Assembly: GCA_946631295.1 (NCBI GenBank) | Contig: CAMOZY010000014.1 | Location: forward strand, 1 to 45,164 | Direction: 5' to 3' | From: an uncultured Lachnospiraceae bacterium | GTDB lineage: Bacteria; Bacillota; Clostridia; Lachnospirales; Lachnospiraceae | DNA: 45,164 nt | Shown: positions 1 to 45,164 of the stretch, one piece after another | Layout of the letters: each line of letters begins with the position of its first letter | Position numbering within the stretch: position 1 is the stretch's first letter | Notes under the pieces: model-generated | The model's database searches: none | Told to the model about the DNA's origin: nothing | What the model saw: only the letters and a program-made list of their open reading frames with translations | Program-made: the position numbers and the translations under genes

Positions 1-2
1 AG

Positions 3-218
3 GCAGTCGATGCATCAGCAATGCATACTCTCGAAGAGTTTAATACCAGATGTACAAAAGCAGGTATTCAGCTTGTCTTCTCACATGTAAATGAACAGCC
101 CATGCACACGATGCAAAAGAGCGGTTTCGTAGACCTCATCGGAAAAGAAAACTTCAGACCTCATATCGATGATGCAGTTGACTGGGCAGGAAAGCTTGTA
201 AACCGGGAAAATAAGTAA
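3..218 (+). CDS. SulP-type anion transporter, C-terminal STAS domain (5' end outside window)
   Basis: Only the last 71 codons are present; the reading frame is already open at base 3 and continues off the left edge. The peptide begins AVDASAMHTLEEF and continues through a stretch resembling the end of a STAS domain: a D-A-S-A-M loop where SulP proteins have D-A-(S/T)-A, a helix, a beta strand (IQLVFSHV), then a helix ending in KSGFVDLIG. In SulP proteins this cytoplasmic domain follows the membrane part and regulates sulfate, bicarbonate or other anion uptake. Substrate cannot be told from this fragment. The next gene is convergent, and a strong inverted repeat lies between them. A stand-alone STAS protein is possible, but the SulP reading fits the sequence pattern best. 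Confidence 0.65.
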   Translation, partial: AVDASAMHTLEEFNTRCTKAGIQLVFSHVNEQPMHTMQKSGFVDLIGKENFRPHIDDAVDWAGKLVNRENK

Positions 219-290
219 TCATCCAAAAATAGTCAGTAAAACAATCGATTATATAAAAAGTCGCAGATTAAATCTATCCGGATAATCAAT

Positions 291-337
291 AGACGGTTCC
301 TTTGTTCACAAGATTAGTTTGAACACAGGAACCGTCT
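291..337. terminator. Long hairpin between convergent genes, probable bidirectional terminator
   Basis: Arms 291-307 and 321-337 (AGACGGTTCCT... / ...AGGAACCGTCT) pair at 16 of 17 positions around a 13-base loop. It sits between the stop codons of the SulP gene and the convergent membrane-protein gene. There is no strong T tract on either side, so termination in both directions is inferred from position and stem strength. Confidence 0.55.
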
Positions 338-378
338 ATATTAATTTACGATATTACTTTCTCTTTATTACAAACTCT

Positions 379-1542
379 TTATAAGCTACTTTTCTTTATA
401 TGGAACAGCACGCCGCTCTTGGGATATATCCACTCATCCTTGATTGAGATCTCGTAAAGATCCGCTCTCTTGATGAACGCTCCTACGTTGGACTGATCTT
501 CCTTATTCAGATACGAATACATCGTAACATCCATATTGGATTTATACTTCAGCTTAATGTGAGGATTCTTGGTAGGATCTACAAGTGTAACCTCAAAAAT
601 ATGATCCCACAGTCTCGGCATCTTGAAATATACTCTTACCGTATGTTCCTTGGCTGCTTTGTCGTAATCAAGCTTGAATCTGAAGATAAGTCCGTTCTGC
701 TTTCTTTCGACATCAATAAGATCCTCTTCTCTTCCGCCGTCTCCATCAACCCAGAGCGTGGGGACAAAGAGTTCATTGATCACATCCCTGACCTGATCAT
801 TTGGGATATTGTTGATGAACTTTACAGCTTCCGGCGTTATGACAAGATCCTCATTGAAGATACATTTAGAGAAATCCGCATCCTTGCCGTCTTCAAGGAG
901 TCCTGAGTCAAGGCTTCTCTTATCATATGCAAATCCCATACATACATAATCACTGGTGTAATTTGCATCAAGCTTGGACAGATACTTTACCGTGAATTTT
1001 AATTCCTCATCAAGAAAGAAATAGCTTTTATCATTCCATCCGGGAAATTTATGCTTCTCATACTCAGGATTAAGAACATCATCAAGAGTTATGGTATATT
1101 CGAACATCTTTCTGATGCGGGCTGATCTTGCACCGTCAAAGTATTTACTCATATTGGTAGTAAGAAGATCGACTGCATCCTCATCCCTTACCATTGAAAC
1201 AAGAGTAGATTTAAGGAAATTCTTCTTATCATTATCACTGAATGCATCCAGAGTTTCAGGATCCCCCATGATTGTCTTGGTTATCTGCTGTGATGTTTCC
1301 TTAGCATATGCATCCTGTGTAATCTTATTGTACAGGATATCAAATACACAGAAACCGGCAAGCACACCTATGAGGTTTCCGACAACACTGTCTACAAAAT
1401 CCCTGAATCCATATTCCGGATCGGTTGCCATCATGAACACATAGCCTAATATAATGATAGTGCATGCGACCAGAAAGCACATAGCCGTGGCAGTCCATGT
1501 GATCTTTGAATTCTGCTTCTTGCTGTTATCTGAATTATTCAT
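379..1542 (-). CDS. Hypothetical protein with two N-terminal membrane segments
   Basis: A 387-residue protein I do not recognise. Residues about 15-37 (TATAMCFLVACTIIILGYVF) and 52-71 (VVGNLIGVLAGFCVFDILYN) form two hydrophobic segments joined by a short loop, giving a membrane hairpin with a large C-terminal part of about 310 residues. That part is mixed alpha/beta and charged, with no catalytic motif I can see; from about residue 270 it looks beta-rich and may be a binding domain. The ATG at 1540-1542 is the only sensible start and directly precedes the hydrophobic hairpin. It is monocistronic, converging on the SulP gene and separated from it by a hairpin. Function unknown. Confidence 0.75.
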   Translation of the reverse strand: MNNSDNSKKQNSKITWTATAMCFLVACTIIILGYVFMMATDPEYGFRDFVDSVVGNLIGVLAGFCVFDILYNKITQDAYAKETSQQITKTIMGDPETLDAFSDNDKKNFLKSTLVSMVRDEDAVDLLTTNMSKYFDGARSARIRKMFEYTITLDDVLNPEYEKHKFPGWNDKSYFFLDEELKFTVKYLSKLDANYTSDYVCMGFAYDKRSLDSGLLEDGKDADFSKCIFNEDLVITPEAVKFINNIPNDQVRDVINELFVPTLWVDGDGGREEDLIDVERKQNGLIFRFKLDYDKAAKEHTVRVYFKMPRLWDHIFEVTLVDPTKNPHIKLKYKSNMDVTMYSYLNKEDQSNVGAFIKRADLYEISIKDEWIYPKSGVLFHIKKSSL

Positions 1543-1609
1543 TGTCTTTTGCGAATCCCTTCAATCCCCTATGCTGTTAACACTTTTGATGATCCATCCT
1601 TCAGAATCT

Positions 1610-2305
1610 TTATAAGCTGCTGAAATCATCTCTGGTAAATACACCCTTGTATATTGCAGGCTTCTTCATGTAATAAGCCCAGAACCTGTCACCATAGTCA
1701 TAATGCCACCATTCTGAAGGCAGATTGGTAAAGCCGGCATCTGTCATTATACTATACAGAAACCTCCTGTTGTCCCTTATCTTTTCATCATCTGAAGACT
1801 GTTCGTAAAAAGAGGTATAGGTCCTGTGTGAAAACTCATCAAAACCCGACCCCATCTCAAGTTCTCTGCCGTCAGGATCAAGAATTGTGATATCCACCGC
1901 ACCGCCCGTTGTATGAACAGGAGGAAGGTCTCTGTCAAAAACAGGTTCTGAAACAAAGTTCCTTATAATGGCATTTCTTTCTTCCTCAGACTTATCCTCA
2001 AGAGAAAACTGCCTGATAATATCTGTTGAATAATCCTCATACAATTCCTGCTGAAGCGCAAACGGACGCCACGCATCAAGCATCCTGAATCTGTAGCCCT
2101 TAGGAAGATTATGTGCCGCTTTTATCAGAAGTTTCTTTACTTCCTTCCTGACAAAGCACTCATTCTCGGCATTATCCATTCCCAGAATAGGATACTGCAT
2201 GCAGACATCGATCAGATCATCACTTTCAAGTTTTACTAATTCCGAACCTGTGAAATCGTGATCACGATAAACTTCAGGCTCTCTTACATCCGGTATTGGA
2301 CGCAT
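1610..2305 (-). CDS. D-Ala-D-Ala dipeptidase, VanX/DdpX-like (peptidase family M15D)
   Basis: A 231-residue zinc dipeptidase predicted to hydrolyse D-alanyl-D-alanine. The VanX catalytic pattern is complete and correctly spaced: arginine in DAWRPF (R80), the zinc ligands His131 and Asp138 in PPVHTTGGAVDI, then Glu198 and His201 in EWWH. The His-to-Asp distance of 7 and the Glu-to-His distance of 3 are those of VanX. No signal peptide, so cytoplasmic. I chose the ATG at 2303-2305, preceded at 9 bases by AGAGGTG, over a GTG four codons earlier. It follows the flavin oxidoreductase gene by one base and is surely co-transcribed. With no vanH or vanA beside it, a role in peptidoglycan dipeptide salvage is likelier than glycopeptide resistance. 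Confidence 0.85.
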   Translation of the reverse strand: MRPIPDVREPEVYRDHDFTGSELVKLESDDLIDVCMQYPILGMDNAENECFVRKEVKKLLIKAAHNLPKGYRFRMLDAWRPFALQQELYEDYSTDIIRQFSLEDKSEEERNAIIRNFVSEPVFDRDLPPVHTTGGAVDITILDPDGRELEMGSGFDEFSHRTYTSFYEQSSDDEKIRDNRRFLYSIMTDAGFTNLPSEWWHYDYGDRFWAYYMKKPAIYKGVFTRDDFSSL

Positions 2306-2306
2306 A

Positions 2307-3368
2307 TCAGTAAACACCTCTTTTCATAGCTGCAGGACATTTATGACCGGTTCCGGGGCCATACTGGCAGGCCTTGCATTCGAAACACTTTACATAGTCT
2401 TTTCCTTCAAGTATCGCGCCTGCATATGAAGGATCCGCAAGAGCGCTTCTTGCAAGATCAACCGTATCCGTAAGATCATTTTCAATGATGTATTTAACAA
2501 GTTCAGGAGTCATAAGACCACCGACACAGGAAATCGGAACACTTCCTTTATATGCCTTTTTGAAGTTAACTCCCAGAGCACACAGATCACTGTATGGAGC
2601 ATCTTCAGGTTTTGTTATATTACCGAAACTGTCTATGCCATGGGAAACCTGCAGATAATCGCATCCTGCCTCCACATATTTCTCATTAACGACCAGCATA
2701 TGATCAATATCAGGTTCTGCGCCCGGAGTTCTTATGGATATAATAAAATCCTTCCCGCACATTTCCCTGATACCGCGGATTATCTCCGAACCAAAAAGAG
2801 ATTTATCCTGACCGTACTCATCTGTCCTGAGATTTGTTTTGGGAGAAACAAACTGATTGATCAGATATCCGTGACAGCCGTGAAGCTGAACTCCGTCATA
2901 GCCTGCATCAAGAGCTCTCTTAGCAGCCATGATAAAGCTGTTTTGCATGGAATGAATCTCATCCAAAGTCATCGCCTGTGAATGATTACCATTCCAGACT
3001 TCTACAGCCGAAGGCCCCTTAGCCTGTCCGAACATAGGATTTGCAGTATTACCGGTATGATTGATCTGAATCAGGACAACAGCACCTTCCTTATGACATG
3101 CATCGGTAATAGCCTTGTGCCCTTCAGTCTGGGCATCTTCCCATAGCCCCATATGGTTCGGAGCAAATCTTCCGTCGGAAGTAACAGCAGTTGCTTCAAC
3201 ACAGATAAGTCCGAATCCTCCCTTAGCCCGTTCAGCGTAATGCTGAACATGCTCAGGAGTCACAAAACCATCAGCACCTGCCATATCAAATTTGACTGTA
3301 GGAGCCATAGTCAGTCTGTTCTTAACTGTCTTTCCGTTTATTACTATTGGGTCATTAACTTTTGCCAT
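2307..3368 (-). CDS. Old Yellow Enzyme family NADH:flavin oxidoreductase
   Basis: A 353-residue FMN-dependent (beta/alpha)8-barrel oxidoreductase. Family marks: KNRLTMAP near the N-terminus, QINHTGN, and the substrate/FMN loop with HGCHGYLINQF followed by SPKTNLRTDEYG. The C-terminus carries CFECKACQYG followed by KCPA, a cysteine cluster like the 4Fe-4S site of 2,4-dienoyl-CoA reductase relatives, but the protein ends there and lacks their C-terminal FAD/NAD(P)H domains. The start is the ATG at 3366-3368, with GGAG six bases upstream; an upstream ATG adds only MCMELI and lacks a site. The substrate (enoate, enone or similar) cannot be predicted. It heads a two-gene unit with the dipeptidase. 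Confidence 0.88.
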   Translation of the reverse strand: MAKVNDPIVINGKTVKNRLTMAPTVKFDMAGADGFVTPEHVQHYAERAKGGFGLICVEATAVTSDGRFAPNHMGLWEDAQTEGHKAITDACHKEGAVVLIQINHTGNTANPMFGQAKGPSAVEVWNGNHSQAMTLDEIHSMQNSFIMAAKRALDAGYDGVQLHGCHGYLINQFVSPKTNLRTDEYGQDKSLFGSEIIRGIREMCGKDFIISIRTPGAEPDIDHMLVVNEKYVEAGCDYLQVSHGIDSFGNITKPEDAPYSDLCALGVNFKKAYKGSVPISCVGGLMTPELVKYIIENDLTDTVDLARSALADPSYAGAILEGKDYVKCFECKACQYGPGTGHKCPAAMKRGVY

Positions 3369-3389
3369 AATCAGCTCCATGCACATTTA

Positions 3390-3438
3390 TTCTCCGGCAT
3401 TTTATATAGATTACATTATCCGTAAAAATGCCGGAGAA
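3390..3438. repeat. 14-bp perfect inverted repeat in the flavin oxidoreductase leader
   Basis: TTCTCCGGCATTTT (3390-3403) and AAAATGCCGGAGAA (3425-3438) are exact reverse complements around a 21-base loop. On the minus strand it lies after the PNPOx-fold gene stop (3473) and ends 21 bases before the next ATG. It lacks a T tract, so it could be a weak terminator, a leader structure or an operator. Confidence 0.5.
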
Positions 3439-3472
3439 AAAACTTGATTAAATATCAGAATTTGATCATCTG

Positions 3473-3865
3473 TCAGAACTTGATCACTTCGGGAGCTTTG
3501 GTAAATGAAGAAATCGTAGCTGTTGCATCCTTCATATACAGTACCTCGGTATTACCGTCATCCTCGGAATACATTCCTCTGAGCTGAGGATATGCGTCAA
3601 GCATTGAGGCTCTTGCTTCTCTTCTGTCATCCTCAACAAGCTCGCATGCAATACGGATCCAGTCACCATCCTTAAAAGCACAGATCTCAGCCTTGGGGTT
3701 TGCATGAAGCTGCTTTGAAACATCCTTGGACTTACCGGTCTGAATATAGAGCTTTCCTTCAAAATTATTAACCGTTCCAAAAGGTCTTACTCTGGGCTGA
3801 TCTCCGTCAACTGTTGCAAGATAATAAGTACCTGCTTCTTTTAAGAACTTTTCTACTCTTTCCAT
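3473..3865 (-). CDS. Pyridoxamine 5'-phosphate oxidase-fold flavoprotein
   Basis: A 130-residue protein of the small split-barrel flavoprotein family. The pattern MERVEKFLKEAGTYYLATVDG, RVRPFG, LYIQTGKSKDVSKQL, NPKAEICAF and WIRIACE follows the usual order of strands and FMN-phosphate-binding loop (TGKSKDVSKQ). Such proteins bind FMN or F420 and often reduce small molecules; the real PdxH substrate-binding features are not evident, so a vitamin B6 role is unlikely. Start ATG 3863-3865 has GGAGAG seven bases upstream. Next downstream is the Old Yellow Enzyme gene, another flavoprotein, which suggests a shared redox role, though an inverted repeat separates them. Confidence 0.85.
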   Translation of the reverse strand: MERVEKFLKEAGTYYLATVDGDQPRVRPFGTVNNFEGKLYIQTGKSKDVSKQLHANPKAEICAFKDGDWIRIACELVEDDRREARASMLDAYPQLRGMYSEDDGNTEVLYMKDATATISSFTKAPEVIKF

Positions 3866-4058
3866 AAATATGCTCTCCTTTTTATCTATGTGTCAGCGCT
3901 GCTGACATTATTTACTGTCTTTGTTTTTCTATATCTGATATATTCCCCGGAGATTTTTTTATCCCAAGATAATCATCTGTTACATTCGATTGTATTGATA
4001 ATCTATAAATGATCATCTGCTGCATAGACCTGTAATCTTATGTCACATCGGTTTCTGA

Positions 4059-4967
4059 TCATTTAGTATATCCGGCCACATGTTCATTAAGAAATGCAGT
4101 CACATATTCTCTGTATTTTACGGGATCGGTAAGTATCGACATGGCATGTTCAGCTCCCGGAATCAGATGAACCTCGCTGTATCCAGAAGTTCTTGCAGCC
4201 ATATCCTGTGAATTCTTAGGAAGGATAAAGCTGTCATCGGCACCGTGGATGAACAGTATCGGAATAGTGTTATCATTCAGTGATTCAACAGGCCTCATTT
4301 CAAGAAGCGAATAATGATATCTTATCTTTCCCGTAAAATTTGCCACATCCACGAAAAATGAGGGAACATGATTATTTGTATAAGCACCCCTGAGGACATT
4401 TTCTATATCAGAAAATCCGCAGTCAGCCACGACAAAATCAATCTCAGGCTTATACTTAAGAACCGTAATCGAGGTAGCTGCACCAAGTGATTCACCGTGA
4501 AGACCAAGCAGTGATATATTGCCGTATCTTGATCTCGTATCCTCAATAAGCGCCTTCAGGTCCTGCCCTTCGCAGATTCCGTAAGTGGTAAATGTGGATG
4601 CATTATCACCGTGACCACGAAGATCATAAATAACGCAGTTAAAACCAAGATCCAGATACATCTTCACATACTTCAGTGTTCCGATATGATTGTCGGTATA
4701 TCCATGTGAAAGGATCATATACTTATCAGTCGGTTCAGGATTTTCGAGATATTCCACATGAAGCTCATAATCTTCATATCCCCTTACGATATAATCCGTC
4801 TTTTTCAGATCATTGTAATAGGAAGTATCATACCGCTCACTCTGCCATGCCCATGCTTCATCAATCGTCTGCCTTCTCCCTGTCATCACATACGATGGAA
4901 GCCAGAACGAAAACAGAACAAATATCACAAGCAGAATACCGACAATGATCAATAATATTTTTATCAT
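4059..4967 (-). CDS. Membrane-anchored alpha/beta hydrolase
   Basis: A 302-residue hydrolase with an N-terminal hydrophobic anchor (IKILLIIVGILLVIFVLFSF) and a single catalytic domain. Visible elements: oxyanion loop SHGYTDN, YDLRGHGDN, nucleophile elbow GESLGA (Ser about 160), acid region HGADDSFI and catalytic His in GAEHAMS. The anchor without a clear cleavage site suggests an extracytoplasmic enzyme tethered to the membrane, probably an esterase or peptidase-like hydrolase of the kind usually called YqkD-like or serine aminopeptidase S33. I prefer ATG 4965-4967; a TTG at 4989-4991 would add eight residues, and neither has a strong binding site. Confidence 0.82.
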   Translation of the reverse strand: MIKILLIIVGILLVIFVLFSFWLPSYVMTGRRQTIDEAWAWQSERYDTSYYNDLKKTDYIVRGYEDYELHVEYLENPEPTDKYMILSHGYTDNHIGTLKYVKMYLDLGFNCVIYDLRGHGDNASTFTTYGICEGQDLKALIEDTRSRYGNISLLGLHGESLGAATSITVLKYKPEIDFVVADCGFSDIENVLRGAYTNNHVPSFFVDVANFTGKIRYHYSLLEMRPVESLNDNTIPILFIHGADDSFILPKNSQDMAARTSGYSEVHLIPGAEHAMSILTDPVKYREYVTAFLNEHVAGYTK

Positions 4968-5064
4968 TTTCTTTTTTCCGTTTTTGACCAATATATGTAC
5001 CCATTAATAATTCATCATCAGGATATTTCAAAGTGATCATCCCTGATTCGCTTTGTATATATCT

Positions 5065-5892
5065 TTAATCTGTCTCTCTGTACACTCTTGAATTCTTCAT
5101 GACATTCTTCAGGAATCTGTCCGTCTCAACAGAGAGCTCTTCATATATATCTGTATCAATATTATGACCGCAATTCGAATAGATAACAAGTTTGCAGTGA
5201 GGAAGACATTTAGCAGTTCTGATCATAAGTTCAGGAGTACTGATCGGATCTTCAGTTCCTCCGAGGATCAGTGTCGGAGTCTGGATCGAACGAAGCCTTT
5301 CACGTAGCACTTCCTCATTCCCACATTTCATAAGAGGTCTTCCGTAGTCAATCTTCTTCTCACGCTCATCAGGCTCCGGACAATTCGAAAGGAACTCCTC
5401 TCTTTCTTTTCGCCTTGCGCTTCTGCCTTCATCATTATCGATGGGAGGATCAAATGGAGGCGGTGCATCGATAATCCCCTGCATCAGCATCTGCCTGTAT
5501 GACATCACTCCTTCTTCAAGACTGTGAGGCCCGGGAACCATTGCAACAAAAGCCTTCACCCTTTCAGGATGATTCAGATTAAGATGCCATCCCACGCCTG
5601 CACCATGTGACGCACCCATATATATGAACTTATTAAGTCCGAGATGATCGGCAAGCTCCGTTACATCGGATGCAAAGACATCATACCAGTTCTCACCGTA
5701 ATCTTCCGTAACGTAATCCGATGGATGAAAACCTCTGAGAGTCATGCAGTAAACATGATATCCAAGTGTTGCCATATACTGCTGAAGTCCCTTCGGATAA
5801 AATCCGGCCTGTGCAGAGATGATAACCTTATCTCCGCTTCCATATTCGTCATAATGGATCTTCAATCCATCCTTAGTAGTAAACTCACTCAT
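5065..5892 (-). CDS. Alpha/beta hydrolase, cytoplasmic
   Basis: A 275-residue hydrolase without signal peptide. The nucleophile elbow is GASHGAG (Ser95); LRGFHPSD follows strand 4, GGTEDPIS provides the likely acid, and GHNIDTD the catalytic histidine. A charged lid insertion (residues about 150-175, rich in Arg, Lys and Glu) lies between the core halves. The architecture resembles the proline iminopeptidase/haloperoxidase-like group, but substrate is unknown. The ribosome binding site is weak (GAAG upstream of ATG 5890-5892). It is not a copy of the neighbouring membrane-anchored hydrolase: sequences outside the fold motifs differ. Confidence 0.82.
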   Translation of the reverse strand: MSEFTTKDGLKIHYDEYGSGDKVIISAQAGFYPKGLQQYMATLGYHVYCMTLRGFHPSDYVTEDYGENWYDVFASDVTELADHLGLNKFIYMGASHGAGVGWHLNLNHPERVKAFVAMVPGPHSLEEGVMSYRQMLMQGIIDAPPPFDPPIDNDEGRSARRKEREEFLSNCPEPDEREKKIDYGRPLMKCGNEEVLRERLRSIQTPTLILGGTEDPISTPELMIRTAKCLPHCKLVIYSNCGHNIDTDIYEELSVETDRFLKNVMKNSRVYRETD

Positions 5893-5976
5893 AATAATAT
5901 CTTCAATTCAATATGATTTAATCAACTTCTGATCACTCTTACATTAAATGATAACCATATCTTTTCCGTTTGTCTT

Positions 5977-6639
5977 TTATTCGGATAATTCATCAAGAGA
6001 ACTGATCACCTTGACATTATCCGGAACATCTGCTTTATCTGCCTCTCCGTTTCTTACAATCAAAACGGGATTGATTCCAAGTTCCAATGCAGGTTTTATA
6101 TCCGATGTCATCGAATCTCCGATAAAAAGAACCTCATCAGGCTTAACACCTGCAATTTCAAAAGCCTTTTCAAATATCGCTCTGTCCGGCTTACACGCTC
6201 TTGCAACCTCAGCTGAAATAATCCCTGCAGGCTTTAATTCTTTTTCCTTCATGGATGCTTCAAGATAGATAAGGTCATCGTTGGAAAGAACATATATGGG
6301 CTTTGAACATCTGTCAAAAAAGGACTTAACATCACCAAAGAGCGGAGCATGAACCCATATCTTCCTCCAGGTCTCATGCATGTATTCAAGATCACCGCTC
6401 AGCCCGTAGTTTTCCACGCAAAATTTCAGTATCTCCTCAACCTTATCATCATTTCTGATAAAGGCATTGCCATGGCTTGCAGCTTCAAGTTCCTTAACCT
6501 TTCCCCAGACAACCTTGAGTACCTCACGGGGATCCTTCAGATTGCTATGGGCTATAAAGTATCCCAGAAGTTCTCTTGTATACGGCTCATCCTCCTGAAC
6601 CATCGTACCTGTATAATCAATAAATACTGCCTTTATCAT
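5977..6639 (-). CDS. HAD superfamily hydrolase (HAD-IA phosphatase-like)
   Basis: A 220-residue haloacid-dehalogenase-type phosphohydrolase. Motif I is FIDYTGT with nucleophile Asp8; the usual second Asp two residues later is Thr10, as in some HAD enzymes that are not standard DxD phosphatases (phosphonatases and dehalogenases also lack it). Motif II is VLSNDD, motif III the Lys in ACKPDRAIFEKA, motif IV GDSMTSD. A helical cap fits between motifs I and II (residues 15-80). The substrate is likely a small phosphorylated metabolite. Because of the missing acid/base Asp, either altered chemistry or lower phosphatase activity is possible. Confidence 0.85.
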   Translation of the reverse strand: MIKAVFIDYTGTMVQEDEPYTRELLGYFIAHSNLKDPREVLKVVWGKVKELEAASHGNAFIRNDDKVEEILKFCVENYGLSGDLEYMHETWRKIWVHAPLFGDVKSFFDRCSKPIYVLSNDDLIYLEASMKEKELKPAGIISAEVARACKPDRAIFEKAFEIAGVKPDEVLFIGDSMTSDIKPALELGINPVLIVRNGEADKADVPDNVKVISSLDELSE

Positions 6640-6720
6640 GACTAGTATAATTCCTTTTCTAAATTCTTAGTTGCATCTTATAAAGCTTTATATGTCTTTT
6701 TTTCTTCAAAAACATATCAT

Positions 6721-7212
6721 TCATTCTGATGCGAGTACGCTACAGAACTCCTTAATCTGGCCATCCTTGCTCTCATCGTGTCTTGCCTTGGGATCAATAA
6801 ATACTGCAGTCTTCTCAATCTCTGATACTCCGAGTGCCTTGGCAAGCTTGGCGAATGCCTTCTCTGCACCGGATCCACTCTGACATGCAAATGCTGCAAA
6901 GTTCTTTCCTTTAATAGCATTGGCATTATCCTCTATAAATGTCCTGAGAGGTGGGGTGAAGTTTGATGCCCATACAGGAAATCCGAACACTACCCTCTCA
7001 TACTGTGACAGATCTACACTGTACGCTTCAAGTTCAGGCTTCTCGGCCATCACAGCACTCTTGCCGCCCCAGAAGAACTTGGCAAATCCCTTGTCATGAT
7101 AAGCCTTCTTCGGAATCAGCCTCAGAACATCCGCTCCGATTTCCTTACTCATCATATCCACAACATATTCGGTATTACCTTCCAGTGAAAAATACACAAT
7201 CAGGGTTTTCAT
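6721..7212 (-). CDS. Flavodoxin family protein
   Basis: A 163-residue FMN-binding protein. It starts MKTLIVYFSLEGNT, the phosphate-binding loop (S-L-E-G-N-T) of flavodoxin-like proteins, and continues with GFPVWASNFTPPLRTF, the aromatic isoalloxazine loop, and FAAFACQSGSGAEKAF near the C-terminal half. It most resembles short flavodoxins annotated as NAD(P)H-dependent oxidoreductase or flavodoxin-like. The start is ATG 7210-7212, with GGAG seven bases upstream; a GTG six codons earlier overlaps the binding site. Probable role is low-potential electron transfer or quinone/nitro reduction in the cytoplasm. Confidence 0.87.
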   Translation of the reverse strand: MKTLIVYFSLEGNTEYVVDMMSKEIGADVLRLIPKKAYHDKGFAKFFWGGKSAVMAEKPELEAYSVDLSQYERVVFGFPVWASNFTPPLRTFIEDNANAIKGKNFAAFACQSGSGAEKAFAKLAKALGVSEIEKTAVFIDPKARHDESKDGQIKEFCSVLASE

Positions 7213-7245
7213 TTCTTTTCTCCATACCACTAACGAATCTTATGC

Positions 7246-7559
7246 TTACTCCGCATCCTCTTCCATTGTCTCAAGCAGAAAACTTACCGGCCTGAATCCG
7301 TCATTACATGAGATTATGGCAGACTTTGGATTTTTCATCCAGCCATCGTAGAAGTTTCTCCTCCGTGGGCCAGAGCCATAACAAACGAAGAAACTGTATC
7401 CCAGGCACTTAAACAGAATCCATCCGGACGTTCCCATCCGTTACATATAAAGGTCTGATCCAGCTCCATTGAACAGGCATGCTCTATCGGATTTTCATAC
7501 TGCTCTATAAGATCATCATACCTGGCTATCTTTTTTACGGTTATTTTGACCTTCTTCAT
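7246..7559 (-). pseudogene. TIGR04076-like small protein, split by a frameshift
   Basis: Two overlapping minus-strand frames together make one protein of about 104 residues that follows the TIGR04076 pattern from end to end. Frame one (from ATG 7557-7559, MKKVKITVKK) contains CSMELDQTFIC, PDGFCLSAWD and FVMALAHGGE, then stops at 7335. The second frame supplies NFYDGWMKNPKSAIISC, NDGFRPVSFLLE and stops at 7246. The switch falls at GGAGGAGAAACTTC (about 7354-7367): adding one A to the A-run restores GGE-NFYDGWM without a gap. The start codon overlaps the stop of the preceding ArsC-like gene (ATGA). Either a recent inactivating single-base loss or an assembly error. The family's function is not established. 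Confidence 0.75.
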
Positions 7560-7906
7560 AGAATCTTCTTCCACTCGTCCTCTTTAAATCCAAGTAATAC
7601 ATTGTCATCACTTATCAGAAGAGGCCTCTTTACCAGCATTCCGTCTGAAGCAAGAAGTTTAAACATTTCATCTTCGCTCATATCCGGAAGTTTCTTTGAA
7701 AGTTCCAGTTCACGATAAAGTTGTCCGCTTGTATTGAAGAACTTCCTGAGAGGAAGTCCGCTTTTCTTATACAGCTTCCTTAGAAGTTTTTCATCAGGAT
7801 GATCTTCCTTGATATCAAAAAGCTTATATTCGATTTTATTATCATCCAGCCACTTAATAGCCTTTTTACATGTAGTACATTTGGAGTAGCAATAAACTTT
7901 AATCAT
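7556..7906 (-). CDS. ArsC/Spx family thioredoxin-fold protein
   Basis: A 116-residue protein with the C10-T-T-C13 motif in YSKCTTCKKA at the start of helix 1, followed by the family pattern FDIKEDHP, LPLRKFFNTSG, LLASDGMLVKRPLLI and GFKEDEW. RPLL is the conserved Arg-Pro of the family. The length and CxxC favour the YusI/Spx-MgsR side rather than a true arsenate reductase, which uses a single N-terminal Cys with Arg triad. The role could be redox sensing or a disulfide reductase. The start is ATG 7904-7906 with GAGG nine bases upstream. Translationally coupled (ATGA) to the frameshifted gene after it. Confidence 0.85.
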   Translation of the reverse strand: MIKVYCYSKCTTCKKAIKWLDDNKIEYKLFDIKEDHPDEKLLRKLYKKSGLPLRKFFNTSGQLYRELELSKKLPDMSEDEMFKLLASDGMLVKRPLLISDDNVLLGFKEDEWKKIL

Positions 7907-7937
7907 ATATTCTATCCTCATTCAGCAGATTATCTAA

Positions 7938-8987
7938 TCATTTAGAATTAAAAATGTCAGTATTAATTATCTGAGGCTGACACTCTACTCTATTAACCAT
8001 TTTAATTCCACCTGTAGGAACATTAATATTTCCAAAATTTATTTCTTCCTGAAGACTATTATGAAAATGATTAGAATTACTCATTGGAAAAATCCATGCT
8101 ATATCATGAATTGCCGCATCTTCTATCAGATAACTGTATTTATAATATTGGTCTTCTAATTGTGTATAGCGATAGTGAGTAAACTCAGGAATAGGATCGT
8201 TAGGACAATTAACCTTATCTCTATGTTGCATCAATCTTTGCTTAAATTTATCAGCCCTGCCAACATATATGTGACCTCTATTTTCATCATATAACATATA
8301 AATTACATTTAGTTTCTCTGCTTCTGATTCCAGTTCAGAAAACCTCTTCCACCCGATACAATTTTCAGGTTCTGAAATCTTATAAAAATCAAGATTATCT
8401 CTACCTAAAAAGTATTCTTCCGCAGCTGCTATCGAGTTTGCACCAAAATAATATGCACTTTGTATTGCCATATCGCAAAACTTATTGTCACTTGGTATTT
8501 TCCATTCGATTTTTGTCAATTCAGCAACTGCATCAATACATTTTTCTTTTCCTGTTGTATTATCAGCTTCACATACACATGTAGTCTTTATAGTAAGTTT
8601 CTCCGGTTCAATGCCAAGATCATTTTTCCAATTTGCGTAGGATGCCCACAATACTATTTCCATCTTCTTCTCCAAATATGGAGAAAATGTCATTAAATAT
8701 TGATCATATGTATTTGTTTCTACATACGGCAAACCATGTCCATTGATATTTATATAATTCGATTTAGGATTATCTTTGATGTCACATAGTGCTTTCCTTA
8801 TATATTTATTAGGAGCACTACTTATGAGTTCTTCATTCACGATAAACTTGTATAATCCCAATCCTGGTTTTATGCACGAATAATCTTTTGTATATTTAGA
8901 AGGAATATTAACCTCCTTATGATCAAAGAAAGTAGTTGCGTTTTGTTTTGTTATTGAAAATACTATTGTATTATTGATTGTGTTCAT
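7938..8987 (-). CDS. GIY-YIG domain-containing protein of unknown function
   Basis: A 349-residue protein with a GIY-YIG-like module at about residues 227-262: VIYMLYDE, then HIYVGRAD.FKQRLMQH, where IYM stands for GIY, YVG for YIG, and Arg and His follow at the usual spacing. The rest is not recognised. The C-terminal 90 residues contain many aromatics and may complete the nuclease module; the N-terminal 220 residues hold four cysteines in a short stretch (CVCEADNTTGKEKCID) that is not an obvious zinc site. The gene is markedly AT-rich with Lys/Asn/Ile-rich codons compared with genes on either side. It lies downstream of a nuclease and a repeat protein of the same composition, suggesting joint acquisition and a role in DNA processing or defence. 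Confidence 0.7.
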   Translation of the reverse strand: MNTINNTIVFSITKQNATTFFDHKEVNIPSKYTKDYSCIKPGLGLYKFIVNEELISSAPNKYIRKALCDIKDNPKSNYININGHGLPYVETNTYDQYLMTFSPYLEKKMEIVLWASYANWKNDLGIEPEKLTIKTTCVCEADNTTGKEKCIDAVAELTKIEWKIPSDNKFCDMAIQSAYYFGANSIAAAEEYFLGRDNLDFYKISEPENCIGWKRFSELESEAEKLNVIYMLYDENRGHIYVGRADKFKQRLMQHRDKVNCPNDPIPEFTHYRYTQLEDQYYKYSYLIEDAAIHDIAWIFPMSNSNHFHNSLQEEINFGNINVPTGGIKMVNRVECQPQIINTDIFNSK

Positions 8988-9026
8988 AATGCCTTCTTCA
9001 CTCCATATTATTATTTTTAAGCGGGA

Positions 9027-9953
9027 TTAAAGAATATTCTCTTCTTTCAAAGCATCACAATGTAAAAACATTTCATTCCTAATATTTGATGGAACTGCTT
9101 TTATATCAAAGCCCTTCCAAAATCGGATATTTTCCAATTTCATACAGAAAGCAAACATATCATCTAATAAAAGCTGATTCTGAGGTGTATCTAATTGCCA
9201 TGCGGGAAACAACACAGATTTCAAAGAAACGCATCCTGCAAACACTCTTCGAAAATCCTTTATATAATCCCATATACATTCAATTCCTGATAAATCAATC
9301 CGCTCCAAAGACATGCAATTCCAAAAGCATTCAGAAACATCTTTACAATCAGAAAAGTCATGACTATCAACAAAACACGATTTTACATTAATATTCTGAA
9401 GGTGAATACAATTCCTGAACATACCTTTTAATCCCGAGCAATAAAAAACAGAAACTTCTGCAGTTTCCAAAGATACACAATTATCAAATGCATAATCAGC
9501 TTTATATATCTGGCAATAGTCCAAATTTGCTTTTTTTAGATTATGGCAATTTAGAAAGCATGAATTTATGCATACTGGCAGATTGGTTTCAACTTCAATT
9601 ATTATTTCTTGTAATAAATTACTTCCTCTAAAAGTTTCTGACAAATCTATCATTTCTTCTTCATAATTTGGTGTTTCATCACAATCAATATTCGTATCTT
9701 TATAATCAAAAACTAAATTCAATCTTCCACCGGTTATTGAAAGAATACTATCTAATGCTCCATTTTCAATTTTTCTTATAGCAGAATTGTTAAATATCAA
9801 TTTAGGGATAGTTCCGTCAAAATCTAATCTACCAGTTTTCATTATTAACTTGGCATCAATCGATTCTATTGAAAGATATCCCTTCTGTGTCGGGTTTGTA
9901 TGAATACCAATAAAGTCAAGTTTACCTTTCTGAAGTTTGATATAGTCCGTCAT
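9027..9953 (-). CDS. Leucine-rich-repeat-like (BspA/DUF285-type) protein
   Basis: A 308-residue protein whose C-terminal two thirds repeats a unit of roughly 25 residues: CFLNCHNLKKANL, AFDNCVSLETAEV, MFRNCIHLQNINV, CFWNCMSLERIDL, VFAGCVSLKSVLF, MFAFCMKLENIRF, MFLHCDALKEENI. The pattern (hydrophobic)-F-x-x-C-x-x-L-x-x-x-x-(hydrophobic) is that of BspA-like or DUF285 leucine-rich repeats. No signal peptide or anchor, so it is probably cytoplasmic, unlike most BspA-type surface proteins. The likeliest start is ATG 9951-9953, with AGGTG five bases upstream; another ATG (9966-9968) overlaps the preceding stop as TAATG. Either way translation is coupled to the PD-(D/E)XK nuclease gene. AT-rich like its neighbours. 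A recognition or scaffold role beside the nuclease is inference. Confidence 0.7.
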   Translation of the reverse strand: MTDYIKLQKGKLDFIGIHTNPTQKGYLSIESIDAKLIMKTGRLDFDGTIPKLIFNNSAIRKIENGALDSILSITGGRLNLVFDYKDTNIDCDETPNYEEEMIDLSETFRGSNLLQEIIIEVETNLPVCINSCFLNCHNLKKANLDYCQIYKADYAFDNCVSLETAEVSVFYCSGLKGMFRNCIHLQNINVKSCFVDSHDFSDCKDVSECFWNCMSLERIDLSGIECIWDYIKDFRRVFAGCVSLKSVLFPAWQLDTPQNQLLLDDMFAFCMKLENIRFWKGFDIKAVPSNIRNEMFLHCDALKEENIL

Positions 9954-9967
9954 ATTGTCACCTGTCA

Positions 9968-11287
9968 TTACACTTCACACTTCTTTCCAAAGATTAATCT
10001 GTTATAATTCATATCTCCTATTACTTTATATTTAATTTTGAGTTCATCTAAATTTTCAATTGAAAGATTTTTATTCTTTTTATATAACTCTTCTATATCC
10101 TCATATTTACACTTTATTATATAGCCATCTACCTTAGGATAAACTGTCCAACCTCTTCCATTATCGGTCGGGGATGGTGTCGGCAACCCATTCTCCTCAC
10201 ATATTTTGCATTTCATATAACTCATGGCACTGGAAGTGTTATCAAAAAATTTATAATCTCCGTTTTTTTCTTTTTCAATTTCTTTTTCATCGCCTTTATC
10301 GTCTATTCTCCTAAATATACCAATCTTAGTCTCTTTATCTTTTACAACAATTTGACCATAAATATGAAATTTGCGTTCACAACCTCTTGGCGAATATTCT
10401 TTTACAATATTCATACCATCAAAGAAATATCCATTTTCAACCAAAGAATCAGGTGATATTATCCCTTTGTTGGAAGGAATATACATTTTACAATCAAAAA
10501 TATTATCCAATACTTTTTTATAGTCATTATATAATTTGTATTCAGTCAGATTTTCATTTTTATTTCTAGATGATAAATAATTATCAACAGCATTATGAAT
10601 TGCAATCAATTCGTTTTCATAATTATTCCATATAATTTCTATATCATTCTTAAAAATCTGAACTCCTATAGTATTAAGATTCTTCCTATATTCCTCAATA
10701 ATTAAAGCTGCTGTTTTATCCTTGCAATCTTTTATATCAATCCTGCTAAGAATCTTGTCATAAAATTCCTGATAAGTAATTCGAACAAATTCTTCACATC
10801 CTGGTTTTTGATTTCGCTGATTTGTCAAAAATACACAGATTGCTTTTCTAGTGTTTCTTTTTTCTTTAGCATAATTATAATAATCTATGGTTTGAGCTCC
10901 ATTTTCATTGTCATGTTCGGAAGCTTTGACCTTATTTTCAATAACTATGATTGCTTTATCGTTTTCACCAATCAGATCAATGAATTTTCTATTATCAGTC
11001 TGTTTTTCAAATTCGAAATCAAAAGAATTTAATGATAAATCATCAATACTAACAGTATTAGTCGTGGTTTTAGAATTATATAATTCAATAAAAAGTCTTA
11101 ACGGAGTATCACCAAGTCCATGAGAAGTTTTAGGAGAAAGAAACCAGCCATAAAAAGCACTATGCCAATGCTCCAAATGTTTAGTTCCAACAATATTAAA
11201 AAAATTATTATCACATTCCTCAATATTTTCCTTAAGCGTCAAAAAATCACGATCATTAATCAGTTGATCATATACTTTACCACTCAT
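9968..11287 (-). CDS. PD-(D/E)XK superfamily nuclease (PDDEXK_4-like)
   Basis: A 439-residue protein whose N-terminal domain matches the PDDEXK_4 nuclease pattern: HWHSAFYGWFLSPKTSHGLG (a helix and loop typical of the family), then FIDLIGENDKAIIVIENKVKA with Asp104, Glu117 and Lys119 forming the D...ExK core, then a Gln-containing segment and CVFLTN. The C-terminal 230 residues are Lys-rich and unrecognised. ATG 11285-11287 has GGAG six bases upstream; an ATG four codons earlier lacks a site. The gene begins 22 bases after addA and is coupled to the repeat-protein gene after it. AT-rich compared with addA. Proteins of this type are common in defence islands and next to restriction systems, but no methylase is nearby. 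Confidence 0.8.
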   Translation of the reverse strand: MSGKVYDQLINDRDFLTLKENIEECDNNFFNIVGTKHLEHWHSAFYGWFLSPKTSHGLGDTPLRLFIELYNSKTTTNTVSIDDLSLNSFDFEFEKQTDNRKFIDLIGENDKAIIVIENKVKASEHDNENGAQTIDYYNYAKEKRNTRKAICVFLTNQRNQKPGCEEFVRITYQEFYDKILSRIDIKDCKDKTAALIIEEYRKNLNTIGVQIFKNDIEIIWNNYENELIAIHNAVDNYLSSRNKNENLTEYKLYNDYKKVLDNIFDCKMYIPSNKGIISPDSLVENGYFFDGMNIVKEYSPRGCERKFHIYGQIVVKDKETKIGIFRRIDDKGDEKEIEKEKNGDYKFFDNTSSAMSYMKCKICEENGLPTPSPTDNGRGWTVYPKVDGYIIKCKYEDIEELYKKNKNLSIENLDELKIKYKVIGDMNYNRLIFGKKCEV

Positions 11288-11309
11288 ATATTGCTCCATA
11301 AGTCTATAA

Positions 11310-14300
11310 TTAAATTTTTGTTAATCGTAGTTCAATGCTTGAATCAACAGTGTTCCTATCCGTAAACGACACTAAGAACACGCTGATCTTCTCCTTCGGA
11401 ATATCCAGTATTCCGCTTACCGCTCTCTTGTATTCAGCAACCTGTGGTGTGTATTTCTGGTTGAGGTACTGAACAAAGCTTTCTTCATCCGGATATTTAC
11501 TGTCATCATCGGACTTGTAGTCAATGATGTGACAGGTTCCGTCTTTCAGTTTGATTACAAGGTCTGCTTCTCCATGCATCCATACAGGTGGCTTTGCATC
11601 ATTATCAGCAGACTCAGAATCATACTCGACAGAGTTATCTTCATTCTGATCAAAATCATTCATGACATCTGTGATCATGTAAGAGAATGGGAGTTCTGTA
11701 TAGATCTTCTCCGCATCTTTGTATTCATCATGACTTACGAACCACTTCTCAAATGCTTTAAGAGCACCGGCAAGAAAATCCTTATATCTGTCAAATTCAC
11801 CCGCAGGAATAAATTCACTGTTTTCATTAAGTGCCTGAATAACGCACATCTTTTTAATCATATCAGATGCAAGTACAGGCTCAGTGGGATTCATTTCTCT
11901 TCTTTCCATCACAAGTTCAAAGCATCTGTGCATTGACAGACCTACGATATTTCCACGTACTCTGTCTGATTCAGTATCCTGTTTTTTTATATCCTTACCG
12001 GCTTTTTTATCTTCAAGTTTGCTTGGAACAACGGATCTGAACAGTTTTACTGAATGTGCCTTTGAAGCAGCTTTGTCTGCTAGTCTCTCTTCTGCTGACT
12101 GAGGTGCTACAGCAGTTGCATTAGTGGAGGACGCCTGCATAACGCCTGTTGCCATCGAAGCAATTGAGGGAAGCTTATCAAGCTCATATCCCTCACTAAA
12201 CAGAGGATTTCCGTCCGAGCATGAATCCATGAAGATAAGAGCCTGCTTTGCTCTTGTTGCAGCTACATATTCAAGTCTGATCAGTTCTTCTATGCTTTCG
12301 GTTTCAGCCTGAGAGGCAAGAGCAGGATCTGCAGTTATGGAACTCCATACAACAGTAGGCAGGCCATATTGATTATCATCTTCTATATCAGGATAAAAAT
12401 ATTTATTCTTTCTGTAATTTCCTGCTTTGAATTCTTTATTTTCATACCTGTTGGTCCAGATGACAATACCGCCCTCAAGGCCTTTTGCCTGATGAAGATT
12501 CATGAATCTGACAACATCCTTTTTTTCTTCAAGCACTATCTCTTTTACAATCTGACTTGAAGCATAATCCTTCAGTTTCCTGAGGATATCTCCTCTGCTG
12601 TCATGATCTGATATCATGATATTCTCAGTCATCTGGTAAAGTTTTCTCTGAAGATCGGATGTCTCATATAGATCTATATCCAGTCCCTTCTTTATAACCA
12701 GATCCATATGCTCTATGAGATATTTAAGACATCCGTATCCGGACATTCTTCGTGTTTCATTTCTTATCACATCCAGAATATTCAGATTATCTTTTGTATC
12801 GGAGGATCCGGATATTGCAAGGGTTTCCAGTGCACCTTCTATGGAACCCTTATCATAAGGATCCGCTGTGAATGCATACATTCTTATAAAAGCATTCAGA
12901 TAATAATTCGTTGTTGCATATACCTTGGCAATCATCGTGAAAGGTATCTGATACTCTTTCATCTTCTGAACATATACATCCATATGGTATGTATTGGCAC
13001 ACAGAACAAGGAAATCTGAATATTTAATCTTCCTGATGGTTCCCTCATCTTCAATATCCTTGTTCCCATGCATACCGGTGATAAGTCTGCATACCGCATC
13101 TGCATCTTCTTCAATGGTTGTACATTTGACATCGGGATTCTGATATTTATAAATGCCCTGTACCTGATTAACGGAAATAGGAGCCTGAATACCTGCTTTG
13201 GATGGAGGCAGAGTCATTGACACATAGGGAACTTTTCCTGTAATGGATTTACCGGCAAATTTGATATTTACCCAGTCAATGATCTTACGATCAGACCTGA
13301 AATTGTAATTAAGTCTGCAAAAATAGGCATTCTTGACATCAGGATCTTCTATCCAGTCTCTCGTACTGAAATATACTTCCGGCTCTGCACCTCTGAATCT
13401 GTAGATGGACTGTTTTGGATCTCCAACCACGAACAGAGCACCGTCTCTTATGCTTCCCTTAACACCATCATTTTCAACCAGCATTCTTATGAATCCATCC
13501 TGAATATGATCGGTGTCCTGAAATTCATCCACATAAATGCAGTCGAACTTGGAAGCGAAGAAATCCTTCACTTCCGGTGATGATTCCAGAAGTTCATAGG
13601 TCTTCTGGAGAAGCTTGTCATTCGTTATTATTCCTGCAGGAAAATCTTTCCTGTAATCATCTGCGGCCTTCTGAGATATCTCAACATATTTATTGAAGAT
13701 CTGATTCTTATAAGCATCCGCCCACTTAACAATATCTGAGTATTTGTTTTTGATATAAGTAAACAGCGAACCATCCTGTGACTCCAATGCAGAAGCTAGA
13801 GCTGTAAGTTTTTCAGTAACAGCTTTTCCTTTAAGTCCGGTTGCTCTCAGAGCATCTTCATAATCGTTTTTTATTGGAGAAGGATTAATGAAGTATTTCT
13901 TCTGTGAATTACCCTTGATAGCAATATTCAGAATATCAAGTCTGTTTCCCGATATAAATGCGCTCTTAAGCGACTGACCGAATTTATTGAGATACCCATC
14001 CGGAACAGTTGTAATATCATATGAATGATACGGAACAAGAGCAAGTACAGAATTCAGTTCCTTTTTGTAATCAGCAAGAAACGTGTCAACATCTGCATAT
14101 GCTTTTGAAGCATTAGCGGTCGACACATTTGTCTCGACGTTCATATCTGCAGAGAGCGAATACAGGGTTTTAGCCAGACTGCTTAGTCTGTTATAAATCT
14201 TCCATTTTTCATTACAGCCTTCAAGAAGAGCGTTCCAGTCTGAGGAATGAACATTCTTTTCCATCCACTTCACAAAGAAGGCATTAAACTGTCCATTTTC

Positions 14301-14723
14301 CATTTCGGGTTCAAGAAGACTAAATCCAATAGGAAGTCCTGCCTCAAAACTTTTCTCTGTTAAAAGTCTGTTACACAGTCCGTGGATAGTCGATATCTGC
14401 ATCTGATCAAGATTATCACGTGCACTTTCAAGATTCTTACACTCTTTATCAGTAAGCGTGCCCGGATTCTTCGCATTTTCTTTCAGTTTGCTTTCGACTT
14501 TATCGAATATCTTATCCTTCAGTTCTCTTGTTGCCTCATTGGTAAATGTTATGGCAACAATTCTTTCCGGAGTAGTCCAACCGCTCATAAGCTGATTTAC
14601 GACCCTGGTAGCGATCAGCGTTGTCTTTCCTGCACCTGCTCCTGCTTCAACAAAAAAACTGATGTCAAATGTAGATACAATGGTATCTCTTATATCCTGT
14701 TCATTAGCCATAATCAGTTTCAA
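11310..14723 (-). CDS. addA: AddA-like helicase-nuclease (UvrD/RecB-type helicase with C-terminal PD-(D/E)XK nuclease)
   Basis: A 1137-residue superfamily 1 helicase-nuclease for double-strand-break end resection, partner of the AddB-like protein encoded just upstream. In order: Walker A GAGAGKTT (28-35), motif Ia ITFTNEATRELK, Walker B YVDEFQDTD, motif III GDPKQSIYRFRGA, motif IV NYNFRSD, motif V LHQAKGLEGGIV, motif VI YVAATRAKQAL, then a C-terminal nuclease with GEAD (Asp1054) and IIDYKSD (Asp1068, Lys1070). Somewhat short for AddA. The start is a TTG at 14721-14723: AGGAGGTG lies exactly seven bases upstream, whereas the nearby ATG (14709-14711) is 19 away. addB stops one base before this TTG. 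With addB it should form a RecBCD-equivalent complex. Confidence 0.88.
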   Translation of the reverse strand: MKLIMANEQDIRDTIVSTFDISFFVEAGAGAGKTTLIATRVVNQLMSGWTTPERIVAITFTNEATRELKDKIFDKVESKLKENAKNPGTLTDKECKNLESARDNLDQMQISTIHGLCNRLLTEKSFEAGLPIGFSLLEPEMENGQFNAFFVKWMEKNVHSSDWNALLEGCNEKWKIYNRLSSLAKTLYSLSADMNVETNVSTANASKAYADVDTFLADYKKELNSVLALVPYHSYDITTVPDGYLNKFGQSLKSAFISGNRLDILNIAIKGNSQKKYFINPSPIKNDYEDALRATGLKGKAVTEKLTALASALESQDGSLFTYIKNKYSDIVKWADAYKNQIFNKYVEISQKAADDYRKDFPAGIITNDKLLQKTYELLESSPEVKDFFASKFDCIYVDEFQDTDHIQDGFIRMLVENDGVKGSIRDGALFVVGDPKQSIYRFRGAEPEVYFSTRDWIEDPDVKNAYFCRLNYNFRSDRKIIDWVNIKFAGKSITGKVPYVSMTLPPSKAGIQAPISVNQVQGIYKYQNPDVKCTTIEEDADAVCRLITGMHGNKDIEDEGTIRKIKYSDFLVLCANTYHMDVYVQKMKEYQIPFTMIAKVYATTNYYLNAFIRMYAFTADPYDKGSIEGALETLAISGSSDTKDNLNILDVIRNETRRMSGYGCLKYLIEHMDLVIKKGLDIDLYETSDLQRKLYQMTENIMISDHDSRGDILRKLKDYASSQIVKEIVLEEKKDVVRFMNLHQAKGLEGGIVIWTNRYENKEFKAGNYRKNKYFYPDIEDDNQYGLPTVVWSSITADPALASQAETESIEELIRLEYVAATRAKQALIFMDSCSDGNPLFSEGYELDKLPSIASMATGVMQASSTNATAVAPQSAEERLADKAASKAHSVKLFRSVVPSKLEDKKAGKDIKKQDTESDRVRGNIVGLSMHRCFELVMERREMNPTEPVLASDMIKKMCVIQALNENSEFIPAGEFDRYKDFLAGALKAFEKWFVSHDEYKDAEKIYTELPFSYMITDVMNDFDQNEDNSVEYDSESADNDAKPPVWMHGEADLVIKLKDGTCHIIDYKSDDDSKYPDEESFVQYLNQKYTPQVAEYKRAVSGILDIPKEKISVFLVSFTDRNTVDSSIELRLTKI

Positions 14724-14724
14724 A

Positions 14725-17682
14725 TTATTTCACCTCCTCAGACATGATCCTTAATCTGAGTCTGCATATATCCATATATTTGCAGTAGTTATTCCTGCAA
14801 AAGGCATCAAGATCCTTTAGCGTAAGTTTATCCTTGGATTTAGCTTTACATATGGTCAAAGCTTCCGTATTGCTGATAGTATTTGATCTGTCAGACTGCC
14901 AGGAACCTTCAACAACCTCAAGCGGGAATGTTACTGCATCAGGAAGAACAAGTTTTCCCACAAGAATACCTGGATCAAGATCTTCAAGGATAGAATCCAC
15001 AGTAAGATTAATAATTCTCCCCTTACTCTCATAAGGAAATTCATATCTCACTCCTGCAATCCTGATATCTTCTATCTGAGAATCAAATCGTGCTTCCAGC
15101 AATTTATTATTTTTCTTTGCCCAGCTGATCACACCGGCTGCATATACGAAATGCTGGATTTGCTTATTCTCCTTTATCTTCTTCTCCAGTTTGCCTTCGC
15201 TTCCGGTCTTATAGTCGATAATCTCAAGATAAAGAGTATTATCCTCTACATATCCATCCACTCTGTCGGCTGATCCGATAAATTCCAGATCATACTCACT
15301 GCTCTCAGCTGCTGATCCTCCATGATATGAAACACCTTCAAAGTCTGTTTCGCAGCCGAGAACCTTCAATCCCTTATCACTATCTTTAAGCCTTTTATGA
15401 AGATTCTCCGCATATTGCTTTACCACTTCATAGACTTCATTTTTTTCTTCTTTATAGATTTCTTCAGAAGGAGCAGGAAGGATCTTCAGCATCTCTTCTG
15501 ACTGATGCTCGAAGCATTTTTTCAGCAGTTCTTCATCAACACCCGGAAGTCCACTGTTAATGAGAGCATCATTACAGTATTCTTCCATTGTATGATGGAA
15601 CAGATTTCCTCTTGTATTTGGTCCGAGCCAGGTATGTCCGTTTCGCTCAATCTGTTCTTCCTTTGCAACATGCTCATGTATCATGTAATGATATGCAAGA
15701 GGACATCCCAAAAGTGTATGTAGAGTGCTTGAGCTTATACGAGGTATTCTTTTAGCTGCAGATTCAGATGTGCTTTCGGATGAATCATCCGTATCGGATT
15801 TATCAGCCTCGTTTTCAAGGGATTCTGACACCTCCTCAGATCCATCATCATTTTCTGAATCTTCTGATTCAGAAATCATCCCCTCCCATGATTTCTTAAA
15901 ATCATCGACAGCCATATTAACAGGGCCTGTCAAAACATCATATCCCTGACTTTTAACGTCACTATCCTTAGCACCTGCTGTTTTCATCAATTCCTTGTAC
16001 AGCATCGAAGGCGCACCCTTAAGGAACTCCACGGTATCATAATAGCTGTAGCCTATCCATGCATTTTCGGTAAAGGAATCATTCAGACATCTGAGGAAAT
16101 TTACTTTTCTCCTGCGATTACGTCCATATGCATCATCCATATAACCTTCTGCATATGAATGAAGTTCGTCATCGGATAATACAGGTGATTCTGTCACGGT
16201 CTTTTCAATATTCTCACGGCTGAGACCGATGGCAAAAACATTCCTCCTGTCAAAGAGCTTACAGGCAGAATATGACATGATCTGAACTTCACCGGGTTCC
16301 GCAGAAGCAGATATCGTAAGATTTGCAAGGTAATCCGAAAGAAAGGCCACAGGGTCTTCACCTATTCCTGCACTTTTTAGATTCTTTACTTCATTCTTCA
16401 GTTCTTCCCGTATATATTTCTTATAGCTTTCTGTATCGTATGTATGATCATCCGTCAGCTTAATAAGCGCATCAAGCACATCACCAGGAGTTTCATTCTT
16501 GAATACATCCGTTGTCTGTTTCATAAACTCCACGAACTGTGACTGCTTTTCAAAGGAATCATTTTCGTATTCATCATGTTCCTTCTTATTCCATGCCTTA
16601 CGCTTTTCTTCGAACCTGTCATAGAAGGCATAGTATCTGTCATATCCCCAGCCGATGCCTTCCCTGAGAATGCGTGAATAACTTCTGCCCGCACCCTTCA
16701 GGGTAAAAGCCTGACCATGAACCGCATTTCTTAAAACCTCATACGAAAAGTCCTCTTGGGCGAATCTTAATATATCAAGCATGAACCCGACATGAGGATC
16801 TGCTGAAGCATGTAATCCCGAAGCAAATGCATATGGTATACCGGAATTTTCAAATTCAGAACGGATAATGTTTTCATATGCATCACCCGCATAGATAACA
16901 GTGATATCTCCGTAATCCATGTTCTCCTCACGGATTTTTGAGACAATATAACGGACTTCGTTAAAACACCCAAAGCCCTTGAAGAAATTATATTTTATGG
17001 ATTTATCCTGAGAAACAGGATCTATCATTTGCAGATCGCACTTATTGAACAGATTATTCAGAAACAGTTCCTTCAAAGCAGGAAGGCCTGACTCATCTTC
17101 TGAGTAAACCTCCGAAACTTCCATTAATCCGAGCTTAAGTTTTGTCCAGGGAAGCAGTATTTCGATTGTATTGCCTGAACCATCCCACTCATATACCTTT
17201 TTCAGAACCTGAAGAGCCCTGTTTATGAGCATCGCATCATCAAGATAGCCTTCATCTGACAGACGCTTTTCATAGAGTGATATAAGCTTCTTTAATTCAC
17301 CCATCTTGCCGGAGCATGCTTTTTCATATGCATCAGCTGTAAGATTCATTCTTATCATGTTCATTACACGCATGATCTCTGCAGCTGTTTCAATGCACAC
17401 AGAACTTTCAGCAAGAAATGAAGGTCTGTTTTCACAGATCATCTTATAAAGGACGGATACGGACAGATTATTGTCTGCATATACGCATTTTCCTGATTTT
17501 CCGTTAAAGGCATCATAGGCACATATCAGCTCATATGCCACTTCATTTATTGTCTTAACTCTAAGATCTGCGAACTTCCTGTTCTCAAAACGGTTCAGGC
17601 CTCTGATGATGGTATTTACATCCGCTTTCTTCTCAGTGATAATGACCGAACCATTGTTATCTGCAAAAGCTCTGATATCCAT
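14725..17682 (-). CDS. addB: AddB-like helicase-related nuclease with Fe-S cluster
   Basis: A 985-residue protein, partner of AddA. The C-terminal nuclease is clear: LLGCPLAYHY (Cys660), RGNLFHH, SADRVDG, then EIIDYKTG (Asp823, Lys825), QIQHFVYA, and CRNNYCKYMDIC (Cys962, 967, 973). These four cysteines are the 4Fe-4S staple of AddB and Cas4-like nucleases. The N-terminal helicase-like part has no Walker A at the expected position, so it is probably a structural or Chi-scanning domain only, and AddA is the motor. A highly acidic Ser/Glu/Asp linker (about 610-645) precedes the nuclease. ATG 17680-17682 follows the LUD gene by nine bases, with GAGGTGG formed partly from that gene's stop. Sequence is divergent enough that the assignment rests on domain order and the pairing. 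Confidence 0.82.
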   Translation of the reverse strand: MDIRAFADNNGSVIITEKKADVNTIIRGLNRFENRKFADLRVKTINEVAYELICAYDAFNGKSGKCVYADNNLSVSVLYKMICENRPSFLAESSVCIETAAEIMRVMNMIRMNLTADAYEKACSGKMGELKKLISLYEKRLSDEGYLDDAMLINRALQVLKKVYEWDGSGNTIEILLPWTKLKLGLMEVSEVYSEDESGLPALKELFLNNLFNKCDLQMIDPVSQDKSIKYNFFKGFGCFNEVRYIVSKIREENMDYGDITVIYAGDAYENIIRSEFENSGIPYAFASGLHASADPHVGFMLDILRFAQEDFSYEVLRNAVHGQAFTLKGAGRSYSRILREGIGWGYDRYYAFYDRFEEKRKAWNKKEHDEYENDSFEKQSQFVEFMKQTTDVFKNETPGDVLDALIKLTDDHTYDTESYKKYIREELKNEVKNLKSAGIGEDPVAFLSDYLANLTISASAEPGEVQIMSYSACKLFDRRNVFAIGLSRENIEKTVTESPVLSDDELHSYAEGYMDDAYGRNRRRKVNFLRCLNDSFTENAWIGYSYYDTVEFLKGAPSMLYKELMKTAGAKDSDVKSQGYDVLTGPVNMAVDDFKKSWEGMISESEDSENDDGSEEVSESLENEADKSDTDDSSESTSESAAKRIPRISSSTLHTLLGCPLAYHYMIHEHVAKEEQIERNGHTWLGPNTRGNLFHHTMEEYCNDALINSGLPGVDEELLKKCFEHQSEEMLKILPAPSEEIYKEEKNEVYEVVKQYAENLHKRLKDSDKGLKVLGCETDFEGVSYHGGSAAESSEYDLEFIGSADRVDGYVEDNTLYLEIIDYKTGSEGKLEKKIKENKQIQHFVYAAGVISWAKKNNKLLEARFDSQIEDIRIAGVRYEFPYESKGRIINLTVDSILEDLDPGILVGKLVLPDAVTFPLEVVEGSWQSDRSNTISNTEALTICKAKSKDKLTLKDLDAFCRNNYCKYMDICRLRLRIMSEEVK

Positions 17683-17691
17683 TTATCCACC

Positions 17692-18330
17692 TCAGAATCC
17701 GAGATTATCATTTACAAGGATCACATGAATCCTTCCTGCATGTCTTGAATATCTTGTGATCAGTATCTGACAGCAGATAGTATCAGGCGACTTGCAGTTC
17801 ATACATGATCCTGTTTTCGAGAATGGAGTTGAAAGTCCAAAACGCTGTGCATTGATCGGAGCAGCAGTGTTCCTTGCTCTCTTCATTGCACTGTCAGGAT
17901 CTGCACATACCTTGTTCATGCCTACTATAAAGATCACTTTCTTCGGTCCCTGTGCTATTGCTGATACCCTGTTGGAATTCCCATCAATATTAATAAGTAT
18001 TCCATCCTCTGTCATTGCATTGGCGCTGGAAAGAAATACATCCGCATCATAAGCTGCCAGCATTGCAGCACGCTTATCTTCATATGCATCTCTGTCGATA
18101 AAACTGTAATTTCCCTTCTTGAGCGCATCAACAAGACCTATCTCATGAGCGCTCATACATCCGCCCATTGTAACGCTGCTTCCCTCGTCGATCAGTTCAA
18201 GAGCTTTCTTAAGTGCTTCTTCCCTGTTTTCGGCATAATATCCTGTCATATTGCGAGACTCGAGTCCTTTGATGATCTTCTGGGCATAAAGAGCGTTTCT
18301 CTTATCAATTATTTCCTGTGATGCTGACAT
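17692..18330 (-). CDS. LUD-domain protein (DUF162, lactate utilisation family)
   Basis: A 212-residue protein of the LUD family to which LutC and the C-terminal part of LutB belong. Visible pattern: GYYAENREEALKKALELI, VTMGGCMSAHEIGL, ADVFLSSANAMTEDGILINID, RVSAIAQGPKKVIFIVGMNKV and RNTAAPINAQR, in the family's usual order. A cysteine-rich tail (CMNCKSPDTICC) near the C-terminus is common in clostridial stand-alone LUD proteins. No lutA or lutB neighbour is present, so lactate oxidation is unlikely and its biochemical role is open. ATG 18328-18330 has GGAGGG. It precedes addB by nine bases, so it heads the addB-addA unit, although no functional link is evident. Confidence 0.85.
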   Translation of the reverse strand: MSASQEIIDKRNALYAQKIIKGLESRNMTGYYAENREEALKKALELIDEGSSVTMGGCMSAHEIGLVDALKKGNYSFIDRDAYEDKRAAMLAAYDADVFLSSANAMTEDGILINIDGNSNRVSAIAQGPKKVIFIVGMNKVCADPDSAMKRARNTAAPINAQRFGLSTPFSKTGSCMNCKSPDTICCQILITRYSRHAGRIHVILVNDNLGF

Positions 18331-18435
18331 ATTTTTCCCTCCATTTTTATCACAAACCGGTACTGACCATTATTCTTCAGAGTACTCCCGAACATCTAAA
18401 AATGCGTCCATCCGGCCAAATTCCATACACATATA

Positions 18436-18464
18436 ATTTTATACAAAATTGCCGGTTATGTCGA
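18436..18464 (-). promoter_or_regulatory. Predicted promoter of the LUD-addB-addA unit
   Basis: On the minus strand TCGACA (18464-18459), a 17-base spacer and TAAAAT (18441-18436) match the sigma-A consensus at 5 of 6 positions each. The -35 box lies in the loop of the hairpin that ends the preceding operon, so terminator and promoter overlap. Confidence 0.42.
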
Positions 18465-18493
18465 TAATAACAGGCATAACCGGCAGTTTTTTT
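18451..18493. terminator. Intrinsic terminator after the AAA/ClpP operon
   Basis: GCCGGTTATG (18451-18460) and CATAACCGGC (18475-18484) form a perfect 10-bp stem with a 14-base loop. It lies about 60 bases after the stop of the CbbX/SpoVK-type ATPase; on the minus strand it is followed by AATTTTG, and on the plus strand by seven T. Confidence 0.75.
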
Positions 18494-18545
18494 ACAGGAT
18501 CAATTGTCTATGCTTCAAACAGCATTTATACTCTCCAAATACAGA

Positions 18546-20324
18546 TCATACTGCATGAACTAAGGCGTGTCTGGAAGATGTGGCACAGAATCCGTACGAT
18601 ACGGTATTCTCAGAATGATTCTGACTATCCATTGACTTTATCGCTGTCTTAAGATCGGATATGATAACGGAATCTATGGGAACAGATTTGGGTGTTCTGC
18701 TGTCGTTTTTCTCTTTATCATGCCTGAGTGCAACAGCCTTGAAAACAGCATCTGTAAGCCTTCTTGCTTCTCTTGCATTACCAAAGTGTTCTTTTTCTCT
18801 GCCCTTTAGTTCCATAAGGTATTTTCCTGCCTCTGCGCACACTCCCTTAGCAGGCTTATATCCCTTCTTTGCAAGCATATATCTGAAGATGTCAGCAAGT
18901 TCCTTCTCACTGTAATCTTCAAATCTGATTGTTGCGGATATTCTCGAGGGAAGCCCGGCATCAAGGGTCAGAAATCTTTTCGACTCTCCGGGATACATTG
19001 CGAAGATAACGGTAACATCTCTGCAGATTTCCATATATCTCACGAATTCCTTCACAGCCTCATCTATATATCCGCCGGCGGATTTGTTCAGGAAAAATCC
19101 TGCTTCATCCACAAAAAGAACACCTCCTGACGCATCCCGGAACAGTTTGGCAACCTTTGGTGCCGTATGTCCGACAAACTCTCCTATTATATCCTTTCTT
19201 GAAGCTGATACAAATGTACCATTGGTAATCCCCTCCCCGGCAAGGATATCCGAAAGAAGCTTTGCACTTACTGTCTTTCCGCCACCCGGATTACCTTCAA
19301 AGATCAGATGAGTACATTCAAGTCCGGACAGTGGATTTCTCCTCATCTCATTTCTTACAGCAATATATTCCTTCACTGCAGATTTAAGATTCTTAAGTCC
19401 TGTCATCCCGTTAAGAACATCCATCGCAACACATGCGGACACGTTAATACAGTCCTCAAAATGCTCCGGCTTAAAGCACTTATCAGTATCATTCATCCTC
19501 AGTCTGGCCTTAGTAAGAGCATCACTTATCCTTTCCTCGCTGATGAACCTTCCGCACTTTCTGATCACACCTCCTATAACAGCCTCTTTCAGTTCCTTAG
19601 TAGCAAATCCGACTTTACCGAATTCGATCAGTTCATCCGCAACCTTCCTGTAGTATGCGGGATTCACGTCAGGGAGCCTTATGATATCAAAGCCTCTTTC
19701 AAACATAAGCCTTCTGATTTCAGGAAGATCCTCCATTTCCTCGGTGATACCGACGAATACATTCTGAGCGGATACTGAAGCTATCGCGGCACACTGGTCT
19801 CCGAGATTACCCGTCTCAAGTCCGGTGAAAAGAATCCCTCCGCAGTTAAATACTTTCGTTGCAACACCTGTGATAGTTCCGGTCTTGATGATATAAGGAT
19901 TACCGGCCACTCTCTCATCTGCCATATCCTTTCCGAGCTCAATTTCGAAAATGTCACTGTAAGTACTCATATCATTACCATCTTCATCACAGTATTCGAT
20001 CTCGAACCCTTCATCCCCATCTTCATATGCGGCGCCGCTGAATCCGTCAGCAAGTATCATCGCTGACTTTCTGATACGGTTAAGATCGTTGCTCACAAGG
20101 AGCACCTTCATATACTTAACATCAATGTCATAATATTTGGTGCTGTTCATCTTCTGATAACGTCTCTTATAACCTTTTAGAGGCTCAGAATAATCACTGA
20201 ACTCCGACTCATAGTTGGTATTCTTCATTATTATCCTCTCAGCAGAGTAGTTTTCAATCGGCCTTTTTTCAAGTTTCAGATAGGGCACCTTTCTTTTGTA
20301 GAAATCAATATACATATCGTACAT
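18546..20324 (-). CDS. Two-module AAA+ ATPase: degenerate N-terminal module, active CbbX/SpoVK-type C-terminal module
   Basis: A 592-residue AAA+ protein, last gene of the six-gene operon. The C-terminal module (about 300-540) is of CbbX/SpoVK type: HLIFEGNPGGGKT (Walker A 344-351), IIGEFVGHTA, GGVLFVDEAGFFL (Walker B, Asp406-Glu407), EAVKEFVRYME, VIFAMYP and GLPSRISATIRFEDYSEKELADI with the arginine finger Arg461. The preceding region (about 70-275) has an AAA-like outline, KVLLVSND...RIRKSAMILA then GGILFTG and NVFVGITEE, but no P-loop or Walker B acids, so it is probably a dead AAA module. The first 65 residues are basic and aromatic. ATG 20322-20324 sits six bases from GGAGGG; the ATG two codons earlier abuts it. 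Being next to clpP suggests an unfoldase for that peptidase, or an adaptor-remodelling role. Confidence 0.83.
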   Translation of the reverse strand: MYDMYIDFYKRKVPYLKLEKRPIENYSAERIIMKNTNYESEFSDYSEPLKGYKRRYQKMNSTKYYDIDVKYMKVLLVSNDLNRIRKSAMILADGFSGAAYEDGDEGFEIEYCDEDGNDMSTYSDIFEIELGKDMADERVAGNPYIIKTGTITGVATKVFNCGGILFTGLETGNLGDQCAAIASVSAQNVFVGITEEMEDLPEIRRLMFERGFDIIRLPDVNPAYYRKVADELIEFGKVGFATKELKEAVIGGVIRKCGRFISEERISDALTKARLRMNDTDKCFKPEHFEDCINVSACVAMDVLNGMTGLKNLKSAVKEYIAVRNEMRRNPLSGLECTHLIFEGNPGGGKTVSAKLLSDILAGEGITNGTFVSASRKDIIGEFVGHTAPKVAKLFRDASGGVLFVDEAGFFLNKSAGGYIDEAVKEFVRYMEICRDVTVIFAMYPGESKRFLTLDAGLPSRISATIRFEDYSEKELADIFRYMLAKKGYKPAKGVCAEAGKYLMELKGREKEHFGNAREARRLTDAVFKAVALRHDKEKNDSRTPKSVPIDSVIISDLKTAIKSMDSQNHSENTVSYGFCATSSRHALVHAV

Positions 20325-20342
20325 ATACATCCCTCCTCATAA

Positions 20343-20918
20343 TCACCCAAGAACCGCATCAACTATCCCGAACTTAACAGCTTCATCAGCCTTCATCCAG
20401 TAATCCCTGTCAGTACATTTCCTGATACTTTCAATACCCTTTCCGGTATTTTCTGAAAGGATCATATTAAGCACTTCTCTTGTATCCCTGATATGATCCG
20501 CTGCAATGAGCATATCGCTGCTCTGCCCCTCCATTCCGCCTGAAGGCTGATGGATCATGACCTCGGCATGCGGGAGAACGAATCTGTGTCCCTTCGTTCC
20601 TCCGGACAAAAGTACCGCACCCATCGAAGCTGCTCTTCCGATACAGAATGTATTAACCATGCATCCCTGCTTTTCCGCATATTTCATGGTGTCATATATT
20701 GCAAGGCCTGCAGATACGCTTCCACCCGGAGAATTGATATACAGATTGATATCCCTGACCGCACAGGCTCTCTCTATAAGATAAAGAATCTGAGCGGTAA
20801 CAGATGCTGCCATCTCATCACACACCTCTCCCACCACATGGATGATTCTGTTCTCAAGATTTGAAGAGAAAATATCATTTCCCTTTCCTTCGTCATAAAT
20901 AACCGGATTAATAACCAT
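20343..20918 (-). CDS. ClpP-type serine peptidase (accessory copy)
   Basis: A 191-residue ClpP homologue with the complete catalytic triad: Ser98 in GRAASMGA, His123 in VMIHQPSGG, Asp172 in TDRDYWM. YINSPGGSVSAG and the C-terminal DEAVKFGIVD are also standard. ClpP forms a tetradecameric chamber that needs an AAA+ unfoldase. No clpX is adjacent; instead the gene is flanked by the MoxR-type and CbbX/SpoVK-type ATPases of this operon, so it is probably a dedicated extra copy rather than the housekeeping one. The start is ATG 20916-20918 with GGGAGG seven bases upstream, 14 bases after the MoxR gene; the longer open frame would run into that gene. The short N-terminus lacks the usual propeptide, and the axial loop region (VINPVIYDEGKGND) differs from common ClpP. 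Confidence 0.9.
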   Translation of the reverse strand: MVINPVIYDEGKGNDIFSSNLENRIIHVVGEVCDEMAASVTAQILYLIERACAVRDINLYINSPGGSVSAGLAIYDTMKYAEKQGCMVNTFCIGRAASMGAVLLSGGTKGHRFVLPHAEVMIHQPSGGMEGQSSDMLIAADHIRDTREVLNMILSENTGKGIESIRKCTDRDYWMKADEAVKFGIVDAVLG

Positions 20919-20931
20919 AACTTTTCCTCCC

Positions 20932-22116
20932 TTATCCTGCAAGACCGTACATCCTTCTTGCCGTCTCAAGATATTTATCATTTTTAACCCTGCGCACCAG
21001 ATCACAGAGCTGATCATTGGCAGTAATATGCAGGAAAAACTTCTCACATACAGAATTATTCATCCTGGTTTTTTCAAAGAATCCAAAGACATTGCTGATC
21101 TTTACAGACATGGTCTTGGGCTTTTCATATGCAGCATTCCTGATCAGTTCTCTTTCAATAACCTCCAGTGCTCCGTCGACAAACTGAAGATCACTTTCAT
21201 CAAAGATCTTTATCAGGTCCTCCCCGTATTTCCCACTCACTATCTGATGCATCTGTTCATCATCAAACGAATTGTGATTAAGCCAGTAATAGTTCCAGAA
21301 ATCTGCCGCAATCTTATCAGACTTGATAAACTGCTGAACCGTATGCGGAGTAAGAGTAAATCCGGCCCTGTCATATGCATCTATAGTACGCGACAGGTTC
21401 TCCCATCCTCTCATCGTCACAGTCTCCGCACCATTCTTAACATTTGTAACTTTGTAGATATTGTGGGGATACAGCTTCAGATAATCGACAACAGATCTGT
21501 TAAAATTCTGCTTTTCAGCATATTGGAAGAAGTCTGTCTCTTCAGGAACAATCTCGATCTTCCTGACTCTGTCCATGATCGCAGGTGAAAAGTTCCTGGC
21601 TGAAGAATTGTATTCCACGGGATTACCACACAGGACTATCACCCAATCATCCGGAAGCTTATACAATCCGATATTCCTGGTCTGCAGGAAAGCCAGCATA
21701 ACCGGCATGATAGTATCCGATGCGCAGTTGAACTCATCAAGGAGCAGAATTCCCTTATCGTAGCCCTTTTCCTTTTCGCGGATAACAGCAGCGATCACCT
21801 CTGACATGGAATATTGTGTATACTTTTCACCGCTGCCAAGATCACTTATAACAGGAAGACCGATTATCGAATTGCGTGTATGATGGGTTACCGAAAAGCT
21901 TACAAATCCGATACCAAGCTCATCCGCAACCTGCTTTGTAATCTGAGTCTTTCCGATTCCGGGTGCGCCAAAGAGGTAGTAGGGAAGCCTGCTCACAGGA
22001 TCATAAATATACCTTCCCTTATCATCTGTAATGAAATATGCCTCTATACCGGCTTTCATCTCATCCTTAGCCTCATTGATGCCGTATGTAGTTTTCTGAC
22101 CTGCCTTTGTTAACAT
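20932..22116 (-). CDS. MoxR-type AAA+ ATPase
   Basis: A 394-residue AAA+ ATPase of the MoxR/AAA_5 kind. Walker A is GAPGIGKT (50-57), followed by FVSFSVTHHTRNSIIGLP, Walker B GILLLDEFN (Asp127, Glu128), sensor 1 in VLCGNPVEYN (Asn165) and an arginine-rich segment MDRVRKIEIVPEE. The C-terminal 170 residues form a helical lid and an extra region ending in RRVKNDKYLETARRMYG. MoxR ATPases normally work with VWA-domain partners as chaperones that insert cofactors or remodel complexes (RavA-ViaA is the known example), and a VWA gene lies two genes upstream here. ATG 22114-22116 has AAAGGAG five bases upstream. Confidence 0.9.
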   Translation of the reverse strand: MLTKAGQKTTYGINEAKDEMKAGIEAYFITDDKGRYIYDPVSRLPYYLFGAPGIGKTQITKQVADELGIGFVSFSVTHHTRNSIIGLPVISDLGSGEKYTQYSMSEVIAAVIREKEKGYDKGILLLDEFNCASDTIMPVMLAFLQTRNIGLYKLPDDWVIVLCGNPVEYNSSARNFSPAIMDRVRKIEIVPEETDFFQYAEKQNFNRSVVDYLKLYPHNIYKVTNVKNGAETVTMRGWENLSRTIDAYDRAGFTLTPHTVQQFIKSDKIAADFWNYYWLNHNSFDDEQMHQIVSGKYGEDLIKIFDESDLQFVDGALEVIERELIRNAAYEKPKTMSVKISNVFGFFEKTRMNNSVCEKFFLHITANDQLCDLVRRVKNDKYLETARRMYGLAG

Positions 22117-22133
22117 ATATTCTCCTTTCTACA

Positions 22134-22523
22134 TCAGGTAAAACCGTTCTCAGCCAGAATCATAAGAGGTATCAGCTCGTACAGATCTGTATCTCTGAAG
22201 CTTTTGATACAGTATGAGGAATCACTGCCCGTGATCAGCCCCTTTGTGATCAGACTTCTGAATATGTCCCGGGGATCTCTGCCATCGCACTTAAGTCCTG
22301 ACAGGATACATACCACATCATCCAGAATCCGGCTCTTCCTTACTCTGTCTGCATTTTTATATTCCTTTATAGACAAGAGCAGACTGACGGCAGAAGTAAA
22401 ATCCCTCTCCCTTACATGATCATCAAGAACTCCTTCAAGCCACTTGCTGTCCCTTTTGTCAGAAAGATTGATCATCTCCTTCTCAGGTCTGATCAGATCT
22501 TCCTCTTTAAAAATAGTATCCAC
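22134..22523 (-). CDS. Small conserved-looking hypothetical protein of the AAA/ClpP operon
   Basis: A 129-residue mostly helical protein that I do not recognise. It begins with an acidic stretch (VDTIFKEEDLIRPEKE) and continues with helix-forming segments such as FTSAVSLLLSIKEYKNADRVRKSRILDDVVCIL and YELIPLMILAENG; no metal site or transmembrane segment. I chose a GTG at 22521-22523 because AGGAGG lies nine bases upstream; a TTG eight codons earlier precedes that site and would lack one. The start overlaps the end of the VWA gene by 17 bases and the gene stops 17 bases before the MoxR start, so it belongs to the operon. A small adaptor between the VWA and MoxR proteins is a guess. Confidence 0.68.
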   Translation of the reverse strand: MDTIFKEEDLIRPEKEMINLSDKRDSKWLEGVLDDHVRERDFTSAVSLLLSIKEYKNADRVRKSRILDDVVCILSGLKCDGRDPRDIFRSLITKGLITGSDSSYCIKSFRDTDLYELIPLMILAENGFT

Positions 22524-23931
22524 TGTCAGGTACCTCCTCTTTATCAAGTATCATTTTTCTCACCCAGGGCGGAGTGAAGTTTTCAGCCCATTTAGCGTAG
22601 TTTCTGCCAGGAAACACATAATACACGGGGTATCCGGGATCCTCGGAGGGATAATCTCCCATACCGTCGGAAAAATAGATAAGAAAGTCTATCCTCTCTC
22701 CGTCCTCTTCATATTTCCTTATCCGCTCAAAGACCGGATTAAAATCCGTACCTCCAAATCCCGCAAAACAGTGAGGCGTATTCTTCTCTTCAGCCATTTC
22801 CCATATATCCGTATATTCCTTTTCAAATGTGACATCCGCATCACATTCAAGATAGTGAAGCCTGTCCATCGAACTGCCTTCTTCTATCTCACTGAATATC
22901 TCAATAGTTTCAGTCCTGAATTCCTTAAGACAGTTCATACATGATCCGCTGGTATCAACTGCGATCACTACAGATGACAGCTTCCTGTTGAACTTATGTT
23001 CAAGTGGTTCTATAAGAGGAACATCACCGTACATTTCAAGACCATATTCATATATCGCAGGATCAATCTCATCTTCTTCATCAGCTGTTTCCGTTATACG
23101 TGACGCTTCATCAATAAGACTCCTGTATGACAGAACACCCTTTTCATCAGGCGTGACTTCTTCAGATGTATTTCCTGCCGATGCAGATCCCCATGTTTTC
23201 ATACCGGCATTTCTCATGGCTCGAAGCAGAGCATTTTCAACTTCTCTCGGAAGTCCGTTCGACATATTTATACTTCCAAGTCCCGTGATCAATTTTGTAA
23301 TATCAACCCAGGTACAGCCTGTCTTGTTACCCCCTTCCTGTTCACGGTCATCACTTTGTATCTGAAATTCCAAAAGCGGAGGCGCCCATGTTGCATGATC
23401 ATCCAGAATTTTTACATGTGTTTTTTTCAGAAATGAGATAAAACCCCTTATCCTTTCCTGAAGCTTTATATCTTTCTGGGCATTGTAATAAAGCGAAAAA
23501 CCAGTCTGACCTTCAAACAGCGGATTTACATTTGAAATTGCCGTACCTATTCCGGATTCATTAAACATTCTTGTAACCTGCAGGTCCATCACATCCCATG
23601 CAAGCTGCTTCTGGTCATAATCATTTCCTCTGGAAAAATGACCGAGCAGTCCGTGAAAAATGATATGCAGGATCTGGTACTTACCGGGGATATCGTTTTT
23701 CTCCCGGAGAATGCTCTCCGGATAGTAAAAAATCTTCCTTCCGTCAGTACATATTCCGGGTAAGTTTTCCTCCACTTCAGTCGGGACAAGGAAATTAACA
23801 GCATCGATCAAAATCGGATATTCTCTTTTGATCTGTCTAAGAATAGCCCTCACCCTGTCACCCGCCTGTTTTGCCGTGTCATCCTTTCTGTGGGAAGGAG
23901 TCAGTTCCTTCCTGTATTTCCTTGTACTCAT
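22507..23931 (-). CDS. Metallopeptidase-like/VWA protein (DUF2201-type), MoxR partner
   Basis: A 474-residue protein with two recognisable parts. The N-terminal part resembles the predicted metallopeptidase region that precedes VWA-like domains (DUF2201 family): HIIFHGLLGHFSRG with His89, His93 and His98, then WDVMDLQV. Families of this kind have HExxH; here Glu is replaced by Ile90, so metal may bind but catalysis is doubtful. The C-terminal part is a VWA domain with intact MIDAS: DTSGS (326-330), GGTDF (Thr395, Asp396) and FSDGMGD (Asp422). VWA proteins with MIDAS partner MoxR ATPases, one of which is encoded two genes downstream. ATG 23929-23931 overlaps the preceding stop (ATGA) and has GGAGGGG six bases upstream. 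Cytoplasmic. Confidence 0.85.
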   Translation of the reverse strand: MSTRKYRKELTPSHRKDDTAKQAGDRVRAILRQIKREYPILIDAVNFLVPTEVEENLPGICTDGRKIFYYPESILREKNDIPGKYQILHIIFHGLLGHFSRGNDYDQKQLAWDVMDLQVTRMFNESGIGTAISNVNPLFEGQTGFSLYYNAQKDIKLQERIRGFISFLKKTHVKILDDHATWAPPLLEFQIQSDDREQEGGNKTGCTWVDITKLITGLGSINMSNGLPREVENALLRAMRNAGMKTWGSASAGNTSEEVTPDEKGVLSYRSLIDEASRITETADEEDEIDPAIYEYGLEMYGDVPLIEPLEHKFNRKLSSVVIAVDTSGSCMNCLKEFRTETIEIFSEIEEGSSMDRLHYLECDADVTFEKEYTDIWEMAEEKNTPHCFAGFGGTDFNPVFERIRKYEEDGERIDFLIYFSDGMGDYPSEDPGYPVYYVFPGRNYAKWAENFTPPWVRKMILDKEEVPDSGYYF

Positions 23932-25472
23932 TTGCTGCCCCTCCGAACCTTTCCGGCATCAGCCCGGCTTCTTTTATTTCCGTCTTCACATACATCAGCC
24001 GGTGGCCATTCACCATGCTTTTTGAGGATCAGCGCAGGTATAAGCGATCCTTTATTCTTTTGTCTGGCCAGAGATATAAGGTAATCCGCATCCTTCCTTC
24101 TGATAAAATCTTTCTTAAGAGCCATCAGTACTATTTCTTCACCCAGATCCTCTATGAGATAATCCAGGTCGTATCTTGACTGTCCGGTCTGCCCACGCGA
24201 ATTACCGTAAACAGCACTTGTGGAATTCCTGATGATCATTTCAAGGAACAATCCGGTAAACAAACCTTTATTGTTTAAAATACCGGAACAGCTCATAAAC
24301 CCTGCCCCACCCGGAAAGGGCAGCTGATTTTCCTTTTCAAACTCAAAGGAATCCATATCAAAATACAGTCTCCTTCCTGATACAGCCTTCCATATCCTGC
24401 CAAGATCAAGGGTTTCCTTATCTATAGTCTCTCCGATTCCAATGAATCCTAGCTGATCTGAAATGCACCTCGCTGCCAGTTCATGCCAGAGATTTTCTTC
24501 CATTGGCTTCTCCGAAACCTTCACATATACGTCGTCGTAATAGCATTCGCCAAATGCCTTATACATTTTCCTGAAGGTTCTCAGATCTTCCTTTCTTCCA
24601 TTCAGATTCAGATGGAGAAAATAATGTATCAAAAGATCAAAAAAGGTTTCCTCGTTCATCATCCTTGTAAACAGTTCTGCATCTGCTTCAAGAATGTAAC
24701 GAAGAAGTTCGAAGGCTTGCACGCGATAATCATTCTGACAGGAATCGAATACGGTGTTATGCATCCTGTGATTTCCGTCCTGATTTGCACCCGGAGAATA
24801 ATTTCCCTTGTTAAGATTCAGCCAGCCATAGTACTCTTTCTCACCATACCTTTCCAGTAACCTGTGACATAACGGAAGTGGTGCGCTGTCTTTCCAGCGG
24901 CCATACGCGCCGAGGATGAACCTGTCGAGATGAGAATACTTTTCCTCCTTAACAAGTCTGAATTCATCACCGCAAACTGTTGTCCACTTTCCTGCGGAAA
25001 GAAACCTTACGGGAAGCATTTGGGTAAAGTCACTGAACTCATTTATGGATAAGAGTCTGTCAGCTGCTTTGTATTCTTTTGCATAGACCGCAAAGATAAG
25101 CGGTGGCATCCGTACGATCGTCTTTACCGGAATAGTGATAGGATCATCATCGCAAATGTATTCTTCCGATACATCACCGTCACTCTCCACATACCAGATA
25201 TTTCCATCGGAGCACTCCTTCACAAGACGTTCCGGATTCCTTACAAGCTCTACAGCATTCTTAAATCCCGGAGGTTTATCCGAATTAAGCAGTTCTTCAA
25301 CCTTCCTTCTGACATCGCCGTTAAGTCTGTCAAAAGAAGCCTTCTGCACTCCTCCGTCCGGAGCAATATACAACTCTCCGTCCGGTATCAAGGTTACTTT
25401 ATAGGGATCATCGACAAGGTCTTCCTGAATCGTCTCCCTCCTTATTTCTGCCACTTTCCTGGTTATTGACAT
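23928..25472 (-). CDS. Unrecognised 514-residue protein, first gene of the WYL-controlled operon
   Basis: I do not recognise this protein. The N-terminal 130 residues look like a small mixed domain with short strands (KVTLIPDGELYIAPDGG, NIWYVESDGDVSEEYI). After PPLIFAVYAKEYKAADRLLS the protein is largely helical, with aromatic and acidic stretches and a second ankyrin-like pattern near the end (KDADYLISLARQKNKGSLIPALILKKHG). This suggests degenerate helical repeats rather than an enzyme; no catalytic motif or membrane segment is visible. The last 20 residues are strongly basic. The start is ATG 25470-25472 with AAAGGAG seven bases upstream; an upstream in-frame ATG lies inside the operator palindrome. 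Position suggests a sensor, scaffold or substrate receptor for the VWA/MoxR/ClpP proteins. Confidence 0.75.
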   Translation of the reverse strand: MSITRKVAEIRRETIQEDLVDDPYKVTLIPDGELYIAPDGGVQKASFDRLNGDVRRKVEELLNSDKPPGFKNAVELVRNPERLVKECSDGNIWYVESDGDVSEEYICDDDPITIPVKTIVRMPPLIFAVYAKEYKAADRLLSINEFSDFTQMLPVRFLSAGKWTTVCGDEFRLVKEEKYSHLDRFILGAYGRWKDSAPLPLCHRLLERYGEKEYYGWLNLNKGNYSPGANQDGNHRMHNTVFDSCQNDYRVQAFELLRYILEADAELFTRMMNEETFFDLLIHYFLHLNLNGRKEDLRTFRKMYKAFGECYYDDVYVKVSEKPMEENLWHELAARCISDQLGFIGIGETIDKETLDLGRIWKAVSGRRLYFDMDSFEFEKENQLPFPGGAGFMSCSGILNNKGLFTGLFLEMIIRNSTSAVYGNSRGQTGQSRYDLDYLIEDLGEEIVLMALKKDFIRRKDADYLISLARQKNKGSLIPALILKKHGEWPPADVCEDGNKRSRADAGKVRRGSK

Positions 25473-25524
25473 ATCTGTTCTCCTTTCTGTCACCTTTTTC
25501 ATGTCCCGATGATACAAGTACTTA

Positions 25525-25542
25525 ATGTGCAATATTGCACAT
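25525..25542. promoter_or_regulatory. Operator palindrome 1 (operon side)
   Basis: ATGTGCAATATTGCACAT is an 18-bp perfect palindrome. It is identical to the one at 25607-25624, 82 bp away centre to centre (about eight helical turns). It lies 52 bases upstream of the ATG of the 514-residue gene, just downstream of a possible minus-strand -10 box (TAAACT, 25550-25545). Likely binding site of the divergent WYL regulator. Confidence 0.75.
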
Positions 25543-25571
25543 ATAGTTTATCTGCTCATTCGGGATATAAA

Positions 25572-25600
25572 TTGCCTATCAGGCAGCTATATGCTAAACT
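25572..25600 (+). promoter_or_regulatory. Possible promoter of the WYL regulator gene
   Basis: TTGCCT (25572-25577), a 17-base spacer and TAAACT (25595-25600) match the sigma-A boxes at four of six positions each. The predicted transcription start falls at the edge of the second palindrome, which would allow autorepression. A TGCCT-ATC-AGGCA inverted repeat (25573-25585) overlaps the -35 box. Confidence 0.4.
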
Positions 25601-25604
25601 CAGG

Positions 25605-25626
25605 TTATGTGCAATATTGCACATAA
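25605..25626. promoter_or_regulatory. Operator palindrome 2 (regulator side)
   Basis: The same 18-bp core as at 25525-25542, here extended by TT on the left and AA on the right to a 22-bp perfect palindrome. It lies 50 bases before the WYL ATG and about 7 bases after the predicted -10 box. Two copies at the two ends of a divergent promoter region suggest cooperative binding or looping. Confidence 0.75.
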
Positions 25627-25675
25627 AGAATCAGAGACATCAAAACTTTGAAAGTCACTTTGAAAGGCATATAAA

Positions 25676-26911
25676 ATGGCAGATTCACCGGAGAATATAA
25701 AAAACAGAAAGAGCGAAAGCAGAAATAATGTTCTTTACCTGATCCTTACACTTAAAAATCACAGCGACAGAAATAACGCGCTGAGCATTTCGGAAATAGC
25801 TGAACTGATCAATAAAGATTATGTAGAGCAATGTGGAGGAAACATTAATTACCATACGGTAAAAAGACTGCTCGACAGCCTGGAAAACAACTGTCCAGGA
25901 TTATTCAGAAGCAGTGATATCACGCCCTACTCCACACCAAAGGAAATACAGGACAACAATCATTTCGGTTTTTACTTAAGATGTGTAACGGATGCAAAGA
26001 AGGCCGGGAACCAAAAGACAAACAATATTCAAAAATACTACTACGAGTCCATTCTTCTCGAGAGTGAACTGATGACTCTTTATGATGCCATCGAGACATA
26101 CAACTATTTTGCGGTTAACGACATCAGGAACATCTCCATAAAACTGTCTTCATTACGTCCCCTGTCCCAAAACAGACTGGCATATTTTCCGTCAAGAGCT
26201 GATGAGATATTGAAGGAAGACACAAATGTACTTGATTCCATCTCATACCTCGGAGAAATAATCTCGCACAAAAACCTTGCAAGCATCGACTATGGAAATT
26301 ATGTCTACAATCCCAAAAAATCATGTATCGAACTTGTCCAGAGAAAGGACTATCCGAAGATAATGCGCCCGCTTAAACTCATATGGAGCAATGGATTTTA
26401 CTACTGCATCATGGGAAGTTCCGAGTATGATAATACGATCAATTTAAGAGTAGACAGAATGCTGTACATTGAAGAGATAGAGGCAAAGCCGTCAAATCTT
26501 AAGAAATATTCCGGCTTTGGAGGAAAGAAGGGAAATACCGACATCGAATCCAAATCAGCATACAGGACGCGCAATCCTGTAATGTATCCCGGAAGAGAGG
26601 TTCACTTTGAACTGCTCGTTCGCACATCCAGGGTCAATACGATGGTTGATGTCTTCGGAATAAATATCCGGACAGAACTGCTTTCCGACCGGGAATTAAA
26701 AAAATACGGTATAAAAGATGCTTCATCCGAATGGCTGAAAATGCGCATCACATCTTCAATGGATGGAATGATACTCTTTGCAAAGGAATACATGGATGAT
26801 GTGATCATAGTATCGCCCTCTGAAGCAGTCTCACAGATGAATGCAGCGCTGATGAGTGCTCTGAATCTATATTCAGTGACAGGCAGTGGCTTATCCTCAA
26901 ATGGAAAATAG
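25676..26911 (+). CDS. WYL-domain transcriptional regulator
   Basis: A 411-residue DNA-binding regulator. The N-terminus carries a winged-helix-like segment (RNNVLYLILTLKNHSDRNN, ALSISEIAELINKDY, NYHTVKRLLDSL) typical of WYL proteins; a WYL-like domain spans about residues 195-275 (LASIDYGNYVYNPKK, IMRPLKLIWSNGFYYCIMG, RVDRMLYIEEIEA). The C-terminal region HFELLVRTSR...EYMDDVIIVSPSEAVSQM matches the WCX-like extension. WYL regulators often control phage-defence and DNA-damage loci and respond to nucleic acid or nucleotide ligands (BrxR and CapW are examples). It is divergent from the six-gene operon and shares with it a region with two identical palindromes, so it very probably controls that operon and itself. 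ATG 25676 has AAAGG eight bases upstream. Confidence 0.88.
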   Translation: MADSPENIKNRKSESRNNVLYLILTLKNHSDRNNALSISEIAELINKDYVEQCGGNINYHTVKRLLDSLENNCPGLFRSSDITPYSTPKEIQDNNHFGFYLRCVTDAKKAGNQKTNNIQKYYYESILLESELMTLYDAIETYNYFAVNDIRNISIKLSSLRPLSQNRLAYFPSRADEILKEDTNVLDSISYLGEIISHKNLASIDYGNYVYNPKKSCIELVQRKDYPKIMRPLKLIWSNGFYYCIMGSSEYDNTINLRVDRMLYIEEIEAKPSNLKKYSGFGGKKGNTDIESKSAYRTRNPVMYPGREVHFELLVRTSRVNTMVDVFGINIRTELLSDRELKKYGIKDASSEWLKMRITSSMDGMILFAKEYMDDVIIVSPSEAVSQMNAALMSALNLYSVTGSGLSSNGK

Positions 26912-27035
26912 TATACCGTTTATCCTTTCCGGATACCTATACCGGACGCATACTATCCGTATTTTCCACGCCCCGCAGATATGATAAAATGGTTATACTT
27001 ACAGGCAGAATTCTCCCTTTACGGAGGTTATTTAC

Positions 27036-29246
27036 ATGAGACTTATATTCCTGACATCAGCCGTCATTTCAGATATACTGCTGCTGATTTTCATAATATT
27101 CCTTCAAAAGAAGAAATCTCCTCTGCGTGCTTCGATACAGAAAATATTCATTACCGCATTTATCGGGATAATGGCCAACATCATCATAGCGGCGGCCATA
27201 ACTCCTATGCTTACTAATGTTGCCTTTACTCTGTACTTTTCAAGTATAGACCTCATCACATATCAGCTTTTAATGTTTGCTTTCACATATACAGGGCAGC
27301 TGAAATCACTTAAGGAATTTGTGGAATTCTGGCGCGTTGCGATCATTGTCGATGTCCTTAATCTGACTGCCAGCATTTTCAGCGGGCACATGTACACCAT
27401 GTATTCCATTACTCTTGATGACGGTTCCATAGCATATCTGACAACACCTGCATCACTGTTCAATGTTCATCTCCTCTTATGCTATCTTCCCATCATCCTT
27501 ACACTTGTTCTTCTTGCCATATCCCTGTCAAAAGCACACAATTTTTACAGGCTGAAATATTTTCCGATACTCGTATCATTGTCGTTTATCATCATACTGA
27601 ACGTTGCATATATGATGTTTAAGCTTCCTTTCGACTGGTCAGTGCTTTTCTATGCCTTTGCAGGATTCCTTCTGTTCTTCTATTCACTCTTCTATATTCC
27701 GAGAAGGCTGATGAACAATACACTTTCACTTGCCGTAGACTCAATGAAGGAAGGTCTGCTTCTTTATGATGCCGAAGAAAACTGTATCTATATAAACAAG
27801 ACGGCACATGATGATTTCGATATTCAGGAAGAAACCCTTTCACTGGATCAGTACCCCATCTCACTTTGGCTCGAAGATAAGGATAAAGATAATCTCGAAA
27901 GTTTCCAGCAGATCTATCCCATGACCATAAAGGGAAAGGATCTGATGATCAAGGTTGATTACCGCATCTGTGAAGATAATAAGCATAACCATCTTGGGGC
28001 ATTCTTCCTCTTTGAAGATGTAACGGCTGATCAGATCCTTATGAAAAACCTGGAGGAGGCAAAAGCAGAAGCCAACCAGGCCAATGTTGCAAAGAGCCTG
28101 TTTTTGGCCAACATGTCCCATGAGATCAGAACTCCCATCAACTCAATACTCGGAATGAACGAGATGATACTGAGAGAATCTTCCGACGAACATATTCTCG
28201 AGTACGCTGACGATATCCAGAAATCCGGAGACACACTCCTCTCGCTTATCAACAACATACTTGATTTCTCCAAGATTGAATCGGGCAAGATGGAGATACG
28301 TCCGACGGGATACGCTCCGTTCCAGCTCCTCAGAGAGTGTTATCATCTGATCGAACCACGTGCAGTTCAAAAGGATCTTCCGATTGAGATCAAATGTGAT
28401 CCCGATATTCCCAGAGAGATTCTTGGTGACCGCGAACGTATCAAGCAGATACTCATCAATCTCCTGACCAACAGTGTCAAGTATACACGCTACGGACAAG
28501 TTACTCTTTCAGCCAAGTGGACACCCTTCGATGAAAAAGAAGGAATGGTCAGCTTCACAGTCACTGACACAGGACAGGGTATTTCAGAAGACGATATAAC
28601 AAAGCTCTTTAATGTATTCCAGCGAGTTGATGAAGAGAGGAACCGGACAGTTGAAGGAACCGGACTCGGACTTGCAATCTGCAGGGAGCTTGTCAGGATG
28701 ATGAACGGTAATATATCCGTATCTTCCAAACAGGGTGAAGGTTCAGAATTTACCGTAAGCATACCGCAAAGAGTCCTGGATCCGATGGCGTCCGGAAAGT
28801 TCGAATTGCAGAAGGAATCAGCACCTAAGAGAAGTGCTTATAAGGAATCATTCCACGCACCTGATGCAAAGATTCTGGTAGTTGATGACATAGAGATGAA
28901 TCTCAAGTTAATGGCGGCACTGCTTAAAAAGACAGGCCTGCAGATATCGGTCGCAAACAGCGGTGAACGGGCTATTGAGATATGTAAGAATGAAGAATTC
29001 GATCTCATCCTCATGGACCACATGATGCCGCCTCCGGACGGACATGAAACCATGAAACTCATCAAGGCTGAAGGCGGACACAATGCGGAAATCCCCTATG
29101 TCGTCCTTACAGCCAATGCTGTTGAAGGTGCCAAAGTAACCTACCTTTCAATGGGATTCGACGGTTATCTGTCAAAACCTGTACTCAGCAGGGATCTTGA
29201 GGAAATGCTTATGAAATTCCTGCCAAAGGATAAGATCCACACATAA
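27036..29246 (+). CDS. Membrane hybrid sensor histidine kinase/response regulator
   Basis: A 736-residue hybrid kinase. The first 220 residues contain about six or seven hydrophobic segments (from LIFLTSAVISDILLLIFIIF to FAGFLLFFYSLFYI), probably a 7TM-like sensor. A PAS-like segment follows (MKEGLLLYDAEENCIYINKTA), then HisKA with His362 in FLANMSHEIRTP, the ATPase with INLLTNSVKYT, DTGQGIS and GTGLGLAI, and a receiver at the C-terminus (ILVVDDIEMNLKLM, phospho-acceptor Asp661 in LILMDHMMPP, Lys in LSKPV). There is no output domain or Hpt, so the phosphate probably goes to a separate Hpt or regulator. ATG 27036 has GGAGG eight bases upstream. A shared terminator separates it from the convergent chemoreceptor. 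Confidence 0.92.
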   Translation: MRLIFLTSAVISDILLLIFIIFLQKKKSPLRASIQKIFITAFIGIMANIIIAAAITPMLTNVAFTLYFSSIDLITYQLLMFAFTYTGQLKSLKEFVEFWRVAIIVDVLNLTASIFSGHMYTMYSITLDDGSIAYLTTPASLFNVHLLLCYLPIILTLVLLAISLSKAHNFYRLKYFPILVSLSFIIILNVAYMMFKLPFDWSVLFYAFAGFLLFFYSLFYIPRRLMNNTLSLAVDSMKEGLLLYDAEENCIYINKTAHDDFDIQEETLSLDQYPISLWLEDKDKDNLESFQQIYPMTIKGKDLMIKVDYRICEDNKHNHLGAFFLFEDVTADQILMKNLEEAKAEANQANVAKSLFLANMSHEIRTPINSILGMNEMILRESSDEHILEYADDIQKSGDTLLSLINNILDFSKIESGKMEIRPTGYAPFQLLRECYHLIEPRAVQKDLPIEIKCDPDIPREILGDRERIKQILINLLTNSVKYTRYGQVTLSAKWTPFDEKEGMVSFTVTDTGQGISEDDITKLFNVFQRVDEERNRTVEGTGLGLAICRELVRMMNGNISVSSKQGEGSEFTVSIPQRVLDPMASGKFELQKESAPKRSAYKESFHAPDAKILVVDDIEMNLKLMAALLKKTGLQISVANSGERAIEICKNEEFDLILMDHMMPPPDGHETMKLIKAEGGHNAEIPYVVLTANAVEGAKVTYLSMGFDGYLSKPVLSRDLEEMLMKFLPKDKIHT

Positions 29247-29302
29247 TCTGCACAATAAAGATATAATCTTTAAGATCAATAACAGGAAAAACAGCAGCAA
29301 TG

Positions 29303-29341
29303 AAAAAGCTTCTTCCCGCCGGATGCCGGAAGAAGCTTTTT
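29303..29341. terminator. Bidirectional intrinsic terminator between kinase and chemoreceptor genes
   Basis: AAAAAGCTTCTTCC (29303-29316) and GGAAGAAGCTTTTT (29328-29341) are exact complements with an 11-base loop; both strands read GC-poor stem into a T run. It lies between the convergent stops at 29246 and 29405. Confidence 0.85.
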
Positions 29342-29404
29342 ACATTATCATTTTTTATCTTTTCAAAATCTGATTTTCCGGGAACTGATCATTCCGGGGC
29401 CAGA

Positions 29405-31420
29405 TCAGCTGAGCTTGAAATTTCTGAGATCATTTTCGATATCAGTCGAATATCCGTTAAGTTTTTCTGAAACCTCAGTCAGACTGCCTGTCTCGGATGA
29501 TATCTTTCCGCTGTCACGGACGATAACATCACTGAGTTCAAGTATTTGTGTTACCGTAGCAGCCTGTTCCTCAGTTGTAGCGGCATTATTGGAAGCTACG
29601 TCATTGATCCTTCCTATACCGTCAGCAATTCCGGTAATGGCATCTGTTGCCTTTGTGATATCCTCGATGATAGTATCGAAGGATTCATTTGAACGGTTAA
29701 CCACCGCAAGGCATTTCTCCATATCCTTAAGGCAGTCATCAGCCTTCTTGTTGATGTTAGCGATATTATCGGTGATAGTCTCAACCAGAGTTGAGATATG
29801 TGCCGCAGCTGTTGAAGACTGATTGGCAAGTGCACCAACCTCTCCCGCAACAACTGCAAATCCTCTTCCCATCTCTCCTGCTCTTGCAGCTTCGATAGAT
29901 GCATTAAGTGAAAGAAGGTTGGTCTGAGAAGAGATATCGCTGATAGTGCTTGTAATGCCCTTGATCTCATCAACTGTTTCAGCTGTTGTCCTGATTATAT
30001 GAGTAAGCTCACCGATGGTAGTATTGAGGATCGTAACACTCTCGGTCATACCCTTCATCTCGTTCCTTCCGTTTTCGGAGGACTTAACAGTTTCTGTACA
30101 GAGAGCTCGTACCTCATCCGAACCTGCTGCAAGATTAGCTGAAACTCCTGCAAGCTCTGTAGCTGCATTTGCCACATCATCAATCGACCGGCTCAGATCA
30201 CCGAGATATTGATTAAGCCTCTCTATAGATTCACCCTGTGAACTGTTGGAATCACTCAGGCTTCCCGATATATCGAGGCACTGTTCTGCACTCCCTGACA
30301 TATCCTTTGATATATCGGTGACATGAAGCAGCATATCCCTCATCCTGTCGATGTAATCATTAAGCTGCTCGCTCAGTGTTGTAATTTCATTATTTCCTTC
30401 AGGCTGAAGCTTTGCAGTAAAGTCTCCGCCTGCGATATCTCCGATCTTCTCTGTAACTGTTGTAACAGGATCAAGATGCTTCTTGATAGTAACAAACAGA
30501 AATGCAGCAAGAACAGCAAGGCAGATAAGAGAAATGACAAGACTGATGTTCAGGGATGAAAGCGTAGGGCTCAAAACAAAACTGTAAGGAGTTGCACTTG
30601 CTACAACCCAGGATGTACCTTCAACAGCCGTTGCAACATACATCATCTTTCCTGCACCAGTCTTGATGATCTGAACCTTGTCATTGCTATAGGACATTGA
30701 TTTATCAAGGCTTGAAAAAACAGAATCAAGACCTTTTATGATCTCATCCGAAGATCCTGACATTGAAGTTCCTACCGCCGACTCATCATTGCTTAGAAGA
30801 ATGTCTCCGGTCTGGGAATTGATAATATAGATCTTAACCTCATCAGAGCTGGATTCAAAAGCATCGAGCTTTTCCTTCATCTTATCAAAGGTGATATCAC
30901 TGCTGAGGACCACATTGTCTCTTACCATGATTGAGCATGCAAGACATGTTTTTCCCGTAGAAGCATCAACATATGGCTCGGAAGTATATATCTCTCCGCC
31001 TGCGGCAACAGCGCCTTTATACCATGGTCTGTCAGTAAATACGAATGTGTCATCAGGTTCCCATCCTGAACCGTCAAGGAATTTTCCTGAAGTGCCGTAT
31101 GCCATATAGATATCCTGTGAATCAGGATCAGCAGCGGTAAGCGCAAGGAGAAGCGTTCTTGCCTGTTCATAGCTCATAGCAGGTGAACTCTTCCAGATTT
31201 CAGAAGTCATCTCAACTCTTGATTCGATCAGGCTCCACCAGTTTTCAATCTCCTGGGAATAAGCCACGGAATCCCTTGCAAGAAGAGACATGGACAGTGA
31301 TTTTATCTGCTCGGACTGCCTGTTCATGTTGTACTCGGTTATGATGATTATGATAACCGTAACCGCAATAAGAACTCTTCCCAGAAGGATCTTTTTTAAA
31401 GACTTTCTCTTTTTATTCAT
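29405..31420 (-). CDS. Methyl-accepting chemotaxis protein with Cache sensor
   Basis: A 671-residue chemoreceptor. Segment about 9-27 ([20 protein letters not shown]) and about 290-312 ([21 protein letters not shown]) flank a periplasmic/extracellular dCache domain ([55 protein letters not shown] are classic). HAMP follows, then the signalling domain with the hairpin [37 protein letters not shown]. dCache domains bind amino acids, organic acids or other small ligands; the ligand is unknown. ATG 31418-31420 has AAGGAGG seven bases upstream. It indicates a motile, chemotactic host. Confidence 0.93.
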
Positions 31421-31466
31421 ATAACTGCCTCCTTGATCTTATATTAAAAAAGAGTTTTTCTTCTTT

Positions 31467-32387
31467 TTACTTTCCTATTGTCGACACATCATAAGGTGTC
31501 ATCTGATATACGTAATAATTCAGCCAGTTGCTGTAGAGATTGATGGAATGGGATCTCCATGTAAGAAGCGGTCTCTTCTCGGGATCATCATCCGGAAAAT
31601 AATTTATCGGGAGTGCAACATCATCCCTGATTCCCTTATCTCTGTCATATTCATTCTTCAGAGTCATACGGTCGTATTCGGAATGACCTGTAACAAATAT
31701 CTTGTGTCCGTTCTCAGCCATTGCAAGATATACTCCTGCAACATCGGATTCCGCAAGAATAGTAAGCTCAGGACATGCCTTCAGTTCATCCGATGGAGTG
31801 TCGGTATGTCTTGAATGAGGTGCAAGGAATACATCATCAAATCCCCTTACAAGAGGTATCTTGCGGTTAAGCACCCTGTGCTCGAACACACCGAAAAGCT
31901 TGGAAGGAAGCTGTCTTTTATTGATACCGTAATAATGATAAAAGCCTGCCTGTGCTCCCCAGCAGATATGAAAGATGCTGGTCACATGCTTGTCTGCCCA
32001 GTCGAGTATCTTGACAGTTTCATCCCAGTAATCAACCTCCTCAAATGATATGTCTTCAACAGGTGCTCCGGTAATTATCATCCCGTCGAAATTCTGATCC
32101 TTGATCTCATCGAACGTAACATAGAACTTATTCAGATGTGATGCGGAAGTATTTTTGGAAACATGGGTCTCCGTCATCATGAACGTGACATCAACCTGAA
32201 GTGGTGTATTGGATAATGCCCTGAGCAGCTGCAGCTCGGTATCCTGCTTGACCGGCATGTTGTTCAGGATCAGAACCTTAAGAGGTCTAATATCCTGATG
32301 CATCGCACGGTTTTCATCCATGACGAATATGTTTTCAGTTTCAAGGATCTGTCTTGCAGGCAGATCACTCTGTACCTTGATAGGCAT
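31467..32387 (-). CDS. metA: Homoserine O-acyltransferase MetA, predicted acetyl-CoA specific
   Basis: A 306-residue MetA enzyme of methionine biosynthesis that acylates homoserine. Catalytic Cys142 lies in HICWGAQAGFYH and the His235-x-Glu237 pair in TGHSEYDR, at the positions known for the family. Residue 111, which sets acyl-donor choice, is Glu in GAPVED; Glu111 is reported to favour acetyl-CoA and Gly111 succinyl-CoA, so this should be homoserine O-acetyltransferase although the family is usually named succinyltransferase. It is the last gene of the five-gene operon, starting seven bases after ligA; its GGAG site overlaps the ligA stop. No SAM riboswitch or T-box is seen before it. Confidence 0.95.
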   Translation of the reverse strand: MPIKVQSDLPARQILETENIFVMDENRAMHQDIRPLKVLILNNMPVKQDTELQLLRALSNTPLQVDVTFMMTETHVSKNTSASHLNKFYVTFDEIKDQNFDGMIITGAPVEDISFEEVDYWDETVKILDWADKHVTSIFHICWGAQAGFYHYYGINKRQLPSKLFGVFEHRVLNRKIPLVRGFDDVFLAPHSRHTDTPSDELKACPELTILAESDVAGVYLAMAENGHKIFVTGHSEYDRMTLKNEYDRDKGIRDDVALPINYFPDDDPEKRPLLTWRSHSINLYSNWLNYYVYQMTPYDVSTIGK

Positions 32388-32394
32388 TTGCAGA

Positions 32395-34365
32395 TCACTC
32401 CTTAAGATAAGTATTTATAAATTCTTCCTCGGTGATTATTGTAACTCCGAGGCTTTTTGCTGTTTTATTCTTGGACGATGCTGATGCTGCGTCATTATTG
32501 ATCAGCGCAGTAGTTTTGGCAGATACGCTTCCCGCAACCTTACCGCCCCTGTTTTCAATCTCAGCCTTCAGTTCATTCCTGTTTTCAAAATGTTCAAGGC
32601 TTCCGGTAATGACGAATGTAAGTCCTGACAGATTCTGAGATGAATTTTCTGCCGGTTTTTCAAATTCAAGATCAGGTAAAACGGCATCGATCTTACGTCT
32701 GTTTTCATCGTCCGCAAAATATGCGGTAATATCCGATGCCATTATCTCGCCGATGCCATCCACCTCTGACAGTTCGGAAGCTGATGCATTTCTGATCTTT
32801 TCCATATTGTTATCAAATGCCTTTGCAAGAACCTTGGCATTTGCAACTCCTATACCCGGAATGCCGAGTCCGAATAAAAATCTCGGCAGCGTAGTCTTCG
32901 AAGCCTTCCTGACCGATGAGATGAGATTTGCATAGGATTTTTCGCCGAAGCCTTCCATCTTCACTATCTTTTCTTCATATCTGTCCAGATGGAAAAGATC
33001 ATAGAACTCCTTTATAAATCCCATATCTATGAGTTTTTCAAGAGTCATCTCGGAAAGACCATCAACATTAAGAGCATCTCTGCTGACAAACTGGGAGAAG
33101 GTCTTGATCTGTTTTGCGGCGCAGCCGGCATTCGTACAGTAAAGGCTCTCTGCTTCGTTCAGCGCCCTGATCTCGGTAGGTGCTCCACATACAGGACACC
33201 TTTCGGGAATTGTTATCTTCCCGCTTTTTGTCAGATTTTCCGCAATCTGCGGAATGATCATATTGGCTTTATAAACAGTGATGCGGTCACCGATACCAAG
33301 CTTTAATTCCCTCACTATACTTACGTTGTGAACGGATGCTCTTGTTACTGTTGTACCTTCGAGGTCAACGGGATCAAATATAGCAACAGGATTGATAAGG
33401 CCGGTCCTGCTGGCACTCCATTCGATCTCTCTGAGCGTTGTCTCCGCGGTTTCATCAGCCCACTTGAATGCTATTGCATTCCTTGGAGATTTCGCAGTCC
33501 TTCCGAGAGAAAGGCCATAGTTAACATCCTCATATGTGAGTACCAGTCCGTCGGAAGGAATCTCATATGTCGCGATCTTCTTTTCGTATTCACCTACAGC
33601 TCCGACAACTGTTTCTGCTGTAACCTTTACTCTTTCGACCGCTTCAAAACCCAGTGATTCAAGGAATGAAAGCCTTCCGTCTGCAGAAGCCATGATCTTC
33701 TCATCAGCCCCCTCTGCAGAAACAAGATTGAATGCAACAAATCTCACATGCCTGCCTGAAGTTATCTTTGAATCAAGCTGTCTGACTGATCCGCTGCACA
33801 GGTTTCTCGGGTTTTTATACTTATCGGCATCATTTACAATCGATGCATTTATCTTCTCAAAATCCTTATAGGTAATAACAGCCTCGCCTCTTATGACCAG
33901 CTCTCCCGCAAAAGAGATCCTTAATGGCACGTTATCGAAAACCTTTGCATTAGGCGTAATAACCTCACCTATCTCACCGTTTCCTCTGGTGACGGCTTTG
34001 GACAGTTCTCCGTTTACATATGTGAGCACAACGGTAAGTCCGTCAAGCTTCCAGCTCAGCATTCCTTCATGATCACCGAGCCAGTCCGGAAGTTCTTCTC
34101 TCGACTTGGTCTTTCCAAGCGAGAGCATAGGTGAAGGATGACGTTCCTTCGGAAGTTCATCAACAGCTTCGTATCCTACAGTCTGTGTCGGGCTTCCTGC
34201 AAGTATCACGCCTGTTTCTTCTTCAAGCCTTACAAGTTCATCATACAGAGCATCGTACTCTCTGTCAGAAAGAGGTGATTCATCCTTGGCATAATAATCC
34301 TCGGATGCCTTCTTAAGTATGACATTCAGTTCCTTTATCCTGGTTATCTTAACTTCATCTGCCAT
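32395..34365 (-). CDS. ligA: NAD-dependent DNA ligase LigA
   Basis: A 656-residue essential-type bacterial DNA ligase. In order: domain Ia with the Tyr pair DYYAKDESPLSDREYDALYDEL, adenylation domain with catalytic Lys106 in WKLDGLT, motif GEAVI, OB fold (TGLINPVAIFDPV), zinc finger CPVCG...YCTNAGC, helix-hairpin-helix repeats (GFGEKSYANL, LGIPGIGVANAK, DGIGEIMA) and a C-terminal BRCT domain (LSGLTFVITGSLEHFENRNEL). The length is usual for the family. The ATG at 34363-34365 overlaps the pseudouridine synthase gene by 11 bases; AGGAAA lies upstream. It seals nicks in replication and repair using NAD. Confidence 0.96.
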   Translation of the reverse strand: MADEVKITRIKELNVILKKASEDYYAKDESPLSDREYDALYDELVRLEEETGVILAGSPTQTVGYEAVDELPKERHPSPMLSLGKTKSREELPDWLGDHEGMLSWKLDGLTVVLTYVNGELSKAVTRGNGEIGEVITPNAKVFDNVPLRISFAGELVIRGEAVITYKDFEKINASIVNDADKYKNPRNLCSGSVRQLDSKITSGRHVRFVAFNLVSAEGADEKIMASADGRLSFLESLGFEAVERVKVTAETVVGAVGEYEKKIATYEIPSDGLVLTYEDVNYGLSLGRTAKSPRNAIAFKWADETAETTLREIEWSASRTGLINPVAIFDPVDLEGTTVTRASVHNVSIVRELKLGIGDRITVYKANMIIPQIAENLTKSGKITIPERCPVCGAPTEIRALNEAESLYCTNAGCAAKQIKTFSQFVSRDALNVDGLSEMTLEKLIDMGFIKEFYDLFHLDRYEEKIVKMEGFGEKSYANLISSVRKASKTTLPRFLFGLGIPGIGVANAKVLAKAFDNNMEKIRNASASELSEVDGIGEIMASDITAYFADDENRRKIDAVLPDLEFEKPAENSSQNLSGLTFVITGSLEHFENRNELKAEIENRGGKVAGSVSAKTTALINNDAASASSKNKTAKSLGVTIITEEEFINTYLKE

Positions 34366-35089
34366 TAAACTTTTTTCCTGTTCCCGCCTGACGCAGTCCC
34401 TTTATCTCATCTTCGGTAAGTTCTCTGTATTCTCCGGGTTTCAGTTTTCCCAGAGTAACATTCATGACTCTGACACGTTTTAGTTTCTTTACCTTAAGAC
34501 CTGCCTGTTCACACATACGTCTGATCTGTCTGTTAAGTCCCTGGGTAATAGTGACAGACATCGTATACTTGTCTCTGATAACCACCTTGCACGGTCTTGT
34601 CTTTACATTCAGCTCAGGCAAAAAAATGCCCTTACGGAGCTTCTCACACATCTCCTCAGTGATCTCTTTATCAACAGTGACCACATATTCTTTTTCGTGA
34701 TGATTTGCGCCTCTCATCATATGATCGATGAGATCACCGTCATTGGTCAGAAGAATAAGTCCTTCAGAATCCTTATCAAGCCTTCCGGCATACGTTACTC
34801 TGACCGGATAATCAATATAATCGCTGACAAGCCTGTCGGCATGGTCATCCTTTTCTGATGTTGTAACGCCCTTTGGTTTATTGAATGCAAGAACAACGGT
34901 CTTCGACATTCCCTTAAGAATCCTGCCCTCATATTCAACTCTGTCACCAGCAATGATACACTCTCCAACCTTTGCCACATGGTCATTGACAAGCACCTTG
35001 CCTGCCTCGATAAGTCTGTCGGCTTCACGCCTCGAGCATACCCCGGACTCTGCCAGGAATTTATTGAGTCTTATTTTTCCTGTGTCCAT
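34355..35089 (-). CDS. RluB/RluF-type rRNA pseudouridine synthase
   Basis: A 244-residue protein with an N-terminal S4 RNA-binding domain (IRLNKFLAESGVCSRREADRLIEAGKVLVN) and the pseudouridine synthase core: AFNKPKGVTTS, the catalytic loop GRLDKDSEGLILLTNDG with Asp105, and QGLNRQIRRMCEQAG. It belongs to the RsuA/RluB/RluE/RluF group that modifies ribosomal RNA. The very short C-terminus after GEYRELTEDEI and the KLKRVRVMNVTLG segment favour the RluF type, but assignment to a particular rRNA position is not safe. It overlaps rnhA at its start and ligA at its end, so translation is coupled. Confidence 0.92.
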   Translation of the reverse strand: MDTGKIRLNKFLAESGVCSRREADRLIEAGKVLVNDHVAKVGECIIAGDRVEYEGRILKGMSKTVVLAFNKPKGVTTSEKDDHADRLVSDYIDYPVRVTYAGRLDKDSEGLILLTNDGDLIDHMMRGANHHEKEYVVTVDKEITEEMCEKLRKGIFLPELNVKTRPCKVVIRDKYTMSVTITQGLNRQIRRMCEQAGLKVKKLKRVRVMNVTLGKLKPGEYRELTEDEIKGLRQAGTGKKFNGR

Positions 35090-35562
35090 ATCTCCATATC
35101 CTCTATACAGCGTGTTTCCGGAATACCTGCAGACAGTGCTCCCCTCTTGGCCATCTTGTCCGCTATCTCGTTGTACTTAACACCGGTGTGAGCCTCGACC
35201 TTATGAAATGATATATCGATCCTGCTCATCCAGCCCTTCATTGCCATGGCATACGATCTTGTCAGATCATTCTTGCTCTTCCACGCACCCGTCACCCAGC
35301 ACTCTATTCCGGCGTAATCATAATAGATCTCTATAGCCCTGTATCCGCTCTTGATAGCACACAGAACGGCATTCATCGCACCGAGCATCTCACCCGTGAC
35401 ATTTCTCTGCTTTGCGTTCTCAGGGTCATTTCCGCTTCCGCATAAAACCCTTACAGTTCCATCCTCCGGCAGAAAAACACACCCGAATGAATACACTCCG
35501 GTTTCAACGGAAAAGCTTCCATCCACATATGCTGTTATGGTCTTATCATTCGTTGCTGTCAC
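35071..35562 (-). CDS. rnhA: Ribonuclease HI family protein
   Basis: A 163-residue RNase H fold with all four catalytic acidic positions: YVDGSF (Asp14), GEMLGAM (Glu), IYYDYAGIE (Asp) and ADKMAKR following AHTGVKYNEIAD (Asp). HTGVKYNE carries the histidine loop near the active site. It should cleave RNA in RNA-DNA hybrids. The start is a GTG at 35560-35562 overlapping the EAL gene by 17 bases; the end overlaps the pseudouridine synthase gene by 19. Compact and without the N-terminal hybrid-binding domain of some Firmicute homologues. Confidence 0.92.
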   Translation of the reverse strand: MTATNDKTITAYVDGSFSVETGVYSFGCVFLPEDGTVRVLCGSGNDPENAKQRNVTGEMLGAMNAVLCAIKSGYRAIEIYYDYAGIECWVTGAWKSKNDLTRSYAMAMKGWMSRIDISFHKVEAHTGVKYNEIADKMAKRGALSAGIPETRCIEDMEIWTQEK

Positions 35563-38506
35563 TTATCTCTTCAACTCCGATGATCAGTTTTTCCACACCG
35601 TCTTCAAGCAATTTCGCAGCCTTAAGGCAAACCCGGCTCATTCCCCTGCCAAGCAGTATGTGGTACTTTATCGAATACATTCCGGTTTCATCTATTTTTT
35701 TCAGAATGATATCTTTCCTGAAATTCTCACAAAAATGCTCATAATCTTCCTCGAGGATGATATTTTTCACATCCTCAATAGCACTCTCGAAAAAATCCGT
35801 TCCAAAGGTTTTAGTATCAAGAGCAAAAAAGTCTTCGGATGCGTTGTACAGATAATAATCATCTGTAACAGGATCAACAGTGTAAAATGCAATAAAAGAT
35901 CCTGACAAAGCCATCATCCTTGAGAAGATTATCGCATCCTCTTCTGCCTTGTGTATTTCCTGCTGCTGACGGATCTGGGCATCCACATCACTTACTCCTA
36001 TCAGAAGATGCTTTTTATCCTTCGTCAACACAGCCTTAAGATTTGCATACAGCGGTTCGCCGTTTATGATAAGTCTGTAAATGATCGAATAGCAGCCTTC
36101 GTTTTCTATGGACTTCAGCAGATTCTCCCTGGTAAAGGACGCAATAAACCGGTCACGGTCATCTTTATGTATGACCTTCAGAGAATCCTTACAGCTGCTT
36201 TCGAAAAAGTCCCTTCCGTTTCGCTCAACAGACATATCAAGCCCGTCAGAATCCGGAATAAATTCCGTGTATTCCTCGGTATCCAGATCCACATAATAGA
36301 GATTTAAATAGTCTACTGAAAGAGCCCGGGCAATTTTTCCGAAAGAAACAGCTTCTATGCCTTTAGGCTTTTCCCTGACATCAAGGAGCACAAATGCCAC
36401 AGCCTTTGTTCCCGTCACGGAATTGACCGCAATTCTCCTGAAAAGCAGATTTGCTCTGTATTTCTTATCAAGCGAGCGCTCCTCAATGATCTGGCCTCCT
36501 TTATCTGCACATTCCAGCATAATATCAAGGAAATTTTCCCTGTATTCTCCGCTAAATACAGAAAAAGGAATTCTCTTCGAAACATCTTCTATCAGGAAAA
36601 TCTTTTTGAGAGATTTCTGATATGACTTATTGCATCGGATAATTGAAATATCACTGTCCGTGACCTCATATATAGCCATCGGAAGGGTATTGAAATAGTC
36701 AGCATGGACCGAATCATCTGAAACCGCAGCCAGATTATAAAGATTAATACGACCTATCGCCGCATAATAATCTGATTCGAGGGGATTTTCAAATCCGATC
36801 TGCGTTCCTTTATCATATCTGTCGAGGATCTGTTCAGCCGATACAGGTTTGCAGAAATAGTAGCCCTGCATCTTGGTTGCACCGACCTCTCTCAAAAAAT
36901 TCACCTGTTCCTCAGTCTCAACACCTTCAACAACCACTTCCATATTGAGATTGAGAGCCATGTTTATAAGTTCACTAATGATAACGCGGCTCTTTTTCGT
37001 CTTATCAAAGCTCCTCATGAAAGTCATATCGAGCTTGATAGTGCTGAATCCTATCTGCTGAAGGATATCAGGTGATGAATAACCCGTTCCGTAATCGTCC
37101 ATCCAGACACTGAATCCAAGATCATTTAACAGATCAACCTGTTGGCTAAGGTATTCTATATCGTCCCCGACTGCACTTTCAGTGATCTCAACGGTAATCT
37201 TGTCCCTGCCTACACCGGAGTCATCCACACGTCTTCTGATTTCTTCCACAACATCGCACATTTCAAAATCATTACGTGATATATTGATGGAGCAGGGTAC
37301 AATGTGAAATCCCTTTTCTTTAAAGAGCTTCATTCTTTCGAGCATTCTGTCCAGAACATAAAGATCCAGCTTATATAAAAGCCTGGACTCCTCAAGAACA
37401 GGAATGAAATCTCCCGGAGACATAAATCCCATAACAGGATCTATCCATCTGGCAAGAGCCTCCTCATCGCATACATATCCGCTTACAGAGCGGACGATGG
37501 GCTGGTAATAAACCTGTATCCATCCGTTTTCAAGCGCTTTATCAAGATTTTCGATTATATAATGGCGGAGCTGTGAAGCCTTTAAAAGATCCTCCGTAAA
37601 ATATGTAAATGATGATTCGGCAACCTTACGCTTTGAATCGCATGCGAGTTTTGCCCTGTCGCAGGCAACACCTATAGATACAACTTCGTCGGTCTTTTTA
37701 TATATTCCAACCCTGATGAAAAGAGATTTTCCGTCATTAACAGTTTTGAATTCTTCAAAGATCTCATTCAGTGTCTGTTCAACACCGTCATGACGGGTGA
37801 TAGCAATAAAATGATCGCCGCTGAGTCTGGAACAGTTGATATTTGAAAAATGTGATGAAAGGATCCTGGCAAGTCCGACTATGAGTTTATCTCCCTCGGC
37901 AAAACCATTCCGAAGGTTATAACCCTTCATATCATTGAGGTCAAAATACAGAAGGACCGGTGTATCTCCCCTTTCAAAAATATCATCCCTTGTCCTGGTA
38001 GCCAGCTTAAAGAAGTAATTCATGTTGGGAAGACCGGTCATTGGATCATAGCCCTGTTCGCTGACATTTTCGTTCTGTATAAGCAGATGTTCCATTGCCT
38101 GTTCGAACAGATGCTTATTCTCATCACTGTAAGGACCTTCATCCGAATACCAGACCACGGCAAGCTGCTCTCCGGTGGGCGTGTTTACATGTTTTCCCCT
38201 GGCATGGAGAATATGATAACCGCTCTTTGTCATGGTTCTGTAGACGATATTGAAATCGCCTTTTCCCGAAGCAAATTCTATGACCGCATTGCCGAGTCTT
38301 GCTACATCATCAGGATGATCAACATCATACAGATGGTTTTCCATCTGATCATAAGCCTGTTCTCTGTCCAGTCCCACAATCTCACATAAACCATCGGTTA
38401 TAATATGAGTAACAACCCTGTTATCCAAAAACTGAAAGATTGCAAAGGGCACACAGCTGCTTTCAAGGATCTCTTTTGTTTTTTTATCAAATACGTATTT
38501 TTCCAA
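35546..38506 (-). CDS. c-di-GMP phosphodiesterase-like protein: PAS, degenerate GGDEF, EAL and duplicated C-terminal sensor
   Basis: A 986-residue cytoplasmic signalling protein. Residues about 18-125 are PAS-like. The GGDEF domain (about 155-305) has SGDHF (229-233) instead of GGDEF, so it is probably catalytically dead and regulatory. The EAL domain (about 320-565) looks active: EALARW (349-354), NISRNDFE, EITESAVG, DDYGTGYSS, LDMTFMRS and EGVETEEQV with GYYFCKPV. After EAL comes a further PAS-like region and two related copies (about 735-845 and 872-982), each with (Y/F)Y(V/T)D...DFFES...(I/V)...L(K/L)I...E.GMYSI.Y or GCYSI.Y. The start is a TTG at 38504-38506 with GAGGGG eight bases upstream. 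It heads the operon with rnhA, a pseudouridine synthase, ligA and metA. Confidence 0.88.
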   Translation of the reverse strand: MEKYVFDKKTKEILESSCVPFAIFQFLDNRVVTHIITDGLCEIVGLDREQAYDQMENHLYDVDHPDDVARLGNAVIEFASGKGDFNIVYRTMTKSGYHILHARGKHVNTPTGEQLAVVWYSDEGPYSDENKHLFEQAMEHLLIQNENVSEQGYDPMTGLPNMNYFFKLATRTRDDIFERGDTPVLLYFDLNDMKGYNLRNGFAEGDKLIVGLARILSSHFSNINCSRLSGDHFIAITRHDGVEQTLNEIFEEFKTVNDGKSLFIRVGIYKKTDEVVSIGVACDRAKLACDSKRKVAESSFTYFTEDLLKASQLRHYIIENLDKALENGWIQVYYQPIVRSVSGYVCDEEALARWIDPVMGFMSPGDFIPVLEESRLLYKLDLYVLDRMLERMKLFKEKGFHIVPCSINISRNDFEMCDVVEEIRRRVDDSGVGRDKITVEITESAVGDDIEYLSQQVDLLNDLGFSVWMDDYGTGYSSPDILQQIGFSTIKLDMTFMRSFDKTKKSRVIISELINMALNLNMEVVVEGVETEEQVNFLREVGATKMQGYYFCKPVSAEQILDRYDKGTQIGFENPLESDYYAAIGRINLYNLAAVSDDSVHADYFNTLPMAIYEVTDSDISIIRCNKSYQKSLKKIFLIEDVSKRIPFSVFSGEYRENFLDIMLECADKGGQIIEERSLDKKYRANLLFRRIAVNSVTGTKAVAFVLLDVREKPKGIEAVSFGKIARALSVDYLNLYYVDLDTEEYTEFIPDSDGLDMSVERNGRDFFESSCKDSLKVIHKDDRDRFIASFTRENLLKSIENEGCYSIIYRLIINGEPLYANLKAVLTKDKKHLLIGVSDVDAQIRQQQEIHKAEEDAIIFSRMMALSGSFIAFYTVDPVTDDYYLYNASEDFFALDTKTFGTDFFESAIEDVKNIILEEDYEHFCENFRKDIILKKIDETGMYSIKYHILLGRGMSRVCLKAAKLLEDGVEKLIIGVEEISDSNE

Positions 38507-38567
38507 TTCTTTTACCCCTCATTATCCCCTATAAAATAACTGAAAATACGCACAATATTACTCACAT

Positions 38568-38576
38568 ATTATATCA
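38568..38576 (-). promoter_or_regulatory. Extended -10 promoter of the EAL-rnhA-ligA-metA operon
   Basis: On the minus strand TGATATAAT (38576-38568) combines a perfect TATAAT with a TGn extension, about 60 bases upstream of the TTG start. No clear -35 box is visible (AGAACA at the right distance is poor), as is usual for extended -10 promoters. Confidence 0.5.
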
Positions 38577-38607
38577 TGGAACCCGCATGGTGTTCTACTT
38601 ATTGCAC

Positions 38608-38636
38608 AAAAAATCCCGCTCCGTTAAGGAGCGGGA
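38608..38636 (-). terminator. Intrinsic terminator of gdhA
   Basis: TCCCGCTCC / GGAGCGGGA stem (9 bp, 38614-38622 with 38628-38636), five-base loop, followed on the minus strand by six T. It begins 32 bases after the gdhA stop. Confidence 0.9.
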
Positions 38637-38668
38637 CTTTGTCATATCAATTATTTTGAAGCCCTGTA

Positions 38669-40033
<1,365 letters not shown>

Positions 40034-40043
40034 TCACTGGTTC

Positions 40044-40059
40044 GTTGCCGACCGGCAAC
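40044..40059. promoter_or_regulatory. Small hairpin/palindrome in the gdhA leader
   Basis: GTTGCC and GGCAAC pair around GACC, between the predicted transcription start and the gdhA ribosome binding site. It may be a leader hairpin or an operator; nothing else supports either. Confidence 0.35.
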
Positions 40060-40096
40060 CTGTTTTATGGATGTGGTTTTTTCAAAACCAAAAAAG

Positions 40097-40125
40097 ATAA
40101 TAGCACTTTAAATCGATAAAGTAAA
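40097..40125 (-). promoter_or_regulatory. Predicted sigma-A promoter of gdhA
   Basis: On the minus strand TTTACT (40125-40120), a 17-base spacer and TATTAT (40102-40097), about 82 bases before the gdhA ATG. Four and five of six positions match the consensus. The leader contains the GTTGCC/GGCAAC hairpin and a TGGTTTT/AAAACCA inverted repeat (about 40074-40090). Confidence 0.55.
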
Positions 40126-40207
40126 TACAAAGATACATGTATACAATTATTTTCTTGAAAAAATCATACTCTCGTAAATGAATCCGAACATGGAAAAAAC
40201 GGCACAC

Positions 40208-40245
40208 AAAAAAGCGAATCCCGCATAATAATGCAGAATCCGCTT
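40208..40245 (-). terminator. Intrinsic terminator of the tRNA-Arg/SH3-protein unit
   Basis: On the minus strand a 15-bp stem (40245-40231 with 40226-40212, three G-U pairs in RNA, no mismatch) with a four-base loop runs into a T tract ending at 40208. It begins 15 bases after the stop of the SH3 gene. Confidence 0.9.
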
Positions 40246-40260
40246 CATATATGTATTTAA

Positions 40261-41448
40261 TTAATCAAGTACGATCTCAAGGTACTGTGAGCTCAGATAT
40301 ACAACCTTATTGTTGTAAACAACCTCACACCATCCGTTCTCTTCCGATACCAGTCTGGCTGTTGTTCCCTTTGCAAACGATCCCATTATCATTCCGTCGG
40401 TGCTTGCAGTCGCTCTGATATTAAGTGTCTCGATAGCTGTTACGGTTCCTATGGTCTCAACAGTACTTATATCGATCTCAAGGGTCAGATATTCTGACTT
40501 AACATATCCGACTCTTCCGTCATAATTGATCTGTGACCAGCCGTTTCCTTTGATCTCGGTAACTTCAACGGACTGACCTCCGCGAAGCTGCCCCATGGTA
40601 TCTGCATTCATGGAATCCGACACGCGGACATTTACATTGGAATTGGCGGTTGCCATTCTGATCTCAGGTTCATCGCCTTCCTCAGGATCAGTCTCAATCT
40701 CAGGCATTTCTATTTCTTCGCCCGCATTCAGTGCTGCAAGCTTTTCACCCGCTTCAAGGCTGACTACCGAATCCAGTTCCTTCATATATGTCAGGAGCTC
40801 CGGTTTTGCCGTGATCCTGTCGTTATAATCTGTAGTTATCCTGTTACCGAGTTCAATAACATCATCACACGCAATGGCCCTTGTAACATAGTCATCCTCT
40901 TCCGCCGGAAGCTCTGAAGTGATGATGGTAAATGAACCGTCCGCATTTTTCCTGACATAGAAACCATCATATGCGGGAAGCGGATCTTCGGGATATTTAT
41001 CGAAGGTTACATTCGTGACCGCGAAAGCAATGACAGAAGAATCATCATATCCGGGAATGGTATAGATGTTCTGAAGCTCATAATCCAGATATCTGCTCTG
41101 CTCGGCCTTGACAAGTTTATCAAGCAGATCCAGCGAATCTATCATCGTCTCAAGTGTATCTACATCACCATTCGAGTGACACAGATAATATCCGCTGAAG
41201 AAATCCGAAAGGCCCGCATCGGTATTTTCCGTAAGAACTATCGGCACAGGTGTTTCTTCAACCACATCAGGCGTCTGTACATCTACAGGCTCCTGCACTG
41301 TGATCTCCGGAGCACTTGCTCTCCTGTCCCTTGCAGAAAGCGCCACATAAGTGACAATTGCCGATACAAGCATCAGGAAAACCGGTGCCACGACCTTTAT
41401 ATTGATCTGAACAAATGAAACTATTTTCTTGTAAAAATCCTTGTTCAT
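40261..41448 (-). CDS. Membrane-anchored protein with two bacterial SH3 domains
   Basis: A 395-residue protein with a short cytoplasmic start (MNKDFYKKIVSFVQIN), one membrane anchor (VVAPVFLMLVSAIVTYVAL) and a long outside part. The middle section (about 60-250) has no match I recognise, with an acidic Glu/Pro stretch near 250-265. Two SH3b domains end the protein: NVNVRVSDSMNADTMGQLRGGQ...GWSQINYDGRVGYVKSEYL and LNIRATASTDGMIMGSFAKGT...GWCEVVYNNKVVYLSSQYL. SH3b domains usually bind peptidoglycan, so a cell-wall role is likely. ATG 41446-41448 has GGAG five bases upstream; that site begins three bases after the 3' end of a tRNA gene. A longer open frame enters the tRNA and is not real. Confidence 0.85.
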   Translation of the reverse strand: MNKDFYKKIVSFVQINIKVVAPVFLMLVSAIVTYVALSARDRRASAPEITVQEPVDVQTPDVVEETPVPIVLTENTDAGLSDFFSGYYLCHSNGDVDTLETMIDSLDLLDKLVKAEQSRYLDYELQNIYTIPGYDDSSVIAFAVTNVTFDKYPEDPLPAYDGFYVRKNADGSFTIITSELPAEEDDYVTRAIACDDVIELGNRITTDYNDRITAKPELLTYMKELDSVVSLEAGEKLAALNAGEEIEMPEIETDPEEGDEPEIRMATANSNVNVRVSDSMNADTMGQLRGGQSVEVTEIKGNGWSQINYDGRVGYVKSEYLTLEIDISTVETIGTVTAIETLNIRATASTDGMIMGSFAKGTTARLVSEENGWCEVVYNNKVVYLSSQYLEIVLD

Positions 41449-41460
41449 CAAATCTCCATA

Positions 41461-41532
41461 TGCAGCCGACAGGAATCGAACCTGCATTAAAGGCGTCGGA
41501 GGCCTTCGTTCTATCCATTAGACTACGGCTGC
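41461..41532 (-). tRNA. tRNA-Arg (anticodon CCG)
   Basis: Read on the minus strand, the 7-bp acceptor stem is GCAGCCG/CGGCTGC, with discriminator A at 41461. The D arm is GTCTAATGGATAGAAC, the anticodon arm AAGGC-CTCCGAC-GCCTT (loop position 33 T, anticodon CCG), and the T arm CAGG-TTCGATT-CCTG. CCA is not encoded. It reads CGG, a rare Arg codon in AT-rich Firmicutes. A sigma-A promoter lies upstream and the SH3-protein gene follows 12 bases later without a terminator. Confidence 0.95.
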
Positions 41533-41575
41533 ATGTAATAAATATGATTGTTACAAAAATATTACAATCTTTGGA

Positions 41576-41604
41576 ATTTTACCATAAATAGCACGTAGTG
41601 TAAA
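41576..41604 (-). promoter_or_regulatory. Strong sigma-A promoter of the tRNA-Arg/SH3-protein unit
   Basis: On the minus strand TTTACA (41604-41599), a 17-base spacer and TAAAAT (41581-41576); five of six positions match at both boxes. It is 43 bases from the tRNA 5' end. An imperfect GATTGT/ACAATC inverted repeat lies around the predicted start (41547-41570). Confidence 0.75.
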
Positions 41605-41668
41605 GTTTTCTTAAGTCTCCGAACCCCTCTGCATCTTTAGTTTCCGAAGGTCGTGCAGTCTGTGCAGT

Positions 41669-42565
41669 TTACGATGCTATAGTGAGTTTTTGCGTTTCAC
41701 GGTTGAAATAATACAGCGAATCCGATAAAACATCCTGAGGCTCTAACTGACTTCTGTTTATGCAGTATATCATGTCCTTCAGGTATTCCGGATTCTCAAC
41801 ACCGCTGTCTGCCATCACTATCACTTCATGGACGGAACTGGGGATTATATACAGGTTTGTGCGTATCTTTTCCGACAGTTCTTCAAGCACTCCCGGGTAA
41901 AGGATGGAGGATGCGCCGTTGACCATTTTCGAATTGCTGACAACATATATGGGAGGAAAGTTTTCATACTGACAGAGCAGATCGGAACATCCCGGATTCA
42001 TCTCTTTCAATACCTCATTCATCTCCCTGCACTTAGCCGGCATGGATATCGGAGAATTCATGCGTGCATCCCTCATCAGTTCTTCAGCCCCCACTCTCCA
42101 CAGCTCCATATGTTTATTTCTTATAAGTATAGAGCCATCCGGCAATCCATCCATATCCAGCGAATAGTAAAATACAATATCAAGATCAAGGAAAGGAATA
42201 TGGGGTACATTTTTAAGCAATCCGCTGTTTCTCGATGTAGAGATCAGTTTATAATACAATCCCTTCTTTACCTTTTCGTAATCCATATAAAAATCCATGT
42301 CTATATCGGAATCAGGAACTGCCATAAAATAATCACTGACAAGTCTCTCACTTAAAGACTTAAGCCCTTCTCCTTTCAGATAACATTCATAATAGGATCT
42401 TAAGTATAATGTAGGCGAGAGATTTATATTTTCTTTGCGAATAACGAGTGCCTCCATTGAAACACCGTTATTCTTATCCACCTTAACTTCATCAACAATG
42501 TAACCCTTGCCAAGCAGTTTTTCTACTGCCTGCTTCATATTCCCGGAAAATTCTCTTATTTCCAT
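41669..42565 (-). CDS. DUF5688 family protein
   Basis: A 298-residue protein with the DUF5688 outline: VSMEALVIRKENINLSPTLYLRSYYECYLKGEGLKSLSERLVSDY early, PFLDLDIVFYY in the centre and a C-terminal part with PPIYVVSN, NGASSILYPGVLEEL, YIIPSSVHEVIVM and DSLYYFNRETQKL. The family is mostly seen in Lachnospiraceae and relatives; its function is not known. No signal peptide or membrane segment, so cytoplasmic. The ATG at 42563-42565 follows AAAGGAT. That site lies in one arm of a 14-bp inverted repeat whose other arm is at the end of efp (see repeat entry). Confidence 0.85.
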   Translation of the reverse strand: MEIREFSGNMKQAVEKLLGKGYIVDEVKVDKNNGVSMEALVIRKENINLSPTLYLRSYYECYLKGEGLKSLSERLVSDYFMAVPDSDIDMDFYMDYEKVKKGLYYKLISTSRNSGLLKNVPHIPFLDLDIVFYYSLDMDGLPDGSILIRNKHMELWRVGAEELMRDARMNSPISMPAKCREMNEVLKEMNPGCSDLLCQYENFPPIYVVSNSKMVNGASSILYPGVLEELSEKIRTNLYIIPSSVHEVIVMADSGVENPEYLKDMIYCINRSQLEPQDVLSDSLYYFNRETQKLTIAS

Positions 42566-42570
42566 AGATA

Positions 42571-42674
42571 TCCTTTCATAGCAACATTTTATGTTAAGGC
42601 TGCTTCATTCTCAGATACAACAAAAACAGCCACGCGACATCCGCATGGCTGTGATCTGCATTGCTATGAAAGGA
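42571..42674. repeat. 14-bp inverted repeat flanking the efp terminator
   Basis: TCCTTTCATAGCAA (42571-42584) and TTGCTATGAAAGGA (42661-42674) are exact complements, 76 bases apart, enclosing the efp terminator. On the minus strand the first arm follows the efp stop and the second contains the DUF5688 ribosome binding site (AAAGGA). Confidence 0.8.
42622..42652 (-). terminator. Intrinsic terminator of efp
   Basis: On the minus strand ACAGCCATGCG / CGCGTGGCTGT forms an 11-bp stem (one G-U pair) with a five-base loop, then five T. It lies 28 bases after the efp stop. Confidence 0.9.
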
Positions 42675-42679
42675 ACGTA

Positions 42680-43237
42680 TCATACTCTTGAGAGATACTC
42701 TCCGGTTCTGGTATCGATCTTGATCTTATCACCGGTCTCAACAAAGAGAGGTACTGCAACCTGTGCACCGGTCTCAACGATAGCGGGCTTGCTTGCACCG
42801 GTAGCGGTGTCACCCTTGAATCCGGGCTCGGTCTCGGTGATCTCGAGCTCTACAAAGAGAGGAGGCTCGATTGAGAATGCATTACCGTTGTGAGAACAAA
42901 CCTTGCAGATATCGTTCTCTTTAACGAACTTGAGGGCATCCCCTACAAGATCGCCGGTAAGCTGAACCTGATCATATGTCTCGGTATCCATAAAGGTGTA
43001 AAGTTCGCCATCCTTGTACAGATACTGCATATCCTTTCTGTCTATATGAGCCTGAGGGCATTTCTCAGTGGGACGGAAGGTACGCTCTACAACGCCACCG
43101 TTCTTGATGTCCTTAAGCTTGGTACGGACAAATGCCGCTCCCTTGCCGGGCTTAACATGCTGGAAATCGATGATCTGATAAACGGAATTATCAAGTTCGA
43201 TGGTAATGCCGTTTCTGAAGTCACCTGCAGAAATCAT
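42680..43237 (-). CDS. efp: Translation elongation factor P
   Basis: A 185-residue elongation factor P with the three family domains: [37 protein letters not shown] (Lys32 at the tip of the PGKGAAF loop), the OB fold [19 protein letters not shown], and the C-terminal [12 protein letters not shown]...[23 protein letters not shown]. It relieves stalling at polyproline stretches in the ribosome. Lys32 is the residue modified in some bacteria; no epmA or epmB is nearby, consistent with Firmicutes that use other or no modification. A predicted promoter lies 45-73 bases upstream. Start ATG 43235-43237 has AGGAGG. Confidence 0.97.
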
Positions 43238-43281
43238 AAATAAAACCTCCTACTAAACTTAAGCCAAAATAATCCTCGAAT

Positions 43282-43310
43282 ATCTTACATTAAAAGGTTA
43301 AGGATTTCAA
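43282..43310 (-). promoter_or_regulatory. Predicted sigma-A promoter of efp
   Basis: On the minus strand TTGAAA (43310-43305), a 17-base spacer and TAAGAT (43287-43282), between the aroQ stop and efp. Five and four of six positions match. A short TGTGAT/ATCACA hairpin (about 43321-43337) just upstream may help end aroQ transcription. Confidence 0.55.
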
Positions 43311-43339
43311 CAAATTTATTTTGTGATCTGATATCACAT

Positions 43340-43777
43340 TCATTTTTTATGATCTATTATCACATCAATGGCTTCAAGATATCCGTCAAAACCCTTACCA
43401 TAGATCTGATGATCACAGGCGGGTGCGGTAACGGATACTTTTCGGAAATCCTCCCTCGACTGGATATCCGAAATATGCACCTCAACCTTTACAGGTTCTT
43501 CAAGGCTCTTAAGAGCATCATGAATTGCATAACTGTAATGCGTGTATGCTCCGGGATTGATGACTATGCCGTCTTCTCCGTCAAAATACGCCTGCTGCAG
43601 CCTGTCTATTATGGCTCCCTCATGATTGGACTGGAAAAAGCTCACTTCCACTCCTTTCCCCCGGGCATGTTCTTCGATCATCTTAAGCAGGTAGTCGTAA
43701 TCCCTGTCGCCGTATATCTTCTTTTCCCTGATTCCGAGAAAATTGAGATTTGGTCCGTTTATAACCAGTATCTTCAT
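43340..43777 (-). CDS. aroQ: 3-Dehydroquinate dehydratase, type II
   Basis: A 145-residue type II dehydroquinase. The family pattern is clear: ILVINGPNLNFLGIRE with the catalytic Asn, the lid (KKIYGDRDYDYL; Tyr as catalytic base), SNHEGAIIDRLQ, INPGAYTHYSYAIHDAL, VEVHISDIQSREDFRK (His) and GKGFDGYLEAI. It forms 3-dehydroshikimate in the shikimate pathway. ATG 43775-43777 has GGAG ten bases upstream. It ends the aroE-aroK-aroQ cluster, 110 bases after aroK, separated by tandem repeats. Confidence 0.96.
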   Translation of the reverse strand: MKILVINGPNLNFLGIREKKIYGDRDYDYLLKMIEEHARGKGVEVSFFQSNHEGAIIDRLQQAYFDGEDGIVINPGAYTHYSYAIHDALKSLEEPVKVEVHISDIQSREDFRKVSVTAPACDHQIYGKGFDGYLEAIDVIIDHKK

Positions 43778-43796
43778 CCGTTCTTATCTCCGTTTC

Positions 43797-43904
43797 TGAA
43801 CTTAAGGTATTTTCCGTCTGATACTATGGTATATTTCATCTGTTCCTACGGTATATCCATCCGATCCTATATATGTTCCAGCTGATCCTAAGGTATATTC
43901 CATC
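43797..43904. repeat. Five degenerate 21-22-bp tandem repeats spanning the aroK end and the aroK-aroQ gap
   Basis: Units at 43797-43818, 43819-43840, 43841-43861, 43862-43882 and 43883-43904 share the pattern TGATCCTA-GGTATATTCCATC with a few changes each. The last unit covers the final codons and stop of aroK; the rest lie in the gap before aroQ. Confidence 0.75.
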
Positions 43905-44454
43905 CGGATTCCCTAAGCCTGTTTATCACATCCTGCATTACATCTTCTCTTTCGGTAGCGCCTGTGTCAACAATTATGTCTGCGCACCTTTCATATGCAG
44001 GAAGACGCTGTGCCATAAGACTTTTGATCCTGCCAAGAGGATCTTCGCACTGCAAAAGAGGCCTTGTAGTATCTCCCTTCAGTCTTTCGTAAACCGCCTC
44101 GGGAGTGATGCGAAGATATACAACAGTTCCGCACATCTTGATAAGCGGCTGGTTCTGAAGCTGTACAGGAGTGCCTCCGCCAAGCGAATAGATCTTGGGT
44201 GAACTGTCATCCCTTATCGATCTCAAGACTTCCGTTTCGGTCATCCTGAAAAAGCTCTCACCCTTTGTCCTGAAAATGTCAGAAACGGACATCCCCTCTT
44301 TTGCTTCGATCATTTTGTCCGTATCGCAGAATGCTCTCTGAAGCTTATAGGAAAGTCCTCTTCCTATCGAAGTCTTTCCGCTTCCCATAAAGCCTATCAG
44401 TATAAGATGCGGTCCCTTTTTATATTCTCTGTTTTTCTTATGCTTATCGCCCAT
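43888..44454 (-). CDS. aroK: Shikimate kinase
   Basis: A 188-residue P-loop kinase that phosphorylates shikimate. Walker A is GFMGSGKTS, followed by FCDTDKMIEAKEGMSVSDIFRTKGESFFR (shikimate-binding Asp and Arg), SLGGGTPVQ (Gly triplet) and the lid/Arg region TTRPLL. The start ATG overlaps the aroE stop (TGATG). The end lies inside the first copy of the tandem repeats, so its last six or seven residues (GWNIP) come from repeat sequence and may vary between strains. Confidence 0.94.
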   Translation of the reverse strand: MGDKHKKNREYKKGPHLILIGFMGSGKTSIGRGLSYKLQRAFCDTDKMIEAKEGMSVSDIFRTKGESFFRMTETEVLRSIRDDSSPKIYSLGGGTPVQLQNQPLIKMCGTVVYLRITPEAVYERLKGDTTRPLLQCEDPLGRIKSLMAQRLPAYERCADIIVDTGATEREDVMQDVINRLRESGWNIP

Positions 44455-45164
44455 CAGATAAATACTTTATCAAAAACCTTATCCGCAAGTTCTTCGCTGA
44501 TCTCAAGTCCCGTCCAGTACTCATATGCAATGATCCCCTGATAAAGGAGCATCCTTGCACCGTTATAGCTTTCCGCTCCGGCTTCATTACACAGTTCCAT
44601 GAATCTTGTCACTTTGGGATTGAATATAAGATCATAGCCGACCTTCACTCTTTTATAAAACTCAGGATCTTCTATTACGGCTTTTCCGGTATCGGGACTC
44701 ATGCCGACACTCGTAGCCTGGATCACTACATACTTTGAATCCTCAGGCAGCATATTATATCCGCCCATGGAAAGAGGCCTTGCAAAATTTCTTCCGGAGA
44801 TGCTGTTGACCGCCCCGGCAAGATCCTCTGCCCTGTCACCGTTTCTGTTGATTATGGTAACGCTCTTTGCTCCGCTTTCTTCAAGGAGCATGACCACCGC
44901 CCTGGCAACTCCGCCGGCACCGAGAACTATAATATCCTCTCCCTCTATGCTTACACCATCTCTTTTAAACGCTCTGAGAAGACCGGGCATATCGGTATTG
45001 TATCCCTTGAATCCTTCCTCAGTCCTTACAAGTGTATTTACGGCACCTATCTTCTCTGCAAGAGGGTCTATATCCGAAAGAAAAGGAATTACTTCCTGCT
45101 TATAGGGAACGGTGATGTTAAGTCCCTTAAGTCCGAGTGCCCATGCACCTTCTATAGCTTTCCG
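44454..45164 (-). CDS. aroE: Shikimate dehydrogenase (5' end outside window)
   Basis: The C-terminal 236 codons of AroE; the gene runs off the right edge. The first visible residues RKAIEGAWALGLKGLNITVPYKQ contain the family's NITVPYK shikimate-binding motif with the catalytic Lys. Then come IGAVNTLVR, GYNTDMPG (catalytic Asp), the NADP fold VLGAGGVARAV, NRNGDRAEDL, ATSVGMSPD, YDLIFNPKVT and the C-terminal GARMLLYQGIIAYEYWTG. It reduces 3-dehydroshikimate to shikimate. An internal ATG at 44988-44990 is not the start, because the conserved motifs lie before it. Confidence 0.95.
   Translation of the reverse strand, partial: RKAIEGAWALGLKGLNITVPYKQEVIPFLSDIDPLAEKIGAVNTLVRTEEGFKGYNTDMPGLLRAFKRDGVSIEGEDIIVLGAGGVARAVVMLLEESGAKSVTIINRNGDRAEDLAGAVNSISGRNFARPLSMGGYNMLPEDSKYVVIQATSVGMSPDTGKAVIEDPEFYKRVKVGYDLIFNPKVTRFMELCNEAGAESYNGARMLLYQGIIAYEYWTGLEISEELADKVFDKVFI

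Follow-up and report, generated by a model that had tools for sequence, protein, structure and literature searches.

RavA-ViaA and NorQ-NorD are chaperones in which a MoxR ATPase is paired with a VWA protein. It is also known that ClpX, ClpA and ClpC dock on ClpP by internal loops, that the proteasomal ATPases dock by C-terminal tails, and that WYL regulators respond to small ligands. To our knowledge, the known bacterial partners of ClpP are the Clp/Hsp100 ATPases. The FtsH-type MoxR-vWA ternary conflict systems (Kaur et al. 2020, eLife, PMC7159879), in the passages of that paper used here, consist of a MoxR and vWA core plus a second, different AAA+ protein in one operon, with a tandem FtsH-type AAA protein as the third component. 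The ClpP-docking consensus is given in the published excerpts as (L/I/V)-G-(F/L), and the ClpC mutant G672D/F673D is stated there to have lost ClpP binding; the passages on the known systems and on the motif are drawn from PMC8745299, PMC12521514, PMC12383707, PMC11090510 and PMC7159879.

Here we analyse a stretch of 45,164 nucleotides from an uncultured Lachnospiraceae bacterium, called the window, in which six tightly packed open reading frames on the minus strand (Table 1) encode U514, a VWA protein of the DUF2201 type, S129, a MoxR-like ATPase, ClpP and a SpoVK/CbbX-like AAA+ ATPase, with a WYL gene divergent from them, an arrangement that a first-pass annotation of the letters had described. 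Of its junctions, the overlaps stand, being of 4 bases between U514 and VWA and of 17 bases between VWA and S129, but the remaining gaps, which it had given as 14-18 bases, measure 17 (S129/MoxR-like), 13 (MoxR-like/ClpP) and 12 (ClpP/SpoVK-like). An RBS-like stretch lies 5' of every operon gene start. The intrinsic terminator that had been noted is readable in the sequence as a hairpin, but it was not listed by the terminator scanner, which covers loops of 3-8 only.

Table 1. Features of the operon and its surroundings (positions in the window)
Feature	Positions	Strand	Remarks
Terminator-like hairpin	18450..18485	-	11-bp stem, 14-base loop, then ATTTTG; read in sequence
Accessory block, approximate extent	18476..27020	.	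missing at the same site in G321 (L166)
SpoVK/CbbX-like AAA+ ATPase, 594 aa	18546..20330	-	AAA match ~residues 306-545; Walker A GNPGGGKT; Walker B VLFVDE
YGF codons, residues 579-581, predicted ClpP-docking tail	18588..18596	-	
Accessory ClpP, 191 aa	20343..20918	-	intact catalytic motifs; shares 56% identity with the genome's C8 ClpP
MoxR-like AAA+ ATPase, 394 aa	20932..22116	-	
S129, small protein	22134..22523	-	GTG start
VWA protein, DUF2201 VWA-like domain	22507..23931	-	MIDAS motifs intact; N-terminal HIIFH replaces HExxH
U514	23928..25472	-	ATG start; alternative longer TTG start at 25532
Operator-like palindrome copy 1, TGTGCAATATTGCACA	25526..25541	.	
Operator-like palindrome copy 2	25608..25623	.	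82 bp from copy 1
WYL-domain regulator, divergent	25676..26911	+	

We propose, as the reading that is on balance probable, that the operon encodes a regulated accessory protease, in which a SpoVK-like unfoldase works with a private ClpP and the MoxR-VWA pair, U514 and S129 serve as the remodelling or recognition arm, and which is probably a conflict system. Based on this model, the accessory operon under WYL control would build a dedicated ATP-dependent protease, where the SpoVK/CbbX-class AAA+ ring would dock on its own ClpP barrel via a C-terminal hydrophobic-Gly-Phe tail, as predicted, and the docked ring would unfold substrates, feeding them into ClpP. The MoxR-like ATPase, the MIDAS-bearing VWA protein, U514 and S129 would together form the arm for remodelling and substrate recognition, and the WYL protein would bind both palindromes, switching the divergent operon on upon sensing a signal. 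Such a protease would most likely serve in inter-genomic conflict, as a defence against phages or plasmids, or else in responding to acute stress.

We consider first the two AAA+ proteins. The last gene of the operon matches the NCBIfam SpoVK model (TIGR02881) with E=1e-43, below the equivalog cut-off, CbbX with E=5e-38 and FtsH with E=5e-4, and it is matched at E<=0.1 by none of the Clp ATPase models of the ClpX, ClpA, ClpC and ClpE class. Its ATPase domain is closest by sequence to CbbX (3zuh, 3syk) and EccA1 (9lur) and by fold to CbbX, and the family named in the annotation is borne out. The second AAA+ module that was claimed for this protein is not: profile-profile comparison found no AAA domain in the N-terminal 300 residues, where the model has pLDDT<50 nearly throughout, and hhalign of this half against the active AAA module and the N-termini of the paralogues gave no support. 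In Foldseek the whole model aligns to Cdc48 across two modules, with a low TM-score and an unreliable N-terminal half. By eye, a stretch of the N-terminus resembles the sensor-1/lid stretch of AAA proteins, which is noted as a lead only. A profile of this N-terminus found, among 391 genomes of the class, the own genome and one marginal partial match. The MoxR-like protein matches PF00004 and AAA_5 above the cut-off and AAA_3 below it, matches no NCBIfam MoxR model and gives a weak, partial cross-match to ClpA (E=3e-5); its MoxR label rests on AAA_5 and on the pairing with the VWA gene, and it is shorter than the MoxR partner usual in the family for DUF2201 VWA proteins. Both ATPases have intact Walker A and B motifs.

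The core MoxR and vWA pair is present, as in the ternary systems, together with a second, different AAA+ protein and a presumed conflict-type logic. The operon differs from those systems, as far as they are described in the passages used, in its SpoVK/CbbX-type third component and its DUF2201-type VWA protein; moreover, the main text of PMC7159879 contains no occurrence of the word ClpP, and the present operon encodes one. Searches of the operon proteins with Pfam and NCBIfam models gave no match to the effectors of the ternary systems (radical SAM, Ubl conjugation, caspase, beta-propeller vWA). The VWA protein, which matches DUF2201 with E=2e-9, had been described as metallopeptidase-like, a label that is weak: DUF2201_N has no Pfam match at E<=1, and among 45 VWA relatives the HExxH site has HE in 3, another residue in 37 (including the type of the window) and no motif in 5. 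No ViaA-named model is among its Pfam and NCBIfam matches. For U514 and S129, which had been left without a family, searches of Pfam, NCBIfam and PADLOC gave no significant match. The AlphaFold model of U514, made from two sequences, is unusable (mean pLDDT 35.7), and among viral contigs 31 pattern matches yielded no true relative. In lists of 299 family genomes, from both of which the genus genome G325 is missing, U514 was found in the own genome and in 0 of the 298 others, and the SpoVK N-terminus likewise in the own genome only.

The new element of our analysis is the C-terminal tail of the SpoVK-like ATPase, which carries a hydrophobic-Gly-Phe tripeptide, YGF, apparently the kind of motif that ClpX and ClpC use for docking on ClpP. 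Across 18 relatives, which are 21-46% identical to the first and were chosen after the motif had been noticed, Gly-Phe is invariant and the rest of the tail is variable. In the loci examined, the pattern [ILVMYF]GF occurs in the last 25 residues of 48/170 SpoVK-like proteins versus 17/1272 other open reading frames of at least 250 residues; since the profile that brought in many of the rows had itself been made from tailed proteins, these are not population frequencies. The 48 comprise 34 IGF, 7 LGF, 4 YGF, 2 MGF and 1 FGF. The window's Tyr is outside the published L/I/V set for the first place, and its motif lies 13 residues short of the end, with 43 of the 48 tailed proteins having theirs in the last 12 residues. 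The tail is located after the lid domain in a model that is of low confidence there (pLDDT<50). It is missing in 4 of 26 distinct intact-ended proteins from the first loci. A sample of 120 family genomes yielded at least 12 with a tailed member, and three genomes from other families have one as well. Similar tripeptides near the MoxR C-terminus (YGL/YGI in the window and L035) were set aside as uninformative, some such motif being carried by 4 of 14 MoxR C-termini. By comparison with the CbbX/SpoVK/EccA proteins, to which the ATPase domain is closest in sequence and fold, the difference lies in this tail, found in 0 of 7 non-faecal controls (including Phyllobacterium CbbX and a Streptomyces protein beside eccD) and in 4 of 75 SpoVK-like proteins shorter than 420 residues, two of the four being fragments. 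As in ClpXP, ClpAP and ClpCP, a ClpP with intact triad motifs goes with a partner AAA+ protein bearing the hydrophobic-Gly-Phe tripeptide; unlike in those, the partner is of the CbbX/SpoVK type and the motif is on a C-terminal tail instead of an internal loop. Among the best open-access matches, judged by titles and abstract openings, none describes a system that joins SpoVK or CbbX to ClpP.

The ClpP was rightly called complete, as it matches PF00574 with E=1e-63 and, aligned to solved ClpP, keeps the Ser, His and Asp motifs ASMGA, IHQP and TDRD; nor is it the sole ClpP, since the genome encodes three, this copy included. Three further species and one viral contig also have a tailed ATPase next to ClpP. 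A same-strand ClpP lies within 1 kb of 6/48 tailed versus 2/122 untailed ATPases (Fisher p=0.007, with rows that are not independent); only this comparison was used, a 6-kb association test having been dropped since the flanks of most untailed rows are short. It could be argued that the GF tail, rather than docking ClpP, serves this SpoVK branch for structure or for contact with substrates, and that the adjacency reflects coincidental co-residence in accessory islands. We consider this unlikely, since the tail is present in 6 of the 8 SpoVK-like ATPases that have a ClpP no more than 1 kb away and the motif appears to fit the published docking consensus, after the lid and invariant amid a variable tail. 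Such a non-docking tail would nevertheless be consistent with 19 of the 24 tailed proteins that have at least 5 kb on both sides, for which the flanking sequence available (up to 6 kb) contains no ClpP, so that their partner would be the housekeeping ClpP or the tail has another role, and with two SpoVK-like ATPases directly before ClpP (L255 and L256, both of genome G039), which end in ISLIG without the GF tail. The linkage may also have a single origin, so that its recurrence may be descent; repeated origin was rejected as a claim, the starred branches of the ClpP tree forcing one change only and one origin appearing in 6% of bootstrap trees. On the side of the proposed protease, nine SpoVK-linked ClpPs fall outside a weakly supported branch of 28 other ClpPs.

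The distribution of the cluster bears on the other explanations. As the annotation had proposed to check, the genes co-occur elsewhere and the cluster comes and goes. Two of the outcomes that it had named as refuting, genes that fail to co-occur and a sole ClpP, did not turn up. The same seven genes are found in the same order in a congener, at 54.6-87.9% identity and with the last gene cut by the contig end, and the searches for the full cluster found only these two carriers; in the relative G321 the flanking genes are joined without the ~8.5 kb block, which is therefore accessory. That unrelated genes were clustered by chance would accord with there being two carriers, but is very improbable given the overlapping genes, the kept order, the purifying selection (dN/dS <0.2 for every gene between window and congener) and the finding, in two further genomes, of VWA-SpoVK and of a VWA-SpoVK-MoxR remnant. 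The MoxR-VWA pair might instead be a stand-alone chaperone of the RavA-ViaA or NorQ-NorD style for some complex, with ClpP and the SpoVK-like ATPase as co-transcribed quality control of the same maturation pathway and no conflict system. Such pairs are common, with VWA matches in 80/150 family genomes, MoxR adjoining VWA in 28/29 loci examined outside the own genome and a second pair within it (C5), and the GC content of the block equals that of the right flank (43% vs 44%). By contrast, the accessory presence with an empty site and the lack of U514 from the other family genomes searched argue against it, and the operon, which shares the MoxR-VWA pairing with those chaperones, adds a private ClpP and a second AAA+ protein and shows neither a gene that can be recognised as encoding a client enzyme nor a recognised client complex, so that we regard this explanation as quite unlikely. 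It is somewhat unlikely, too, that we are dealing with a stress protease, responding for example to acid, oxygen or envelope stress via ligand binding by WYL and having no role against phages or plasmids. The response of WYL regulators to small ligands favours it, as does a sensor kinase gene adjoining the block, though the empty-site genome has that gene too; the patchy presence, the nuclease and candidate-defence genes nearby, and U514 being the fastest-changing operon member in the comparison with the congener speak against it.

The phage-defence role that had been suggested has circumstantial evidence on its side: an adjacent accessory stretch encodes a candidate-defence nuclease, PDC-S26, and a different ClpP-SpoVK locus of the own genome contains an HEC-07-like gene; on the other side, the operon matches no catalogued anti-phage system in PADLOC, which gave weak AAA cross-matches and the WYL model only. 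A known defence operon likewise has a SpoVK-family AAA+ protein beside VWA genes, but the operon proteins have no McrB/McrC match and ClpP is present. The regulator is a WYL protein, as annotated, by the PADLOC model (E=2e-8), with Pfam WYL below its cut-off (E=0.013). Between it and the operon, TGTGCAATATTGCACA occurs in two perfect copies and nowhere else in the assembly, and among 31 genus genomes the pair is found in the own and one other carrier, where one copy has a mismatch. The closed module of recognition, unfolding and degradation that had been envisaged is partly supported, by the tripeptide tail, the ClpP being one of three, the empty site and this private palindrome pair.

Finally, we note a broader reading, to which we give close to an even chance, that AAA+ unfoldases of the CbbX/SpoVK branch are a further class of ClpP motor, docking by a C-terminal IGF-type tail in the style of proteasomal ATPases, some with a private ClpP and others borrowing the housekeeping ClpP, and that in this operon one of them is joined with MoxR-VWA machinery for recognition to make an inducible conflict protease. 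If this is true, the ClpP motors of bacteria include one more kind, whose use is probably in conflict or defence, and the Clp protease family would be broadened by a classical-AAA partner that docks through its C-terminal tail. Moreover, it would assign a function to uncharacterised SpoVK-like proteins of Lachnospiraceae and would supply the MoxR-VWA system with a concrete output, the targeted destruction of proteins.

Reading of the sequence indicates that both ATPases have intact Walker motifs, that the VWA protein has intact MIDAS motifs and that the catalytic motifs of ClpP are intact as well; the successive gene junctions in the operon are of -4, -17, +17, +13 and +12 bases. The first-pass annotation described the SpoVK-like protein as a two-module AAA+ ATPase, for which profile comparison gives no support; structure modelling gave no resolved fold either for the N-terminal half of this protein or for U514, which, like S129, is an operon protein without family assignment. 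The assembly to which the window belongs (2.54 Mb, completeness 91%; the window is one entire contig of it) contains three ClpP genes, namely the window copy, a canonical-looking copy on contig C8, with 56% identity between the two, and a divergent copy on contig C40, which is 38% identical to the window ClpP. It is noted that all functional statements on the operon made here are drawn from sequence.

Coordinates of the operon, its surroundings and the related loci
Feature	Location	Coordinates	Strand or remark
Operon: U514, VWA (DUF2201), S129, MoxR-like, ClpP, SpoVK/CbbX-like AAA+	window	25472 to 18546	minus
WYL gene	window	25676-26911	divergent from operon
Accessory block	window	near 18476-27020	~8.5 kb
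GIY-YIG, unknown and PDDEXK_4 (PADLOC PDC-S26) genes	window	7938-11287	low GC (33%)
PDC-S26 match	window	9968-11287	
Second ClpP-SpoVK locus of the same genome: HTH-like (by eye), tailed SpoVK-like ATPase, metallo-beta-lactamase fold with RMMBL domain, HEC-07-like coiled coil, third ClpP, TraG/VirD4-like ATPase	L058 (C40)	4582-14517	
Two SpoVK-ClpP pairs ~8 kb apart	L073 (G300:C83)	1959-4470, 10539-13165	ClpPs 64-66% identical to window ClpP
WYL, MoxR-like, VWA, weak DNA polymerase III alpha match, tailed SpoVK	L074 (G319:C156)	4371-11474	
Decayed VWA, SpoVK-like and MoxR remnants side by side	L104/L169 (G135, another genus)	2769-3869	

The SpoVK-like protein ends in a tail with the tripeptide [ILVMYF]GF, here YGF, which is predicted to dock on ClpP. 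The consensus published for docking on ClpP reads (L/I/V)-G-(F/L), and the same paper describes AAA+ proteins as reaching peptidases via loops or C-terminal tails; binding of ClpC to ClpP is reported to require its AGF. The tripeptide lies within the last 25 residues of 22 of 26 distinct intact-ended SpoVK-like proteins, which come from the first-fetched loci and mostly from the same genus. In an alignment of 18 such proteins, chosen after the motif was noticed and having 21-46% identity to the first row, the Gly and Phe are invariant while the remaining tail varies in length and sequence. Over the gathered loci the tail is present in 48 of 170 SpoVK-like proteins with a stop (the 48 including a half gene from the congener G325 and a decayed remnant from G135) versus 17 of 1272 other ORFs of at least 250 residues. 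Proteins of the ordinary SpoVK size mostly have no tail, with only 4 of 75 under 420 residues carrying it, two of the four being that half gene and that remnant. None of the seven controls has the tail (0/7); they are a Phyllobacterium CbbX, a Streptomyces protein encoded next to eccD, and five plasmid or phage homologues. It is present in three of three contigs of faecal origin that were deposited as phage, and in 4/70 IMG/VR proteins having a stop. The tail, for which the structure model has low confidence, is positioned after the AAA lid domain. G317 and G316 (L095, L096) encode SpoVK-like proteins of ~1,300 residues in which AAA is matched three times and which end VIGVDSV.

SpoVK-like and ClpP genes are adjacent in the window, in the congener and in G300:C83 (twice), G299:C6 and G321:C64, lie ~5 kb apart in C40 and G325:C5, and on the viral contig L292 a ClpP ORF begins 512 bp past an ATPase ending RIGF. 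A same-strand ClpP occurs within 1 kb of 6 of 48 tailed versus 2 of 122 untailed ATPases (p=0.007), the rows of this comparison being not independent and many retrieved by a profile of tailed proteins. In both untailed cases, L255 and L256 of the single genome G039, the ATPase gene lies directly 5' of a ClpP gene truncated by a contig end; these ATPases end in ISLIG, perhaps a variant docking end. Among the 24 tailed proteins with at least 5 kb on both sides, ClpP is found at 1 kb or less in 3, farther off but within 6 kb in 2, and in 19 not within the available stretch of up to 6 kb. When 39 ClpPs are placed on a tree, 28 of them form one branch, and the nine SpoVK-linked ones fall outside it at four points: the window with G325 and G300 (94/69), G299 with G321 (99/96), C40 with G325:C5 (100/100, on a long branch), and L292 standing alone; ClpPs of two other species (G184, G236) lie near them. 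The deep forks are mostly weak, and the linkage may have had a single origin.

MoxR-VWA pairs of the generic kind are common: 80 of 150 Lachnospiraceae genomes have a VWA match, and MoxR adjoins VWA in 28 of 29 loci examined outside the own genome. The operon looks like such a generic pair joined to a ClpP-SpoVK core. In G322 the VWA gene is followed by a tailed SpoVK; a metallophosphoesterase gene lies 3' of this pair (L039) and also near the G135 remnants. The L074 row, where the VWA protein carries DUF2201_N plus DUF2201 and no ClpP is found within the 20 kb examined, is a sister arrangement of the operon without ClpP.

The whole cluster, together with the same WYL-side genes, recurs in one congener (L035; G325:C17 matches alike) with protein identities of 54.6-87.9%, its SpoVK-like gene being truncated by a contig end and the second half lying on another G325 contig. 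When the VWA protein was used to scan a collection of 84,980 species, a search that detects close relatives only, L035 was the sole locus obtained, and among 299 family genomes U514 and the SpoVK N-terminus were found in the own genome only, with many of the genomes compared being incomplete. In the window the cluster is flanked by a LUD gene and a sensor kinase gene; in the relative G321 these two are neighbours ~0.3 kb apart, so the cluster region is an accessory block. Beyond the LUD gene, the stretch that includes the PDDEXK_4 and GIY-YIG genes and the adjoining AddAB-like pair is likewise missing from the matching G321 site. Since in G318 a tailed SpoVK-like gene, accompanied by a fragment resembling by eye the end of a WYL protein, adjoins the kinase orthologue (62% identity), the site is a possible hot spot.

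Comparing codons between the two carriers indicates purifying selection on every cluster gene, with dN/dS being higher for U514 (0.189), S129 (0.174) and VWA (0.147) than for ClpP (0.082), SpoVK (0.078, first 294 codons) and MoxR (0.041), the values being rough because dS is 0.83-2.35. Such a pattern would be expected if a conserved engine were combined with a recognition part that diversifies. The WYL-U514 intergenic region holds two copies, 82 bp apart, of a 16-base palindrome, TGTGCAATATTGCACA, with no other copy in the own assembly when one mismatch is allowed. Among 31 genus genomes it is present in the two carriers only, at two sites each; the G325 sites, one with a mismatch, are 71 bp apart, a difference of 11 bp or about one helical turn. 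Such a pair is as expected for a private operator pair that the WYL protein would bind.

Among the matches listed from the open-access literature, the FtsH-type MoxR-vWA ternary system described by Kaur et al. (2020) comes nearest to the operon. The two have in common the logic of MoxR-vWA plus a second AAA component, but the third component there is FtsH-type, 'ClpP' is absent from the main text of that paper, and by the features tested the operon is not a member. The operon is also outside the classical Clp systems because its ATPase is not Clp-class, yet it appears to work like both. Concerning its role, a neighbour in the window matches PADLOC PDC-S26 (E=8e-27), an HEC-07-like protein (E=1e-16) lies between a tailed SpoVK and the third ClpP at the C40 locus, and except for the WYL model no operon protein has a strong match to the defence systems catalogued in PADLOC. 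Defence is therefore the favoured, though putative, role of the operon.
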